Shown in pieces: positions 1 to 64,000 of a stretch of 64,000 bases of DNA. Under the pieces are notes generated by a model. It was given only the letters and a program-made list of their open reading frames with translations. It was not told where the DNA came from and searched no databases. Location of the stretch: assembly GCF_001440345.1 (NCBI RefSeq), contig NZ_LJYX01000006.1:1-64000 (forward strand). Direction: 5' to 3'. Source of the stretch: Colwellia sp. TT2012. Lineage in GTDB: Bacteria > Pseudomonadota > Gammaproteobacteria > Enterobacterales > Alteromonadaceae. Each line of letters opens with the position of its first letter. Within the stretch, counting starts at the first letter, position 1. A program made the translations under genes and the position numbers.

Positions 1-88
1 TTGGAGACTACAACGTTGATAGGTCAGGTGTGTAAGGACTGCGAGGTCTTGAGCTAACTGATACTAATTGCCCGTGAGGCTTAACCAT
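1..88 (+). rRNA. rrl: 23S ribosomal RNA, 3' end (partial)
   Basis: The first ~88 bases match the conserved 3' end of gammaproteobacterial 23S rRNA: the ACGTTGATAGG segment, the GAGCTAACTGATACTAATT segment and the terminal GAGGCTTAACC. The gene enters from the left edge, and the mature end is placed by comparison with the E. coli end. A 5S gene follows on the same strand, so this is the tail of an rRNA operon read to the right. Confidence 0.95.
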
Positions 89-221
89 ACAACACCCAAG
101 TAGTTTTGAACTATAAAGTGTGTATGAGACTGACATTTTAAATATATAAAACACGTACTCGTGTTACTTGAACCGCTTTTGTAAAACTTTTTATATCAAA
201 TTTCTAGATTGTACCTTTTTT

Positions 222-338
222 TGTTTAGCGACCATAGCGCTGTGGCCCCACCTGATCCCATTCCGAACTCAGAAGTGAAACGCAGTTGCGCCGATGGTAG
301 TGTGGGAGTTCCCATGTGAGAGTAGGACATTGCTAAAC
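222..338 (+). rRNA. rrf: 5S ribosomal RNA
   Basis: About 117 nt with the hallmarks of 5S rRNA: the CCGAACTCAGAAGTGAAACG core, GCGCCGATGGTAGTGTGGG, and GAGAGTAGG near the 3' end. The ends TGTTTAGC and GCTAAACT pair to form the terminal helix. It lies ~134 bp after the 23S end, as expected in an rrn operon. Exact ends may shift by one or two bases. Confidence 0.95.
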
Positions 339-362
339 TTCTATTTGTGCTTAGGCACTGAG

Positions 363-391
363 AAGCCCGATTCAAAAGAATCGGGCTTTTT
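363..391 (+). terminator. rRNA operon terminator
   Basis: Perfect 11-bp stem (AAGCCCGATTC / GAATCGGGCTT) with a 4-nt AAAA loop followed by a T run, 25 nt after the 5S gene. This is a standard intrinsic terminator. The tail CGGGCTTTTTGCTGTCT (383-399) recurs at 594-610 after a REP hairpin. Confidence 0.9.
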
Positions 392-399
392 GCTGTCTT

Positions 400-724
400 G
401 GATTTGAAGCCATTACTAATGAGCGCGAATAAATTCCCGCCTACGGGCATTTGTAGGCGGGATTTCAATCGCGCATTTTGTAGGGATTGAAATCCCGTAT
501 TTTTGAAATCGTGCATTTTTGAAGGTGCGAACAAGTATTGGCGCGAACAAGTTCCCAGCGCGAATAATCCCCGCTTACGGGCATTTGTAGGCGGGCTTTT
601 TGCTGTCTGAGAGTTGCTAGTTTATTTATGCTGAGCGATAGAGTTACTTTTACAATCGACATTTTATTTAAGATAAGTTAACTTGGTTATGATACTCGAT
701 ATTAACATTAGAAGCAGATCTTCT
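400..724. repeat. REP-like repeat cluster downstream of rRNA operon
   Basis: Non-coding spacer filled with interspersed palindromic elements. At 423-444 is a copy of the GCGCGAATAAATTCCCGCC arm, and at 453-474 an inverted partner of the GGCGGGATTTCAATCGCG subtype. Diverged copies continue to ~600. The 453-560 stretch resembles the 108-bp unit tandemly repeated at 39204-39515. The hairpin at ~568-600 (CCCGCTTAC / GTAGGCGGG, then CTTTTT) could act as a second terminator. Open frames crossing this region are repeat artefacts. Confidence 0.85.
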
Positions 725-1546
725 ATGACTACGAATAACATTGATAAACGCATTGAACTGCAAATAAAAAATAATATTGCCTACGTCAAATTCAATAGGG
801 CTAAAAAGCATAATGCTCTGGATATGCCAATGTTTTATGCTATCCGCGACACTATTAACGACTTGCGGCGTGACCGCTCGATAAGGGCGGTTATTGTCGA
901 AGGTAAGGGTGAAGATTTTTGTTCCGGCTTAGACATTAAAGCGGTGATGAAATCGGCCAAGGCACCATTACAGCTATTGTTCAAATGGTTACCTTGGCAG
1001 GCTAATTTAGCTCAGTATGTTTCTACGGGCTGGAGAAAAATACCAGCACCAGTGATCATGGTTTTGCACGGTCGCTGTTGGGGAGGAGGTTTGCAAATTG
1101 CCTTAGGTGGTGACTTTCGAATTGCTGCGCCTGATACCTCCATTGCTATTATGGAAGCGCGGTGGGGTTTAATACCAGATATGGGTGGCACTACTGCGTT
1201 AAAGGAAATAGTTAACTTAGATATTGCTAAAGAACTTGCTATGACAGGAGGCATTATTAATGCTGAGCAAGCACTTAACTATGGCTTAGTTACTCATGTA
1301 GACGTAGAACCCTCTGAAAAAGCCTTACAATTAGCACAAGCCATTTGCCAACAGTCACCCGATGCAGTTGCCGCGACCAAAAAACTATACAATAAAAGCT
1401 GGTGGAGTAATCCCGGTATTACCCTCGCCAGAGAGTCGTATTATCAAATTAAAATTTTATTGGGTCGAAACAGAAAAATAAAAACCTATAACCAACTTCA
1501 TCAAGACGAAAAACCAAGAGCGTTTGTTAACAGACAAAATTGGTAG
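725..1546 (+). CDS. Enoyl-CoA hydratase/isomerase (crotonase) family protein
   Basis: 273 aa. Crotonase fold enzymes act on acyl-CoA thioesters. The oxyanion-hole segments are visible: SGLDIKAV in the first half and GRCWGGGLQIALGGDFRIAA in the middle. A second conserved block, EARWGLIPDMGGT, carries a Glu at the usual catalytic site. The first catalytic Glu of true hydratases (GGGCE) is a Gln here (GGGLQ), so an isomerase or other crotonase reaction is as likely as hydration. The frame is open from a TTG at 683, but ATG 725 gives the usual crotonase N-terminus. It stands alone; the exporter promoter lies downstream. Exact substrate unknown. Confidence 0.85.
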   Translation: MTTNNIDKRIELQIKNNIAYVKFNRAKKHNALDMPMFYAIRDTINDLRRDRSIRAVIVEGKGEDFCSGLDIKAVMKSAKAPLQLLFKWLPWQANLAQYVSTGWRKIPAPVIMVLHGRCWGGGLQIALGGDFRIAAPDTSIAIMEARWGLIPDMGGTTALKEIVNLDIAKELAMTGGIINAEQALNYGLVTHVDVEPSEKALQLAQAICQQSPDAVAATKKLYNKSWWSNPGITLARESYYQIKILLGRNRKIKTYNQLHQDEKPRAFVNRQNW

Positions 1547-1641
1547 CCTGTACTCTTACCATTAACCTACAAACATTACTGGAACTGAGCTCTAGTTTCA
1601 GTTTTGCGTTACCTTTCATTGAACTATGCTCACTACTCGAC

Positions 1642-1701
1642 AGTGTCCATATGCTGACCAGTGGACACGAACGGACAGGTCGAGTGTCCGTTCGGACACT
1701 C
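1642..1701 (+). promoter_or_regulatory. Clustered TGTCC/GGACA operator sites (probable upstream activator sequences)
   Basis: Five TGTCC or GGACA half-sites lie within 60 bp (1644, 1663, 1673, 1685, 1694). The last two form a perfect palindrome at 1682-1701: GAGTGTCCG, TT, CGGACACTC. They sit ~85-145 bp upstream of the transcription start predicted from the sigma-54 promoter at 1761. That is the usual distance for enhancer-binding activators. The NtrC-type regulator encoded at 6613 is the obvious candidate ligand (inference). Confidence 0.7.
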
Positions 1702-1760
1702 AGTTATTTCCAAATAATAATTATTTCATTAATTACAGTTAGTTACGGGATTATATTTTC

Positions 1761-1777
1761 TGGCACTGAACCTGCAA
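1761..1777 (+). promoter_or_regulatory. Sigma-54 (RpoN) promoter of the exporter operon
   Basis: TGGCACTGAACCTGCAA matches the sigma-54 consensus TGGCAC-N5-TTGCA with one mismatch. The invariant GG (1762-1763) and GC (1774-1775) are separated by exactly 10 nt. The predicted start of transcription is near 1787, 26 nt ahead of the adaptor ATG. Activator half-sites upstream and a sigma-54 activator gene in the same cluster support the call. Confidence 0.8.
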
Positions 1778-1812
1778 CACTAGGTTATCAAAAGTTAACT
1801 TAGAAGAATTAC

Positions 1813-3084
1813 ATGATCGCAGGAACAAGTGGACAGGATGAAGTAATTGCTAATCCGAAGAAAGTACCGGTAAAGAAAATACTGCTCAGTCTAAGCATTT
1901 TATTTGGCCTTTGTTATCTTACTTTGCCAACCCTATCTCAGTGGTACTCTTCAATACCGACTATTGACAGTAGCACCGTTAATATAAGCACAGTGATCAG
2001 AGGAGACCTTATCCGTGACGTTGTAGTTTCCGGCAAAGCTGTTGCGGCCAATGCTCCACAACTTTATAACACCGAAATTGGTAAAATAACACTGCTGGCC
2101 AAACCAGGAGAAGCGGTGCAAGAAAGCCAAATTGTCGCACGCTTAATTAGTCCAGAGTTAGACGCTTTAATCAAACAGCAACAAACTACCCTTGAGCAGT
2201 TAAGCATTAATGCCAACCGCGGTATTTTAGCGGATAAAGAAGCGCAACTTAATCTGGAAAGTGACATGAATACCGCGCAATCGAGTTTAAATGTTGCTAA
2301 GCGCGAATTTCAACGGGCACAAATATCCTTCGCTAAACAAATTATTAGCGAGGTTGATTGGCTAAAAAACCAGGATGCGGTAACTGATGCCACACGTTTA
2401 TTTGAACATGCGCAAAAAAGAGTATCTTTTGCTAAAGAAAGGTTATATTTCGAACAGCAACATAGAGCGTTTTTAGTAAAAAAAGAGCAGTTGATTCTCG
2501 ATGAATTATCACGTCGGCATGATGCCCTAGCTATTAAAGCGCCGTTAAGTGGCGTGGTAGGTAACTGGCTAGTAGCGCAGAGAAACACCATTGCTGCGAA
2601 CACCGCGATTATGACCATTGTAGATTTATCTGAGTATGAAGCAGAGTTAAGCGTACCTGAGTTCTACGCAGATGATTTAGGTCTGGGTTTGGAAGTGGCA
2701 ATGAAAATTGCAGGGGTTTCAATACGCGGGGTAATCATTGCAATTTCACCCGAAGTTAAAGGTAATCAAGTCACGGTACGCGCCAAAATTATAAATTCTA
2801 CAAAAATTCAATTAAGACAGAACCAACGTATAAACGCCCGCATTGAATTTGAGAAAAAAGAAAATGTGCTTATGGTTAAACGCGGTGCCTTTATGGGTTC
2901 ATTTGGTGGCAAGTATATCTTCAAGCTTGTTGAAGACAGTTACGCCAACAAAACAGCAATTACTACGGGAGCAAGTAGCGTTGATTATATCGAAATTACT
3001 TCCGGGATAGAGGCTGGCCAACAAGTAATAACTTCAGCTTATCACGATTTTAATAAAGCAGTAAAAATTTACTTAGCTGATTAA
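1813..3084 (+). CDS. Periplasmic adaptor subunit (HlyD/MacA-like) of an ABC exporter
   Basis: 423 aa. Membrane fusion protein linking an inner-membrane ABC exporter to the outer envelope. One N-terminal membrane helix (residues ~23-41) follows a basic KKVPVKK stretch. The lipoyl halves lie near residues 76-100 (KPGEAV) and 239-255 (KAPLSGVVGN), on either side of a long Gln/Glu-rich coiled-coil hairpin. A beta-barrel domain follows. First gene of the exporter module, 26 nt after the predicted sigma-54 start site; an AGAAGA sequence precedes the ATG. The ATPase and permeases downstream make a MacAB-type pump. Substrate cannot be read from the sequence; peptides, lipids or drugs are possible. 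Confidence 0.85.
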   Translation: MIAGTSGQDEVIANPKKVPVKKILLSLSILFGLCYLTLPTLSQWYSSIPTIDSSTVNISTVIRGDLIRDVVVSGKAVAANAPQLYNTEIGKITLLAKPGEAVQESQIVARLISPELDALIKQQQTTLEQLSINANRGILADKEAQLNLESDMNTAQSSLNVAKREFQRAQISFAKQIISEVDWLKNQDAVTDATRLFEHAQKRVSFAKERLYFEQQHRAFLVKKEQLILDELSRRHDALAIKAPLSGVVGNWLVAQRNTIAANTAIMTIVDLSEYEAELSVPEFYADDLGLGLEVAMKIAGVSIRGVIIAISPEVKGNQVTVRAKIINSTKIQLRQNQRINARIEFEKKENVLMVKRGAFMGSFGGKYIFKLVEDSYANKTAITTGASSVDYIEITSGIEAGQQVITSAYHDFNKAVKIYLAD

Positions 3085-3222
3085 TCTACTGACGATTGAA
3101 TGAACGCTGTTTTGCATAAATAACTAAACATATAAAAAACACTCAAATCAATAGGCCAAGGCTTACTGGCGCATGTTTAGCCTAAGGCAACATGTAATAC
3201 CATATTTTAAAAGGAATGTACC

Positions 3223-3966
3223 ATGCTTAAAATGAACAACATCTCTAGAATTTATCAAACGGATACCATTCAAACACACGCACTACGAGACTTCTCATTA
3301 AATGTAAAAGCAGGGGAGTTTGTTGCGGTAACAGGTCCTTCAGGCTCGGGTAAATCTACTTTTCTTAATGTTGCCGGGTTGTTAGATAATTTTGACCGTG
3401 GCCAATATGAATTAGATGGTGTTAGCGTACAAGGCTTAAAAGACGATGAGCTATCACGTTTAAGAAATGAAAAAATTGGTTTTATTTTTCAAAACTATAA
3501 CCTTATTCCTGATTACAGTATTTTTGACAATGTTGACATGCCCCTGCGCTACCGTGGTTTTAATGCCCGTGAACGCAAACGTAGAGTTGAAGAAGCGCTA
3601 GAAAAAGTGGGTTTAGCATCAAGACTTAAATACTTACCAAGCCAGCTTTCAGGTGGACAGCAACAGCGAGTTGCTATTGCAAGAGCGCTAGCGGGTGAAC
3701 CTAAAATATTATTAGCAGATGAGCCAACGGGTAACCTTGATTCATTAATGGCGCGGCAAGTGATGGAAATATTGCATGATCTTAACAAAGGCGGCGCTAC
3801 TATTATTATGGTAACGCATGATCCAGACCAAGCACGGGAAGTGAGCCGAAATGTTCAGGTTATTGATGGCCAGCTGGCTGATTTTAGAATATACGCACCA
3901 CTAGAAAGAGCCGAGGGAAATACTGAGAAAACTGCTGTGGTAAGTGCGGAGGTGGCAGATGCGTAG
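3223..3966 (+). CDS. ABC transporter ATP-binding protein (MacB/LolD type)
   Basis: 247 aa. Nucleotide-binding subunit of the exporter. All motifs are present: Walker A GPSGSGKST (38-46), Q-loop IFQNYN (~89), signature LSGGQQQR (~142), Walker B ILLADEPTGNLD (~163) and H-loop VTHD (~197). The NLD after Walker B and the overall length are typical of the MacB/LolD/FtsE class. A good AAAGGA ribosome site precedes ATG 3223. The 138-bp gap from the adaptor contains no recognised gene. Its last 8 nt overlap the first permease, suggesting translational coupling. Confidence 0.93.
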   Translation: MLKMNNISRIYQTDTIQTHALRDFSLNVKAGEFVAVTGPSGSGKSTFLNVAGLLDNFDRGQYELDGVSVQGLKDDELSRLRNEKIGFIFQNYNLIPDYSIFDNVDMPLRYRGFNARERKRRVEEALEKVGLASRLKYLPSQLSGGQQQRVAIARALAGEPKILLADEPTGNLDSLMARQVMEILHDLNKGGATIIMVTHDPDQAREVSRNVQVIDGQLADFRIYAPLERAEGNTEKTAVVSAEVADA

Positions 3967-5260
3967 CGCTAGTATGTTCAGCTATAACTTATCATTAGCA
4001 ATACAGAGCTTCAAACGCGCACCGACTTTGTATTTTTTAATCATGCTTACCTTATCTATCGGTGTTGGTGTACTTTGTGCCAACCTGGCGTTAGTTAATT
4101 CGATGGCGAGTAACCCAATACCCGAAAAAAGTGACACGTTAATTCATATTAGTATGAATACCTGGCCAGAAGATAATCCACCGGATGAGCAGCCACTTTA
4201 TATTTTACGTTATCGCGATGCCATGAAAATATCTGAGTCAGGCATTGGTATACGTAGTGCGGTATTTTATGCCTCAGGTGTTTATGCGCGAGATGCTGAA
4301 TCTAAAAGCATGAAACGTTTCGATTCAGCCGTAAGAGCCACAACACCTGGATTTTTTAAACTAAGTAATGCACCTTTTGCCTATGGCTCTGCTTTTGAAA
4401 AAAGTCACGGTATGGAAATCGTTATTGGTGATGAATTAAATCAAAAAATATTTGCTGGTGAAAATAGTGTTGGTAAAGTATTAGAGCTTGATGGTGAGTT
4501 ATTAACCATTGTAGGTGTGTTAAAACCTTGGACACTACGGCCATTATTTTATCATGCTACCGATGGGCACGCCTTTAGCCTAACCGATGATATTTACGCT
4601 CCACTTGAAACAGCAATGGATTTAAATTGGTCTATTCATGCTCGAAGTTCTTCTACGGATAATTATACTCACGTAGCACAAACCCGTGATAGAGATGTTT
4701 ATTATTTACAAGCTTGGCTTGAATTACCAAGTAGCAATGATAGACAAGCATTACAAAGCTATTTAGATAATTACAGTAAAAGTTTAAAAGTAGCAGGGCA
4801 ACATCCGCTAGCTATTCGTAATGAATTACATGATGTTACTGAGTGGTTAGTTGTTAATAAGGTAGTTGATCATAAGATATTAGCTTTTACCTTAGCATCG
4901 ATATTATTTTTGTTTGTTTGTGTTTTCAATGCCAGTAGTTTGTTGTTATCACGTTTTCATGCCGCTAAATTTGAAGTAGGTTTACGTAGAGCTCTAGGAG
5001 CAAGTAATCGACATATGTTGATGCAAGGCTTAACTGAAAGCGTTTTATTGGGACTGTTTACGGGTATTGTCTCACTATTGTTAAGCTGGTTATTCTTAAA
5101 GTTGTCTGTTAGCTTTTTACCTGATTTAGCTAATATTGCAATTTTGGAGCCTAAGGTATTGTTACTAGGCATGTTAATCGCATTATTAACCTCAGTCGCC
5201 AGTGCTTTATACCCGCTCTATCGTGCTAATCGTTATACTATTTCAGCTGAGCTTAAATAG
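3959..5260 (+). CDS. ABC transporter permease, FtsX/MacB_PCD type (first of two)
   Basis: 433 aa. One N-terminal transmembrane segment (~25-45), a large periplasmic MacB_PCD-like domain, and three C-terminal segments (~306-329, ~363-382, ~400-421). The FtsX-type VGLRRALGAS motif follows the second helix. ATG 3959 is chosen over an upstream GTG because GGAGGT sits 5 nt before it. It overlaps the ATPase stop by 8 nt. With the next gene it probably forms a heterodimeric permease, since MacB itself fuses ATPase and permease into one chain. Confidence 0.88.
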   Translation: MRSASMFSYNLSLAIQSFKRAPTLYFLIMLTLSIGVGVLCANLALVNSMASNPIPEKSDTLIHISMNTWPEDNPPDEQPLYILRYRDAMKISESGIGIRSAVFYASGVYARDAESKSMKRFDSAVRATTPGFFKLSNAPFAYGSAFEKSHGMEIVIGDELNQKIFAGENSVGKVLELDGELLTIVGVLKPWTLRPLFYHATDGHAFSLTDDIYAPLETAMDLNWSIHARSSSTDNYTHVAQTRDRDVYYLQAWLELPSSNDRQALQSYLDNYSKSLKVAGQHPLAIRNELHDVTEWLVVNKVVDHKILAFTLASILFLFVCVFNASSLLLSRFHAAKFEVGLRRALGASNRHMLMQGLTESVLLGLFTGIVSLLLSWLFLKLSVSFLPDLANIAILEPKVLLLGMLIALLTSVASALYPLYRANRYTISAELK

Positions 5261-5279
5261 CTTACCTCAAGGAAAAATT

Positions 5280-6494
5280 ATGAATATTAATGCCTTACTT
5301 AAATCATTATTATTACGAAAATTCACCACTGGTCTGTTAATTTTACAACTGTCTATCACCTTAGGTTTGTTAGTTAACAGTGTTATTTTAGCGCTTGATA
5401 CTCGAGCTGGCATAGCCCGTGATACCGGTATGGACAATGAAAATATCTTGATTGTTTCATTGAATCCCACTTCAGGAAATTATCGTGATCTGGATTATTA
5501 TCGTTCAATTGTTAGTGAAGACTTAGTAAAATTAAAAGCTTTAACGGGGGTGGTAAATGTTTCTTTAGCTAATCAATTACCTATTTCTTACCGTGGCAAC
5601 ACAGCTAATGTCTATGACTTGGATGATCCCGATAGAGCCCGCATTGATCCATATTTACAATATGTGAAAATAATGATGACCAATGAAAACTTGGGTAATA
5701 CCTTAGCGTTAGCTTTATTAGAAGGACGATTTTTAACAAAAGATGATCAACGTGATTTTGGTAGTGAGGGAAACGGTAATGTCGTGATTACTGAGTCCTT
5801 AAAAAAAGCCTTGTATGGAGAAAAATCGGCTTTAGGTCACGAAACCAATCGAGGTCATATTGTTGGTGTAATAAAAGATATTTTATTTAATCCTACTGTT
5901 CCTGATGATAAACAATATGGCATATTTTCTAATGGCATCATGGAATACATATTTAGGGGGAGTTATTACCTTTTAAATGTTGAGCCCGGGCAGATGTCGG
6001 CTGTTCGTAAGCAAGTATCAGCGACTATTCTTAAGGTACAAGCTGAGCGCGATATCTTTAAGATTTTTACCATGACAGAGCACATGCAAAGTTTTTATCG
6101 TGATGATAAAGGTTTATCCGAATTGTTCTTAATGTTATGTGGCTTAATGGTATTTGTTACCGCTATCAGTAGTTATGCTTACTCACAATTTCATATATCG
6201 CGTCAGAAGAAATATATTGGCATAAGGCGAGCACTCGGCGCCCGTAAAAAAGACATTCTTTTATATGTGCTCACGGAAAATTGGTTGGTTTATGCTATTG
6301 GTTGTCTGTTAGGTATTGGCATGACGTTAGCATTCAATATTTTATTGAGTCAGTATATAAGCTTGAGTAAACCAGATATGATGTTGTTTTTATTAGCAAG
6401 TGCGATCATTTTTGTTGCCGGTACCTTGGCAACTTTACTGCCAGCGATACAGACCAGTAATATTCCACCGGTAATTGCGACCAGGACGGTGTAG
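5280..6494 (+). CDS. ABC transporter permease, FtsX/MacB_PCD type (second of two)
   Basis: 404 aa. Same architecture as the gene before it: one N-terminal membrane helix (~17-38), a periplasmic domain, and three C-terminal helices (~279-302, ~335-352, ~368-390). It carries the matching IGIRRALGARK motif. ATG 5280, preceded by AAGGA, is preferred over the open frame that begins inside the upstream permease. Its TAG stop lies inside a REP-like element (6491-6512), so the repeat has landed exactly on the gene end. Confidence 0.87.
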   Translation: MNINALLKSLLLRKFTTGLLILQLSITLGLLVNSVILALDTRAGIARDTGMDNENILIVSLNPTSGNYRDLDYYRSIVSEDLVKLKALTGVVNVSLANQLPISYRGNTANVYDLDDPDRARIDPYLQYVKIMMTNENLGNTLALALLEGRFLTKDDQRDFGSEGNGNVVITESLKKALYGEKSALGHETNRGHIVGVIKDILFNPTVPDDKQYGIFSNGIMEYIFRGSYYLLNVEPGQMSAVRKQVSATILKVQAERDIFKIFTMTEHMQSFYRDDKGLSELFLMLCGLMVFVTAISSYAYSQFHISRQKKYIGIRRALGARKKDILLYVLTENWLVYAIGCLLGIGMTLAFNILLSQYISLSKPDMMLFLLASAIIFVAGTLATLLPAIQTSNIPPVIATRTV

Positions 6495-6584
6495 GCGTGA
6501 TTTTAATCGCGCAGGTTTTGTAAAAATTCCCGTAAGAAAGGGCGAATAAATTCCTAAGTGATGCGCGAATAAATTCCCGCCTAC
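6491..6584. repeat. REP-like pair between permease and regulator genes
   Basis: Two inverted copies: a diverged right-facing one at 6491-6512 (GTAGGCGTGATTTTAATCGC) and a left-facing one at 6563-6584 (GCGAATAAATTCCCGCC core). A degenerate copy lies between them (GGCGAATAAATTCC). They fill the gap between the permease stop and the regulator and may attenuate read-through or stabilise the exporter mRNA. Confidence 0.85.
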
Positions 6585-6612
6585 AGGATGGTGATATCTT
6601 TAAAGGAACAGC

Positions 6613-7920
6613 ATGACACAAATATTAATCGTTGATGATAACCCTGATATTCTTGAAGCGCTTGAGTTGTTATTGAGTTTGCATGGGTACAGGGTATTAA
6701 CCGCTACAAATGTGAAACAAGCGTTATTGGCGGTAGCTCATCAGTGTGTTGATTTAGTTATTCAAGATATGAACTTTGCTCAAGGCATCACTTCCGGTAA
6801 AGAAGGTAAATCACTTTTTAATGCCTTAAAAGCGCTAAACAATGATTTACCCATCATCTTAATTACCGCGTGGACGCAATTAGAAACGGCTATTGCCTTG
6901 GTGAAAGGTGGTGCTACAGATTACCTGCAAAAACCGTGGGACGATAATAAACTGCTTGAATTGGTGGCCCAATATAGTCAAAAATCTAAAGCAAAACTTA
7001 ACGAAAAAAATAGTACTGATTACAACAAAAAACCAACACAAGACTTTATTTATCAAAGCCAAATAATGCACAAGCTGATTGCCCAAGCAGGCAAAGTTGC
7101 TGGTGCTACGGTCAATGTATTAATTACCGGTGCTAATGGCTCAGGCAAAGAAAAATTGGCTGATTATATTCATCAACAATCGCCACGTTTTAACAATGCT
7201 TTTATCAAAGTGAATATGGGCGCTTTACCGCATGAGTTAATGGAAGCAGAGCTTTTTGGTGCGGAGAAGGGCGCTTTCACTGGTGCGAATCAAGCGCGTA
7301 TTGGTCGTTTCGAAGCCGCAGATAACGGCACGTTATTCTTAGATGAAATAGCCAACTTACCCTTATCGGGTCAGATGAAATTACTGAGAGTATTGCAAAC
7401 GGGTGAATTTGAACGTTTAGGCTCTAGCACAACTATTAAAGTAGATGTCAGAGTACTGAGTGCCAGCAATGCCGACTTAACGTTAGCTGTGCAACAAGGC
7501 ACCTTTCGGCAAGATCTCTATTATAGATTAAACGTAATAGAACTACATTTACCCGAGTTAGCACAGCGGCAGGCAGATATTGTGCCGTTAGCTGAGTACT
7601 TTATTGGTAGTGATTACTCACTTAGCGATGAAGCTAAACATGCATTAACAAGTCATGCTTGGCCGGGCAATGTACGTGAATTAGAAAACGCCTGTAAGCG
7701 CGCGTTAGTTTTTGCCGATAATAACCTACTAACACTCAGTGATTTTCAGCTCGATGCAAATCCAGAAAGCTCAGTGGTCGATGAAAAGTCACAGATAGAG
7801 CAGGTATTAATTAAACATAACGGTGTTATTAAACATAGTGCCACCGAATTAGGTTTAAGCCGACAAGCGTTATATCGCCGTATAGAGAAATATCAAATAG
7901 ATGTCGAGACATTATGTTAG
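6613..7920 (+). CDS. Sigma-54-dependent response regulator (NtrC family)
   Basis: 435 aa. Receiver domain with acidic pocket D8/D9, phospho-acceptor D52 (VIQDMNF) and a conserved Lys near 106. AAA+ domain with Walker A-like GANGSGKE (~172), the sigma-54 contact loop GAFTGA (~220) and Walker B GTLFLDE (~239). A Fis-type helix-turn-helix ends the protein (~400-432). The Walker A differs from the usual GESGTGKE but keeps GxxGxGK. AAAGGA precedes the ATG. It pairs with the kinase 10 nt downstream and probably drives the sigma-54 promoter at 1761 by binding the TGTCC sites (inference from co-location). Confidence 0.92.
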   Translation: MTQILIVDDNPDILEALELLLSLHGYRVLTATNVKQALLAVAHQCVDLVIQDMNFAQGITSGKEGKSLFNALKALNNDLPIILITAWTQLETAIALVKGGATDYLQKPWDDNKLLELVAQYSQKSKAKLNEKNSTDYNKKPTQDFIYQSQIMHKLIAQAGKVAGATVNVLITGANGSGKEKLADYIHQQSPRFNNAFIKVNMGALPHELMEAELFGAEKGAFTGANQARIGRFEAADNGTLFLDEIANLPLSGQMKLLRVLQTGEFERLGSSTTIKVDVRVLSASNADLTLAVQQGTFRQDLYYRLNVIELHLPELAQRQADIVPLAEYFIGSDYSLSDEAKHALTSHAWPGNVRELENACKRALVFADNNLLTLSDFQLDANPESSVVDEKSQIEQVLIKHNGVIKHSATELGLSRQALYRRIEKYQIDVETLC

Positions 7921-7930
7921 TTGAAACGCT

Positions 7931-9247
7931 ATGTTAATTATCCAATTAATTCTGCTTAATATTGTCTTTATCGCTAGTTTTATACTGTTATTGCCTTGTT
8001 CGCCCTGGTTATTCGCTATAAGTTCAATACTGTTAATTACCTTAGCGACGCTGCGCTTTCGTCAATATCACCGACAAAATAACCAGATACTGCAAACGTT
8101 GTTGCATGGCTTACGTAACTTACAAGATGGTGATTTTTCCATTAGTTTGGGCGTTCCTAAAAAAAATAAAGCGACTAAAGCAAATAAAATTCAGCATGAA
8201 GTGTTAGCGTTGTTCAATCAAGTGACAGATAAGTTACGACAAGAGAAACAGGCTATTTATCAGCGAGAGTTACTGTTAGACAAAGTGGTTAATGCTTCCG
8301 ATGTGGTCACGGTATTAGTGAACCACAGAGATACGATAATATTTTCGAATCGCGCCGCAGAGTACTTTTTTAAGCAAAAGAGTATGCTGGGTTTGTCTTG
8401 GAAAAATCTACTCGATGAAACGCTACCTGAACTTATTCCGCATCATGATAAAGACAATGCCATTATTCAATTACTGTTAAATTATAGCAGTGTTAATGGT
8501 GAGCCAAGCGCTAAAACAGCGCAGAGCTGGCACTTGTCGCGCCATCAGTTGAAATTGCACGGCAGTCGTCACCAATTAACCTTACTCAAACCATTAACCC
8601 AAGCCATGCATCAACAAGAGTTACAAACGTGGAAAAAGGTTATACGGGTCATTAACCACGAACTTAATAACTCTATCGCCCCGATAAGCTCTATGTGTCA
8701 TAGCGGCAATATCCTAGCAGAGCGTTTAAATGAACCACAACTAATACGAGTATTTGCCACTATCTCTAAGCGAATAAATAAGCTGGCAGAATTTATTCAA
8801 AGTTACAGTCAGCTGGCGCGGTTATCGAGGCCACAAAAGCAAACATTTGATCTAATAAAAACCTTAAAACAATTGCAAGAGCTGTATCAGTTTAGCCTAA
8901 GTTACCAAGATACTAGCTTGATGTTTTCAGGTGATGAGAGCCAGATTGAACAGTTATTAATAAACTTACTTAAAAATGCCCAACAAGCATGCCCAGATAA
9001 AGATAGTGCTGTTAGCGTCAGCCGTCAGCAAGGTAAATTAGTGATAACAGTGAGAGATTTTGGCGCCGGTATGCCAGTAGAAGTACTGACCAAAGCCTTC
9101 TTACCTTATTACTCAACCAAAGCAGATGGTAGTGGTATTGGTTTAAGTATTTGCCGAGAAATTAGTGATGGTCATCAAGGTCAAATAACCTTAAACAACC
9201 ACCCGCAAGGTGGCTTGCAAGTAGAAGTGTCCTTACCGCTGAGCTAG
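7931..9247 (+). CDS. Sensor histidine kinase (NtrY/AtoS-like)
   Basis: 438 aa. Two N-terminal membrane helices (~3-21 and ~25-43) with a very short periplasmic turn, so the signal is probably sensed within the membrane or cytoplasm. A linker and PAS-like region (~110-200) follow. The HisKA site VINHELNNSIAPI has its His near 245. The ATPase domain shows an N box (LLINLLKNAQQA, ~342) and DFGAGMP (~376). NHELNN is typical of NtrY-type kinases that pair with sigma-54 regulators. It starts 10 nt after its regulator. Kinases and exporters so arranged often respond to the exported compound. Confidence 0.9.
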   Translation: MLIIQLILLNIVFIASFILLLPCSPWLFAISSILLITLATLRFRQYHRQNNQILQTLLHGLRNLQDGDFSISLGVPKKNKATKANKIQHEVLALFNQVTDKLRQEKQAIYQRELLLDKVVNASDVVTVLVNHRDTIIFSNRAAEYFFKQKSMLGLSWKNLLDETLPELIPHHDKDNAIIQLLLNYSSVNGEPSAKTAQSWHLSRHQLKLHGSRHQLTLLKPLTQAMHQQELQTWKKVIRVINHELNNSIAPISSMCHSGNILAERLNEPQLIRVFATISKRINKLAEFIQSYSQLARLSRPQKQTFDLIKTLKQLQELYQFSLSYQDTSLMFSGDESQIEQLLINLLKNAQQACPDKDSAVSVSRQQGKLVITVRDFGAGMPVEVLTKAFLPYYSTKADGSGIGLSICREISDGHQGQITLNNHPQGGLQVEVSLPLS

Positions 9248-9280
9248 CCGAAATTCCCGAATTATTTTGTCGTAAATTCC

Positions 9281-9302
9281 GTAGGCGGGAATTTATTCGC
9301 GC
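9281..9302 (+). repeat. REP-like element, canonical copy
   Basis: Exact copy of the 22-bp element with GGCGGGAATTTATTCGCG core, 34 nt after the kinase stop. A diverged partial copy (AATTCATTCGCGC) follows near 9312. Confidence 0.9.
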
Positions 9303-9332
9303 ATTACTTAGAAATTCATTCGCGCTTTGGGC

Positions 9333-9363
9333 TGGATCTTCAACAAGAGCACTCGAAGATGAC
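9333..9363 (-). repeat. 31-bp GTCAT-hairpin-ATCCA element
   Basis: Read on the minus strand: GTCAT, stem CTTCGA, 9-nt loop, stem TTGAAG, ATCCA. It is one of six copies in the window; the stem pairs fully if one G-U pair is allowed. It lies between the convergent kinase and YjbH genes. Confidence 0.75.
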
Positions 9364-9391
9364 GACCATCCACAACCTAGCCATCCTTATC

Positions 9392-9437
9392 GTGCTTGAC
9401 TAACGTGCTTGACTAACGTGCTTGACTAACGTGCTTG
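9392..9437. repeat. 13-bp tandem repeat at the 3' end of the YjbH gene
   Basis: Three full copies of GTGCTTGACTAAC start at 9392, 9405 and 9418, and a partial copy starts at 9431. The stop codon of the minus-strand YjbH gene (9426-9428) is inside the array. Copy-number change could shift or replace the last codons. Confidence 0.9.
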
Positions 9438-11519
9438 ATAGTAAGCTTGTCTTAAACGCGGTGAATTTTCATAAATATACTCACTGCTTAAACGATTGTT
9501 ATTATAAAAGGTACTATCAAGGTTATAAAACAGCTGGGTGCTATCGCCACTACCTGGAGTTAGGTTATTATGACTTTTTCCAACCAGCGTATTCACTGAA
9601 TACTGCCATTTAGGCTTGCCTCTTACCTGAAAATACCTATTGTTATAATCTTTACGTGGCGTTAACGGGATTGAAAAACCCAAGCCAATAAATTGATTGG
9701 CTTCTTCATTATCTACCTTGGTATCTTTATAGGTTAAGTTAAGGGTAACATCGCCAAACATTCGCTCTAATTTAACCACGACACCTTTATCTTGTTGCCA
9801 ATATTGGCCTAGTTGTATTTCCGCCGAGGCGTTAAAATGTGCATTATAATATCGGTACTTAGCGACAATAACATCTCGTTGTTGCGGCTCTGCTTTTTTC
9901 CAACACCTTAGAAATAAAATATTACAACCGTCATAATGCTCTCTTTCTGGTGTGATCTGGTTTTCATACCTTGCTGTTAACAGGTTAACTTTATGGCTAC
10001 CAGCAAAACTTTGCCAACGAACTTCATTCGCTAAGTAATTATAAGTATCACGATAACGGCCAACAAAAGCCATGTTCTTTATCGAGTAGGGTAATGAAAA
10101 GGTCTGATGAAAGCTGTATTCATTCAGCCCGGTTGTTTGTTTGTAATCAGAAAAAACTTCACCCTCTTCAAAGTTGCTTGTTTCCGCTACTTGTTTGGTG
10201 TGCTGCGCCGTTATGGCGGCACCAGGCCATAATGGCACTTCAAGGTGACTAATCAAAGCGAGAGAGGCGTCAAATACACCAAACTCAGTACCTATTCTAG
10301 AGACAATACCTGGCCAGAAAGTAAAACGCGGCTTTAGCCATGAGCTATTAGCATCCTGTAAATCAGCGCTAGTGTTTATTCGTTGAACGCCAAAAGTATC
10401 GGTAGATATATCAAGCTTTAAGGGTTGGTTATCGGTTAAGAAGGCATCATATTCAGCTAAACTACCTCTAACCACTAAAATAGGGATTTCTCGTTCTTTT
10501 AGTACCAGTTTAAAGTGCGAGTAATTGTGTTGAATATGTTTACTGAGGATGCCCAAAACCACACCCAGTCCATCTATTTGGTTGCGGTTATAAACGTGGT
10601 TTTCTAGTTCTACATAGACAGTATTATAATCCGCTTCAGCAATTTCAATCGCTGCAAAACCTTCTTTAGCTAGTAGCTCTAATACTCGTAAGCGTTCAGC
10701 GGTAGCAGAGCGTTCGACAACGTCAGGCTCAACACCCTCTGATGATGAATATGCTTGCGTATGTACTAAATTGCTGTTTTGTTCGTGGTATGGCGATGAA
10801 TGATCAGTCGCATTTAAATCCAGAGGAATAGTTAATCCTAGTCCATAGTAAAAATCATCTTTAAGCGCTTCGTTGCTACTTGATACCAGTAGGTCAGTAG
10901 TTAATTGCATACCGCTACTAAGCCAGCTTTTAGGTGATGATATATGCAAACCTAATTGCGTGTCGGCGGCATCATATTCTGCCGAGAGTTTTACCCACTC
11001 ATAAGGTTGCCAAGCAATACCAGCAAAAACGCCATCAAGGCGACCCTGGTTTGAATCACTCTTGCCCAGGCCGAGGGAAACATTAACATCATCAAAAATT
11101 GTTTTTGAGGCCACAACATATTGAGCATCAAAGAAGTTGGCAGCACCACCGACATCTTGTATGCCAAACGCTAAACTAAACCAATCTTTGGGAATAAAAG
11201 GCATAGCTAGTTTAATATTTGCTGATAAATCTGTCGGACTGCTGCCACCATTAGGGTCCTTGTACTCAGCTAAGCGCCCTGAAACCTCAACATATTCCCA
11301 CAAACCAATACCAAAATTATAATTATCACCATTGCGATAACCATCCCTGGTTTCAACTTGATTACCATATTGTAGGTAAAAGGTGCCTTCATCAAATAAT
11401 TTGGCCGTGGGGGTATTGATTAAACCGCTATAACCTTGAAAAGACATGGTGGCCTCAGGTTCAGCCGTAACAGTAACAGCAGGCAGCAAAGCCAATGCGA
11501 AAAGAATACAGCGCTTCAT
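9426..11519 (-). CDS. yjbH: YjbH-type outer-membrane protein for exopolysaccharide
   Basis: 697 aa. Signal peptide of ~19 residues ending in ...VTVTAEPEA. The N-terminal part has the YjbH signature (GYSGLINTPTA, then YLQYGN and GIGLWEYVEVSGRL), followed by many alternating beta-strand patterns expected of an outer-membrane barrel. YjbH belongs to exopolysaccharide operons in enterobacteria; its exact role is not settled. Here it stands alone on the minus strand ~2 kb ahead of the wza locus, consistent with a role in the same surface polymer. AGGA precedes the ATG. The 3' end lies in a 13-bp tandem repeat. Confidence 0.82.
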   Translation of the reverse strand: MKRCILFALALLPAVTVTAEPEATMSFQGYSGLINTPTAKLFDEGTFYLQYGNQVETRDGYRNGDNYNFGIGLWEYVEVSGRLAEYKDPNGGSSPTDLSANIKLAMPFIPKDWFSLAFGIQDVGGAANFFDAQYVVASKTIFDDVNVSLGLGKSDSNQGRLDGVFAGIAWQPYEWVKLSAEYDAADTQLGLHISSPKSWLSSGMQLTTDLLVSSSNEALKDDFYYGLGLTIPLDLNATDHSSPYHEQNSNLVHTQAYSSSEGVEPDVVERSATAERLRVLELLAKEGFAAIEIAEADYNTVYVELENHVYNRNQIDGLGVVLGILSKHIQHNYSHFKLVLKEREIPILVVRGSLAEYDAFLTDNQPLKLDISTDTFGVQRINTSADLQDANSSWLKPRFTFWPGIVSRIGTEFGVFDASLALISHLEVPLWPGAAITAQHTKQVAETSNFEEGEVFSDYKQTTGLNEYSFHQTFSLPYSIKNMAFVGRYRDTYNYLANEVRWQSFAGSHKVNLLTARYENQITPEREHYDGCNILFLRCWKKAEPQQRDVIVAKYRYYNAHFNASAEIQLGQYWQQDKGVVVKLERMFGDVTLNLTYKDTKVDNEEANQFIGLGFSIPLTPRKDYNNRYFQVRGKPKWQYSVNTLVGKSHNNLTPGSGDSTQLFYNLDSTFYNNNRLSSEYIYENSPRLRQAYYQAR

Positions 11520-11617
11520 TTAAAGAAATCCTAGCAGGGTGAATTAAAACAAATAAGGTTGAAAGTAAAATAGAAAGTAAAAAGTAAAGTGGGTTGTAAT
11601 GAAAGTGTTTGGCAAAA

Positions 11618-11641
11618 AAAACCCGCCATATAGGCGGGTTT
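11618..11641 (-). terminator. Intrinsic terminator after the minus-strand lipoprotein gene
   Basis: Stem AAACCCGCC / GGCGGGTTT with a 4-nt TATA loop. On the minus strand it is followed by a run of T. It lies ~23 nt past the stop of the lipoprotein gene and before YjbH. Confidence 0.85.
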
Positions 11642-11663
11642 AATTAAGTTATTAATAACTTAA

Positions 11664-12776
11664 TTAAGTCCCGCCAGTTGCACCTGTAGGAACAATGATG
11701 TCACCTAGGTCAATTTCAATTGGAGGAACAGTAGCAGGGATAACTACTGGCTCAATAACAATGTCTATTCCGTCATCAATAAGGTCTTGTTGTACTGTTT
11801 GTTGAATAGTCGTAGCTTCGTCAGATATTGCTGTTTGAGCCGGAGCTAGTACTGCTAGAGCAGTCACTGCATCTGGGTCGGTTAAGGCAATAGCGATATC
11901 AGTACCTTCAGCAAGAGCGTCCACTAAAGTTGTTGAAACAACAGCAACTGTTTGTACGTAGTTGTTAATAGTTTGGCTAATAGTACTATCCGTTGTGTCT
12001 AAAACAGCAAGTGCCGCATTAAACGAGGTTAACTGAGTGGTAACATTGGCACTGTCGCCAGCTTCAGTCGCCGCAGCAGCTACAGCTACAGTGTCGGTAG
12101 AGTCAACAATTTTGATATCATAAATATTAGTTGTTGATAAATCTATGCCCAATATTTCACCAACTATTAAAGAGGCATTTTTTTGCAAGGCCACAACACC
12201 TTCAACAGAAAGGTTATCAATGTCTAAGTTTGTATTTATCGCTAATTGAGCGAATACCGCATCGGTAGCCATTGTGGTAAAGGTGTTTGCATCAGCGTCA
12301 ATTGCAATACTGTCTCCATCTGCATCAACTGCAGCGAAAGTAAGGGTACTCATTGATATACCGGCAATTTCTTCATTTGGAATGTTTTCTCCACGAGGCG
12401 TACCATCAGCACACACTACTGCAGCATCACAACGCATTACCGTGTCACCATCAGCGGTAATGGTAACCACTAATGCGCCAACAATAGCATTACCACTGGC
12501 GTCTACTACAGTCGCCGTGTAATCACCATTTTCATCTGTTTGTACATCTGCAGGCTCTGTAGTAAGTGGTGTTGCCAAAGCAACATCGCTTGCTCTGTAT
12601 ATTTGAACTTTGGCGCCAATTAATGCACCTTTAACTGCAGCACCAGAAATATCCAATGTTGCTGGAACAACTGGAGCAGGTGGCTCAATCACAGGGGCAT
12701 CTTTTTTATCATTGTTACAAGCGGTTAAAGCCAAAGCGATACTGGCAGCTAGCGTTGCGCGAACTATTTTTTTCAT
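11664..12776 (-). CDS. Ala/Thr/Asp-rich secreted lipoprotein
   Basis: 370 aa from ATG 12776, chosen because AAGGC lies just upstream and it gives a normal lipoprotein signal, MKKIVRATLAASIALALTAC, with lipobox LTAC. An upstream in-frame start would add ten residues before the signal. After the Cys comes a Pro-rich linker, then a carboxypeptidase-regulatory/Ig-like fold (AAVKGALIGAKVQIY ... TDENGDYTATV) near residues 40-90. The rest is very rich in Ala, Thr, Asp and Val and acidic, resembling extracellular marine proteins. No enzymatic motif is visible. Function unknown; attachment or matrix roles are guesses. Confidence 0.75.
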   Translation of the reverse strand: MKKIVRATLAASIALALTACNNDKKDAPVIEPPAPVVPATLDISGAAVKGALIGAKVQIYRASDVALATPLTTEPADVQTDENGDYTATVVDASGNAIVGALVVTITADGDTVMRCDAAVVCADGTPRGENIPNEEIAGISMSTLTFAAVDADGDSIAIDADANTFTTMATDAVFAQLAINTNLDIDNLSVEGVVALQKNASLIVGEILGIDLSTTNIYDIKIVDSTDTVAVAAAATEAGDSANVTTQLTSFNAALAVLDTTDSTISQTINNYVQTVAVVSTTLVDALAEGTDIAIALTDPDAVTALAVLAPAQTAISDEATTIQQTVQQDLIDDGIDIVIEPVVIPATVPPIEIDLGDIIVPTGATGGT

Positions 12777-12806
12777 TTTTAATTGCCTTATAAAATATAT
12801 AATCAT

Positions 12807-13507
12807 GAGTAGCTTATTACTAAAGGATTCTATAGAGATGAGTCACTTATTACTATAAAATTCAGGGTAATGTACAAAATCTATTGTAGTTTGTAGATGT
12901 TAGATGAAGAGCGTTATTTATACAAGCTAATTTGTCGTCATAAAAATGGCGTCAATAGTGGTGATATTGCTTTGTCTATTTACCAATAAATGAGTGGTAT
13001 TTATCAAGGTCAAAACAGCTTAAACAACCAGCCACACCTAATTCAAGGACGTACCTTATTAGAGAATGCAGGATGCATATTCTCCTCAAGCCATAACTCA
13101 TACCACATAAATGATAGTTAGAAAACAGTAAAAAGTAGTAGCCTTAAAACTTGATTTTTTCCCAATGCGCTACTACAGAAATCAAGGTAATGTCTACTTT
13201 CTAACTAGACAATGAGCTATTTCTTCAGTAAGATTCTGCGCAAATAAAGCTTTTAAATCGTGTGCTCCAAAAATAGGACACAACTTATCTGCCTTAAATA
13301 ATAAAGATAAAAAATAAATTATCCTTTAAATACAGAATGTTAAGTAATAACAAATAATAGTACTGTAAAAAGGCAAAATAACACCTAAATAAAAGCTAAA
13401 TAAAAAAGCAAACACTGCACCCATTGTTAAAAGTGCTATCTTGCACAAAACCGCAAGTATAACAGGGCAGTTGCGCGCAGTTAGCGAAGGAATGGAAAAT
13501 CTACAGC
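12807..13507. other. 700-bp intergenic region upstream of the polysaccharide locus
   Basis: A/T-rich, no convincing gene. It separates the divergent lipoprotein and wza genes and must hold their promoters, but no strong consensus promoter stands out. I looked for a JUMPstart/ops element ahead of wza and saw none. A short palindromic repeat lies at 13062-13084. Confidence 0.6.
13062..13084. repeat. Interspersed palindrome (GAGAATGCA copy 1)
   Basis: GAGAATGCA ... TGCATATTCTC forms a hairpin with one bulge. The same element with a near-identical surround (TTAGAGAATGCA, ATTCTCCT) occurs at 49927-49949, ~37 kb away, between unrelated genes. Confidence 0.75.
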
Positions 13508-14635
13508 ATGTTAAAATACTCTAAAAAATTGGTTGTCTCGTTATCACTAGTGATACTGAGCGGTTGTAGTATGATTCCCGGTAGTCATATGGAAGGCATA
13601 GATGTTGAGCCTGACACCTCTACCCTAGAACAAGACTTATCAAAGGTTAAAATATCCATCATTGACTCGGCACTTATTGCTCGATTAAACGACAGTCAAC
13701 AAGCCTACTCACCAGCTAAAAAATACCGCCCTATAAACACTGCAGATTATGATTATGTCTTGGGCATTGGTGATGTCTTATCTATTGGTGTCTGGGACCA
13801 TCCAGAGTTAACCATTCCCGCAGCTGTACAACGTACCGCAGAATTTGACGGTTTTAGAATACAAGCCGATGGTACTATCACCTATGCCTATGCAGCAAAT
13901 GTTAAAGCTGCTGGTAGAACTATCAAAGAGTTACATTGGTTATTAAGGCAAAAACTAGGTAAAGTCATTGAAAATCCGCAGTTAGATCTTAAAGTAGTTG
14001 CCTTTAGAAGCCAAAGAGTCTACGTAACCGGTGAAGTAAAAAGTCCGGGGGTATTTCCGATAACCGAAATCCCACTCACCTTAATAGACGCCATTAACCA
14101 AGCGGGTGGTTTAAGTGAACGAGCCGATTGGCGTACCATTACTTTTACCAGTGGCGAGAAAACCGAAACCATAAGGCTTGATGACTTTTATACCAAGGGT
14201 GATCTAAGTCAAAATAGACTACTTAAACATGGTGATATTATTCATGTAAACCGCTCCGATAACCAAAAAGTGTTTGTTTTAGGGGATGTAAATAAAGCCG
14301 GTAGCATTGAAATTAATCGCTATGGTTTAAGCTTGGCGGAAGCCTTAAGTGATGTCGGTGGTTTAAATGAACGAACCGCCAATGCCAATGGAATTTTTGT
14401 GCTGCGTAAACGCCCAGAAAATGAAGCAGGCATTATTGCTGATGTATATCAATTATATGCACAAAATGTTGTGGCTTTAGTATTGGCAGACCAGTTTAAA
14501 TTACAACCGCGCGATATCATTTATGTTACCACAGCGCCTATCGCTCGTTGGAATCGTTTAATTAGCCAACTAGTACCAACGGTACAAGCATTGGAAAATA
14601 TTTCTACCATTAAAACACAAGGTGCTTTCTTCTAA
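13508..14635 (+). CDS. wza: Outer-membrane polysaccharide export lipoprotein Wza
   Basis: 375 aa. Lipoprotein signal MLKYSKKLVVSLSLVILSGC, with the cleaved Cys at about residue 20. The Poly_export domain follows (DYDYVLGIGDVLSIGVWDHP, ~77-95), then SLBB repeats (VYVTGEVKSPGVFPI and VFVLGDVNKAGSIEI), the known architecture of the octameric Wza channel. The C-terminal amphipathic helix (WNRLISQLVPTVQALENI) fits the membrane-spanning helical barrel. It opens the Wza-Wzb-Wzc operon; the next gene overlaps its stop (TAATG). It exports the polymer assembled by the genes downstream. Confidence 0.95.
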   Translation: MLKYSKKLVVSLSLVILSGCSMIPGSHMEGIDVEPDTSTLEQDLSKVKISIIDSALIARLNDSQQAYSPAKKYRPINTADYDYVLGIGDVLSIGVWDHPELTIPAAVQRTAEFDGFRIQADGTITYAYAANVKAAGRTIKELHWLLRQKLGKVIENPQLDLKVVAFRSQRVYVTGEVKSPGVFPITEIPLTLIDAINQAGGLSERADWRTITFTSGEKTETIRLDDFYTKGDLSQNRLLKHGDIIHVNRSDNQKVFVLGDVNKAGSIEINRYGLSLAEALSDVGGLNERTANANGIFVLRKRPENEAGIIADVYQLYAQNVVALVLADQFKLQPRDIIYVTTAPIARWNRLISQLVPTVQALENISTIKTQGAFF

Positions 14636-15099
14636 TGGCCATGTTTAACGCTATTTTAGTCGTTTGTGCCGGCAATATTTGCCGCAGCCCGACAGCAGAA
14701 TACTTATTCAAAGATAAGTTAAAAGATAAGCTGCAAGACAAGTCAGCGGCTAGTCAGATAAAAGTCTCTTCAGCGGGCTTAACCGCTTTAGTCGGTAAAG
14801 GCGCAGAAGCAACAGCAAGCAGTATTACCTTAACAAAAAATATTGATATGAGCGGCCATAAAGGCCGTCAATTAAGCTCAGCGCTAATCGCTGAAAATGA
14901 TTTGATACTGGTAATGGAACAGCGGCACCTAACAGATTTATTGGGCCAATATCCGCAAGCCAGAGGAAAAACCTTCTTACTGGGTAAATGGCTTGATGAT
15001 ACCGAAATACCGGATCCTTACCGTCAAAGTCATGAAGCGTTTGACCATGTTTATCAGTTAATTGATAGAGCCTGCACCGCTTGGACAAAATATATTTAA
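14635..15099 (+). CDS. wzb: Low-molecular-weight protein tyrosine phosphatase Wzb
   Basis: 154 aa. The catalytic loop CAGNICRS (C11 to R17) has the CX5R motif, and the general-acid Asp is in the C-terminal DPYRQS. These enzymes dephosphorylate the Tyr-rich tail of Wzc and so control polymer assembly. The start codon overlaps the wza stop. A slightly extended, Lys-rich helix (KDKLKDKLQDKSA) after the active site is longer than in E. coli Wzb but does not touch the motifs. Confidence 0.95.
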   Translation: MAMFNAILVVCAGNICRSPTAEYLFKDKLKDKLQDKSAASQIKVSSAGLTALVGKGAEATASSITLTKNIDMSGHKGRQLSSALIAENDLILVMEQRHLTDLLGQYPQARGKTFLLGKWLDDTEIPDPYRQSHEAFDHVYQLIDRACTAWTKYI

Positions 15100-15251
15100 A
15101 GCCGAGTTAAAAGCATGGCTAAACAAGAACGGAAACCAGAGCCAATAAAAAAATTTAAACTTAACTAAAAATTAAAATTAAAATTAAAATTATCAAGTTT
15201 AAAAGTTATACCTACGGGTATTAGTACCCTTTATTAAAAGTTACTCCAAAT

Positions 15252-17537
15252 ATGTCTATGAATGAAAATATAAAACCAGCAACAGTGCTAAATCAACAGG
15301 GTAACAATAATACTTCTGCCTCTAATGAAATTGATTTAATGGCGTTGTTTGGTGCCTTGCTTGATCGCAAAATATTTATCGCTGTAGTTACCGCTGTTTT
15401 TGCCCTAGTGGGTATCGCTATTGCTATTTATTCTACGCCTATATATAAAGCAACGGCGATGATACAGGTAGAAGAAGGCGGCGGTGCGATGCCTGGGCTT
15501 GGTGATATGGCCAGTATGTTTGAAAGTAGCTCTAAGTCAATTACTGAAATTGAATTATTAAAATCTCGTTCTGTCATCGGTGAAGCGGTAGATAATTTAC
15601 AACTAGATATTGTGGCACAAGCTAAGTTATTCCCAATAATCGGCGGCCGTAGTTTTAGAAAATTCAATGCAATAAAGCCAGGCGACTTAGCTATACCTAG
15701 TTTTGGTGCGACCAGTTACGCCTGGGGTGGAGAACAAATTGATATATTCCGTTTTGATGTACCTAAGTTTGCCATCAATCGAAGTTATATCGTACAAGCC
15801 GGTGAAAATAATACTTTTACCCTGTTATCTGGCGATGGTGAAAAAATACTTACTGGCAAGGTCGGCGTAGAGGTAAGCAATGGCACTTTCACTCTAACAC
15901 TTAAAACGCTAATTGCTCGAGCCGGCACAGAATTTATTATTGCGCGTAAAGACAGATTAAATACTATTTTAGATCTGCAAGCGGCCATTGGTGCCAGTGA
16001 AAAGGGCAAAGATTCGGGCATAGTCAATTTAAGCTTTCAGCATGAAAGTCCAGAGTATAGTCAAAGGGTGCTCAATGAAATTACCCAAATTTATGTACGC
16101 CGCAATGTTGAACGTAACTCAGCAGAAGCTAAAAGTTCACTTGATTTTTTAGCTGTACAGTTACCGGCAATCAAACAACAATTAGAACACTCGGAATCGT
16201 TATTTAATGATTACCAAAAAAATCAACAATCGGTAAACATCACCCTAGAAACCCAAGGGGTATTAGAGCAAATTATTGAGCTTGATACCAAGTTGCAAGA
16301 ACTTGATCTTGAACGCTTAGCCATGTCACGCAAGTTCAAACGTAATCACCCAAATTATCAAGGCATAGTTGAGCAAATATCAGCCGTACAAAAACAACGT
16401 GATGGCTTAGCGCAAAAAATAGCGGATTTACCTGAATTGCAGCAAAAATTACTGCGTTTAACCCGTGATGTTGAAGTAGGTAACGAAATCTACATGATGT
16501 TATTAGGTAAAGTGCAAGAGTTAGACATTGTTCGTGCCGGTACGGTCGGTAATGTCCGTATTATTGATGTTGCCGAAGTGAACACCACCAAACCAGTAAA
16601 ACCTAAAAAAGCCTTAATAGTGGTCATGGCAACCATGCTTGGTGGTATGTTAGCCATAGCCATAGTGTTAGTACAAAAAGCATTACATAAAGGTGTGCAA
16701 GACCCGAGCGAAATTGAAGCCATTGGTTTACCCGTTTACGCCAGTGTGCCCTATTCTAGCCATCAACTTAAACTGACAGGCTCTGCTAAGGGCTTTACTA
16801 AAGGAATAGCTAAAGGCTTAACTAAAGGCAAGAAACGGCAGAGCGACAAAATTAATAAGTTATTGGCGGTAGATAACCCAGCAGATCTTTCGATAGAAGC
16901 CCTGCGTAGCTTACGTACCAGTTTGCACTTCGCCATGATGGAAGCAAAAAACAATATTATCGCCATCTCTGGTCCATCGCCTGAGGTAGGTAAGTCTTTC
17001 ATCACCGCAAACTTAGGCGCTGTGCTGGCGCAAAGTGGTCAAAAGGTACTGATTATAGATGCGGATATGCGTAAAGGCTATTTACAAAAGCAATTTGGTT
17101 TAAAGTGGGAAAATGGTTTGTCGGATTATCTCTCTGGACAACAAACACTTGCGCAGGTAACCAAAACAACCAATGTTGCCGGTTTAGACCTTATTACCCG
17201 TGGGCAAGTACCGCCCAACCCTTCAGAGTTACTTATGCATGCAAATTTCAGTAACTTGATCACCGAAATAAAAGCTAACTACGATATCATATTGATTGAT
17301 ACCCCACCTATATTAGCGGTAACAGACCCCGCTATTGTTGGCGGTCATGCGGGTACCATGTTACTGGTGACTCGTTTCGGTCAAAATACCATTAAAGAAA
17401 TTGATTACGCCCGTCAACGTTTTGAACAAAACGGCATAGACGTAAAAGGTGTAGTATTTAACGGTGTTGTTAAAAAAGCCAGTAACGCCTACGGCTATTA
17501 CGGTTACTACAATTACGAATATAAATCGGATAAGTAA
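15252..17537 (+). CDS. wzc: Polysaccharide co-polymerase and tyrosine autokinase Wzc
   Basis: 761 aa. N-terminal Wzz domain with TM1 (~41-61), a long periplasmic coiled-coil region ending in a GNVR-type segment, and TM2 (~454-474). The cytoplasmic BY-kinase has Walker A GPSPEVGKS (~574), Walker A' VLIIDADMRKG (~599) and Walker B ILIDTPPI (~680). It ends in a cluster of seven Tyr (AYGYYGYYNYEY), the autophosphorylation sites that Wzb reverses. Between TM2 and the kinase is an unusual basic linker with repeated KG steps (~510-533). It sets chain length and couples synthesis to Wza. A 152-nt gap precedes it. Confidence 0.95.
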   Translation: MSMNENIKPATVLNQQGNNNTSASNEIDLMALFGALLDRKIFIAVVTAVFALVGIAIAIYSTPIYKATAMIQVEEGGGAMPGLGDMASMFESSSKSITEIELLKSRSVIGEAVDNLQLDIVAQAKLFPIIGGRSFRKFNAIKPGDLAIPSFGATSYAWGGEQIDIFRFDVPKFAINRSYIVQAGENNTFTLLSGDGEKILTGKVGVEVSNGTFTLTLKTLIARAGTEFIIARKDRLNTILDLQAAIGASEKGKDSGIVNLSFQHESPEYSQRVLNEITQIYVRRNVERNSAEAKSSLDFLAVQLPAIKQQLEHSESLFNDYQKNQQSVNITLETQGVLEQIIELDTKLQELDLERLAMSRKFKRNHPNYQGIVEQISAVQKQRDGLAQKIADLPELQQKLLRLTRDVEVGNEIYMMLLGKVQELDIVRAGTVGNVRIIDVAEVNTTKPVKPKKALIVVMATMLGGMLAIAIVLVQKALHKGVQDPSEIEAIGLPVYASVPYSSHQLKLTGSAKGFTKGIAKGLTKGKKRQSDKINKLLAVDNPADLSIEALRSLRTSLHFAMMEAKNNIIAISGPSPEVGKSFITANLGAVLAQSGQKVLIIDADMRKGYLQKQFGLKWENGLSDYLSGQQTLAQVTKTTNVAGLDLITRGQVPPNPSELLMHANFSNLITEIKANYDIILIDTPPILAVTDPAIVGGHAGTMLLVTRFGQNTIKEIDYARQRFEQNGIDVKGVVFNGVVKKASNAYGYYGYYNYEYKSDK

Positions 17538-17544
17538 TTATTTT

Positions 17545-17642
17545 GTAGGCGTGAATTTATTCGCGCTTGGGGGTTCGTCGTCATTCCCGACAATACAACT
17601 CGGGAATCCATGGAGTCATTGTAGGCGGGAATTTATTCGCGC
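17545..17642. repeat. REP-like pair flanking a GTCAT-type hairpin
   Basis: REP-like copies at 17545-17566 and 17621-17642, in the same orientation, surround a 31-bp hairpin at 17580-17610 (GTCAT, TCCCGA, 9-nt loop, TCGGGA, ATCCA). The same three-part arrangement recurs at 18879-18975 after wecB. Confidence 0.88.
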
Positions 17643-17678
17643 TTTGGGCTGAATCCAGAGCTTGAACTCTGGCTTTAT

Positions 17679-17720
17679 AAATACAAAAAGGCTTTAGGTA
17701 TAAAACCTAAATCTCAATAA
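17679..17720 (+). promoter_or_regulatory. Duplicated 42-bp hairpin leader, copy before wecB
   Basis: A 42-nt segment centred on the hairpin TTTAGGT-ATAAA-ACCTAAA (17693-17711) lies 22 nt before the wecB start. The same segment with two differences sits 26 nt before tviB (18994-19035). There is no T run, so it is not an ordinary terminator. A regulatory leader or mRNA-stability element is inferred. Confidence 0.6.
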
Positions 17721-17742
17721 ATAAATTTAAGAATTAAAGATT

Positions 17743-18873
17743 ATGAATAAATTGAAAGTATTAACAGTATTCGGAACTCGCCCAGAAGCAATTAAAATGG
17801 CGCCATTAGTTCATGCGTTAGATAAAGATGATCGTTTTGAAGCTAAAGTATGTGTAACCGCACAGCACAGGGAAATGTTAGATCAAGTGCTAGAGCTTTT
17901 TAAAATCACTCCGGATTACGATTTAAACTTGATGAAAGCGGGTCAAACACTACCTGAAATTACCAGCCGTATAATTCTTGAACTAACACCGGTCTTAAAA
18001 GAGTTCAAACCAGACATAGTATTAGTTCATGGTGATACCGCAACAACATTTGCTGCAAGTCTTGCCGCATATTATGAACAAATAGCAGTGGGACATGTTG
18101 AGGCAGGCCTTAGAACAGGTAATATATATTCTCCGTGGCCAGAAGAGGGTAACCGTAAACTTACCGGGGCTTTAACCAAGTTTCACTTTGCCCCAACGGC
18201 AACATCAAAAGAAAATTTATTAAAAGAAAATTATTCTGCAGCTGATATCTATGTCACTGGCAATACAGTTATTGATGCTTTGCTGCTAGTTAAAAAACAA
18301 ATAGAGCATGACACTGACTTAAAGCAAACATTAGCAGCACAATTTCCTATGCTCGATAAGTCTAAAAAATTAATATTAGTCACCGGCCATCGCCGTGAAA
18401 GCTTTGGTGGCGGATTTGAACGTATTTGTGAAGCATTGGCAATTACTGCAAAAACACACCCAGATTGTCAAATATTATACCCAGTACACTTAAACCCAAA
18501 TGTGCAAGAACCCGTTAACCGTATTTTGAAAAATGTAGCTAATATTCATTTAATCGAACCACAATCTTATCTTCCTTTTGTATATCTGATGAATGAAGCG
18601 CACATTATTTTAACTGACTCTGGTGGTATTCAAGAAGAGGCACCATCGTTAGGTAAACCTGTTTTAGTAATGAGAGATACCACTGAACGCCCCGAAGCGA
18701 TTGCTTCAGGTACGGTTAAGTTAGTAGGCACAGAAATTAACAAAATTACGGATGCATTGAGTTTATTACTAACAAATGAAGAGGCTTATAATGCCATGAG
18801 CTTTGCTCATAATCCTTATGGTGATGGTGAAGCCTGTAAGCGTATTTGTGATATTTTAGCAGCACATAAATAA
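17743..18873 (+). CDS. wecB: UDP-N-acetylglucosamine 2-epimerase (non-hydrolysing)
   Basis: 376 aa, full length for the family. Interconverts UDP-GlcNAc and UDP-ManNAc. Motifs seen: [13 protein letters not shown] at the N-terminus, [31 protein letters not shown] (~205) and [18 protein letters not shown] (~289), which line the UDP and allosteric sites. The family's usual partner WecC (UDP-ManNAc dehydrogenase) is not in the window, since the neighbouring dehydrogenase is TviB-like. ManNAc may therefore enter the glycan directly or be oxidised by an enzyme elsewhere. It has its own upstream gap with repeats and the duplicated hairpin leader. Confidence 0.94.
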
Positions 18874-18878
18874 AAAAT

Positions 18879-18975
18879 GTAGGCGGGAATTTATTCGCGC
18901 ATGGGGCTCGTTCGTCATTCCCGAGTTGTATTATCGGGAATCCATGAGATCATGTAGGCGGGAATTTATTCGCGC
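18879..18975. repeat. REP-like pair flanking a GTCAT-type hairpin (second set)
   Basis: REP-like copies at 18879-18900 and 18954-18975 surround the 31-bp hairpin 18914-18944 (GTCAT, TCCCGA, loop GTTGTATTA, TCGGGA, ATCCA). The loop is nearly the reverse complement of the loop in the matching set at 17580. Placement just after the wecB stop mirrors the set after wzc, suggesting a segmental duplication or repeated targeting. Confidence 0.88.
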
Positions 18976-18993
18976 TTCGGGCTATAGCATTAG

Positions 18994-19035
18994 AAATACA
19001 AAAAGGCTTTAGGTACAAAACCTAAATCGCAATAA
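18994..19035 (+). promoter_or_regulatory. Duplicated 42-bp hairpin leader, copy before tviB
   Basis: Hairpin TTTAGGT-ACAAA-ACCTAAA (19008-19026) within a 42-nt segment shared with 17679-17720, differing at two positions, one of them in the loop. It ends 26 nt before the tviB ATG. Confidence 0.6.
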
Positions 19036-19061
19036 TTAATTCAATTAAGAAGTGAAGTAAA

Positions 19062-20342
19062 ATGAACACATCATTAAAGGACCTAAGGATAGGTGTTATC
19101 GGCTTAGGTTACGTAGGTTTACCACTAGCCGTTGAGTTTGGTAAAAAGTACCAAACACTCGGTTTCGATATCAACCAAGCTCGAATTTCAGAATTATTAG
19201 CTGGCCACGATGCAACGTTAGAAGTAAGTGATGAAGAATTGAAAGAAACTCCTTTCATGTCATATTCATTCTCAGTTGATGATTTGAAAAATTGTAATGT
19301 CTACATCGTTACAGTACCTACCCCCATTGATGAACACAAACAACCTGACTTAACACCTCTTATCAAAGCCAGTGCAATGCTAGGCAAAGTGCTTAACAAA
19401 GGTGATATCATTATTTATGAGTCAACGGTATACCCAGGTGCTACCGAGGAAGTCTGTTTACCCGAAGTTGAGCGTGTATCCGGCTTAACCTTTAATGAAG
19501 ATTTTTTCGCGGGTTATTCTCCAGAGCGAATTAACCCTGGCGATAAAGAACACAGAGTTACCAATATTTTAAAAGTTACCAGTGGCTCAACTCCAGAGAT
19601 TGCTGAAATAGTAGACCAATTATATAAGTCTGTTATCACGGCTGGTACCCACAAAGCATCCAGCATTAAAGTTGCAGAAGCATCAAAGGTTATTGAAAAT
19701 ATCCAGCGTGATGTAAACATAGCTCTAATTAATGAACTATCAATTATCTTCAATAAACTTGATATTGATACCTTGGAAGTTTTAGAAGCCGCGGGCACAA
19801 AATGGAACTTCTTACCATTTCGACCTGGTTTAGTCGGTGGTCACTGTATTGGTGTCGATCCCTATTACTTAACCCACAAAGCGCAAGCTGTTGGCTATCA
19901 CCCTGAAATAATATTAGCAGGTCGTCGATTAAATGATGGCATGAGTGCTTATGTGGTTTCTCAGTTAGTGAAAAAAATGCTAACTAAACGTATTCATGTT
20001 GAAGGTGCCAATGTCTTAGTGATGGGCTTAACTTTTAAAGAGAACTGTCCTGATTTACGTAACACCAAAGTAGTTGATATCGTCAGTGAGCTGAAAGAGT
20101 ACAACATTAATGTCGATATCATTGACCCCTGGTGTTCAAGCGAAGCAGCTCAACATGAATATGGTTTATCACTAATTGAGCAAGCTGATAAAGGCTGCTA
20201 CGACGCCATTATTTTAGCGGTAGGTCATAACGAATTCAAAGCGCTAGGTGCTAAAAGTATTAGAGCATTAGGGAAAGAAAACCATGTTTTATATGACTTG
20301 AAATACCTATTACCTAAAGAATCAGTAGATATGCGTTTATAA
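19062..20342 (+). CDS. tviB: UDP-N-acetyl-hexosamine 6-dehydrogenase (TviB/WbpO type)
   Basis: 426 aa. NAD-dependent double oxidation of C6 of a UDP-HexNAc to the uronic acid. Rossmann motif [18 protein letters not shown] (~12-29), [23 protein letters not shown], and the catalytic Cys in [18 protein letters not shown] (~265). The sequence follows TviB (Vi antigen) and WbpO closely, including [17 protein letters not shown], and is unlike WecC. With the TviC-type epimerase downstream it should yield UDP-GalNAcA. A REP tandem array starts 2 nt after the stop. Confidence 0.92.
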
Positions 20343-20343
20343 A

Positions 20344-20526
20344 TGTAAACGGGAATTTATTCGCGCTGTTACAGGAAGCACCTTGTAGGCGGGAATTTAT
20401 TCGCGTTGTTACAGAAAGCACCTTGTAGGCGGGAATTTATTCGCGTTGTTACAGGAAGCACCTTGTAGGTGGGGGTTTATTCACGTTGTTACAGGAAGCA
20501 CCTTGTAGGCGGGAATTTATTCGCGC
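20344..20526 (+). repeat. Tandem array of a 40-bp REP-containing unit
   Basis: Four full 40-bp units start at 20344, 20384, 20424 and 20464, and a partial fifth starts at 20504. Each begins with a REP-like copy (GGCGGGAATTTATTCGCG core, some diverged) followed by the spacer TTGTTACAGGAAGCACCT. Unit 4 and unit 1 carry the most changes. The array fills the tviB-tviC gap. An internal homogenisation or slippage origin is likely. Confidence 0.93.
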
Positions 20527-20540
20527 TTTTGTTTTTGAAC

Positions 20541-20571
20541 GTCATCTTCGAAGTCTCTAGTCGAAGATCCA
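20541..20571 (+). repeat. 31-bp GTCAT-hairpin-ATCCA element
   Basis: GTCAT, stem CTTCGA, loop AGTCTCTAG, stem TCGAAG, ATCCA. Perfect 6-bp stem whose sequence differs from the CCCGA-type copies while flanks and loop length are the same. Confidence 0.8.
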
Positions 20572-20624
20572 TTGTTCTTTAAGCACATGTAGATTTACCC
20601 TTAATGAGTTAATTGAGAATTAAA

Positions 20625-21665
20625 ATGTCACGATATAATGAAATAAAAAAAGAATTACTAGCAGAACCTAAAGTTTGGCTAGTAACCGGTGTCGCAGGGT
20701 TCATTGGCTCAAATCTTCTAGAGCATTTATTAAAACTCAATCAAAAAGTAGTTGGCCTTGATAACTTTGCCACAGGTCATCAACATAATTTAGATGAAGT
20801 TAAATCATTAGTGAGTAAAGAGCAATGGCAAGGATTTACCTTTCACCAAGGTGATATTTGCAACGTTCAAGATTGTGAAAAAGCGCTTACCTATAATAAC
20901 AGTACAGTAGATTATGTACTGCATCAAGCTGCTTTAGGCTCAGTGCCACGTTCAATTGCAGACCCAATAACAACAAATGCAGCGAATATCACCGGCTTTT
21001 TAACCATGCTGCAAGCGGCTAAAGAGGCAAAGGTGAAAAGCTTCACTTATGCAGCAAGCAGCTCTACCTATGGTGATCATCCAGCATTACCCAAAGTAGA
21101 AGATAAAATTGGTAATCCACTATCGCCTTACGCGGTAACCAAATACGTCAATGAATTATATGCAGGCGTATATGCAAAAACATACGGTTTTAAAACAATA
21201 GGTCTACGTTATTTTAATGTATTTGGCCAACGTCAAGATCCTGCTGGCGCTTATGCCGCGGTAATACCTAAATGGACCGCATCAATGATCAAAGGTGAAG
21301 ATGTTTTCATCAATGGTGATGGTGAAACCAGTCGCGATTTTTGTTTTATCGAAAATACTGTACAGATGAACATTCTGGCTGCGACGGCGGAAGACGAAGC
21401 TAAAGATAATATATATAACGTAGCGGTAGGTGATAGAACAACATTAAATGAGTTGTATAAATCAATTCAAAAAGCATTAAATGATAATTCTATTGAAGCA
21501 AGTACTGATCCAATTTATCGAGACTTTCGTGCTGGAGATGTGCGTCATTCTCAAGCTGACATTAGCAAAGCAAAAACAAAATTAGGCTATGAGCCAGAGT
21601 TTAAAATTCTTAATGGTATTGCAAAGGCTATGCCTTGGTATAAGGAATTTTTAAGTACATGTTAA
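20625..21665 (+). CDS. tviC: UDP-HexNAc(A) 4-epimerase (TviC/WbpP type)
   Basis: 346 aa. Short-chain dehydrogenase/reductase that epimerises C4 of UDP-GlcNAc or its uronic acid. NAD-binding [15 protein letters not shown] near residue 21, [10 protein letters not shown] with the catalytic Ser, and YAVTKYVNE with YxxxK. The long N-terminal extension ([18 protein letters not shown]) and [11 protein letters not shown] are typical of TviC/WbpP. ATG 20625 is chosen over an in-frame TTG at 20613, as it has TGAGAA upstream. It follows tviB as in the Vi locus, so UDP-GalNAcA is the expected product of the pair. Confidence 0.92.
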
Positions 21666-22762
21666 AAATATTAGTTACTGGCGGAGCCGGATTTATAGGT
21701 TCAGCCGTTATTCGTCATATCATCGAGAATACATCTGATGAAGTTATGAATATTGATAAATTGACCTATGCAGGCAACCTAGACTCCCTTCAGTGTGTAG
21801 CAAATAATGAGCGATATCACTTCGAACAAATTGATATTTGTAATAGTAGTGAACTAGAGCGGGTATTCAAGTTATATAATCCAGATATTGTTATGCATCT
21901 AGCTGCTGAAAGTCATGTGGACCGTTCTATTGATGGCCCTAAAGAGTTTATTGAAACAAATATTATCGGTACGTATACCTTACTTGAAACTGCGCGAAAA
22001 TATTGGTTAGCTCTTTCGGGAGATAAAAAAGGACAATTTCGTTTTCATCATATTTCTACCGATGAAGTATATGGTGATTTAGCAGGACCTGAAGAGTTAT
22101 TTACTGAAACTACACCATATGCGCCTAGTTCGCCTTATTCAGCCTCGAAAGCTGCTAGTGATCATTTAGTTAGGGCATGGCTTAGAACTTATGGCTTACC
22201 AACGGTTATTACTAATTGTTCGAATAATTATGGACCATTTCACTTTCCTGAGAAGTTAATACCACTAATGATATTAAATGCTTTGGAAGGTAAACCTTTA
22301 CCTGTTTATGGTAATGGCCAACAAGTTCGTGACTGGCTATATGTTGAAGACCATGCCAGAGCCCTTTATTTAGTGGCAACTACAGGTGACGTAGGTGAAA
22401 CCTATAATATTGGTGGCCATAATGAAAAAGCGAACATTGATGTTGTAAAAACTATTTGTCGTCTATTAGAAGAATTAGTACCAGAAAATAATCATTCACT
22501 TGCCAGTGGAAATGATAATGGCTTTGCAGGCTTAATTGAATTTGTGACAGATCGCCCAGGTCACGATGTCAGGTATGCCATTGATGCCAGTAAAATTGAA
22601 CGCGAATTAAACTGGACACCACAAGAGTCATTTGATTCAGGGATTAGAAAAACAGTTGTTTGGTATTTAGAAAATAAAACATGGTGGAGCCGTGTATTAG
22701 ATGGTTCTTATAGTGGTGAACGTTTAGGTGAACGTTTAGGTGCAACGGAGACAATTGCATGA
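21659..22762 (+). CDS. rmlB: dTDP-glucose 4,6-dehydratase
   Basis: 367 aa. Makes dTDP-4-keto-6-deoxy-glucose. NAD motif [11 protein letters not shown] (7-17), the STDEVYGD block (~133-140) with catalytic Asp-Glu, and YSASK (~160-164). The ends [19 protein letters not shown] and [17 protein letters not shown] are characteristic. It overlaps the tviC stop by 7 nt and the rmlA start by 4 nt. The C-terminus carries a 12-bp tandem duplication giving GERLGERLG. No RmlC or RmlD follows, so the product goes to the amino-sugar branch rather than rhamnose. Confidence 0.95.
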
Positions 22763-23631
22763 AAGGTATAATTTTAGCCGGTGGCTCTGGTACACGTTTG
22801 TATCCAATCACTCAAGGTGTTTCAAAGCAGTTGTTGCCAATTTATGATAAACCAATGATTTTTTATCCATTATCAGTATTAATGTTGGCGGGAATAAAAG
22901 ATGTGCTTGTTATTTCTACACCTGAAGACATGTCAGGGTATAAGCGCTTATTAGCCGACGGTAGCCAGTTTGGTATTAATATTTCTTATGAGATACAACC
23001 TAGCCCAGACGGATTAGCACAAGCATTTATTATTGGTGAAGACTTTATTGGTGATGACAGTGTCTGTTTAGTACTTGGCGATAATGTTTTTTATGGGCAA
23101 AGTTTTTCACCAAAGTTAAAAGATGCAGTAAATAGAGCGGAAGAAGGTAAAGGTGCAACCGTTTTTGGTTATCAAGTAAAAGATCCTGAACGTTTTGGTG
23201 TGGTTGAATTTGATGAAAATAAGAAAGCCCTTTCTATTGAAGAAAAACCGCTCAAGCCGAAATCGAACTATGCGGTAACAGGTTTATATTTTTATGATAA
23301 TAGCGTCGTTGAAATTGCTAAATCAATTAAACCATCAGCCCGAGGTGAATTAGAAATTACCTGTATTAATAATGCTTACCTTGAAAAAGGCGAACTAAGT
23401 GTAGAAATGTTAGGTCGTGGCTTTGCCTGGTTAGATACAGGCACACATGAGTCATTGCTTGAGGCAGGGCAGTTTGTGCAAACTATAGAGCATCGCCAAG
23501 GTTTTAAAATAGCTTGCTTAGAAGAAATAGCATTTAATAATAATTGGCTTTCGGCTGAAGAAATAAAAACATTAGCAAAGCCAATGATGAAGAATAGTTA
23601 TGGGCCATATTTAATGAGCTTAATAGGTTAA
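22759..23631 (+). CDS. rmlA: Glucose-1-phosphate thymidylyltransferase
   Basis: 290 aa, normal length. Makes dTDP-glucose from dTTP and glucose-1-phosphate. The nucleotide-binding signature [11 protein letters not shown] (~9-19) is followed by [15 protein letters not shown], then [28 protein letters not shown] and [19 protein letters not shown] overlap with rmlB indicates coupling. The stop is 8 nt from the aminotransferase start, keeping the whole dTDP-sugar branch in one transcript. Confidence 0.96.
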
Positions 23632-23639
23632 TATTCAAA

Positions 23640-24725
23640 ATGACAATTAAGTTAAATCAACCTTTAAAGCCTGATTTAGAAAAGCTAACTCATTACTTAA
23701 AGCAAATTAATGATAGTGGTTGGTATACAAATTTTGGCCCATTACATCAGCAATTAACTAAACGTCTAGAGGAATACCTAGGCGTTAAAAACTTACTGCT
23801 TGTTTCTAACGGCACATTAGCAATTCAAGTTGCTTGCAAAGTATTAAATATTAATTCGGCTATTACTACGCCCTTCAGTTTTGTTGCAACGACTAGTTCA
23901 CTACTATGGCAAGGAATAGAAACGGCATTCAGTGATATATCTTCAAAAAGTTATAACTTATGCCCTACAGCACTCGATAAAGCGTTAAGTGAATCAGAAA
24001 TTAGCTACGATGGGATAGTTGCGACTCATGTTTACGGCAACCCATGTGACGTAAACAGTATTGCTGCTGTAGCCAATAAACATAATAAAAAAGTGATTTA
24101 CGATGCAGCACATGCATTTTCAGTAAACGTTGAGGGGCAATCTGTACTTAACTTTGGTGACGCAAGCACATTGAGCTTTCATGCAACCAAAGTATTCCAT
24201 ACTGTTGAAGGCGGGGCTATTGTTTTCAAACATAGTGAAGACTATGAAAAAGCCAAAAGATTAATTAATTTTGGCATTCAAGCTGATGGCAGCTTGGGCG
24301 AGCCTGGTATTAACGCTAAGTTAAATGAATACCAATGTGCAGTTGGTTTAACGCTACTTGATGATATAGAAAAAGTTATAGCTCACCGTGCTCAGTTATT
24401 TCATTGTTATCGTGACGAACTTCAAGGGGTTGTTGAAATGCCTACTTGGCATAAAGACACAACCTCCAATGGTGCTTATATGCCCATTTATCTTGCTGAT
24501 GTGAACAGGCAGGAAAAAGTCATAGAAGCATTAGCTAATAATGGCATAGATAGTCGTCGTTATTTTACGCCATCGTTAGATGTCGCGTATAAGAATCAAA
24601 AAAGTTTTGGTTGTGAACAAAGTCAAAAAATAGCAGCTGGTGTTATTTGTTTGCCTCTACATGCTTATATGAGCATTGATAATGTCGCTTATATTTCGAA
24701 AATAATAAGAAAGGTTGTAAAGTGA
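23640..24725 (+). CDS. DegT/DnrJ/EryC1 sugar aminotransferase (VioA/WbtI-like)
   Basis: 361 aa. PLP enzyme that converts a keto-sugar nucleotide to an amino sugar. The PLP Lys is in SFHATKVFHTVEGG (~184), with the DAAH motif (~157) and SNGTLAIQVACK (~57) for phosphate binding. Position between rmlA and a sugar N-formyltransferase, with no RmlC, fits conversion of dTDP-4-keto-6-deoxyglucose to dTDP-4-amino-4,6-dideoxyglucose (VioA-like). A galacto product (WecE type) cannot be excluded. Its stop overlaps the next start (GTGA). Confidence 0.85.
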   Translation: MTIKLNQPLKPDLEKLTHYLKQINDSGWYTNFGPLHQQLTKRLEEYLGVKNLLLVSNGTLAIQVACKVLNINSAITTPFSFVATTSSLLWQGIETAFSDISSKSYNLCPTALDKALSESEISYDGIVATHVYGNPCDVNSIAAVANKHNKKVIYDAAHAFSVNVEGQSVLNFGDASTLSFHATKVFHTVEGGAIVFKHSEDYEKAKRLINFGIQADGSLGEPGINAKLNEYQCAVGLTLLDDIEKVIAHRAQLFHCYRDELQGVVEMPTWHKDTTSNGAYMPIYLADVNRQEKVIEALANNGIDSRRYFTPSLDVAYKNQKSFGCEQSQKIAAGVICLPLHAYMSIDNVAYISKIIRKVVK

Positions 24726-25453
24726 AAAAAGTTTTAATTGTTTCCGATAATGTAGATCTTGTTTCATGTTTTATGTTCATTACAAAAGCTATTTCAGCCA
24801 ATATTGCTCAATTTAATTATTGCTATAGTGTTATTAATAAAACACCTGATGCATTGATAACAATGGGGATGAGTGTTGTTGATATGAAAAGTCACAATGA
24901 AGTTGAAACTATTGTCGCGGAGTATGATTTAGTTATTTCGGCACATTGTAAACAGATCTTCCCCAAAGAATTAGTGAAAAAAGTGCGTTGTATTAATATT
25001 CACCCAGGGCTAAATCCCCATAATAGGGGGTGGTTTCCGCAAGTTTTTTCCATTATCAATAAGAAGCCTATTGGTTGCAGCATACATTTAATGGATGAAG
25101 AAATTGATCACGGTGACGTTATTTATCAAGAGGAAGTAAGTGTTAACTCTTGGGATACATCTATGGATGTATATAACAAAGTGGTATCTATTGAGAAAAA
25201 ATTAATACGTAAATACTTACTTGACCTAGTTAATGAAGCTTATGAATGTCAAGTTATAGAAAGTGAAGGCAATTATAACGGTATTAAAGATTTTAATGCA
25301 CTAGCTCAATTAAATCTTTCTTCAAAGGGAACGTTAGGTGAACATATAGACCTGTTGAGGGCGTTAACTCACGGTGACTTTAATAACGCATATTTTGTTG
25401 ATGACCAAGGCAATAAAGTGTTTGTAAAAATAAAACTAAATAAAGAGCAATAA
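24722..25453 (+). CDS. dTDP-4-amino-4,6-dideoxyhexose N-formyltransferase (VioF/WbtJ-like)
   Basis: 243 aa. Formyltransferase core with NIHPGLNPHNRGWFPQVF (Asn and His of the catalytic triad near 92-94) and EEIDHGDVIYQE carrying the Asp (~129). NPHNRGW and the GCSIHLMDEEIDHGD context are the pattern of dTDP-sugar N-formyltransferases, which use N10-formyl-tetrahydrofolate. The C-terminal ~60 residues form the extra domain seen in VioF-like enzymes. GTG start, overlapping the aminotransferase by 4 nt. Predicted product dTDP-Qui4NFo or its Fuc isomer. Confidence 0.85.
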   Translation: MKKVLIVSDNVDLVSCFMFITKAISANIAQFNYCYSVINKTPDALITMGMSVVDMKSHNEVETIVAEYDLVISAHCKQIFPKELVKKVRCINIHPGLNPHNRGWFPQVFSIINKKPIGCSIHLMDEEIDHGDVIYQEEVSVNSWDTSMDVYNKVVSIEKKLIRKYLLDLVNEAYECQVIESEGNYNGIKDFNALAQLNLSSKGTLGEHIDLLRALTHGDFNNAYFVDDQGNKVFVKIKLNKEQ

Positions 25454-25456
25454 ATA

Positions 25457-26974
25457 GTGTCTATTTTAAAAAAAAACATCATAGCTAATTATGCTAGCCA
25501 AATTTATGTCGCCATTGTCGGTATTGCACTACTCCCTATATATATTAAATACATGGGTAGCGAAGCGTATGGGTTAGTTGGCTTCTTTGCTATGCTACAA
25601 GCATGGTTTGGTGTATTAGATCTAGGATTAACACCCACTGTTGGTCGGGAAATGGCACGCTATAAAGGAGGTGCCTGTTCAGCATTGGCTTTTAGGCAGT
25701 TATATCGTGCATTAACAGTTATTTTTGTGATTGTGGCCGTTATTGGTGGTGCTGTGCTTTTTTTATCGTCAGAGTGGATAGCAACTCAATGGCTAAATAT
25801 AGAGAATTTACCTGTTAGTGATGTAATTATTGCCGTGCAGATTATGGCAGTGAGTGTAGCACTTCGTTGGATGACAGGCTTATATCGTGGTGTAGTTACA
25901 GGATCTGAAGAGTTAGTTTGGTTAAGTGGCTTTAATGCCATTATTGCAACGCTACGCTTTATCGGTGTGTTCGTTAGTATGTGGTATTTTGGATTTACAC
26001 CTTTGGTATTTTTCATTCATCAATTTTTTATTGCATTGATCGAAATTGTTAGTCTAGCTATAAAGTCTCAACAATTATTGCCACAAAAGAGCAGTTTCAA
26101 TGATGCTATAGGTTGGTCATTTAGCCCTATTAAATCTGTATTGAAATTTTCGCTAACCATCGCCTTTACTGCATCTGTTTGGGTGTTTGTAACGCAAACG
26201 GATAAATTAGTATTATCAGGGATATTATCCTTAGAGGATTATGGTTACTTTACATTAGCGGTATTAGTAGCTAACGGCATAATGATGATTGGTGGTCCAA
26301 TTAGTAATGCAATTATGCCTCGGATGGCTAGGTTACATGCAGAACAAAAACATGAAGAAATGATCAATGTTTATCGAAAGTCGACACAATTGGTTGCTAT
26401 TATAGCTGGCTCTGCAGCTATTACTTTAGTGGCAACAGCCGAACCATTATTAATGGCTTGGACAGGCGACTTATATTTAACAGAAAAAGTGGCTCCTATT
26501 CTACGACTATATGCTGCAGGAAACTTATTCCTATGCATTGCTGCTTTTTCATATTATTTACAATATGCAAAAGGTAATTTGAAGTATCACCTCATAGGTA
26601 ACATTGGGTTAGCTCTTATTTTAATCCCTTGCGTTATTTTTGCAGCAAGCCATTTTGGTGGTCTAGGGGCGGCTTATGTATGGTTGATTATGAATATGTT
26701 ATTTCTGTTTATATGGGTTGCTTATGTCCATCATAAGTTAGAACCTAAGCTCCATAATCGTTGGTTATGGAATGATGCAATGATAATCTTGTTACCTACC
26801 AGTTTTGTTGCTTATTTGTTATTCCTGATTGACAGTAATACTAATATTTCAGCTGGAGGAAATGAGGTCTTTACTGTAATAATTGTTGGCTTTATTGTTA
26901 TGGGGGTAGCATTGCTATTTTCAGGGCAAGCTAAATTACTGTTTATTAATAAGTTAAAAGGTTTTAGAGAGTGA
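25457..26974 (+). CDS. wzx: Oligosaccharide flippase Wzx
   Basis: 505 aa polytopic membrane protein with about 12-14 hydrophobic segments, MATE/MOP-type polysaccharide transporter. The N-terminal IIANYASQIYVAIVGIALLP and YGLVGFFAMLQAWFGVLDLGL are typical of Wzx/RfbX proteins. It flips undecaprenyl-linked repeat units to the periplasm. GTG start 3 nt after the formyltransferase stop. A Wzx in a Wza/Wzb/Wzc locus marks a Wzy-dependent pathway. Confidence 0.88.
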   Translation: MSILKKNIIANYASQIYVAIVGIALLPIYIKYMGSEAYGLVGFFAMLQAWFGVLDLGLTPTVGREMARYKGGACSALAFRQLYRALTVIFVIVAVIGGAVLFLSSEWIATQWLNIENLPVSDVIIAVQIMAVSVALRWMTGLYRGVVTGSEELVWLSGFNAIIATLRFIGVFVSMWYFGFTPLVFFIHQFFIALIEIVSLAIKSQQLLPQKSSFNDAIGWSFSPIKSVLKFSLTIAFTASVWVFVTQTDKLVLSGILSLEDYGYFTLAVLVANGIMMIGGPISNAIMPRMARLHAEQKHEEMINVYRKSTQLVAIIAGSAAITLVATAEPLLMAWTGDLYLTEKVAPILRLYAAGNLFLCIAAFSYYLQYAKGNLKYHLIGNIGLALILIPCVIFAASHFGGLGAAYVWLIMNMLFLFIWVAYVHHKLEPKLHNRWLWNDAMIILLPTSFVAYLLFLIDSNTNISAGGNEVFTVIIVGFIVMGVALLFSGQAKLLFINKLKGFRE

Positions 26975-27924
26975 ATTTAATTAAGGGCAATAATATCCCA
27001 AAGGTTACCGTTTGTGTAGTAACTTATAATCAAGAGAGTTATATAGCTAAGTGTTTACAAAGCATTGTTGATCAAATAACTGAGTTTGAATTCGAAGTTA
27101 TCGTAGGTGATGATTGTTCAACAGATAGTACTGTAGATATAATTAGAAGTTTTAAAGAGCGATATCCTAGTTTAATTAAGGTAATATTTCGTGATGCTAA
27201 TATTGGTTTTTCAAAGAATTTAATAGACCTTTATAAAAGGTCTACAGGCGAATATATTTGTCACATGGACGGTGATGATTATATGTTACCAACTAAGATA
27301 CAAAAACAATCATATGCTTTAGATACTAATAAGGAATGTGTTTTCTGTTGTCATGATGTCATTCAAGTTTCTAATACAGACTTTACACTTTTCGATAATT
27401 ATAAACCTCGAAAGCAGGGCGTTTATAATCTTATTGATTTATATAAACAATTGCCGTTTTTTGCTCATTCATCAAAAATGTTCAGGAACAATCAAGATAA
27501 TGAGTGGTGGGAGCAGTTTAATGAAAATGCTATTGATATAGAAATTCATGTAGAGCAAGCTAAGCGTGGTCATATCTTTCATATTGATGATATCCTGGGT
27601 GCCTATAGAGTTTTCACTGGCATGTCTAATGAGAAAGGGAAGCTAAACCCTATATTACCTAACGGTACAAGACGCATATTTCAAAAAGAGTTAACCAAGG
27701 GTAATAGAAGTATTCTCCCCTACTATGCCAAAGCTATGCTTGCATACTCATATCAATCAGCGGTTTTAGGTAATGCTGATGATGCGAAAAAGTATGCGCG
27801 GGAGTCTTTTCGATTAGGTTACTTTTCAAAAAAGCAATTTGTCTTTTACATATTATCTTTTGCTCCTTTCTTGCTTGTTTTCTTTTCAAAAGTTCGTAGT
27901 TCTAATCAAACTAGAAGTGTTTAA
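26971..27924 (+). CDS. Glycosyltransferase family 2
   Basis: 317 aa. GT-A fold: VTVCVVTYNQESYIAKCL (~11-28), GDDCSTDSTVDII (~46), and the metal site CHMDGDDYM (~93-101). GTG start overlapping the wzx stop by 4 nt. A C-terminal hydrophobic patch (FVFYILSFAPFLLVFF) may anchor it to the membrane. It should add one sugar to the lipid-linked repeat. Donor and linkage cannot be read from the sequence. Confidence 0.88.
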   Translation: MNLIKGNNIPKVTVCVVTYNQESYIAKCLQSIVDQITEFEFEVIVGDDCSTDSTVDIIRSFKERYPSLIKVIFRDANIGFSKNLIDLYKRSTGEYICHMDGDDYMLPTKIQKQSYALDTNKECVFCCHDVIQVSNTDFTLFDNYKPRKQGVYNLIDLYKQLPFFAHSSKMFRNNQDNEWWEQFNENAIDIEIHVEQAKRGHIFHIDDILGAYRVFTGMSNEKGKLNPILPNGTRRIFQKELTKGNRSILPYYAKAMLAYSYQSAVLGNADDAKKYARESFRLGYFSKKQFVFYILSFAPFLLVFFSKVRSSNQTRSV

Positions 27925-28101
27925 CTGCTGAATAAATTAATTGAGTTATCTATGATGTATATGAACATAATAATTATGTCTGAACATTCTATTATCGTGT
28001 TTGAGTAGCAGTATATTGTTAATTGTTACCGAACTTTATAATAAAAAAAATCTAGTACTTTTTATTGGCCGACTACCTTATAGGTGTTAAGTGACTGCAA
28101 T

Positions 28102-29268
28102 ATGATTTTTATAAAAATTATTCTATTATTCTTTATTGCCTTTGATCCGCAAGTCCCATTTTTACCTAATGGTGTTGGTTTCAGTTTTTTATCACTATGT
28201 TTTTTATTGATAGGCGGAGTGATGAAGTTAAAACACCCTGATACCAATCAGGTACTTTTATTAAGTAAGCCATATTTTTTGTTGTTCTTCTTCTGTGCCG
28301 TTTTCATTACCTTGAGGCTAATTTTAAATGGGGGTGTCAATTTTGTATTTTACCTCTCTTTTTTTAGAGCGTTTGTTACTTTTAGTTCAATTGTACTTTG
28401 GATAATTGTATTTAATGAGGACTTTAAAAAGAATAATTTTATTTATTATATTGCCATTATATATGTTTTCAACGCAGTTATTAATTTTTTAGCCGGAACA
28501 TTTCCTAATGTTTTAGGCTTTTTAGAAGTTTTTCGAGGGGTTAGCATAAGTAATGAGTTAGGAGGTAATCCTTATCGGAACTCATATATAGCTGGAGCTG
28601 GATATTATAGTATTGGTACTGCATATGGTCTCATTGCATTATTGATTAGCTTTTACATAGTTAGAGGGGAAATTAAAGGGTATGCATACCCTTTAATTTT
28701 GGGTATTGTCTCTATTTCAGGCTTTATAGCAGCTAGGACTTCTTTTTTTGCGGTTGCACCTGCTCTGTTATATCTAATTCAAGCAAGGCCGATTTACTCT
28801 GTTTACTTTACTGTTATTTTCTTCTTTTTATTAAATTTAGTAATAATGCTACCTTTACTTAATCCATATTTAGATTGGATGATGCTGTTTTTTGACTTGG
28901 AAAATAACTCATCTGCAAGCCACTTATTAAGCAAAATGTATTTTTGGCCAGGTACTGATGTTTTCTTTTATGGAAAAGGTATCATTAACGATGGCTCTAA
29001 TGCGTATACAGACGGTGGTTATATGCAAGATATTATATTTGGGGGGGTGTTTTTTTTATTATTAAAACTTTATTTTCTTGGTGTGTTTACTTTTTCGTAT
29101 TTACGTACGTATCCTTTGTTTACACTATTTGTTACTTTTTCAGTTCTTTTATTCCACTTTAAAGGGCTATTTTTATATAACAATGCTCAAGGTATGGCTG
29201 CATTTTATTTCATCTATTTCTATTTAGGCAGATTAAAAAATAGCGAGGGAGTTAAGTGCCGTTCCTAG
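28102..29268 (+). CDS. wzy: Probable O-antigen/polysaccharide polymerase (Wzy-like)
   Basis: 388 aa from ATG 28102; a GTG at 28084 is an alternative start. About ten transmembrane segments, very Phe/Leu/Ile-rich, with a larger loop between the last helices (YFWPGTDVFFYGKGIINDGSNAYTDGGY) that has the look of the Wzy periplasmic loop. Wzy proteins share little sequence, so the call rests on topology and on being the only other polytopic protein in a Wzx-containing locus. The 177-nt upstream gap is A/T-rich, with a weak TTGTTA-15-TATAAT match at 28016-28042. Confidence 0.7.
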   Translation: MIFIKIILLFFIAFDPQVPFLPNGVGFSFLSLCFLLIGGVMKLKHPDTNQVLLLSKPYFLLFFFCAVFITLRLILNGGVNFVFYLSFFRAFVTFSSIVLWIIVFNEDFKKNNFIYYIAIIYVFNAVINFLAGTFPNVLGFLEVFRGVSISNELGGNPYRNSYIAGAGYYSIGTAYGLIALLISFYIVRGEIKGYAYPLILGIVSISGFIAARTSFFAVAPALLYLIQARPIYSVYFTVIFFFLLNLVIMLPLLNPYLDWMMLFFDLENNSSASHLLSKMYFWPGTDVFFYGKGIINDGSNAYTDGGYMQDIIFGGVFFLLLKLYFLGVFTFSYLRTYPLFTLFVTFSVLLFHFKGLFLYNNAQGMAAFYFIYFYLGRLKNSEGVKCRS

Positions 29269-29349
29269 CAAATGTTGTACCCTATAATTTATATTGTTTG
29301 GTATTTATTACAGTTCGAATTATTACTTTAACCAAGAAAGAATGAATGA

Positions 29350-30318
29350 ATGAATGAATTTATAATATCTTTAGATTTTGAACTCTATTGGGGGGTTCGA
29401 GACACAAGGGGTGAAAAGTATTTTGATACATTAAAAAATGTACATAAGGTTATTCCTCAATTACTCACATTATTTGATAAATATGATGTGGCATGTACTT
29501 GGGCTACCGTTGGCGCACTTTGTGCCGAAGACTATCAAGATTTTATGCAATATACTCCTAAGCAAGTGCCTAGCTACGAAGATAAAGCATTTAGCCCTTT
29601 TAATGACTTAGGTCACTTGTCATCAATTGATAGCCAAGTGTTATTTGCCCCCAAGTTGGTCAAGGCAATAAAAAATGCAAAAAACCAAGAATTTGCTTCA
29701 CATACATTTTCTCATTATTACGCTTTAGAACAAGGGCAAACTATTGAAGAGTTTGAAGCTGATCTTAACGCTTGCTCTAATATTATTGCAAAAGAAAACA
29801 TACAGTTAAAAAGTTTAGTTTTTCCACGAAATCAGTTTAATGCTGAATACTTAAGCGTATGTAAAAAGATGGGATACACCTCTTATCGTGGTAATCCATC
29901 GCATTGGGCATATAAAGCTGAAAGCCGTGAAAACAGAAGTGTTTTTAAGCGAATTTTTAGATTGTTTGATTGCTACATTCCTGTGAGTGGCTCTTTACGC
30001 CAGCAGGTTAAATTAGACTCTGTAAGTGGCATGATTGATGTACCCGCGAGTATATTCTTCAGACCGTACAGCCCTAAGTTGAGTTGTCTTGATGGTCTAA
30101 AGTTATGGCGCTTAAAGTGGTCTATGACGCGTACTGCTAAAAAAGGTGGTGTCTTTCATCTATGGTGGCATCCACATAATTTTGGTCAGTATATGAATGA
30201 AAACTTAAAACAAATAGAGGAACTGTTAAAGCATTATCATTTTTTAAATAAAAAATATAATTTTAAGTCCCTTACTATGGAACAAGCAGCAAGCAGATTT
30301 TCAGAAGAGAATAAATGA
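29350..30318 (+). CDS. Polysaccharide deacetylase family protein (NodB-like)
   Basis: 322 aa. Carbohydrate esterase 4 pattern: SLDFELYWG (7-15) with the catalytic and metal Asp, and SHTFSHYY (~116-123) with the two metal His. A late WWHPHNFG gives another conserved His. No signal peptide, so it would act in the cytoplasm on a lipid-linked or nucleotide-linked sugar. The start lies in a four-copy AATG repeat (29342-29356); ATG 29350 is the only one of these ATGs in frame. It overlaps the following formyltransferase by 4 nt, so deacetylation and formylation may be sequential steps. Confidence 0.8.
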   Translation: MNEFIISLDFELYWGVRDTRGEKYFDTLKNVHKVIPQLLTLFDKYDVACTWATVGALCAEDYQDFMQYTPKQVPSYEDKAFSPFNDLGHLSSIDSQVLFAPKLVKAIKNAKNQEFASHTFSHYYALEQGQTIEEFEADLNACSNIIAKENIQLKSLVFPRNQFNAEYLSVCKKMGYTSYRGNPSHWAYKAESRENRSVFKRIFRLFDCYIPVSGSLRQQVKLDSVSGMIDVPASIFFRPYSPKLSCLDGLKLWRLKWSMTRTAKKGGVFHLWWHPHNFGQYMNENLKQIEELLKHYHFLNKKYNFKSLTMEQAASRFSEENK

Positions 30319-31067
30319 AAAAAATTTTAGTACTTGGGCGTAGTTCTGCATCAACACAGATGCTTATTCAATGTTTAAAAAATAACGCTTATCAAGTTAA
30401 TTGGCTTGAAGAGCGAAGAAATGATAAAAAATCACTGTTGAAGAAAAGAGTTAAAAAGCAAGGAGCCTTTAACGTACTGGGGCAATTAGTATTTTTAGTA
30501 TATCAGCGATATTTAAATATCATGAGTCATGGGCGTAAAGAAGAAATATTAAGTGACTTTGGCCTAATAGGATCTTCTACCGCCGATTTTGTTACACCCA
30601 ATGTTAATGATAATAGTGCATTCCAATACATCTCTTGTTTTAATGCCGATCTTATCGTGTTAAGTGGCACAAGAATTCTGAGTCCTAAATTGTTAGCGAG
30701 TGTAGACTGCCCAGTACTAAATATTCATGCAGGTATTAACCCTAAGTACCGAGGAGTGCATGGTGGCTATTGGGCACTGGTTAATGATGATATAGAGTAT
30801 TGTGGATCTACGATTCATCGAGTTGATGAAGGGGTCGACACTGGTGAAGTGTTTGCTTATGCAAAGATTAAGGTTACAAGCCTAGATAACTTTGTAACCT
30901 ACCCACTGTTACAGCAAAAAGCAGCTTTGGAGTTACTTCCCAGTATAATAAAGAGCTTATTTACTGGTAATTGTAAAACATTAAAAATAGAAATGGATTC
31001 TAAAATATGGACACATCCAACAATTTTTCAGTACTTATTCTATCGACTCACTCGAGGGGTTAAATAG
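30315..31067 (+). CDS. Second formyltransferase family protein
   Basis: 250 aa. The formyltransferase core is clear in the second half: NIHAGINPKYRGVHGGYW supplies Asn and His, and HRVDEGVDTGEVF the Asp. The N-terminal half differs from the VioF-like enzyme at 24722, and it lacks the long C-terminal domain of methionyl-tRNA formyltransferase. ATGA overlap with the NodB-like deacetylase links the two. Probable role: N-formylation of an amino sugar of the repeat unit. Acceptor unknown. Confidence 0.75.
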   Translation: MKKILVLGRSSASTQMLIQCLKNNAYQVNWLEERRNDKKSLLKKRVKKQGAFNVLGQLVFLVYQRYLNIMSHGRKEEILSDFGLIGSSTADFVTPNVNDNSAFQYISCFNADLIVLSGTRILSPKLLASVDCPVLNIHAGINPKYRGVHGGYWALVNDDIEYCGSTIHRVDEGVDTGEVFAYAKIKVTSLDNFVTYPLLQQKAALELLPSIIKSLFTGNCKTLKIEMDSKIWTHPTIFQYLFYRLTRGVK

Positions 31068-32200
31068 TGCGTGTTGTTCATGTATTTAGTGCTTTGTATC
31101 AAGGGGGCGCAGAAAATCAATTAGAACTATTATTAAACCAATCTTTTAGGGCTACTCCCGAAGTAAAACATATGGTTATTAGCCTGAAAAGTGAGATTAC
31201 TCCTCTGTGGAAAAGGCTAGAAAAAATGGGTGTTACTGTTTTAAGCTGTAATCTCAACTCGCCTTTAGATGTGAAAGGAATACTCAATTTAAGGCGAATG
31301 ATTTCAGCGTTTTCAGGGGAGAAAGATATAATTCAATGTTGGATGTACCATGCAAATTTTTTTTCTACTATAGCCAGTGTTGGTTTAAAAAATAATATAG
31401 TTTGGAATATACGTCGTACACAAATTCCGCAAGGAATCACAGGTTTAATAGCTAAGTTTTCAGGCTTTATGAGTTATTTATCGAAGCCTTATATTGTAAG
31501 TAACTCTTATGCTGGTTTAGATTCTCATGTCGCTGCTGGTTATAATAAATCAAGAATGAAAGTAATCCCTAATGGTTTTGACACCTCAGTTAGTATACAA
31601 GACGTTGAGGGGGGAGAAGTGTCTTACAAAGAAGATGATTCTGATTTTATATTTGGTCATGTTGGGCGTTATGCTCCAGTTAAAGGGCACCGATATATTT
31701 TTGAAGCTATAAGCATACTTGAAAAAAAATTATCTAAGGCTACCTTTGATAAAATAAAATTTGTATTTATTGGTCGCGGTGTAAGTGATGCTCAAGACTT
31801 AAAAGTATATACATCAAATTCAAAACTTATGGAAAAATGTGTTTTTTTGGGAGAAAAAGAGCACATATCCCCTTTATTACAACAATTTGATTGTTTTGTT
31901 TTACCCTCTGAAAGTGAAGGTTTTCCTAATTGTTTAGTTGAAGCTATGCTCGCTGCGAAACCTTGCGTTGCAACTGATGTTGGAGATGTAAAGTTAATAG
32001 GTGACAATGTTATTTTACTATCTTCAGCTTACTCTTCAATAGAACTAGCTAACAATATGTTAATTATATTAAATAAATCAGAGAGTGAACGTAAGGCTAT
32101 GGGTGAAAACTTGCAAATGATAGCCTCTAATAAATATTCAATTTTTGAAAGCTGGAAACAGTACTTTAATTTGTACAATAAAATTTTGGGAAATACATAG
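31067..32200 (+). CDS. Glycosyltransferase family 4 (first)
   Basis: 377 aa. GT-B fold enzyme with N-terminal FSALYQGGAENQLELLL (donor/acceptor loop) and C-terminal FGHVGRYAPVKGH, CFVLPSESEGFPNCLVEAM (EX7E-like nucleotide-sugar motif) and VATDVGDV. GTG start overlaps the previous stop by one base (TAGTG). The next gene starts 1 nt after its stop. One of three glycosyltransferases in the locus apart from the initiating enzyme. Confidence 0.88.
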   Translation: MRVVHVFSALYQGGAENQLELLLNQSFRATPEVKHMVISLKSEITPLWKRLEKMGVTVLSCNLNSPLDVKGILNLRRMISAFSGEKDIIQCWMYHANFFSTIASVGLKNNIVWNIRRTQIPQGITGLIAKFSGFMSYLSKPYIVSNSYAGLDSHVAAGYNKSRMKVIPNGFDTSVSIQDVEGGEVSYKEDDSDFIFGHVGRYAPVKGHRYIFEAISILEKKLSKATFDKIKFVFIGRGVSDAQDLKVYTSNSKLMEKCVFLGEKEHISPLLQQFDCFVLPSESEGFPNCLVEAMLAAKPCVATDVGDVKLIGDNVILLSSAYSSIELANNMLIILNKSESERKAMGENLQMIASNKYSIFESWKQYFNLYNKILGNT

Positions 32201-32201
32201 A

Positions 32202-34121
32202 ATGTGTGGTTTTGCTGGTATATGGACAAATACCTCTTCGGATATTATTAATAATAACAACTTAACCCTTATGGGCAGTAAAATCAGCAACCGAGGGCCC
32301 GATGATGAAGGTGTATGGATAAATGCGAAAGGTACTTTAGGGTTAGTACACCGCCGTCTTGCTATTGTTGATTTATCATCGGCGGGACATCAGCCTATGC
32401 TTTCGGCAAGTAAACGCTGGGTCATCGCTTTTAATGGTGAAATTTATAATCACCTTTCAATACGTAAAGAGATCGAAAGCCAAGGTGTCGTTCAATGGAA
32501 AGGACACTCTGATACTGAAACACTCTTAGCGAGTATAGAGTGCTTTGGCTTGAGCGAAACCTTAAAAAAATCAGTGGGTATGTTTGCCTTTGCATTATGG
32601 GATAACCAGGAAGAGACTCTTTACTTAGCTCGTGACCGAATGGGTGAAAAACCACTCTATTATGGTCAAGTCAACGGTCAGGTCGTTTTTGGCTCTGAAC
32701 TGACTTGCATTGAAGCCATATATGATCAAAGTAGCCTTTCTGTTGATAGAAGTGCATTGTCTCAGTTAGTTCGCCAAGGGTTTATTGTTGCACCATTAAG
32801 TATTTATAATGAAATAAAAAAACTAGAACCAGGTAAATTTATCTCCTTTAAGAATAAGGAGGTAAATATTGAGAATTATTGGTCTGTCAATAGCGTACTT
32901 CATGAGAATCAGCTTTTAGAGTTTTCCGAAGAGGAAGCCATTACCCAATTAGAGTCTTTAATTAAGCAAAGTTTATCAGGTCAAATGCTTGCTGATGTAC
33001 CTCTGGGAGCATTTCTTTCTGGTGGCGTTGACTCTTCTGTAATAGTCGCATTAATGCAGGATTTAAGTGATAAGCCAATCAAAACTTATTCTATCGGCTT
33101 TACTGATGAAAAGTATAATGAGGCCGTTTATGCAGCTGAAGTAGCTAAGCATTTAGGTACAGATCACACCGAACTTTATATCTCTGAAAAAGACATCTTA
33201 GACACGGTAAAAATTATAACGGATGTATTTAGTGAACCTTTTGGAGATTCTAGCCAATTACCTATGTATTTGGTCTGTAAAATGGCTAAAAAACACGTAA
33301 CGGTTTGCTTGTCGGGTGATGGTGGTGATGAACTTTTTTGGGGTTACAGCCGTTATCAACAAACTCTGAAAGCTTGGTCAAAGTTAAATGGTATGTCTAA
33401 TTTTACTAAGGGTGCATTAAAAGTTATCGGTAAAGCGTTACCAATAAGAGTTTTGAATAATATCGGCAGTTTGGCTATTAATCAAAAATTACTCGGCGAT
33501 AAGCTAGCTAAAGCGTTAGAGCTATTAACTGTGGATGAATATATTTTATTTTATCAAAGCTTTTTAATGGCTAGTTATAGAGATGTTGGGCAACTTGTTT
33601 TATCTGGTGATGATGGTATCCCCAAGTTTATGTTAGATGCCGATGTTATTAAAGCTTTGCCTAAAGAAGATGTTATGACATCTATTGATATGGTGACTTA
33701 CTTACCTGATGATATTTTGTGTAAAGTTGATCGTGCAGCAATGGGAGTGTCGTTAGAAGGTCGTATACCTTTGTTAGACCACCGTATAGTTGAATTCGCA
33801 CTTAAATTACCTCATAAAATTAAATATTCCCAAAATCAAACAAAGCATCCTTTGCGGGAGGTTTTGTATAAATACGTCCCTAAGAATTTAATTGAAAGAC
33901 CTAAAAAAGGTTTTTCTGTTCCATTAGGTGATTGGCTAAGACGTGAGTTAAAGGAATGGGCCGAAAACTTATTAACTCATGAGAAGTTAAATAATGATGG
34001 TTACCTAAATTCGAAGCAAGTGATGCTAATGTGGAAAGAGCACTTAACAGGTAAAAGGAATTGGGCTGCTGTTTTATGGAATATTTTAATGTTTCAGGCT
34101 TGGTTAGAGAAGCGACGTTGA
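32202..34121 (+). CDS. Glutamine-dependent amidotransferase, asparagine synthase family (AsnB/WbpS/WbtH-like)
   Basis: 639 aa. MCGFAGIW places the glutaminase nucleophile Cys2 at the very start, which fixes ATG 32202 over the longer open frame. The NRGPDDEG and FNGEIYNH motifs of the Ntn glutaminase follow. The synthetase domain has the pyrophosphate loop LSGGVDSS (~273). In glycan loci such enzymes amidate uronic acids, and here TviB/TviC predict GalNAcA as the substrate (inference). A housekeeping asparagine synthase is less likely in this position. It overlaps the next gene by one base (TGATG). Confidence 0.85.
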   Translation: MCGFAGIWTNTSSDIINNNNLTLMGSKISNRGPDDEGVWINAKGTLGLVHRRLAIVDLSSAGHQPMLSASKRWVIAFNGEIYNHLSIRKEIESQGVVQWKGHSDTETLLASIECFGLSETLKKSVGMFAFALWDNQEETLYLARDRMGEKPLYYGQVNGQVVFGSELTCIEAIYDQSSLSVDRSALSQLVRQGFIVAPLSIYNEIKKLEPGKFISFKNKEVNIENYWSVNSVLHENQLLEFSEEEAITQLESLIKQSLSGQMLADVPLGAFLSGGVDSSVIVALMQDLSDKPIKTYSIGFTDEKYNEAVYAAEVAKHLGTDHTELYISEKDILDTVKIITDVFSEPFGDSSQLPMYLVCKMAKKHVTVCLSGDGGDELFWGYSRYQQTLKAWSKLNGMSNFTKGALKVIGKALPIRVLNNIGSLAINQKLLGDKLAKALELLTVDEYILFYQSFLMASYRDVGQLVLSGDDGIPKFMLDADVIKALPKEDVMTSIDMVTYLPDDILCKVDRAAMGVSLEGRIPLLDHRIVEFALKLPHKIKYSQNQTKHPLREVLYKYVPKNLIERPKKGFSVPLGDWLRRELKEWAENLLTHEKLNNDGYLNSKQVMLMWKEHLTGKRNWAAVLWNILMFQAWLEKRR

Positions 34122-35236
34122 TGAAATTATTATTTATAGTTAATGTCGATTGGTTTTTTATTTCACATCGTTTACCCATTGCTTTAGCCGCTATGGAAAA
34201 TGGGTATGAAGTACATCTTACTTGTGGAATAACTGATCGTAAAAGTGAACTTGAAAAATTGGGGATTATTGTTCACCCACTTTCAATAAGTAGAAGTGGC
34301 ACTAGTCTCTTAAAAGAAATTAAAGTTCTTAAAGAGATGAATGCCGTGGTGAAAAAGGTTTTACCTGATGTAGTTCATTTAGTTACTATCAAAGCTGCTA
34401 TTTACGGTGGCTTAGTCACTCGATTTAAAAATATTAAAGTAAGAGTTGTCTCTATTTCGGGATTAGGCTTTGTTTTTATAGATGAAGGAATTAAAGCACG
34501 TATTCTCAGATTTTTAGTCACTAAGTTATATCGTATAGCGTTAAAGTCATCAAATACCAAAGTGATATTTCAAAACAAAAATGATAAAAATATTTTTGTT
34601 AATAATAAAATAATAAGACCCAATCAAAGTCTTATTGTCAGAGGCTCAGGAGTAGATTTAGAAACATATAAATATTTGGCGGAACCTTCAGGTGAAAAGA
34701 TTATAATGTTTTTAGCTCGCTTGTTAAAAGATAAGGGGTTAGTTGAATTTTTTGAAGCGGCAATAACGCTCAAAAAATCGGGTTTTAAAGGTAAATTTGT
34801 ATTGGTAGGGGATATAGACCTACATAACCCTAATTCAATAACGCAAAACGAATTAACTAATTATATTGACTCCGGTGCTGTAGAGCATTGGGGTTTTTCA
34901 AACAATGTAGCTGAAATAATTTCAAAGGCTCATATCATGGTACTTCCTTCGTATAGGGAGGGGTTACCGAAAAGTTTAATTGAAGCCGCTGCCTGCGGGC
35001 GAGCGGTTATTACCACCGACGTGCCTGGCTGTAGAGATGCAATAACGCCACATAAAACGGGTGTTTTAATACCCATAAAATCATCGGCGGCCATAGTGAC
35101 AGCGGTTTTAGATTTATGCGAACATGAAGTTAAAAGAAAAGAAATGGGCAAAGCGGGAAGGGCTTTAGCAGAGTCTCAATTCGACATAAATGATGTTATT
35201 ACAACGCATTTAAATTTATATAAAGGTGTTTTATGA
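34121..35236 (+). CDS. Glycosyltransferase family 4 (second)
   Basis: 371 aa from ATG 34121, which overlaps the previous TGA; the frame extends further upstream inside asnB but gives no family match. GT-B features: VDWFFISHRLPIA at the N-terminus, SGLGFVFID, FLARLLKDKGLVEFFEA and PSYREGLPKSLIEAAACGR with the EX7E motif. PglA/WbtD-like in overall pattern. It overlaps the reductase gene by 4 nt. Confidence 0.88.
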   Translation: MKLLFIVNVDWFFISHRLPIALAAMENGYEVHLTCGITDRKSELEKLGIIVHPLSISRSGTSLLKEIKVLKEMNAVVKKVLPDVVHLVTIKAAIYGGLVTRFKNIKVRVVSISGLGFVFIDEGIKARILRFLVTKLYRIALKSSNTKVIFQNKNDKNIFVNNKIIRPNQSLIVRGSGVDLETYKYLAEPSGEKIIMFLARLLKDKGLVEFFEAAITLKKSGFKGKFVLVGDIDLHNPNSITQNELTNYIDSGAVEHWGFSNNVAEIISKAHIMVLPSYREGLPKSLIEAAACGRAVITTDVPGCRDAITPHKTGVLIPIKSSAAIVTAVLDLCEHEVKRKEMGKAGRALAESQFDINDVITTHLNLYKGVL

Positions 35237-36162
35237 AAATAGCGGTTACCGGTGGCACAGGTTTTGTTGGCACTCATTTACTTAAAAAATTGAGTGAGGA
35301 AAATTTAGTTATTATCGGCAGACGAAGTGTTGCAATACCAGGTGCTACGTTTCATAAATGCACTATTGGTAATAAAACAGATTTTGGTAGTGTCTTAGAT
35401 TCAGTATCTGTTGTAGTCCACTGTGCCGCTCGAGCGCATATTATGAATGATGATGCTCAAGAGCCTTTGACTGAATTTAGAGAAGTTAATACTCATGGAA
35501 CAGTAAACTTAGCAAAACAGGCTGCTTCAGCTGGTGTTAGGCGCTTTATTTATATTAGTTCCATTAAAGTCAATGGTGAAAGTACAGAGGCAAGTAACCC
35601 TTTTCAGTATAATGATAACCATAATCCTTTAGATCCTTATGGTTTATCTAAAAGTGAAGCTGAAACTGCATTGTTTGAACTTGGCAAGAAAACAGGTATG
35701 GAGATAGTGGTTATTCGGCCACCTCTAGTTTACGGTAAAGGTGTAAAAGCGAACTTTGCCTCTTTGATGAATTTAGTTGCTAAGGGTTTACCTTTACCTT
35801 TTCGATCAATTAAAAATAACAAACGTAGTATGGTATCTGTTTATAATCTGGTTGACTTAATTGTAACTTGTATTAAGCACCCAAAGGCTGCGAATCAAGT
35901 GTTTTTGGCTTCTGATGATAATGATTTATCAACAGCTCAAATGGTTGCTTTGATGGCTAAGGTACAAGGCAAACGAAACTTTGCTCTACCTGTACCTGTT
36001 TGGCTATTTAATGTAGCCGCTAAATTACTAAATAAACAAGCTGTGGTGAATCGATTAACGGGTTCATTGCAATTAAATATAGAACACACTAAACACACTT
36101 TAAACTGGAAAGCACCATATAGCGTTGAGCATGGTTTTAAGTTATCTGTAAAAAACAAATAG
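35233..36162 (+). CDS. NAD(P)-dependent sugar reductase/epimerase (WbpV/WreQ-like)
   Basis: 309 aa. Extended [18 protein letters not shown] (~7), [18 protein letters not shown] and YGLSKSEAE with Yxxx[10 protein letters not shown] and [16 protein letters not shown] are characteristic of the group that reduces UDP-4-keto-6-deoxy-GlcNAc, the product of WbpM-type dehydratases, to UDP-QuiNAc. It lies between a glycosyltransferase and the initiating transferase, with a WbpM/PglF-type gene downstream, which supports this. A 4-epimerase role remains possible. Confidence 0.78.
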
Positions 36163-36167
36163 GATAA

Positions 36168-36725
36168 ATGATGATACGGTTGTTAGATTTTTGCTTTTCT
36201 CTTTTAGGGCTTGTATTTGCATTCCCTTTTTTTATAATTATATTCATTATAGGTTTATTTGATACGGGCTCACCTGTGTTTAGACAAGAGCGTGTTGGGA
36301 GAAATAAAAAACCTTTTACCTTAATTAAATTCAGAACTATGAAGATTGATACCGCTTCGGTAGCGAGCCATTTGGCTAGCTCTGCATCAATAACTCCCTT
36401 TGGTAGCTTCTTACGTAAAACTAAACTTGATGAATTACCACAGTTATGGAATGTATTAAAAGGGGAAATGAGTTTAGTTGGTCCCCGCCCAGGTTTATTC
36501 AATCAAGACGAATTAACGGCTGCTCGAGATATTCATGGTGTTTATTCTGTTCGTCCGGGCATCACTGGTGAGGGGCAAGTTAATGACATTGATATGTCTA
36601 CCCCTGAATTGCTGGCTGAAATTGATGCAAAGATGATCCGTGAATTAAACTTGAAGAATTATTTTAAATTTATTTTACAAACAGTAACAGGTAAAGGCTC
36701 TGGTGATCGTATTAAGGGGGCTTAG
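36168..36725 (+). CDS. Initiating sugar-1-phosphate transferase (PglC-like, monotopic)
   Basis: 185 aa, the minimal size of this family. A single N-terminal reentrant helix ([20 protein letters not shown], with its central Pro) is followed by [21 protein letters not shown] and the catalytic [22 protein letters not shown] containing the Asp-Glu dyad. It moves a sugar phosphate from UDP to undecaprenyl phosphate, starting each repeat. UDP-QuiNAc or a relative is the likely donor from context. A remnant of an aminotransferase gene follows. Confidence 0.9.
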
Positions 36726-36841
36726 TTCTAGTTCAGTCACTATTTAGGTGGTTTTTAGTTCATCCAACTTTGACTCAGGCTGAAGTTGAGAAAATGGCTA
36801 GTGTGATTAAGGAAGTGTTTGCTTTGGCAAGTAAAGGGTAA
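36722..36841 (+). pseudogene. Remnant of a DegT-type aminotransferase (C-terminal end)
   Basis: A 39-codon open frame without a plausible start ends in VHPTLTQAEVEKMASVIKEV plus a short tail and TAA. This resembles the conserved C-terminus of sugar aminotransferases (typically HPTLS-x-E near the end). It begins right at the end of the PglC-like gene. In PglF/PglE/PglC systems an aminotransferase (PglE) sits in this neighbourhood, so this may be what is left of one after deletion. Short match, so moderate confidence. Confidence 0.5.
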
Positions 36842-36854
36842 TGAATGCTTAAGT

Positions 36855-36984
36855 GATGCGCGAATAAATTTCTAAGAGATGCGCGAATGAATTCCCGCCT
36901 ACGGGGCGAATGAATTTCTAAGAGATGCGCGAATAAATTCCCGCCTACAGGGCTGGATTCCTGACAAGAAACTTCGGGAATGAC
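36855..36984. repeat. REP-like copies and a GTCAT-type hairpin
   Basis: Left-facing REP-like copies at 36881-36902 and 36927-36948, with partial copies (GCGCGAATAAATTTC near 36858; GCGAATGAATTTC near 36905). They are followed at 36954-36984 by a 31-bp hairpin element in minus orientation: GTCAT, TCCCGA, 9-nt loop, TCAGGA (one mismatch), ATCCA. Confidence 0.85.
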
Positions 36985-37010
36985 ACTGGCAAATTAAAAA
37001 GGATTTTAAA

Positions 37011-37133
37011 ATGGACTTTAAAGTAGACATTATTCACCACGATGGGGTATATAGCGTCACTGGCTCTTATCAATTGAATATCAATAATGCCTCTAGTGTC
37101 TTACCATCGTTTATTACCCCAAGCTGTTATTGA
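37011..37133 (+). CDS. Possible 40-aa small protein
   Basis: ATG 37011 with a good AAGGA site 9-13 nt upstream opens a 40-residue frame (MDFKVDIIHHDGVYSVTGSY...) ending at TGA. It lies between the aminotransferase remnant and the WbpM-type gene. I do not recognise it. It may be a real small protein or the start of a gene lost in the same deletion that left the aminotransferase remnant. Confidence 0.3.
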   Translation: MDFKVDIIHHDGVYSVTGSYQLNINNASSVLPSFITPSCY

Positions 37134-37251
37134 AATAGCCGAGTAGGTAACAATTTAGTTGCAGTATATCTGTGCAATAACTTGCCGGCTTGGTTTATAA
37201 TAGCTGCCTTATTAAGGAAAATATGATGTTAGCAATAAAAGGAAGCTGTAA

Positions 37252-39204
37252 GTGTCTTTGATTAAGTCTGTTTTGGGTTTACCGCGGCCATATAAACGCG
37301 CCATCTCGTTGTTAATAGATTCAGTATTTTTATTTTGTGCTTTTTGGTTAGCGTTCCTTATGCGCCTAGAAAGCTTCTCTCCTTTATTTAACCCCGATTA
37401 TTGGCTCATTTTTGCCTGCGTTTTACCGCTAAGTTTATTAGCTTTTGTAAAATTAGGACTGTATCGTGCCGTTTTTCGCTATATGAATATGCAAGCGGTA
37501 TCGGCAATCGTCGCGGGTAGTTTTATTTCTGCGATGCTTTTTATTTTATTTTCCTTCGTATTCACTACGTGGGCTCCTAGAACCGTACCCTTTATCTTCA
37601 TGTGTCTTTGTCTGATATTTGTTGGTGGCTCAAGATTATTTGTGCGGATGTTAATAGGCCACCAGCGCTGGCATAAAAAATCTTCGGTATTAATTTATGG
37701 TGCGGGCTCGTCAGGCAGACAACTGGCAACGGCATTAACACAAGGGCCAGAATATCATGCCGTGGCTTTTATTGATGATGATAGCGCATTGCATGGGCAT
37801 AATATTCAAGGTTTACGGGTGTATTGTGCTGATGAAATCCCGGAACTGCTGGCAACGAACAAAGTAGAAAAAATACTATTGGCCATGCCTAGTGCTTCAA
37901 GGGCGCGGCGCAAAATAGTATTAAGTAAAATTGATTCACTTGGCGTGCAAGTATTAACGATTCCGGGTATGGCTGATATCGTGGAAGGAAAAACAAAACT
38001 TGAAGAGTTTAAAGATGTGGGTGTTGAAGATTTATTAGGGCGTGATGCGGTTGCCCCTAAAGCTGACTTAATGAATGCTGATATTGCTGGTAAAGTGGTT
38101 ATGGTTACTGGCGCGGGTGGCTCTATTGGCTCTGAGTTATGTCGTCAAATTATACAATTAAAACCGACTAAACTGGTCTTGTTCGATTTATCAGAATTTG
38201 CTTTATATACCATTGATAAAGAGCTTAATGAGTTTAAGCACGCGCATGACTTAACTGTGGATATATTTCCGCTTATAGGCTCAGTGCAAAGAGTGAATCG
38301 CATTGAAACTGTGATGAAAAGCTTTGCCGTACAAACGGTGTACCATACTGCAGCATACAAACATGTGCCCTTAGTTGAGCTAAATGTTGTTGAAGGTGTT
38401 AGAAATAATATATTTGGAACTTACCGTGCTGCCAGGGCCGCTATTAATGCCAAGGTAGCGACCTTTGTGCTGATTTCTACCGATAAAGCGGTAAGGCCTA
38501 CCAATATAATGGGTACTACTAAACGTATGGCTGAGTTGATTTTGCAAGCGTTAGCTAAAACCCAAGATTCGACCCGTTTTTGTATGGTGCGTTTTGGTAA
38601 TGTTTTAGGCTCTTCTGGTTCGGTAGTGCCACTGTTTAGAAAACAAATTCGTGCTGGCGGTCCAGTGACCTTAACGCATCCTGAGATTACTCGTTACTTT
38701 ATGACTATTCCGGAAGCTGCTCAGCTAGTTATTCAAGCGGGCGCTATGGGTAAAGGCGGTGACGTTTTTGTCTTAGATATGGGCGATTCAGTTAAAATAA
38801 TTGACTTGGCTAGTAAAATTATTCACTTAAGCGGCTACTCTATTAAAGATGCACAAAACCCTGAAGGTGATATTGAGATAAAATGTACCGGCCTTAGACC
38901 CGGTGAAAAACTTTATGAAGAGCTATTAATTGGTGATAACGTTACTGGTACTAACCATGAACGTATTATGTCAGCACAAGAAGTTATGCTTGACTGGCAT
39001 GAGTTAGAGCCACTGTTAGATAAGCTTGATAATGCCTGCCATGAGTTTGATCATGAGTTAATTCGTGAGATATTACTTAAGGCGCCAACAGGATTTAATC
39101 CTACCGATGGTATTTGTGATTTGGTTTGGCAACAGAATGAACAACAGCCGTTAAAAACTGCTGACATTATTGAATTGAAAGTGGCTAACTCCCCAGTGAA
39201 TTAG
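37252..39204 (+). CDS. Membrane-bound nucleotide-sugar 4,6-dehydratase (WbpM/PglF/CapD family)
   Basis: 650 aa, the long membrane form. Four N-terminal transmembrane segments (~15-130) are followed by a first Rossmann-like domain (LIYGAGSSGRQLATAL, ~148) and the catalytic SDR domain (GAGGSIGSELCRQI, ~287). The active-site block STDKAVRPTNIMGTTKR carries Met-Lys in place of YxxxK, as in PglF/WbpM. It makes UDP-4-keto-6-deoxy-GlcNAc for the WbpV-like reductase. GTG start with AAGGAAG 5 nt upstream. The TAG stop abuts a REP array. Confidence 0.93.
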   Translation: MSLIKSVLGLPRPYKRAISLLIDSVFLFCAFWLAFLMRLESFSPLFNPDYWLIFACVLPLSLLAFVKLGLYRAVFRYMNMQAVSAIVAGSFISAMLFILFSFVFTTWAPRTVPFIFMCLCLIFVGGSRLFVRMLIGHQRWHKKSSVLIYGAGSSGRQLATALTQGPEYHAVAFIDDDSALHGHNIQGLRVYCADEIPELLATNKVEKILLAMPSASRARRKIVLSKIDSLGVQVLTIPGMADIVEGKTKLEEFKDVGVEDLLGRDAVAPKADLMNADIAGKVVMVTGAGGSIGSELCRQIIQLKPTKLVLFDLSEFALYTIDKELNEFKHAHDLTVDIFPLIGSVQRVNRIETVMKSFAVQTVYHTAAYKHVPLVELNVVEGVRNNIFGTYRAARAAINAKVATFVLISTDKAVRPTNIMGTTKRMAELILQALAKTQDSTRFCMVRFGNVLGSSGSVVPLFRKQIRAGGPVTLTHPEITRYFMTIPEAAQLVIQAGAMGKGGDVFVLDMGDSVKIIDLASKIIHLSGYSIKDAQNPEGDIEIKCTGLRPGEKLYEELLIGDNVTGTNHERIMSAQEVMLDWHELEPLLDKLDNACHEFDHELIREILLKAPTGFNPTDGICDLVWQQNEQQPLKTADIIELKVANSPVN

Positions 39205-39515
39205 TAGGCGGGATTTCAATCGCGCTTTTTGTAGGATTTCAATCGTGCATTTTTGAAATCGCGAACAGGTATTAGCGCGAATAAATTCCCGCTTACGGGT
39301 TACGGGTGTATGTAGGCGGGATTTCAATCGCGCATTTTGTAGGATTTCAATCACGCATTTTTGAAGGCGTGACCAGGTATTGGCGCGAACAAGTTCCCGC
39401 TTACGGGGTACGGGTGTATGTAGGCGGGATTTCAATCGCGTATTTTGTAGGATTTCAATCGTGCATTTTTGAAGGCGTGACCAGGTATTGGCGCGAACAA
39501 GTTCCCGCTTACAGG
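39204..39515 (+). repeat. 108-bp tandem repeat of composite REP units
   Basis: Units start at 39204, 39312 and 39420 (period 108 bp, ~2.9 copies). Each has a right-facing GGCGGGATTTCAATCGCG arm, an internal TAGGATTTCAATCG half-copy, a GCATTTTTGAA spacer and a left-facing arm (GCGCGAAYAARTTCCCGCTTAC) that is its inverted partner. The first unit overlaps the stop of the dehydratase gene. Together with 40024-40325 it flanks the RAYT gene. Confidence 0.93.
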
Positions 39516-39528
39516 GCATATTTCCCTT

Positions 39529-39984
39529 TTATTTTAAATAAATACAATCCCAGAAGGCATAATTACTAATATTGTCAACCAAGCCTGCTCTTAAGGGGTT
39601 GGCAACAATATATCTTGCTTGATTAATTAGATCGTCTTCACTCTTTATATGATGTTCGTAATAATCAGCTTGCCATACTTTACCTTGTTTACTTTTTTGT
39701 ATGTTGATCGCTTGTGCACTTCGTCCTTTCATACGTTTCATTACTTCTGCGAGAGAATATCTTTCTAATAATTGAAACTGCCAATGTAGGTGATCTGGCA
39801 TTAGTGTATAGCAGATAGTTTTGAGAGCCTGCTCATCTTCGAGTTTTAATAATTGAAGAATAACTAGTTGTGCGCTTGCTAGCTCAGTGAAAATTCGCTC
39901 TCTATTGTTTGTTATACAAGTTATAGCCTAATAATGAAAAGGCTGAGATATTCTGCCTTTTCGTAAAAGATGAGAGCGACGCAT
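39529..39984 (-). pseudogene. REP-associated tyrosine transposase (RAYT, Y1 family) with one in-frame amber codon
   Basis: Reading from ATG 39984 gives 151 codons to TAA 39529, interrupted only by TAG at codon 19 (39928-39930). Before the stop: MRRSHLLRKGRISQPFHY; after it: AITCITNNRERIFTELASAQ. The Y1/HUH metal motif is HLH in MPDHLHWQF (H65, H67), and the nucleophile Tyr is probably Y125 in QARYIVANPLRAGLV, a RAYT hallmark. The rest of the frame is intact. The stop replaces what is probably Tyr or Trp in the first beta strand. Internal start at 39801 would remove that strand but keep both motifs. REP arrays on both sides are the presumed substrates. Confidence 0.85.
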
Positions 39985-40023
39985 AATAAATCCATTTATT
40001 TAATCGTTATATAAGTTTAGTTT

Positions 40024-40325
40024 ATGTAGGCGGGATTTCAATCACGATTTTTGGCATCGTGCATTTTTGAAATTGCGCATTTTTGAAGGCGAGAACAGGT
40101 ATTGGCGCGAATAAATTCCCGCTTTTTGGAATCGTGAATTTTTGGAATCGCGAACAGGTATTGGCGCGAATAAATTCCAGCATTTTTGAAGGCGCGAACA
40201 AGTTCCCGCTTACGGGTTACGGATCTTTATGTAGGCGGGATTTTAATCGCGCATTTGTGAAGTTCCCGCTTACGGGTATATGTGAAGGTGCGAACAGTAT
40301 TGGCGCGAATAAATTCCCGCCTACA
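40024..40325. repeat. REP-like repeat cluster right of the RAYT
   Basis: About ten full or partial arms in both orientations, e.g. GGCGGGATTTCAATCACG (40027), GGCGCGAATAAATTCCCGC (~40104), TAGGCGGGATTTTAATCGCG (~40232) and GCGCGAATAAATTCCCGCC (~40305). The GCATTTTTGAAGGCG spacer is shared with the 108-bp units. The last arm ends at the stop of the minus-strand glycine-zipper gene. No coding potential. Confidence 0.9.
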
Positions 40326-40327
40326 GA

Positions 40328-40810
40328 TTAAAACTGTTTATCTATTCTGACATTGCCGTTGGCAAGGTAAATCATTCTTACTGCATCTTGGCGATGAAAA
40401 ACCATCTGTTGATCATAGTCTTGAATCACCATAAATTGCTGGCAGTGTTGTTCGGCACAATCAAGCTCTATCATTAATTCTACTAGGCGGATAACGACCG
40501 TTTTATCTTGGCTACGATTGTTGGCGATAGAACCACCAATAACCGCGCCTAGTACTGTTGCTATATCACGGCCACTACCACCACCAAATTGATTTCCAAT
40601 GGCGCCGCCAATCAATGCGCCACCAAAGGTTTTCCAAGCGCTATTTTTATCTTGTATTAACTCTTGCAGACTAATGTTTCTAGTCGAGATTACTGTACCA
40701 AAAAGTACTTTTTCAACCGGTACGGCTTTGTTTCTGTCATAGTCGGCGGTAGCTGAATGACTAATGAACAGTATCAATAGGGTTAAGCTTGTTAATAATA
40801 GCGATTTCAT
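40328..40810 (-). CDS. Glycine-zipper outer-membrane/periplasmic protein
   Basis: 160 aa. Signal peptide (MKSLLLTSLTLLILFISHSATA), then a glycine zipper that could insert in a membrane: FGGALIGGAIGNQFGGGSG and TVLGAVIGGSIANN (~62-96), as in SlyB/17-kDa-antigen-like proteins. No lipobox Cys. A C-terminal beta-rich part contains two Cys (CAEQHC). Last gene of the lpoB operon, 31 nt after LpoB; role probably in envelope integrity (inference). Confidence 0.75.
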   Translation of the reverse strand: MKSLLLTSLTLLILFISHSATADYDRNKAVPVEKVLFGTVISTRNISLQELIQDKNSAWKTFGGALIGGAIGNQFGGGSGRDIATVLGAVIGGSIANNRSQDKTVVIRLVELMIELDCAEQHCQQFMVIQDYDQQMVFHRQDAVRMIYLANGNVRIDKQF

Positions 40811-40841
40811 CGTTTTTCCTTAGCTAGTGCTTTGTCGCTGC

Positions 40842-41444
40842 TTACCAGCTTACAAATTCTTTTTCTTTGGTTTTACGGATTTCTGTTTCATCAGCCCATT
40901 CAACTAAGCCACTTTCTAGATCCATTAACCGTAAGGTGAATTTGTAATAAACGTCTGATTTATCTTTATTAGACTTAACAATGCTGGCTAAGTTGCCATA
41001 AAGCATATATTGCGCGCCGACTTGTTTACCTAATTGCATGGCTTTATTGGTATCAACCATACCACTGTTTTGTTGGAATTCTAGTTGTTTACGGGCTGCG
41101 GCGACACGGTCCATATCTACAAAGCGAAATTTGCCTGAACGCAGTAATTTAGTCGCAATAGAATCAGTGATTGATTCGGTATCAATGTGCTCACTGGTTT
41201 TATTTTTGATACTTTCAACAAAAATAATAGGGCGAGAGTTTGCGGTTAAGGTGCCTACTACGGGGGATAGTAATAAGGAGTCTGTCATTTGACCGGCAAC
41301 TTTTTGTAAGTCGGTTGAGCCAAAACTTATATCCGTTGTTTCTACTGCTGTGGCATCGCCATAACGCACGACGGATTTATTGGTACAGCCACCAATAAGG
41401 GTAAGTGTTAGGGCAACACTGGTGATCATAATAAGTTTTTTCAT
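40842..41444 (-). CDS. lpoB: Penicillin-binding protein activator LpoB
   Basis: 200 aa. Lipoprotein signal MKKLIMITSVALTLTLIGGC with Cys at ~20. The CsgG-like LpoB fold shows in RPIIFVESIKNKTSEHIDTE, KLLRSGKFRFVD, GAQYMLYGNLASI and the YYKFTLRLMDLESGLVEWADETEIRK end. In enterobacteria LpoB crosses the periplasm to activate PBP1b. It lacks the long disordered Pro-rich linker of E. coli LpoB. Operon with YcfL-like and COG3014 genes upstream matches gammaproteobacterial neighbourhoods. Confidence 0.9.
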   Translation of the reverse strand: MKKLIMITSVALTLTLIGGCTNKSVVRYGDATAVETTDISFGSTDLQKVAGQMTDSLLLSPVVGTLTANSRPIIFVESIKNKTSEHIDTESITDSIATKLLRSGKFRFVDMDRVAAARKQLEFQQNSGMVDTNKAMQLGKQVGAQYMLYGNLASIVKSNKDKSDVYYKFTLRLMDLESGLVEWADETEIRKTKEKEFVSW

Positions 41445-41545
41445 TTGAATTTCCTTTTACATGGGTAATGTTAATTAGGTATTGCTAAATCGTTTATATC
41501 GTCAAAGCCGTTAGAAACTTGGGTAATGACCCGTTTTTTATTGCC

Positions 41546-41576
41546 GTCATACCCGAGGTGTCTTGTCGGGTATCCA
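41546..41576 (+). repeat. 31-bp GTCAT-hairpin-ATCCA element
   Basis: GTCAT, stem ACCCGA, loop GGTGTCTTG, stem TCGGGT, ATCCA. Perfect stem with a changed outer pair (A-T instead of T-A) relative to the copies near wecB. It lies in the 148-bp gap between ycfL and lpoB and has no REP-like neighbour. Confidence 0.8.
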
Positions 41577-41592
41577 GTTTTAAATGTTAGAA

Positions 41593-42096
41593 CTAAAATT
41601 TAAAAAATTTTTCTGGCACTGCCCGTACATAGAGGCTAAATGAAGCAACCTTAGTTGTTGGTGCTAAGCCAGGTACGGTTGCGGTTTGCATGCCGTGTAA
41701 ATTAAGGGGTTGCCAAGGGCTTTTACCTGCTTCAATGACAAAGCCGTCGTTATCAAACCATTGAAATTGATATTGTAGCTGCAATGATTTTTTATAGGTG
41801 CTGGTGAGTGATAAGTTGATCTCAAGTAAATCGTTATTGCTTCGTGATCTAATATCGCTTATATGGAGTTTTTTGCCTAACTTTGGGTTGTCTACTTGTA
41901 AGTGTTTACTGAATTTTTGTCCTGGGGCGATTTGATCACTGCCTATGCCTGAAGTGACTGCTGGTACATTTTTACAAGCACCAAGCAATACTGTGGCCGA
42001 CAACGCTGCGACTAACATCAAGGTGTGTTTGTTTATCATTGCGGATGTAGTTGTGTTAATTGTCGCGGGAATAGCTGTCATCATGTTACTTTTCAC
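41593..42096 (-). CDS. ycfL: YcfL family lipoprotein
   Basis: 167 aa. DUF1425/YcfL pattern: LEINLSLTSTYKKSLQLQYQFQWFDNDGFVIEAG and PWQPLNLHGMQ. The lipobox is LLGAC at about residue 41. GTG 42096 has GGAG 8 nt upstream and is used here. An internal ATG (42039) would give a signal peptide of more normal length but lacks a ribosome site. In E. coli ycfL precedes lpoB, the same order as here. Confidence 0.82.
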   Translation of the reverse strand: MKSNMMTAIPATINTTTSAMINKHTLMLVAALSATVLLGACKNVPAVTSGIGSDQIAPGQKFSKHLQVDNPKLGKKLHISDIRSRSNNDLLEINLSLTSTYKKSLQLQYQFQWFDNDGFVIEAGKSPWQPLNLHGMQTATVPGLAPTTKVASFSLYVRAVPEKFFKF

Positions 42097-42130
42097 TTTG
42101 GATACTCCATGTTGTTAACTGGGCGTTGCT

Positions 42131-43573
42131 TTACAGGTTTATACTTTGATAATGAGTGTAACTACCAATTGCCGTTAATGTTATTAAGGTTTGCCTGCCT
42201 TCGTTGATTTCAAAGGTGACCGTGCGTTTGTTACCATTGATGTTCATTTCTACTTCATGTGTACCTGGGGCAAAATCCATGCGCAGTATATGTATGCTAT
42301 CGGGTAGTGTACTCCAACTGCGCGTATCGGCTTTTTCTGAGGCAATATTATAAATGGCGGCTAGGATATTACCGATATCACCACCTTTTCGGCTCATTTG
42401 TTGCCTGATTTTTTCTTTGGCAATAAGGCGGACAACTTGTCGGGTGACAATTGCTGGCATTTCATCTTGCAGTTGCTTGGCGGCCAGGGATTGCAGGCGA
42501 ACAATTTCTTGAGATTGATAGCGCTTGCCTTGATAACTTAATGATAGCCCTGAGTAGTGGCGCAAGCGGTTTTTATAACGGGGTAGGGCGAGACTATAAA
42601 AGCGCACATCGTTATGCCTGGTAAATATAGGCAGGTGAATAGAAACTTCTTGTTTGCTATTGATAATGCCTTGCTCTACTAGCACCACTAACTGACCACT
42701 TGAGCTTGGTTGATGATCTGTTTGGCTCATGCCTTGAGTGATGTTGTCGGCAAAGCGTTTTTTAAATAGCTCAATATCATTGTCCATAGACAAACTGTTA
42801 GCTAAGCGCCAAACATCTTGTTGTACAGTGACATTGTCTGGGTATATTTCTAATGCCTTTTTGTAATCTATATAAGCATCATTGGCTTGCCCTGCGGCTT
42901 CATAGAGCACACCGGATAAATAAAAGGTGTAGGCATTTTGAAAGCCATTTTTCACCTCGCCAATGGCGGTATTCATTGATGGATATTTACTGGCTAAAAT
43001 TGCTGCACTGACGCCTTTTTGCGCCATTTTTTGCTGACTATCATAGAGTGCTTTTTGGTTCGCACGTAACGCTTTATTCTGCACCAAATTTGCCCGTCTG
43101 ATTTCAACTAAGGCACCGGATAAATCGCGCTGACTTAAGTAATTTAACGCTTGGTAACTGTGCAACATACTCTGTTCATAGTAGGGAATGTCATAGCGGG
43201 TGGCATTGTCGTTACTGATGACAGCGGCGATGTTTTCTAAGCCTCGGCTCAGTTGGATTTTAGCCGCTTGCTCTGCTTGTTGAACGTGTCGATAAACTTG
43301 GGCAAAGTCTTGCTGGCTTTGTTGATGCTGGCTGGCTAAAAACTCTAAACGGGCTTTTTCCAATAAACTTAAGTTGTAAGTGCCGTTACTTTCACTGCGC
43401 TCAGGTACTAACGTGAGCGCCTGTGAAAAGTCACCTCGTTGCTGAGCACTTTTAACCTCTTGCATTTGCTGGTTATAGTTACTAAATAGGTCACTAAATG
43501 AAGTGGTGGCACAACCGCTTAGTCCAAGGGATAATAGTATATAAAGGGATGTTTTTAAAAAAGTATTGAGCAT
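42131..43573 (-). CDS. COG3014 family lipoprotein
   Basis: 480 aa. Lipoprotein signal with lipobox LSGC (Cys ~21). An alpha-helical, TPR-like N-terminal half contains LLEKARLEFLASQHQQSQQDF, YYEQSMLHSYQALNYLSQRD and DAYIDYKKALEIYPDN. A beta-rich C-terminal half follows. It heads the ycfL-lpoB operon, as in Vibrio and Shewanella, suggesting a role with the peptidoglycan synthase activator. No enzymatic motif. Precise role unknown. Confidence 0.8.
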   Translation of the reverse strand: MLNTFLKTSLYILLSLGLSGCATTSFSDLFSNYNQQMQEVKSAQQRGDFSQALTLVPERSESNGTYNLSLLEKARLEFLASQHQQSQQDFAQVYRHVQQAEQAAKIQLSRGLENIAAVISNDNATRYDIPYYEQSMLHSYQALNYLSQRDLSGALVEIRRANLVQNKALRANQKALYDSQQKMAQKGVSAAILASKYPSMNTAIGEVKNGFQNAYTFYLSGVLYEAAGQANDAYIDYKKALEIYPDNVTVQQDVWRLANSLSMDNDIELFKKRFADNITQGMSQTDHQPSSSGQLVVLVEQGIINSKQEVSIHLPIFTRHNDVRFYSLALPRYKNRLRHYSGLSLSYQGKRYQSQEIVRLQSLAAKQLQDEMPAIVTRQVVRLIAKEKIRQQMSRKGGDIGNILAAIYNIASEKADTRSWSTLPDSIHILRMDFAPGTHEVEMNINGNKRTVTFEINEGRQTLITLTAIGSYTHYQSINL

Positions 43574-43763
43574 TTTGTTAGCTTATCTTGTTCATACTAG
43601 ATAGCAAGTCGTTAGCTGTATAAAAAGTGTAAGTTATTGCAATCTAATGTTTAGTGCTAGGGTTTTCAGCTGAAAAAAGGCTGGCTATTATTGTCTATAC
43701 TGATATAACATTATTGATTTAATTGCCAGTTTGGCTGTTACGCTAATGAAGTAAGGTATAAAT

Positions 43764-45788
43764 ATGGCATTAAAAATTAGTCACAAGGTTATCATCGGTT
43801 TTGCCATTATTTTACTATTACTATTATTTTCTAGTATTAGTTCAGTAGCCATTTTAAGTGATATTAAAATGGCCACGGCGAAAGTTGATAATTTTGCTTT
43901 ACCCCTGCAAAGTTATGCGAATAATGTGCAAAAGCAATTACTTAAACAAGCCAAGCTGGAAGCGTTAATTGTCAGTCAGCCGACTGTGAGTGCCATTGAA
44001 CGTATTGAACAGAACTTTGCTCAACAAAACTTACTACTCATTAACAACAGTCAGTTAATCACTAGCATGCTGGTTAACTTCCCCGCTATTGATGATTTAA
44101 GTCATTTTACTACTACTTATCATGCTTATACTCAATCCGTTGCCCTGATGTTTACTCATAAAAAAGCACAACTAAATACCAGCATACAATTAACTGAGCA
44201 GCAAAAGTCGCTCTATAATATTTTAGATGAAGCTAGTGCTATTTTGGGGGATCTATCCTTTTTAGAAGATGCCGACAATCAGCGCCAGATAGATACGATT
44301 ATCGGCTCGGCTAGTCAAATAGAAGGTTACTTATATAATGTAACCAATGCGACTAAAGTAATACTGAGTATTAAGAGTATTGAGGAAGTCACCCTAGCTC
44401 AGCAAGATATAGATTTTGGTCTAGATAATATTACTCAGTTATTAACCTTTTTAAGCCGCCTAGGTGAAGATTATGATACCGGTGGCTTGATTGAGCAATT
44501 TATTGAGCAGTTTAACCAGTCAAAGGTGATGCTGCGTAGTGATAATAATTTATTCACCTTAAAAATTTCACAGCTGCAACAGCGAGATTTATTTAATCAT
44601 GCTTTTAAAAAATCAGCGCAACATATCAAGAGTGCTAGTGATGATATTGATATATTTCTGCAAATATTAACGAAAAACTTAGCACAATTGCAAGGCGATA
44701 TATTTGACCATGTGGAGCAAGGCAATAGAGAAACGATAATCGTTTTCCTGGTGTTGTTTGTTGTCGGTGCCGGTATTGCCGCCATTACTATTCGCACCAT
44801 GATAGGGCCACTAAAAAGCATTAACAAAGTGTTAGCGCAAATAGCCAAGGGTGATCTATCGCGCCAGTTAAGGGTGCAATCAGATGATGAATATGGTGAG
44901 CTGTCAAAAAATGTTAATTTAGTGGTTGCCGATTTAACCACCTTAATTACCGATATCTCTAACTATACCCATTTACTCAACAATGCCGCCGAACAATCAA
45001 GCGAGAAAACCGCTCAGGTGACCTCTTCGTTATCATTGCAACAAGAAACCATCATGCAAGCTACTGCACAAACCAATGATTTAGAGCTGAGTGCGCAAAA
45101 TATTTTGCAAAAAGCGACCAATGCCGAACAAAAAATGACTGATGCCATGGCGCAAAGTAATAAACTTGAACATATTGCCAAACTTACCAATGAACGCATG
45201 AAAAATTTAACCAATAGGTTAGATAATACTTCAGCTGTTATGGCTATTTTACAGCAAAAATCTCTCGATATTAGCGGTATATTAGACGCTATTAAAAGTA
45301 TTTCAGCACAGACAAATTTGTTGGCATTAAATGCGGCGATAGAGGCCGCAAGGGCAGGAGAGTCTGGTCGAGGTTTTGCCGTGGTTGCTGATGAAGTACG
45401 TTTATTGGCTAGTAGAACCCAGGCATCGGCCGATGAAATTCAAGTCATGATTGAGTCGTTACAAGAGCAAACAAAAACAGCAGTAGCAGATATTATTCAA
45501 GGAAAGAATGAAGCAAGTAACTGTCAAGAACATACGGTAGAGCTATTGGCAATATTGTCCTTAATCAATCAAGCGATAGAGGAAATGCATGTTATGAGCC
45601 AAGATATATCGCAGTCAGCTACCCAGCAAAATGGCTTAAGTCATGATATAAAACAGAGCATTGATGCTGTGGTTGATTTAGGCCAGCAAAGCAGTGACTT
45701 GTCGTCTTCGACCTTGGGCTATAGTAGGCAAGTTGCTGAACTAGCGACTAAGTTAGATGATGCTATTGGTACCTTCAAAGTTTCTTAA
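43764..45788 (+). CDS. Methyl-accepting chemotaxis protein
   Basis: 674 aa. TM1 (~8-30), a large periplasmic helical sensor (~31-322), TM2 (~323-343), HAMP (~344-395) and the signalling coiled coil with the invariant hairpin tip [20 protein letters not shown] (~512). No C-terminal CheR-binding pentapeptide (ends GTFKVS). Ligand not predictable. Stands alone between divergent and downstream unrelated genes. Confidence 0.95.
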
Positions 45789-46028
45789 TAAAGTGCTTTT
45801 ACAACAAACAATAGCAGTCATTAACTGGTAATGTCTTTTCAAGTCGACGCTTGTTTTATTCAAAAATGTCAGGCAACGCATTTGAACCTATTTCCCCTTC
45901 GTTTTAACGTAGTTTGCTATGATTTATGCTAACTTCACGGTAAGTTACCCGTTAATAAACCTCTTTGCTGCCTAGGTGCGACAGAGCTGCTTTTAGGTTA
46001 ACGTGATTAAAATAATAAGTGGAATTTA

Positions 46029-47555
46029 ATGAATAAAATATTAGTTGTCCTATTAAGTATTTCCTTAAGTTTATCTGGTGTGCAATCGGTATTGGCGAGT
46101 ACTGAAAACCAATATCAGCGTAAATTAGCTATTGATGAGAAAAATGTCACTAAACACAGTACTAAGGTCAATGGCAAAAAATTTAAATATACTGCCACCA
46201 CGGGTACACAGCCGGTGTGGGATAAAGACGGCCAGCCAATTGCCAGTTTGTTTTATACCTATTATCAACGCAGTGATATAAAAGATAGCGCAAAACGGCC
46301 ACTGTTGATTTCATTTAATGGCGGCCCAGGCTCTGCTTCGGTGTGGATGCATGTTGCCTATACTGGCCCGAAAGTACTCAATGTCGATAATGAAGGTTAC
46401 CCGCTACAACCTTATGGCGTAAAAACCAATCCTTATTCCATTTTAGATGTGGCTGATATTGTTTTTGTTAACCCAGTTAATACCGGCTATTCACGGGTAT
46501 TACCCGATAAAGACGGTAAAATGCCCAGTAAAGAACAACAAAAGAAAATGTTCTTTGGCGTCAATGCCGATGTTAAATACCTAGCTGAATGGCTTAATAC
46601 CTTTGTCAGTCGCAATAACCGCTGGCGTTCACCTAAATATTTAATTGGTGAAAGTTATGGCACTACCCGTGTTGCTGGTTTGGCGAAAGAATTACAGTCG
46701 CGTCAGTGGATGTACGTTAATGGCGTGATTTTGGTTTCGCCAACGGATATTGGTATTAAACGCGATGGTCCGGTCAAGGCGGCGAATCGATTGCCTTACT
46801 TTGCCGCTGCTGCTTGGTATCACCAAACGCTTACACCAGCGCTGCAGCAAAAACCTTTAACTGAACTACTGGCAGAAGTAGAGCAGTTTACCCTTAGTGA
46901 GTATTTACCCGCTTTAGTCAAAGGCGGTTTTATCTCAGCAAAAGAGAAACAGTACATCGCTGAGCAAGTAGCCGAGTACGCTGGTTTATCGGTGAGCGCC
47001 GTTATTAATAATAACTTAGATGTAGATAACCGCTTTTTTTGGAAAGAATTATTACGTGACAGAAAACAAACTATTGGTCGTTTAGATTCGCGTTATTTAG
47101 GCATAGATAAAAAAGTCGCTGGCGCTAGCCCTGATTATAATGCGGAATTAAGCTCTTGGTTGCACAGTTTTACTCCGGCGATTAATTATTATTTACGAGA
47201 AGAGTTACAGTATAAAACCGACATTAAATATAACATGTTTGGTGATGTTCACCCATGGGATCGTACCGGTAATAACACCGGCGAAGGGCTACGCTTTGCT
47301 ATGGCGCAAAACCCTTACCTACACGTGATGATTCAATCAGGTTACTTTGACGGTGCCACTAATTACTTCGATGCAAAATATACTTTATGGCAATTAGACC
47401 CCAGTGGTTTGATGAAAGACAGGTTGTCATTTAAAGGTTATGAAAGTGGCCATATGATGTATTTACGCCATGAAGATTTACGACAAGCTAATGAAGATAT
47501 TCGTCAGTTTATTAAACAAAGCTTACCGGCTAAAGGGCAAGCAGCTAAGTATTAA
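46029..47555 (+). CDS. Secreted serine carboxypeptidase (peptidase family S10)
   Basis: 508 aa. Signal peptide of ~23 residues. Alpha/beta-hydrolase with the S10 signatures FNGGPGSASVWMH (~96, oxyanion hole), GESYGTTR with nucleophile Ser (~210), an Asp in YFDGATNYFDA and the His in YESGHMMYLR near the end. Bacterial S10 enzymes are periplasmic or secreted and release C-terminal residues at acidic pH; a nutrient-scavenging role is likely. GGA precedes the ATG. Confidence 0.92.
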   Translation: MNKILVVLLSISLSLSGVQSVLASTENQYQRKLAIDEKNVTKHSTKVNGKKFKYTATTGTQPVWDKDGQPIASLFYTYYQRSDIKDSAKRPLLISFNGGPGSASVWMHVAYTGPKVLNVDNEGYPLQPYGVKTNPYSILDVADIVFVNPVNTGYSRVLPDKDGKMPSKEQQKKMFFGVNADVKYLAEWLNTFVSRNNRWRSPKYLIGESYGTTRVAGLAKELQSRQWMYVNGVILVSPTDIGIKRDGPVKAANRLPYFAAAAWYHQTLTPALQQKPLTELLAEVEQFTLSEYLPALVKGGFISAKEKQYIAEQVAEYAGLSVSAVINNNLDVDNRFFWKELLRDRKQTIGRLDSRYLGIDKKVAGASPDYNAELSSWLHSFTPAINYYLREELQYKTDIKYNMFGDVHPWDRTGNNTGEGLRFAMAQNPYLHVMIQSGYFDGATNYFDAKYTLWQLDPSGLMKDRLSFKGYESGHMMYLRHEDLRQANEDIRQFIKQSLPAKGQAAKY

Positions 47556-47583
47556 TTTACCCGATAAAGTTCATTTTAAAAAA

Positions 47584-47615
47584 AGCTTACTGAGTTAATT
47601 CAGTAGGCTCTTTTT
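47584..47615 (+). terminator. Intrinsic terminator after the S10 peptidase gene
   Basis: AGCTTACTGA / TCAGTAGGCT, a 10-bp stem with one G-U pair and a 6-nt loop, followed by CTTTTT, 28 nt after the stop codon. Confidence 0.85.
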
Positions 47616-47845
47616 ATGCCTCGTGAGGGGTGGATTAGCTTGAGGGGTTTGTCAGCACTAGGTTACATTATTTCCAAAAAAACAATAGTCCAGTTTACGA
47701 TATTAAGAGATGGCTATAATAATTAATAAAAGCGGATATTGATTCCTTTTTAGCCTAAATATCTGTATAATGCGCGCAAAATTATAGCCCCATTTCGTTA
47801 ATCCGCTGAAGTAGCGATAAACGATAGTAACAGCGAGTAAAGCCA

Positions 47846-49663
47846 GTGTTAGATAAATTAAGAAATGTGGCAATTATTGCCCACGTTGACCACGGAAAAA
47901 CCACTTTAGTTGATAAATTACTTGAGCAATCAGGTACTTTAGATTCACGTGGAGGCCATGACGAACGTGTTATGGATTCAAATGATATTGAAAAAGAACG
48001 TGGTATCACTATTTTAGCTAAAAATACCGCTGTTAACTGGGGCGACTACCGTATAAATATTGTTGATACTCCTGGTCATGCCGATTTTGGTGGTGAAGTA
48101 GAGCGTGTAATGTCAATGGTCGATTCTGTACTATTGATTGTTGATGCACAAGAAGGCCCTATGCCGCAAACGCGTTTTGTGACGAAGAAAGCCTTTGCTC
48201 AAGGTTTAAAACCAATTCTTGTTATCAATAAAGTTGATAAGCCAGGTTCTCGCCCTGATTGGGTTATGGATCAAGTGTTCGACTTATTTGATAAACTTGG
48301 TGCTACGGATGAACAACTAGACTTTAAAGTTGTTTACACTTCAGCAATCAATGGTTGGGCTTCTCTTGAAGAAGGTGTCATTGGCACGGATATGAGTCCT
48401 TTATTTGATACTATTATCGCAGAAGTACCTGTGCCTAATGTAGAACCTGAAGGTTCTTTCCAAATGCAAATTTCACAACTTGATTATAGCTCATACTTGG
48501 GTGTAATCGGTGTTGGTCGCATTCAACGTGGTAGTGTTAAACCAAATCAACAAGTAACGGTTAAACTTGCTAACGGCGGTATACATAACGCCAAAGTTGG
48601 TAAAGTATTTGGTTACTTAGGTCTAGAACGTTATGACATGCCTGAAGGTTTTGCTGGTGATATTGTTGCTGTTACTGGTTTAGGTGAGTTGAAAATTTCG
48701 GATACGGTTTGTTGTCCGACCGATGTTGAAGGTTTACCGCTGCTATCTATTGATGAACCGACTATCAACATGACTTTCCAAGTTAATACTTCACCATTTT
48801 GTGGTAAAGAAGGTAAGTATGTTACTTCACGTAATATCAAAGAGCGTTTAGAAAAAGAATTAGTACATAACGTAGCATTACGTGTTGAGGAACTACCAGA
48901 TCCAGACAAATTTAAAGTATCAGGTCGTGGTGAGCTTCATTTAGGTATTTTAATTGAAAACATGCGTCGTGAAGGCTTTGAGCTAGCGGTATCTCGTCCT
49001 GAAGTCATTGTTCGTGAAATTGATGGCGAATTACAAGAACCCTATGAAACGGTAACTATTGATGTTGAAGAGCAACATCAGGGTGCTGTCATGGAAACAA
49101 TGGGTATCCGTAAAGCTGAATTAACGGATATGGCACCTGATGGTACGGGTCGTATTCGCATGGACTTCATCATGCCAAGTCGTGGTTTAATCGGTTTCCA
49201 AACTGAATTTATGACCATGACTTCAGGCTCTGGTTTGATTTACCATACCTTCTTCGAATATGGTCCTCATAAGGGTGGTGAAATTGGCCAACGTAAAAAT
49301 GGTGTAATGGTTGCTAACGCTACTGGTAAAGCACTGACTAACGCTATCTTTAACTTACAATCTCGTGGCCGTATGATGATTGGTCATGGTGTTGAAGTGT
49401 ATGAAGGTCAAATTGTTGGTATTCATAGCCGTGATAACGATTTAACGGTTAACGTACTTAGAGGCAAGCAGTTAACTAACGTACGTTCTTCAGGTACTGA
49501 TGAAGCACAAACCTTAACTCCAGCAATCAATATGACTTTAGAGCAAGCATTAGAGTTTATTGATAACGATGAGTTGGTTGAAGTAACACCTAAGAATATT
49601 CGTATACGTAAGAAGTTCTTAAAAGAGAATGAACGTAAACGTGATGGTAGATCAATTAAGTAA
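47846..49663 (+). CDS. typA: Ribosome-associated GTPase TypA/BipA
   Basis: 605 aa. Translational GTPase with G1 AHVDHGKTT (~12-20), [14 protein letters not shown] and NKVDKPG, then domains II, III, V and the TypA-specific C-terminal domain. It binds the ribosome and helps 50S assembly, especially in the cold in E. coli. GTG start, normal N-terminus [18 protein letters not shown]. An intrinsic terminator follows. Confidence 0.97.
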
Positions 49664-49689
49664 TTATTGACCACCTTTAAGAAAATTAA

Positions 49690-49724
49690 AAAACGCCTAT
49701 TACGAAAGTACTAGGCGTTTTTTG
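49690..49724 (+). terminator. Intrinsic terminator after typA
   Basis: AAACGCCTA ... TAGGCGTTT stem with an inner TAC/GTA pair and GAAA loop, then TTTT, 27 nt after the typA stop. Confidence 0.9.
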
Positions 49725-49739
49725 TTATCTAAAGGTAAT

Positions 49740-49866
49740 ACAGGATGTACGGTATGTCGCGGTGTCAGGACGACAAAGAGCGTGTATGTACAGGATGTAC
49801 GGTATGTCACGGTGTCAGGACGACAAAGAGCGTGTATGTACAGGATGTACGGTATGTCGCGGTGTT
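49740..49866. repeat. 50-bp direct tandem repeat
   Basis: Two full copies (49740-49789 and 49790-49839, one G/A difference) and the first ~27 bp of a third. Each begins ACAGGATGTACGGTATGTC and contains GGTGTCAGGACGACAAAG. It lies after the typA terminator. Open frames through it on both strands owe their existence to the repeat. Confidence 0.92.
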
Positions 49867-50320
49867 GGACGTTACATGGATGTAATTTATTAGACAATGA
49901 AGACGTGGCAAGGATGCCACTTAATAGAGAATGCAGAATGCACATTCTCCTGAGCAATTGTCCTGAGGTCTAGGAGTGAGTCCAAGCTGTACGGGTGTCA
50001 CGAAGGCATGACGTCTAACCGTTAACTCATAACTTTATTTTTCCCTAAGTAAGTCTATAGGCAGAACTTATTCCGCTAAGCCTTTGCCATTTTTGTAAGA
50101 CATCTCTGCAATTGTTGTAGTCTAAGCAATTATTGACTGGTTCTACTTTGGCTAAGTGACTGTTTAGCAGGCTTAAACATAATTCAGTTAAGGCTATATT
50201 AATATTTTGTTACTTAAGTTTTATAAATAAAGCGGCAGAGTTGTTTTTTTGTAACTACCCTTAGTGTTAACCAGCAGCAAGTAAGGCACTGCTTTATTTC
50301 CCAACAAAAGGAATTGTATT
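49867..50320. other. Intergenic region with a palindromic repeat
   Basis: Contains the second copy of the GAGAATGCA ... TGCACATTCTC palindrome at 49927-49949 (first copy 13062-13084). The rest, up to the small gene at 50321, shows no gene, RNA or clear promoter that I can support. Confidence 0.65.
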
Positions 50321-50503
50321 ATGTCCTCAGCACAATTAAAAAGATTACAAGAGCTAAGCCAAGTTTTCAGTCAAGGTAAAGCTAACCCACAACAAATACA
50401 GCAGCTTTCAACCTTATTGGCGGAAATTAACCGTTATGATGACGCAGAGCCAGTAACTGAAAATAAGCAGGTTATTTTTATTGCTGCTCCGGATTTTGGT
50501 TGA
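50321..50503 (+). CDS. Small hypothetical protein, 60 aa
   Basis: MSSAQLKRLQELSQVFSQGK..., 60 residues, preceded by AAAAGGA 8 nt from the ATG. Mostly helical and Gln-rich in the first half, ending in VIFIAAPDFG. The start, ribosome site and normal composition support a real gene. No family recognised and no signal peptide. Convergent with the next gene. Confidence 0.6.
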   Translation: MSSAQLKRLQELSQVFSQGKANPQQIQQLSTLLAEINRYDDAEPVTENKQVIFIAAPDFG

Positions 50504-50535
50504 TAGGATTGCTATCAATCAAAGCGTGATTAACG

Positions 50536-50754
50536 TTAGTTTTTGTAAGTAGCTGCATCTATGATTGACCATAAGTGAAATATTCCAGCAATAATTGCTG
50601 GAATCACCATCCACCACAGGGCATAACCACCAACACAAACAATAGCAAAAATTATTGCTGCTATTATCCTACCTTGTACTAGTTGCCCCAAGCCAGGAAA
50701 AAAGACATTACAAATAGCGGAAATTACATTCCCCGCTGAGCCTTGAATTGCCAT
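50536..50754 (-). CDS. Small membrane protein (TM2-like), 72 aa
   Basis: GGGGAG ribosome site ahead of ATG 50754. The protein has two or three hydrophobic segments: ICNVFFPGLGQLVQGRIIAA, then FAIVCVGGYALWWMVIPAIIAGIFHLWSIIDA in two parts. FFPGLGQLVQGR followed by a helix pair resembles TM2-domain/YtkA-neighbour small membrane proteins. The Asn/Asp end is cytoplasmic by charge. Role unknown. Confidence 0.7.
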   Translation of the reverse strand: MAIQGSAGNVISAICNVFFPGLGQLVQGRIIAAIIFAIVCVGGYALWWMVIPAIIAGIFHLWSIIDAATYKN

Positions 50755-50824
50755 TTAATACTCCCCTATTAATTCACGGTCTACTAGCATCATGCTAGTA
50801 AATTGATTACCGCTATCTTAGTAT

Positions 50825-51778
50825 ATGGTTTACCTTGAGCAAATCAGTAAATTGTTAACAAATATGAGTTTATTTAAAAAAACAGTCATTAGTCAGTTAT
50901 GGCATAAACATAAGGGACTTATTTTTTATTTTATTCGTCGAGTTAAACGCGAACAAATACAGGTGGTCGCCGGGTATTTATCCTATGTTTGTTTAATGTC
51001 ATTAGTGCCCTTGGTCGTGGTAATGTTATCGGTAATGACAGCATTTCCACTCTTTGCTGAACTGCAGCAGACTGTGGAGCAGTTTGTTTATCAAAACTTT
51101 GTCCCTGCCGCGGGAGATGTGGTGCAGCAGTATTTAACGGGTTTTGTCGCTAATGCCTCAAAAATGTCGGCTGTCGCTATCTCATTTTTGTTTGTCGCGG
51201 CACTATTACTCATTTCTACCATTGATAATACCTTTAATAAAATTTGGCGAGTCACTGATAAACGCCGGACAATAACTTCATTTGCCATGTATTGGATGGT
51301 ACTCACTTTAGGGCCAATTCTCGTTGGTGCTAGTATTGCGTTATCCTCCTATCTAGTGTCGATAGTTGCGGTTGATGAGTATGATGTTTTAGGCTTGTTT
51401 GATGTACTGTTGCGTATACTGCCATTACTCTCATCCATAATAGCCTTTGTTATTCTTTATATGGCCGTGCCTAATAAAGCGGTGCCATTTAAGTTTGCTT
51501 TATCGGGCGCATTTGTTGCCGGTGTTTTATTTGAAATAGCTAAAAAAGCCTTTGCCTTATATATAACGGAATTTCCTTCTTACCAAGTGATTTATGGTGC
51601 CTTGGCCACTATCCCTATTCTGTTTTTATGGGTTTATGTTTCTTGGCTAGTGGTACTGGTTGGAGCCTTGATCACGGTATCATTACAAGAGTACTCTTTA
51701 TTAAAAGAGCAAGGGTTAAAAGAGCAAAAACCTAACAAAGAAAATTTACCACTTATAAATGAAGAGCAAATAAAATGA
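50825..51778 (+). CDS. yihY: YihY/BrkB family inner-membrane protein
   Basis: 317 aa. Six-helix UPF0761/YihY family: an N-terminal [26 protein letters not shown], then [15 protein letters not shown] and a C-terminal [20 protein letters not shown], all family signatures. Called a ribonuclease BN in old annotations, incorrectly; its role is unsettled. ATG 50825 lacks a clear ribosome site; ATG 50864 is an alternative. It overlaps dtd by 4 nt, as in many gammaproteobacteria. Confidence 0.92.
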
Positions 51779-52212
51779 TAGCTTTGTTACAGCGTGTCAG
51801 TCAGGCCAGCGTTACCGTTGATAAGCAGATTGTTGGCCAGATTGACCAAGGTTTATTGGTTTTCCTGGCAATAGAGCCTGAGGATAATGAAGTTAAGGCC
51901 AAGCGTTTAGCCGAGCGTGTTGCCGGTTATCGTATTTTTAATGATGAACATGACAAAATGAACTTAAATGTTAAGCAAGCTGAGGGCGATATCTTAGTGG
52001 TCTCGCAATTTACACTTGCCGCCGATACTAATTCAGGATTACGACCTAGTTTTTCTACGGTAGCTAAGCCTGAGTTAAGCAAAACCTTGTACCAGTATTT
52101 TGTCCGGCAATTACGTCAACAAGGCTTTAAGACTCCAACGGGGGTGTTTGCTGCTGATATGAAAGTAGCCTTGTTAAATGATGGTCCAGTCACCTTTACA
52201 CTTACCATCTAA
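51775..52212 (+). CDS. dtd: D-aminoacyl-tRNA deacylase
   Basis: 145 aa, full length. Removes D-amino acids (and Gly from tRNA-Ala) mischarged on tRNA. Conserved blocks: [15 protein letters not shown] at the start, [12 protein letters not shown] with the catalytic SQxT loop (~78), and [14 protein letters not shown] containing the family's NxGPVT motif. Coupled by ATGA to yihY. Confidence 0.96.
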
Positions 52213-52272
52213 ATAAGCCATTTAATCGAAAAGCAGTAAGTGATCTACTGTTCGTTTTTTAGCTAATTAAAC

Positions 52273-52310
52273 TATCACTTTTGTTTAGGTAGTGTTATAA
52301 TCTCGCGCCC
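52273..52310 (+). promoter_or_regulatory. Probable spc operon promoter
   Basis: A consensus -10 TATAAT (52296-52301) is followed by a G/C-rich stretch CTCGCGCCC, the discriminator type found in stringently controlled ribosomal promoters. The -35 is poor (TATCAC at 52273 with 17-nt spacing). It would start transcription ~165 nt upstream of rplN. A promoter is needed here because the S10 operon is not upstream. Confidence 0.55.
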
Positions 52311-52474
52311 GTTAAGTTTGAGTGATGGCATTTATGTCTAAATTCTAAGCGAAATGGGGGTCTTTCAAAAGGCAGTGACGGGTCAATTTCTGGCCTTGAA
52401 TTTTAATTTATCTTATTGTTTCTTTTGTGTTTTCACAAAAATTTACAAGAAAGATAACAGTGGAGCAAAAATCA

Positions 52475-52840
52475 ATGATCCAAATGCAATCACAGCTGAT
52501 TGTTGCTGATAACAGTGGCGCTAAGCGTGTTCAATGTATAAAGGTTCTTGGTGGCTCGCACCGTCGCTATGCACGCATTGGTGACATCATCAAAGTTGCC
52601 GTAAAGGAATCAACTCCTCGCGGTAAAGTAAAAAAAGGTGATGTTCACACTGCGGTAGTGGTGCGCACTAAGAAAGGTGTTCGTCGTACAGATGGTTCTA
52701 CCATCCGTTTTGATGAAAACGCGGCTGTAATGCTAGACGCAAAATTACAGCCAATTGGTACTCGTATTTTCGGGCCTGTGACACGTGAACTTCGTAAAGA
52801 TTTTATGAAGATCGTATCATTAGCACCTGAAGTACTATAA
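52475..52840 (+). CDS. rplN: 50S ribosomal protein L14 (uL14)
   Basis: 121 aa. Near-universal sequence including [19 protein letters not shown] and [13 protein letters not shown] 52475 (MIQMQS) is the normal L14 start, with GGAG upstream; the open frame extends ahead of it without meaning. First gene of the spc operon. In most gammaproteobacteria rpsQ of the S10 operon lies just upstream, but here it is dtd. Confidence 0.97.
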
Positions 52841-52852
52841 GGAGTCACGATA

Positions 52853-53167
52853 ATGGCATCTAAGATTCGTCGTGATGATGAAGTAATTATACTTGCTGGC
52901 AAAGACAAGGGTAAGACTGGTAAAGTCACTAAAGTTCTTGTTGAAAACGGTAAAGTATTCGTAGAAGGTATTAACTTAATCAAGAAACACACTAAGCCTG
53001 TACCTCAGTTACAGCAGCCTGGTGGCATCATTGAAAAAGAAGCACCTTTACAAGTTTCCAACGTAGCGATCGTTAACTCTAAAACGGGTAAAGCAGATCG
53101 TGTTGGTTTTAGAATTGAAGACGGCAAAAAAGTTCGTTTTTTCAAATCTAACAACGAATTAATTTAA
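52853..53167 (+). CDS. rplX: 50S ribosomal protein L24 (uL24)
   Basis: 104 aa. KOW motif in [17 protein letters not shown] near the N-terminus and the [18 protein letters not shown] end. Assembly initiator protein of the large subunit. 12 nt after rplN with AGGAG ahead of the ATG. Confidence 0.97.
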
Positions 53168-53179
53168 TTGGAGTAAACG

Positions 53180-53725
53180 ATGGCGAAACTGCATGATTTT
53201 TATAAAGATACAGTTGTAGCTGAATTGCAAAAGCAATTTGGTTATAAAAGTGTCATGCAAGTCCCTCGGATTGAAAAGATCACCCTTAACATGGGTGTTG
53301 GTGAAGCTATTTCTGACAAGAAAGTGTTAGAGCACGCCACAAATGATCTTACTGCAATCTCAGGGCAAAAGCCGCTAACGACAGTAGCACGCAAATCAGT
53401 TGCGGGCTTCAAAATTCGTGAAGGCTACCCTATTGGTACAAAAGTAACTCTACGCGGCGAGCGTATGTGGGAATTTTTAGAGCGTTTTATCTCTATTTCA
53501 ATTCCTCGTATCCGTGACTTTCGTGGCTTAAATCCTAAGTCATTTGATGGTCGTGGTAACTACAGCATGGGCGTTCGTGAGCAAATTATCTTCCCTGAAA
53601 TCGAGTACGATAAAATCGATAAAATTCGCGGTTTAGATATCACTATTACTACTAGCGCGAAAGATAATGAAGAAGGACTAGCTTTATTGTCTGCCTTCAA
53701 TTTCCCGTTCCAGAAGAAGGTGTAG
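53180..53725 (+). CDS. rplE: 50S ribosomal protein L5 (uL5)
   Basis: 181 aa. Begins [10 protein letters not shown], contains [27 protein letters not shown] and [14 protein letters not shown], and ends FPFQKKV. Binds 5S rRNA in the central protuberance. 12 nt after rplX. Confidence 0.97.
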
Positions 53726-53729
53726 AGTT

Positions 53730-54035
53730 ATGGCTAAAACGTCAATGAAAGCTCGTGAAGCAAAAAGAACCAAGCTAGTAGCAAAGTATGCTGAAAAGCG
53801 TGCCGCGTTAAAAGCAATCATCTCGGGTACCGATTCTTCTGATGAAGATCGCTGGGATGCTGTATTGAAACTTCAAAGTTTACCTCGTGATTCGAGCAGT
53901 AGTCGTCAACGTAACCGTTGTAGCATTACTGGACGTCCACATGGTTTCTTACGTAAATTTGGTTTAAGCCGTATTAAATTACGCGAAACCATGATGCGTG
54001 GTGAAGTTCCAGGTCTTAAGAAAGCTAGTTGGTAA
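53730..54035 (+). CDS. rpsN: 30S ribosomal protein S14 (uS14)
   Basis: 101 aa, the long zinc-free form: the C-terminal [18 protein letters not shown] has a single Cys rather than the CXXC pairs of the zinc form. Begins 4 nt after rplE. Confidence 0.97.
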
Positions 54036-54054
54036 TTCACGGGAGTAAATGGTT

Positions 54055-54444
54055 ATGATGACTGATCCTATCGCGGACATGTTTACACGCATCCGCAACG
54101 GTCAATCTGCAGCAAAAGTTGCAGTAGCAATGCCATCTTCTAAGTTAAAAGTTGCAATTGCCAACTTACTTAAAGATGAAGGTTATATTTCAAGTTTTTC
54201 AGTATCAACTGATGCTAAACCTCAGTTAGATGTGGTATTGAAATATTTTGAAGGTAAAGAAGTAATTGAAGTGATCAAACGTGTTTCACGTCCAGGTCTT
54301 CGTATATACAAAAGCTGTGATGAACTTCCTAAAGTTCTTGCTGGCATGGGTATTGCGATCATTTCGACTTCTAAAGGTTTGATGACTGATCGTGCCGCTC
54401 GCTCTGCGGGTATTGGCGGTGAAGTTCTTGGTTTCGTAGAGTAA
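54055..54444 (+). CDS. rpsH: 30S ribosomal protein S8 (uS8)
   Basis: 129 aa. [14 protein letters not shown] at the N-terminus and [13 protein letters not shown] near the end. Three ATGs are available (54049, 54055, 54058). The GGGAG site at 54041 fits 54055 best (9-nt gap), while 54049 would leave only 3 nt. In E. coli S8 represses the spc operon by binding the rplE mRNA start. Confidence 0.94.
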
Positions 54445-54454
54445 GGAGAATAAT

Positions 54455-54988
54455 ATGTCTCGTGTTGCAAAAACACCTGTCGTTGTTCCTGCTGGCGTTA
54501 CCATTACGTTATCAGGTCAAGACATTACAGTTAAAGGTCCAGTAGGTGAATTATCACGTACGATTCATAAGTTTGTTGCGGTTTCTCAAGAAGAAAACCA
54601 AATCAAAGTTACTATCGCATGTGATCACAAACAAGCTTGGGCTCAAGCCGGTACTACACGCGCTTTAATCAATAATATGGTTGAAGGTGTTAGCAAAGGT
54701 TTTGAAAAGAAATTAGTTTTACAAGGTGTTGGTTATCGTGCCAAAGCTGCTGGTAAGTCTTTAGACTTATCTTTAGGTTTTTCACACCCAATCAAACATA
54801 CTATTCCTGAAGGAATAACTTGTGAGACTCCTAGCCAAACTGAAATCACACTGAAAGGTTGTGATAAGCATTTAGTTGGTCAAACCGCTGCGAACATTCG
54901 TGCATACCGTAAACCTGAGCCTTATAAAGGTAAAGGTGTTCGTTATCTTAACGAAAATGTTCGTCGTAAAGAAGCTAAGAAGAAGTAG
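54455..54988 (+). CDS. rplF: 50S ribosomal protein L6 (uL6)
   Basis: 177 aa. Two repeated domains; signature [14 protein letters not shown] and C-terminal [21 protein letters not shown] precedes the ATG, 10 nt after rpsH. Confidence 0.97.
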
Positions 54989-54997
54989 GGTAATACT

Positions 54998-55351
54998 ATG
55001 GATAAGAGAACATCTCGTTTGCGCCGCGCTCGACGCGCTCGTGCAAAAATTAGCGAGTTGGGTGCGAATCGTTTAGTTATATTCCGTACTCCTCGTCACA
55101 TTTACGCTCAATTGATCGCACCAACGGGTTCTGAAGTAATCGCATCTGCGTCTACTTTAGACAAAGAAGTTGCTGCACAAATTGAAAAAACAGGTAATGT
55201 TGCCGCAGCAACTGCAGTAGGTAAAGCAATCGCTGAACGTGCTGTCGCAAAAGGTATCTCTAAGATAGCTTTTGATCGCTCTGGTTTCCTTTATCATGGT
55301 CGCGTTAAAGCGTTAGCAGAAGCAGCTCGTGAAGCTGGTCTTCAGTTCTAG
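54998..55351 (+). CDS. rplR: 50S ribosomal protein L18 (uL18)
   Basis: 117 aa. Basic N-terminus [11 protein letters not shown], then [13 protein letters not shown] and the [20 protein letters not shown] end. Contacts 5S rRNA with L5. Confidence 0.97.
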
Positions 55352-55359
55352 GGGTTATA

Positions 55360-55869
55360 ATGGCTAATCATAAGCAAGAAAACTCACAACAAAGTGATAT
55401 GGCTGAAAAGCTAATCGCAGTTAACCGCGTTTCTAAAGTGGTTAAAGGTGGTCGTATTTTCAGTTTCACCGCACTAACAGTAGTTGGTGACGGTAATGGT
55501 CGTGTTGGTTTTGGTTACGGTAAAGCACGTGAAGTGCCTGCTGCAATCCAAAAAGCAATGGAAAAAGCGCACCGTAACATAGTAACGATAGACTTGAAGG
55601 GTACTACTCTTCAACATGTTATTACTGGCAAGCATTCAGGCTCTAAAGTTTTCATGAAACCAGCCTCTGACGGTACAGGTATCATCGCCGGTGGCGCGAT
55701 GCGTGCAGTACTTGAAGTTGCAGGCGTTCAGAACGTATTGTCAAAAGCATACGGTTCTACTAACCCAATCAACGTAGTTCGCGCTACTGTTTCAGCTTTA
55801 GTGAATATGCATTCACCTAAAGATATGGCAGCTAAACGTGGCAAAAGCGTTAAAGAAATTTTGGGGTAA
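55360..55869 (+). CDS. rpsE: 30S ribosomal protein S5 (uS5)
   Basis: 169 aa. [34 protein letters not shown] and the [12 protein letters not shown] block. N-terminal leader ([15 protein letters not shown]) is a few residues longer than in E. coli. 8 nt after rplR. Confidence 0.97.
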
Positions 55870-55875
55870 TTGAGC

Positions 55876-56055
55876 ATGTCTAAAACAGTTAAAGTAACTC
55901 AAATAAAAAGTTCTATCGGTCGTTTACCGAAACATAGAGCTACATTAAAAGGCCTTGGCTTGCGTCGTATCAATCATACAGTGGAGTTAGAAGATACTCC
56001 CTCTATACGTGGTATGATCAACAAGGTTTATTATATGGTTAAGGTGGAGGATTAA
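55876..56055 (+). CDS. rpmD: 50S ribosomal protein L30 (uL30)
   Basis: 59 aa. [20 protein letters not shown] and [13 protein letters not shown] are typical of bacterial L30. ATG 55876 (MSKTVKVTQ) is used rather than a TTG at 55870; 6 nt after rpsE. Confidence 0.96.
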
Positions 56056-56057
56056 TT

Positions 56058-56492
56058 ATGCGTTTAAATACTTTATCCCCTGCACCGGGATCTCACAAAG
56101 CTAAAAAGCGCTGTGGTCGTGGTATTGGTTCAGGCATCGGTAAAACTGGTGGTCGTGGTCACAAAGGTCAGAAGTCTCGTTCTGGCGGTAGTGTACGTCC
56201 TGGTTTTGAAGGTGGTCAAATGCCATTAAAACAACGTTTACCTAAATTTGGTTTTACTTCACGTAAATCTTTAGTTCGCGCTGAAATTCGTTTACATGAA
56301 TTAAATCTTATCAAAGGTGATGTTGTTGACATTCACGCACTTAAAGACGCTGGTCTAATTACACGTAATATCATAGCGGTAAAAGTTATGTTATCTGGCG
56401 AGATTACTCGTCCTATTACATTACGTGGCATTGCGGTAACTAAAGGCGCACAAGTAGCTATTGAAGCTGCTGGTGGCAAAATCGAGGAATAG
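56058..56492 (+). CDS. rplO: 50S ribosomal protein L15 (uL15)
   Basis: 144 aa. Gly/Arg-rich N-terminal arm ([20 protein letters not shown]) that threads into 23S rRNA, and [18 protein letters not shown]. Starts 2 nt after rpmD. Confidence 0.97.
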
Positions 56493-56498
56493 TACACT

Positions 56499-57836
56499 AT
56501 GGCTACACCAGGAATGGCTTCTCAAAAAGGAAGTAAAGGCGCAGGCGGTTTGTCTGAGCTAAAACAAAGATTATGGTTCGTATTCGTGGCATTAGTAGTG
56601 CTTCGTTTAGGGTCTTTTGTGCCAATCCCTGGTATTGACGCCGCTGTATTAGCTCAGTTCTTTGATCAACAAAAGGGCACTATCGTAGAAATGTTTAACA
56701 TGTTCTCCGGTGGTGCACTTGAGCGAGCCTCAGTATTGGCGCTTGGTATTATGCCGTACATTTCAGCTTCTATTATTATGCAATTGCTTACGGTTATGCA
56801 CCCGGCAATGGCAGAATTGAAAAAAGAAGGTGAAGCTGGACGACGTAAAATTAGTCAATACACACGCTACGGCACTTTAGTTCTAGCAACAGTTCAAGCG
56901 ATAGGGATTGCGGTAAACTTACCGGATATGATGCAAGGTCTAGTCATTAATGCTGGCTTTAGTTTCTATTTTACCGCTGTGGTTAGTTTGGTTACTGGTA
57001 CCATGTTTTTAATGTGGTTAGGTGAACAAATTACTGAACGTGGTATCGGTAATGGTATTTCGATTATTATTTTCGCGGGTATTGTTGCTGGCATGCCATC
57101 TGCAGTTGCTCAAACAGCTGAGAAGGCGCGTCAAGGTGAAATACACTTATTAGTATTATTGCTTATCGGCGTTGTGGTATTTGCAGTAACTTTCTTAGTG
57201 GTATTTGTGGAACGTGGTCAACGACGTATTGTTGTTAACTACGCTAAACGCCAACAAGGCCGCAAGGTTTTTGCCGCGCAAAGCACACATTTACCGCTGA
57301 AAGTGAATATGGCCGGTGTTATACCGCCTATCTTTGCCTCAAGCATTATCTTGTTCCCTGGCACGCTTGCGAGCTGGTTTGGACAAGGAGATGGCCCGGT
57401 AGCTGATTTCTTACAAGGTATTTCTCAGGCGATGTCGCCAGGGCAGCCTTTGTATGTATTCATGCTAGCAGCAGCAATTATATTTTTCTGTTTCTTTTAC
57501 ACGGCGCTTGTTTTCAATCCGCGTGAAACAGCAGATAACTTGAAAAAGTCAGGTGCATTCATTCCAGGGATTCGTCCGGGTGAACAAACATCCAAATATA
57601 TTGATAAAGTGATGACTCGCTTAACCCTATGTGGTGCGGCGTATATTACCTTTGTCTGTTTGGTTCCACAGTTTATGATCATGGCGTGGGACGTACAGTT
57701 CTACTTCGGCGGTACATCGTTATTGATTATCGTGGTTGTGATTATGGACTTTATGGCACAAGTACAAACGCATTTGATGTCTCATCAATATGACAATGTA
57801 CTTAAAAAAGCAAACTTGAAAGGCTATAGTCGTTAG
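56499..57836 (+). CDS. secY: Protein translocase subunit SecY
   Basis: 445 aa, ten transmembrane segments forming the Sec channel. The plug/TM2 region is [20 protein letters not shown], and the conserved cytoplasmic loop is [20 protein letters not shown]. Also [21 protein letters not shown]. Embedded in the spc operon between rplO and rpmJ, the usual gammaproteobacterial place. Confidence 0.98.
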
Positions 57837-57866
57837 ACTGAGTTTGATGAGTTAACGGAGTATAAA

Positions 57867-57980
57867 ATGAAAGTACGTGCATCCGTAAAAAAGATTTGTC
57901 GTAATTGTAAAGTGGTAAAACGTAAAGGCGTAATTCGCGTTCTTTGTATTGAACCTAAGCACAAGCAAAGACAAGGTTAA
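57867..57980 (+). CDS. rpmJ: 50S ribosomal protein L36 (bL36)
   Basis: 37 aa, [20 protein letters not shown] then [17 protein letters not shown]. Zinc-binding form: Cys in CRNC, then a later Cys and His (LCIEPKH). ATG 57867 follows ACGGAG by 7 nt. It closes the spc operon, 30 nt after secY. Confidence 0.96.
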
Positions 57981-58012
57981 TATCGTCTGATATTAACTCA
58001 AATCTTTTAGAA

Positions 58013-58133
58013 CTGGCATTATGCGGAGGATTCTGTATAATGCCGTTTCGATTTGCAGTAAAAAGAGAATGGTTGGGTATCCTAACGGGCTTTCCAACCA
58101 ACGTAATTTTAATTATTTATAGGAGATGTGTTA
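58013..58133 (+). promoter_or_regulatory. Alpha operon promoter and leader with probable S4 control structure
   Basis: A promoter-like pair, CTGGCA (58013-58018) and TATAAT (58036-58041) with 17-nt spacing, is overlapped by a perfect 8-bp inverted repeat GGCATTAT / ATAATGCC (58015-58022 and 58037-58044). Downstream, TGGTTGG / CCAACCA (58070-58076 and 58094-58100) forms a second hairpin ahead of the rpsM ribosome site AGGAG (58121). In E. coli the rpsM leader folds into a pseudoknot bound by S4; this leader probably does the same (inference). Confidence 0.55.
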
Positions 58134-58490
58134 GTGGCCCGTATCGCTGGCATTAACATCCCTGATCGTAAGCATGCAGTAATCGCCATTACTGCGATTT
58201 ACGGTATCGGAGCTACACGTGCGAAAGCAATCTGTGCAGCAACTGGTATCGCTGAATCAACGAAGATCAGTGAATTAGACGAAGCAAAAATTGATTTGCT
58301 TCGCGCTGAAGTGGACAAATTTACCGTAGAAGGTGATTTGCGCCGTGAAGTTTCAATGAACATTAAACGTCTTATGGATTTAGGTTGTTACCGTGGCATC
58401 CGTCACCGTCGTAGTCTTCCTCTACGTGGTCAACGCACTAAAACAAATGCGCGCACCCGTAAAGGTCCTCGTAAGCCAATTAGGAAGTAA
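58134..58490 (+). CDS. rpsM: 30S ribosomal protein S13 (uS13)
   Basis: 118 aa. Starts [18 protein letters not shown] at GTG 58134, 8 nt after AGGAG; GTG is also the E. coli rpsM start. The frame upstream (to 58128) is not used. C-terminal [20 protein letters not shown] is the tRNA-contacting tail. First gene of the alpha operon. Confidence 0.97.
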
Positions 58491-58503
58491 GAGGAACTAG
58501 ACA

Positions 58504-58893
58504 ATGGCAAAAACACCAGTTCGTTCGCGTAAACGCGTAAAAAAACAAGTTGTCGATGGCATGGCTCATATCCACGCCTCTTTTAACAACACAATCGTGA
58601 CTCTTACAGACCGCCAAGGTAATGCTTTATCTTGGGCGACTGCAGGTGGTTCAGGTTTCCGTGGTTCACGTAAATCTACTCCGTTTGCTGCACAAGTTGC
58701 TGCAGACCGCGCAGGCGCTGCTGCAAAAGAGTTTGGCTTGAAGAATATTGAAGTTTTCGTTAAAGGTCCAGGTCCAGGTCGTGAATCTGCTATCCGTGCC
58801 CTAAATGCTGCTGGTTTTAAAATCACCAACATTACTGACGTTACACCAATTCCTCATAATGGTTGTCGTCCTCCTAAGAAACGTCGCGTTTAA
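58504..58893 (+). CDS. rpsK: 30S ribosomal protein S11 (uS11)
   Basis: 129 aa. [34 protein letters not shown] and the basic end [11 protein letters not shown]. 13 nt after rpsM. Confidence 0.97.
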
Positions 58894-58924
58894 TCGCATT
58901 TTTTAGGATAGTTGGAGAAAGAAA

Positions 58925-59545
58925 ATGGCTAGATATTTAGGTCCTAAGTTAAAACTTTGTCGCCGCGAAGGAACAGATTTGTTCCTTAAAAGTGGTGTTA
59001 GAGCAATTGACACTAAATGTAAAATCGAAACAATACCAGGTCAACATGGCGCCCGTCGCGGTCGTTTGTCTGACTACGGTGTTCAACTTCGTGAAAAACA
59101 AAAAGTTCGTCGTATTTATGGCGTACTAGAAAAACAATTCAGTAATTACTACAAAGAAGCAGCACGTCAAAAAGGTAACACAGGTGAAAACTTGTTACAG
59201 CTTTTAGAAACGCGTTTAGATAACGTAGTTTACCGTATGGGTTATGCCAGTACTCGTGCTGAAGCCCGTCAATTAGTTAGCCATAAGGCTATCGTGGTAA
59301 ACGGCGGAGTAGTTAATATTCCATCTTTCACTGTTAAAGCTGAAGATACTGTTTCTGTTCGTGAGAAATCTAAAACTCAAGCGCGTATTATCGCTGCTTT
59401 AGAATTAGCTGATCAACGTGAGAAGCCACTTTGGGTTGAAGTAGATACTAAGAAGCTTGAAGGCATTTTTAAACGTCTTCCAGATCGTTCTGATTTGTCT
59501 GCCGAAATTAATGAACAGTTGATTGTTGAACTTTACTCTAAATAG
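58925..59545 (+). CDS. rpsD: 30S ribosomal protein S4 (uS4)
   Basis: 206 aa. [30 protein letters not shown] and the S4 RNA-binding domain [20 protein letters not shown]. The single early Cys matches the zinc-free form. Primary 16S binder and likely repressor of this operon, as in E. coli. Confidence 0.97.
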
Positions 59546-59573
59546 TAAAGTTGCACTTTAAGAGAGGACATAT

Positions 59574-60563
59574 ATGCAGGGTTCTGTAACCGAATTCCTT
59601 AGACCACGTATGGTTGGTATCGAACATATCAACCCTCGTCGCGCTAAAGTAACTTTAGAGCCACTAGAACGTGGTTTTGGTCACACTTTAGGTAATGCGT
59701 TACGCCGCATTCTTTTATCTTCAATGCCGGGTTGTGCCGTAACTGAAGTTGAGATTGATGGTGTATTACATGAGTACAGTAGTAAAGAAGGTGTTCAAGA
59801 GGACATCATCGAAATATTGTTAAATCTTAAAGGGCTAGCAATAATATTAGAAGGCAAAAATGAAGCCGTTCTAACGTTAACTAAGTCTGGTGAAGGCCCT
59901 GTAACGGCAGCTGATATTCAACATGATGGTGACGTAACTATTACTAACCCAGAACATGTTATCTGCACTTTAACAAGTGAAGGTTCTATCAGCATGCGCA
60001 TTAAAATTGAAATGGGTCGTGGTTACGTACCTGCTTCAGTTCGTCGTGATGCCGAGGAAGAAGATCGTGCTATTGGTCGTTTGTTGGTAGATGCCTCATT
60101 CAGCCCAGTAGTAAGAATTGCTTATGATGTTGAGTCTGCACGTGTTGAACAACGTACAGATTTAGACAAATTAATTATAGACATGGAAACCAATGGTACA
60201 TTGGATCCGGAAGAAGCTATCCGTCGTGCTTCAACAATTCTTGCTGAACAGCTTGATGCGTTTGTAGAACTTCGTGATATTAAAGAAGTAGAACAAGTGG
60301 AAGAAAAACCATTGTTCGACCCGATTTTGCTTCGTCCTGTTGATGATCTAGAATTAACTGTTCGTTCAGCTAACTGTTTAAAAGCAGAAGCAATTCAATA
60401 CATTGGTGATTTAGTACAACGTGCTGAAGTTGAGCTTCTTAAAACGCCTAATTTAGGTAAGAAGTCTCTAACTGAAATCAAAGACGTGTTAGCGTCTCGT
60501 GGTTTGTCTCTAGGCATGCGCCTAGAAAACTGGCCGCCAGAAAGCATTGTTGACAACGACTAG
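59574..60563 (+). CDS. rpoA: RNA polymerase alpha subunit
   Basis: 329 aa. N-terminal assembly domain ([21 protein letters not shown], ~36) and C-terminal domain that binds UP elements and activators ([34 protein letters not shown]). Same length as E. coli alpha. 28 nt after rpsD with AGAGAGGA upstream. Confidence 0.98.
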
Positions 60564-60609
60564 TTCGATCATCGTTTTTTTATTAATAGTTTGAGAGAAG
60601 GATTAACTT

Positions 60610-61014
60610 ATGCGTCATCGTCAAAGCGGTCGCCAGTTAAACCGTAATAGCAGTCATCGTAAAGCGATGTTCCGCAATATGGCAAGCTCTTTAGTTAAGC
60701 ACGGTATTATTAAAACCACCGTTGCTAAAGCTAAAGAACTACGTATGGTTGTAGAGCCACTGATTACATTGGCTAAAACCGACAGTGTTGCAAATCGCCG
60801 TTTAGCGTTTGCTCGTACACAAGATAAAGAAGTAGTAGGTATTTTATTCAACGAACTTGGTGCTCGTTACCAAGATCGTCCAGGTGGTTACACTCGCATT
60901 TTAAAATGTGGTTTCCGTACTGGTGATAAAGCGCCTATGGCTTATATTGAATTAGTAGACCGCCCAGTAGTAGAAGATGCTCCTGAAGTAGTTGAAGAAT
61001 CAGCAGAAGCATAA
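60610..61014 (+). CDS. rplQ: 50S ribosomal protein L17 (bL17)
   Basis: 134 aa. [20 protein letters not shown] and [15 protein letters not shown]. An acidic tail ([15 protein letters not shown]) extends it past the conserved core. Last gene of the alpha operon. Confidence 0.97.
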
Positions 61015-61039
61015 TTTAGTTTACTAAATTATACTTATA

Positions 61040-61066
61040 AAAACGGAGCTTAGGCTCCGTTTTTTA
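61040..61066 (+). terminator. Alpha operon terminator
   Basis: CGGAGC-TTAG-GCTCCG with A/T pairs extending the stem, then a run of six T, ~28 nt after rplQ. Confidence 0.92.
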
Positions 61067-61195
61067 TTGCTTAAAAATGACTTGTAGTGATATAACTACA
61101 GCTCAGTTAGTGAAGCTTGTTACTTTGCTACTTGACCTAAACGTCATTTCACCGTATAAAATATCTATAGTACATTAGTTTATTTTTGAGCCCTT

Positions 61196-62095
61196 ATGTC
61201 GTCACGAAACCCAATAATTGCCGTTACTGGCTCATCAGGAGCAGGCACTTCAACTAGTACCGCTTCTTTTGAACATATTTTTAGAACACTTGGCATTACT
61301 TCGGTAAATGTTGAGGGTGATAGCTTTCATCGTTTCTCCCGTCAAGAAATGGATCTGGAAAAGAGAAAAGCTAAAGAATCAGGCACTAATATTAGTTATT
61401 TTGGTGATTTGGCTAATGATTTTAGTGCGTTGCAAAAGTTATTTCGTGACTATGGTGAAACCGGTAAGGGTCAAATTAGACGTTACCTTCATAGTTTCGA
61501 TGAGGCGGTACCCTTTAACCAAATGCCAGGCACTTTTACCCCATGGCAAGAGCTTGGTGACGGTACAGATTTATTATACTACGAGGGTCTTCATGGTGGT
61601 GTGGTCACTAAAGATAATGACGTAGCCAAACATGTCGATTTACTCATTGGTATGGTACCTATTGTTAATTTAGAGTGGATTCAAAAGATCATTCGCGATA
61701 CCAATCAACGTGGTCACAGTAGAGAAGCGGTCACTGCTAGCATAGTGCGCAGTATGGACGATTATATCTCCTTTATCACGCCACAGTTTTCCCGTACACA
61801 TATTAACTTTCAGCGCGTTCCTACGGTTGATACCTCCAATCCATTTAGTGCCAAGGCAATCCCAAGCTTGGATGAAAGTTTTGTTGTTATCCGCTTTCGA
61901 GAAGTAAAGAATGTTGATTTTCAGTATTATCTTCGTATGATTGATGGCTCATTTATGTCGCGTATTAACACTCTGGTCGTTCCTGGGGGCAAAATGGGTC
62001 TGGCCATGGAGTTGATTTTAACGCCGCTAATAGAAGATTTGATAGAAAGAAAAACTCAAGCGAATAAAAAACTTGATTGGATGAGCGACTTATAA
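61196..62095 (+). CDS. prkB: Phosphoribulokinase-like protein PrkB
   Basis: 299 aa. P-loop family; closely follows E. coli PrkB: EGDSFHRFSRQEMD, ISYFGDLANDF, YYEGLHGGVVT, PTVDTSNPF and NTLVVPGGKMGLAMELI. The P-loop is GSSGAGTST, with Thr where classical loops have Lys. E. coli PrkB has the same change, so it is a family feature. Not a Calvin-cycle enzyme by context; physiological substrate unknown. The prkB-yhfA neighbourhood of enterobacteria is kept, with speD between. Confidence 0.92.
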   Translation: MSSRNPIIAVTGSSGAGTSTSTASFEHIFRTLGITSVNVEGDSFHRFSRQEMDLEKRKAKESGTNISYFGDLANDFSALQKLFRDYGETGKGQIRRYLHSFDEAVPFNQMPGTFTPWQELGDGTDLLYYEGLHGGVVTKDNDVAKHVDLLIGMVPIVNLEWIQKIIRDTNQRGHSREAVTASIVRSMDDYISFITPQFSRTHINFQRVPTVDTSNPFSAKAIPSLDESFVVIRFREVKNVDFQYYLRMIDGSFMSRINTLVVPGGKMGLAMELILTPLIEDLIERKTQANKKLDWMSDL

Positions 62096-62110
62096 CGCCC
62101 ATTTAACAAG

Positions 62111-62881
62111 CTATTTTCCGACAAATAGCTCATCTAATTCTCTGCTTAGTTGTGTGGTTACTTGCCTTGCATCGATAGCGGTTATTTCATTCTTATTGAA
62201 GCCTAGCTCTAAGTTTGTGCCTGAGTTAAAAATATGCTGTTTTAAGTCAATAGTCCGCCTGGCTAATTTACAATGAAACAAGTTATTCGTTGCCATAGCG
62301 CTGTCCTTAATCCTATACCTCTCCAGAGTGGCGGCAGTTAAATGCTCACTGATTTTGACAATGTCATGATCACTGAAGCACTTATCGCCACGCTGATCAC
62401 GTGTCATGCCTCGGACACGGTAATCTATATCGATAACATCAGCTGAGAAAGCCTCAATGACATAATCTAAGACCTTTAACGGTGAAATGACGCCACAAGT
62501 TGATAGCTCAATATCGGCTCTGAAAATGGCAATGCCTTGTTGTGGCGTTTCTTCAGGGTAGGTGTGAATACACAAGTGGCTTTTATCTAAGTGAGCGACT
62601 AAAGATTCAGGTTTTGCTTCTTCTGAAATCATTAAGGTGACACTTGCGCCTTGTGGCGTATAATCTTGGCTCGCTATATTTAAGACATTACCGCCAATGG
62701 CATGACAAATTTTAGTAAGTAGCACGCCAAGGTGCTCACTATTATAGCTTTTATTGATGTAAGCATTATAGTGAATAACGGCCTCAGGTGACGGTAAATA
62801 ATGTACTCGGTATAATGAAAAACTTAAACTTTTGGTTAAATTATTGAAGCCATACAGAGGGATTTTATTGGCGCTATGCAT
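62111..62881 (-). CDS. speD: S-adenosylmethionine decarboxylase proenzyme (E. coli type)
   Basis: 256 aa. Supplies decarboxylated AdoMet for spermidine synthesis. The self-cleavage site is K100-S101 in VAHLDKSHLCIHTYPE, where Ser becomes the pyruvoyl group. Further signatures: NIASQDYTPQGASVT, IFRADIELSTCGVISPLK and IDYRVRGMTRDQRG. Length and pattern match the long gammaproteobacterial form. No speE is adjacent. Convergent with prkB, 15 nt apart. Confidence 0.95.
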   Translation of the reverse strand: MHSANKIPLYGFNNLTKSLSFSLYRVHYLPSPEAVIHYNAYINKSYNSEHLGVLLTKICHAIGGNVLNIASQDYTPQGASVTLMISEEAKPESLVAHLDKSHLCIHTYPEETPQQGIAIFRADIELSTCGVISPLKVLDYVIEAFSADVIDIDYRVRGMTRDQRGDKCFSDHDIVKISEHLTAATLERYRIKDSAMATNNLFHCKLARRTIDLKQHIFNSGTNLELGFNKNEITAIDARQVTTQLSRELDELFVGK

Positions 62882-62895
62882 ACCGTGATAATTAC

Positions 62896-63300
62896 TTACT
62901 GAGTTATAATTTCAAAATCATGAGTAATGTCAACTTTGGCATTAAGCATTAAAGCGACTGAGCAATATTTATCAGCAGATAAACTCACTGCTCGCTCTAC
63001 GTGTTTCGCCGTAATATCACTGCCGGTAATAACAAAATGTAGATGTATTTTTTCGAACAGTGCTGGCACGCTATCAACCCGTGTGCCATTTATTTCGACC
63101 TTACAGCCGGTAATATTTTGTCGAGATTTTTGTAAAATGCTCACTACATCAACTGACGAGCATCCGCCTAAAGAAATTAGCACCGCCTCCAAAGGGCTAG
63201 GGGCTAGGTTACCAGCATTTGCGTCTAAAATCATAGTATGACCACTTGCTGAGGTGCCTATGAATAACTCTTCGCCTAACCATTTTACTTGTGCTCTCAT
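62896..63300 (-). CDS. yhfA: OsmC family protein (YhfA-like)
   Basis: 134 aa. OsmC/Ohr fold with two reactive Cys: LGGCSSVDVV (~47) and DKYCSVALM (~112). Members reduce organic peroxides; YhfA's own substrate is not known. In E. coli yhfA lies between prkB and crp. Here it is 14 nt upstream of speD on the same strand, probably co-transcribed. Confidence 0.88.
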   Translation of the reverse strand: MRAQVKWLGEELFIGTSASGHTMILDANAGNLAPSPLEAVLISLGGCSSVDVVSILQKSRQNITGCKVEINGTRVDSVPALFEKIHLHFVITGSDITAKHVERAVSLSADKYCSVALMLNAKVDITHDFEIITQ

Positions 63301-63442
63301 TGTTGACTCTATTTTGAATGAATATTGGGGATTCTATCTAAGTTACAGCAGCACCACCAGTTGTAATAGGTAATAGAGGCTTTAGCAGGCAATAACGCCG
63401 AACTGCCAAGGTTAAATAGGGGAGAACTTATGCTATTTAGGA

Positions 63443-63787
63443 TTAATCGTTATGAATGACGCTATCAAAGAGGTTCTTTATTAAGCTGGCAAATTCACGA
63501 ATGAAGGCTAATTGCTCATCATTAACCGGATTGTTGATAACGCCGGACAGGATCTCTTCTAGATCATAGACAATGGCATCAACTTCACGAATTATGGCAT
63601 TACGTTGATTAAAGGTTAAATTCTTATTTTGGCTACAAACGTTAATGATTTGTCCACACAACTCAACTTCAATGGCGGACATTACGGTTTCACTCGCGTG
63701 TTCTGGCGCGATTGAATTTTCAAATAAACTGAGGTGTTCGGTAAGGTACTCAATGATTTGAATATAACCTTCAGTGTCTGTAACCAT
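63443..63787 (-). CDS. Conserved small acidic protein (possibly DUF3802)
   Basis: 114 aa, acidic and helical, no signal peptide or membrane segment. MVTDTEGYIQIIEYLTEHLSLFE and DAIVYDLEEILSGVINNPV recall the DUF3802 proteins of Vibrio and Shewanella from memory; I could not check. Function unknown. Starts at 63787 on the minus strand and is separated from yhfA by ~140 bp. Confidence 0.65.
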   Translation of the reverse strand: MVTDTEGYIQIIEYLTEHLSLFENSIAPEHASETVMSAIEVELCGQIINVCSQNKNLTFNQRNAIIREVDAIVYDLEEILSGVINNPVNDEQLAFIREFASLIKNLFDSVIHND

Positions 63788-63906
63788 AATTGTCTTACTT
63801 ACCTTTGCCGGTGAATTGTACTTTTGTTTGAGTATAGCAGCTAGTGTAGCCTTTTTAGATAAGCTGAATCAAGCACCCCTTTACCTTGATACTAAGTATA
63901 AAACAC

Positions 63907-63999
63907 TTAGTACAGTGTTGTTGGTACCACCATTAACACGGCTCGCTGACCATTACCAACTTTGGCATTAGGGAAGACAATGCTCTCACCTGGTTGCGT
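63907..63999 (-). CDS. 3' end of an unidentified gene (partial)
   Basis: An open minus-strand frame enters from the right edge and ends at TAA (63907-63909), coding for 30 residues: TQPGESIVFPNAKVGNGQRA and VLMVVPTTLY. Composition is like a normal protein end, and the frame is the only long one there. No family recognised from this fragment. The hairpin ACTAAGT / ACTTAGT (63891-63911) overlaps the stop. Confidence 0.45.
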   Translation of the reverse strand, partial: TQPGESIVFPNAKVGNGQRAVLMVVPTTLY

Positions 64000-64000
64000 A

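Follow-up and report, generated by a model that had tools for sequence, protein, structure and literature searches.

The window analysed here, 64,000 nucleotides of a contig of Colwellia sp. TT2012, very probably contains a REPtron, a single-copy RAYT (TnpA-REP) gene set among GTAG-type REPs, and the RAYT of this REPtron would be a null allele. Translation would halt after 18 residues, within the N-terminal part of the Y1 domain, and since the HUH motif and the single catalytic tyrosine are both encoded in the RAYT DNA 3' of the stop, neither would be present in any protein. Intact relatives of the gene most likely mobilise the same GTAG REPs, intact copies presumably acting on them as the TnpA-REP of E. 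coli acts on its own, by GTAG-guided single-strand cleavage. In the window genome the copying of REPs in trans has probably ceased and the REPs that remain would mostly be inherited, whilst the block that carries the RAYT appears to have moved between species prior to the origin of the stop.

Taken alone, a RAYT interrupted by one stop codon is nothing unusual; RAYT pseudogenisation, RAYT fragments in REP arrays and the clustering of REPs near RAYTs have all been published already, and our search of the literature for tnpAREP stop codons found none. What this locus provides is a matched set within one genus, with a shared REP family and a shared locus, where the RAYT is apparently dead in one species and intact in two relatives. 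PMC8049555 itself states that its model for the persistence of REPINs lacks the loss and gain of RAYTs, and the matched set could supply data on them.

The interrupted RAYT frame

The RAYT frame starts with an ATG at 39984-39982 and ends with a stop at 39531-39529 on the minus strand (Table 1), and besides the TAG it has neither a further stop nor an indel, the other 150 codons being open. The first-pass annotation had described a near-complete Y1/HUH transposase with HLH at codons 65-67, broken solely by a TAG at codon 19, and this was borne out in each respect, the strand, unstated there, being minus; Tyr125 was also rightly picked out, although it sits in RYIVANP, directly ahead of NPLRAG (129), and not in the NPLRAG block itself. 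The 90-aa tail that follows from the internal ATG scores by itself 92.3 bits against NCBIfam NF047646 REP_Tyr_transpos (curated cut-off 80), a model to which the intact orthologues score 127.9 and 129.7 bits, and 33 bits against Pfam Y1_Tnp (cut-off 23). Furthermore, the orthologue in C. piezophila matches TnpA-REP in the PDB by sequence (4er8, E 3.1e-8, residues 24-144). An IS200/IS605 transposase was considered and rejected, as NF033573 gave 23.1 bits for the tail and 32.8 and 33.8 bits for the intact orthologues against a cut-off of 55. Because of the TAG the gene cannot be translated at full length here, whereas it is intact in two orthologues. A scan for promoters and terminators gave matches no more numerous than in shuffles.

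Table 1. Positions of the RAYT, its motifs and the surrounding REPs in the window
Feature	Position	Strand	Remarks
RAYT (TnpA-REP) frame	39529..39984	-	151 codons and stop; one in-frame TAG
In-frame TAG, codon 19	39928..39930	-	sense codon in 39/39 other aligned RAYTs with sequence there
HLH (HUH motif), codons 65-67	39784..39792	-	from sequence; downstream of TAG
Tyr125, presumed nucleophile, in RYIVANPLRAG	39610..39612	-	from sequence; downstream of TAG
REP array 3' of RAYT, three 108-bp direct repeats	39204..39527		exact REPs 39204, 39312, 39420 (+); one-mismatch REP 39276 (-)
REP mosaic 5' of RAYT	about 40026..40330		one-mismatch REP 40026 (+); exact REPs 40231 (+), 40304 (-)
Rest of REP island, 12 exact REPs	424..36948		424, 453, 6564, 9281, 17621, 18879, 18954, 20385, 20425, 20505, 36882, 36928
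Candidate exchange block: RAYT, leader and upstream REP	39522..40046	-	close alignment across three species with sharp edges; approximate

In the window genome (4,420,600 bases in 223 contigs) a search for other RAYT copies, as the first-pass annotation had proposed, returned as its sole further match a remote one of 29% identity that has its own TGA, and there is thus a single RAYT copy for this REP type; C. piezophila, unlike the window genome, has a second, truncated copy. Intact orthologues, each 93% identical to the window RAYT, are found at the same locus in two relatives, flanked on at least one side by the same neighbour genes. The first of these relatives (G006) shares identical RAYT DNA with C. 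marinimaniae MTCD1 and the second (G008) an identical locus of 3453 bases with C. piezophila ATCC BAA-637, and these are very likely the strains concerned. Within the genus 20 of 39 Colwellia genomes, the window genome included, have a RAYT match at E <= 0.001, with 33 matches that are mostly remote, and in a sample of the family matches at E <= 1e-25 are spread patchily over 30 of 196 genomes and 14 of 52 genera.

An alignment with other RAYTs had likewise been proposed, and comprised 42 RAYT rows, two of which are empty at codon 19 as their loci are short; every other row that is not blank at this position shows a sense codon, and on this ground the idea that the amber codon is programmed or conserved was rejected. 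The homologues possess the first 60 residues, so the old fragment that their general absence would have indicated is not what is seen. Internal stops occur in 3/35 RAYT matches of the family sample and 4/33 of the genus, and in the five other stop-bearing matches that were checked they fall at query positions 14, 116, 104, 43 and 89, the last two being those of family RAYTs with one in-frame stop each (L121 in G162 and L128 in G173). As these stops lie elsewhere in the frame, loss of the RAYT is recurrent and codon 19 is not special.

REP hairpins and their distribution

In the REP unit (GCGGGAATTTATTCGCGC and variants) an imperfect hairpin comes after GTAG, and the four variants that were typed in the window and the genome all fold with GTAG ahead of two short stems that enclose a mismatch, with z of -2.8 to -3.6. 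Where the variants differ the differences are paired (GAAT/ATTC, GATT/AATC, GAAC/GTTC). Exact matches to the pattern number 32 in the genome, of which 17 fall in the window, against 0 for a reversed control pattern, and none of the 17 lies inside an ORF of at least 150 aa, one of them overlapping the stop codon of a CapD-like gene by one base. At two places the GTAG of a REP overlaps or abuts the TAG stop of the preceding gene (FtsX-like at 6491-6494, CapD-like at 39202-39207). The RAYT is enclosed by REP arms of inverted orientation, one at 39199-39225 and one at 40303-40329, and there are REP arrays on both sides of it, as had been noticed at the outset. The related elements, which were said to be scattered through the window, are so in its left part and are lacking from the rest, all 17 being within the first 40.3 kb. 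To call the RAYT the resident mobiliser of the REP family, as was done earlier, seems reasonable from its identity, from the REPs that bracket it and because it is the only close copy. Two tandem repeats were also observed in the window, a perfect 13-bp repeat of 3.7 copies at 9391-9438 and a 50-bp repeat of 2.5 copies with 97% match at 49739-49865, the latter apparently not of the GTAG REP family.

More than half of the exact REPs of the genome (17/32) thus fall within the initial 40.3 kb of contig 1, and when REPs within 500 bp are merged the region holds 9 of 18 sites, where a uniform spread would give 0.16 (binomial P 2e-14); with up to two mismatches allowed it holds 9 of 26 sites (P 1e-12). 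A polysaccharide locus lies in this REP-rich region, its genes being named from a reading of the ORFs alone. In C. piezophila 32 of 54 exact REPs are on C2:496-585 kb around the RAYT, and in C. marinimaniae 16 of 44 are on C8:23-67 kb. Concentration near the closest RAYT is not universal, with 3/26 in G015 and 3/17 in G027, and in G017 9/20 exact REPs are on the contig of the polysaccharide locus (C14, L106-L108), the RAYTs of that genome, 38-39% identical, being on another contig.

The exact REPs as a share of all REPs with up to two mismatches come to 32/53 in the window genome, 44/78 in C. marinimaniae, 54/108 in C. piezophila, 26/63 in G015, 20/36 in G017 and 17/45 in G027, and the reversed control is 0 in all of these genomes except for 1 in G015. 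The REPs of the window genome are therefore no more degraded than those of C. marinimaniae with its intact RAYT, so that the loss of activity would as yet have left no visible trace. As a clock for the loss REP decay was rejected as uninformative, since the two-mismatch class includes a subfamily with paired changes besides the decayed copies. Outside the island five REP sites were queried, and all three that could be compared with C. marinimaniae carry REPs there, as do both that could be compared with C. piezophila, one of them degraded; judged by this comparison of sites, the REPs outside the island look inherited. For the other two of the five, both on C103, the flank aligned to the first site. 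At this place in the window genome (G000:C103:339800-349200, L143) a stretch of about 1.35 kb with a REP pair in it seems to have been duplicated within 7 kb, and both halves align to one single site in C. marinimaniae and in C. piezophila.

The locus resembles the REPtrons with GTAG REPs described by Nunvar 2010 (PMC2817692), Di Nocera 2013 (PMC3733652) and PMC6006769 in the features that those accounts give, namely REPs in both orientations, a single full-length copy and REPs near the gene, and departs from the published REPtrons in the one stop at codon 19. For Thauera and for three gammaproteobacteria of marine origin Nunvar 2010 describes REPs concentrated near the RAYT, and the Thauera EPS genes are described in PMC3733652 as flanked by GTAG-1 REP arrays, which is comparable to the crowding of REPs at a polysaccharide locus here, although in the window the REPtron itself is at the edge of the locus. 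The E. coli TnpA-REP (4er8) has in common with the window RAYT a Y1 fold, by the sequence match given above, a single tyrosine and a REP stem with a mismatch, whilst the identity between the two is low. In the model of RAYT loss as outlined in Nunvar 2013 (PMC3686654) the RAYT is pseudogenised and the REPs are left to decay, and the window genome would differ from this in that such decay is not yet visible. In the literature that a search returned, which concerned Pseudidiomarina, the REP family of the window is not described for Colwellia.

How the stop is to be explained

It had been suggested that the RAYT may still be made, either through read-through of the amber codon or by initiation at the internal ATG (39801, codon 62), and we regard it as very improbable that it is so made and keeps working. 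The frame does stay open beyond the TAG, bacteria commonly show a low background of UAG read-through, and natural read-through in trace amounts may occur. However, the search for a suppressor tRNA that had been proposed found no tRNA that reads UAG: none of 76 matches to the Rfam tRNA model has a CTA anticodon (ARAGORN, 36 loci), the Rfam search having scored 150 of 311 first-look candidates so that a very unusual tRNA might escape it, and among eight candidates for a loose anticodon-loop pattern there is no suppressor, seven being without a tRNA and one being a tRNA-Arg(tct) with its neighbours. The stop at codon 19, moreover, is in no other RAYT examined. A start at 39801 is equally unsupported, as Met62 is the methionine of the MPDHLH motif and invariant in an alignment of five sequences, with no Shine-Dalgarno-like or purine-rich stretch seen ahead of it, whereas the ATG at codon 1 has a GGA upstream at a suitable spacing, as it has in the relatives; a product from Met62 would also miss the first 61 of 151 residues. 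With no CTA tRNA and with Met62 placed inside a motif and lacking a Shine-Dalgarno-like stretch, read-through or internal start would overall seem unlikely.

The null allele is also preferred to an error of sequencing or assembly in a gene that is really intact, which is improbable. That there is one lesion only, that the genome is a draft of 223 contigs and that the RAYT is intact in both close relatives speak for such an error, but the TAG is well within a contig of 1,038,875 bases, single-base errors are rare in short-read assemblies, and the other changes of the window copy lean towards the non-synonymous. Omega (NG86) is 0.26 between the window copy and C. marinimaniae, 0.29 between it and C. 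piezophila, and 0.14 between the two relatives. By hand count with the codon table 11 codons are changed in the window copy only (the stop, seven non-synonymous and three synonymous), the other two branches have 6 non-synonymous and 10 synonymous differences, and one further synonymous difference is not placeable. The contrast between seven non-synonymous changes plus the stop to three synonymous and 6:10 is not significant (Fisher P 0.12); 7 of 10 changes being non-synonymous has a probability of 0.25 if neutral and of 0.03 at the ratio of the other branches. The changes on the branch of the window copy would accordingly be read as leaning towards relaxed constraint.

The single lesion had been taken to suggest that the loss is young, and whilst it holds that there are no other stops or indels, this says little on age, since with only 11 changed codons the chance of no second stop if neutral is about 0.55. 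That the RAYT is instead an old fragment retained within a REP array is extremely improbable, for whilst such fragments exist, as the second copy of C. piezophila and the four cases in Nunvar 2010 (PMC2817692) where the 3' ends of RAYTs are described inside REP arrays, the window RAYT is full length with its other codons open and is 93% identical to intact orthologues.

Possible exchange of the RAYT block between species

When the window RAYT is set against that of C. piezophila, 9 of 97 synonymous sites differ (dS 0.10), as compared with a pooled pS of 0.51 (2847/5572) and dS of 0.14 to 2.07 for 20 window genes, which were alignable genes chosen by the analyst, the MCP gene being left out as it has no match in the C. 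piezophila stretches. The lowest dS among the 20 is that of rplE (0.141), a ribosomal protein gene, for which a strong codon bias is to be expected. At the pooled rate the binomial probability for the RAYT is 6e-18, a figure that ignores the variation in rate among genes. For the RAYT the three species are about equally far from one another (0.11, 0.10 and 0.12), whereas in the flanking genes the window genome and C. marinimaniae are close and C. piezophila is distant; between the first two dS is 0.04 to 0.22 in the eight genes that lie right of the RAYT and 0.58 in one gene at the extreme left end. The conserved block spans the untranslated leader, and its edges are at the upstream REP and just beyond the stop codon. 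As the RAYT block is far closer to that of C. piezophila than its flanks are, the simplest interpretation is that exchange took place at the same site, and these pairwise distances among three species, with one genome each, suggest that the block was exchanged laterally with the C. piezophila lineage.

One could go further and propose, tentatively and as something rather doubtful, that REP arrays are shared landing pads at which about 0.5 kb of RAYT plus one REP is replaced between species, at a fixed site and by recombination, whilst the neighbouring genes and the dispersed REPs descend vertically. RAYTs would, if this is true, be maintained because dead alleles, such as that of the window, are replaced again and again, and would not descend strictly vertically. 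The transfer of RAYTs between species is already among the proposals made in PMC6006769 and PMC3686654; the new element, if confirmed, would be replacement at one site with edges in the REP arrays, which would refine the view of a vertical-only inheritance of RAYTs.

The C. marinimaniae locus (G006:C8:38000-43600, L098), when compared with 36000-40330 of the window, has a different neighbour on the polysaccharide side, with no CapD-like match in the stretches examined, and is collinear on its other side with 88-99% protein identity, the REPtron being placed where swapped DNA meets conserved DNA. Finally, the second RAYT copy of C. piezophila (L030, about 1500-1860), some 9 kb away from the full copy, starts at a CTAC, the reverse of GTAG, across codons 66-67, where it is joined to a complete REP hairpin, and it agrees with the full copy of that genome at 250/258 positions; this single junction could stem from RAYT chemistry at GTAG or from microhomology that arose by chance.
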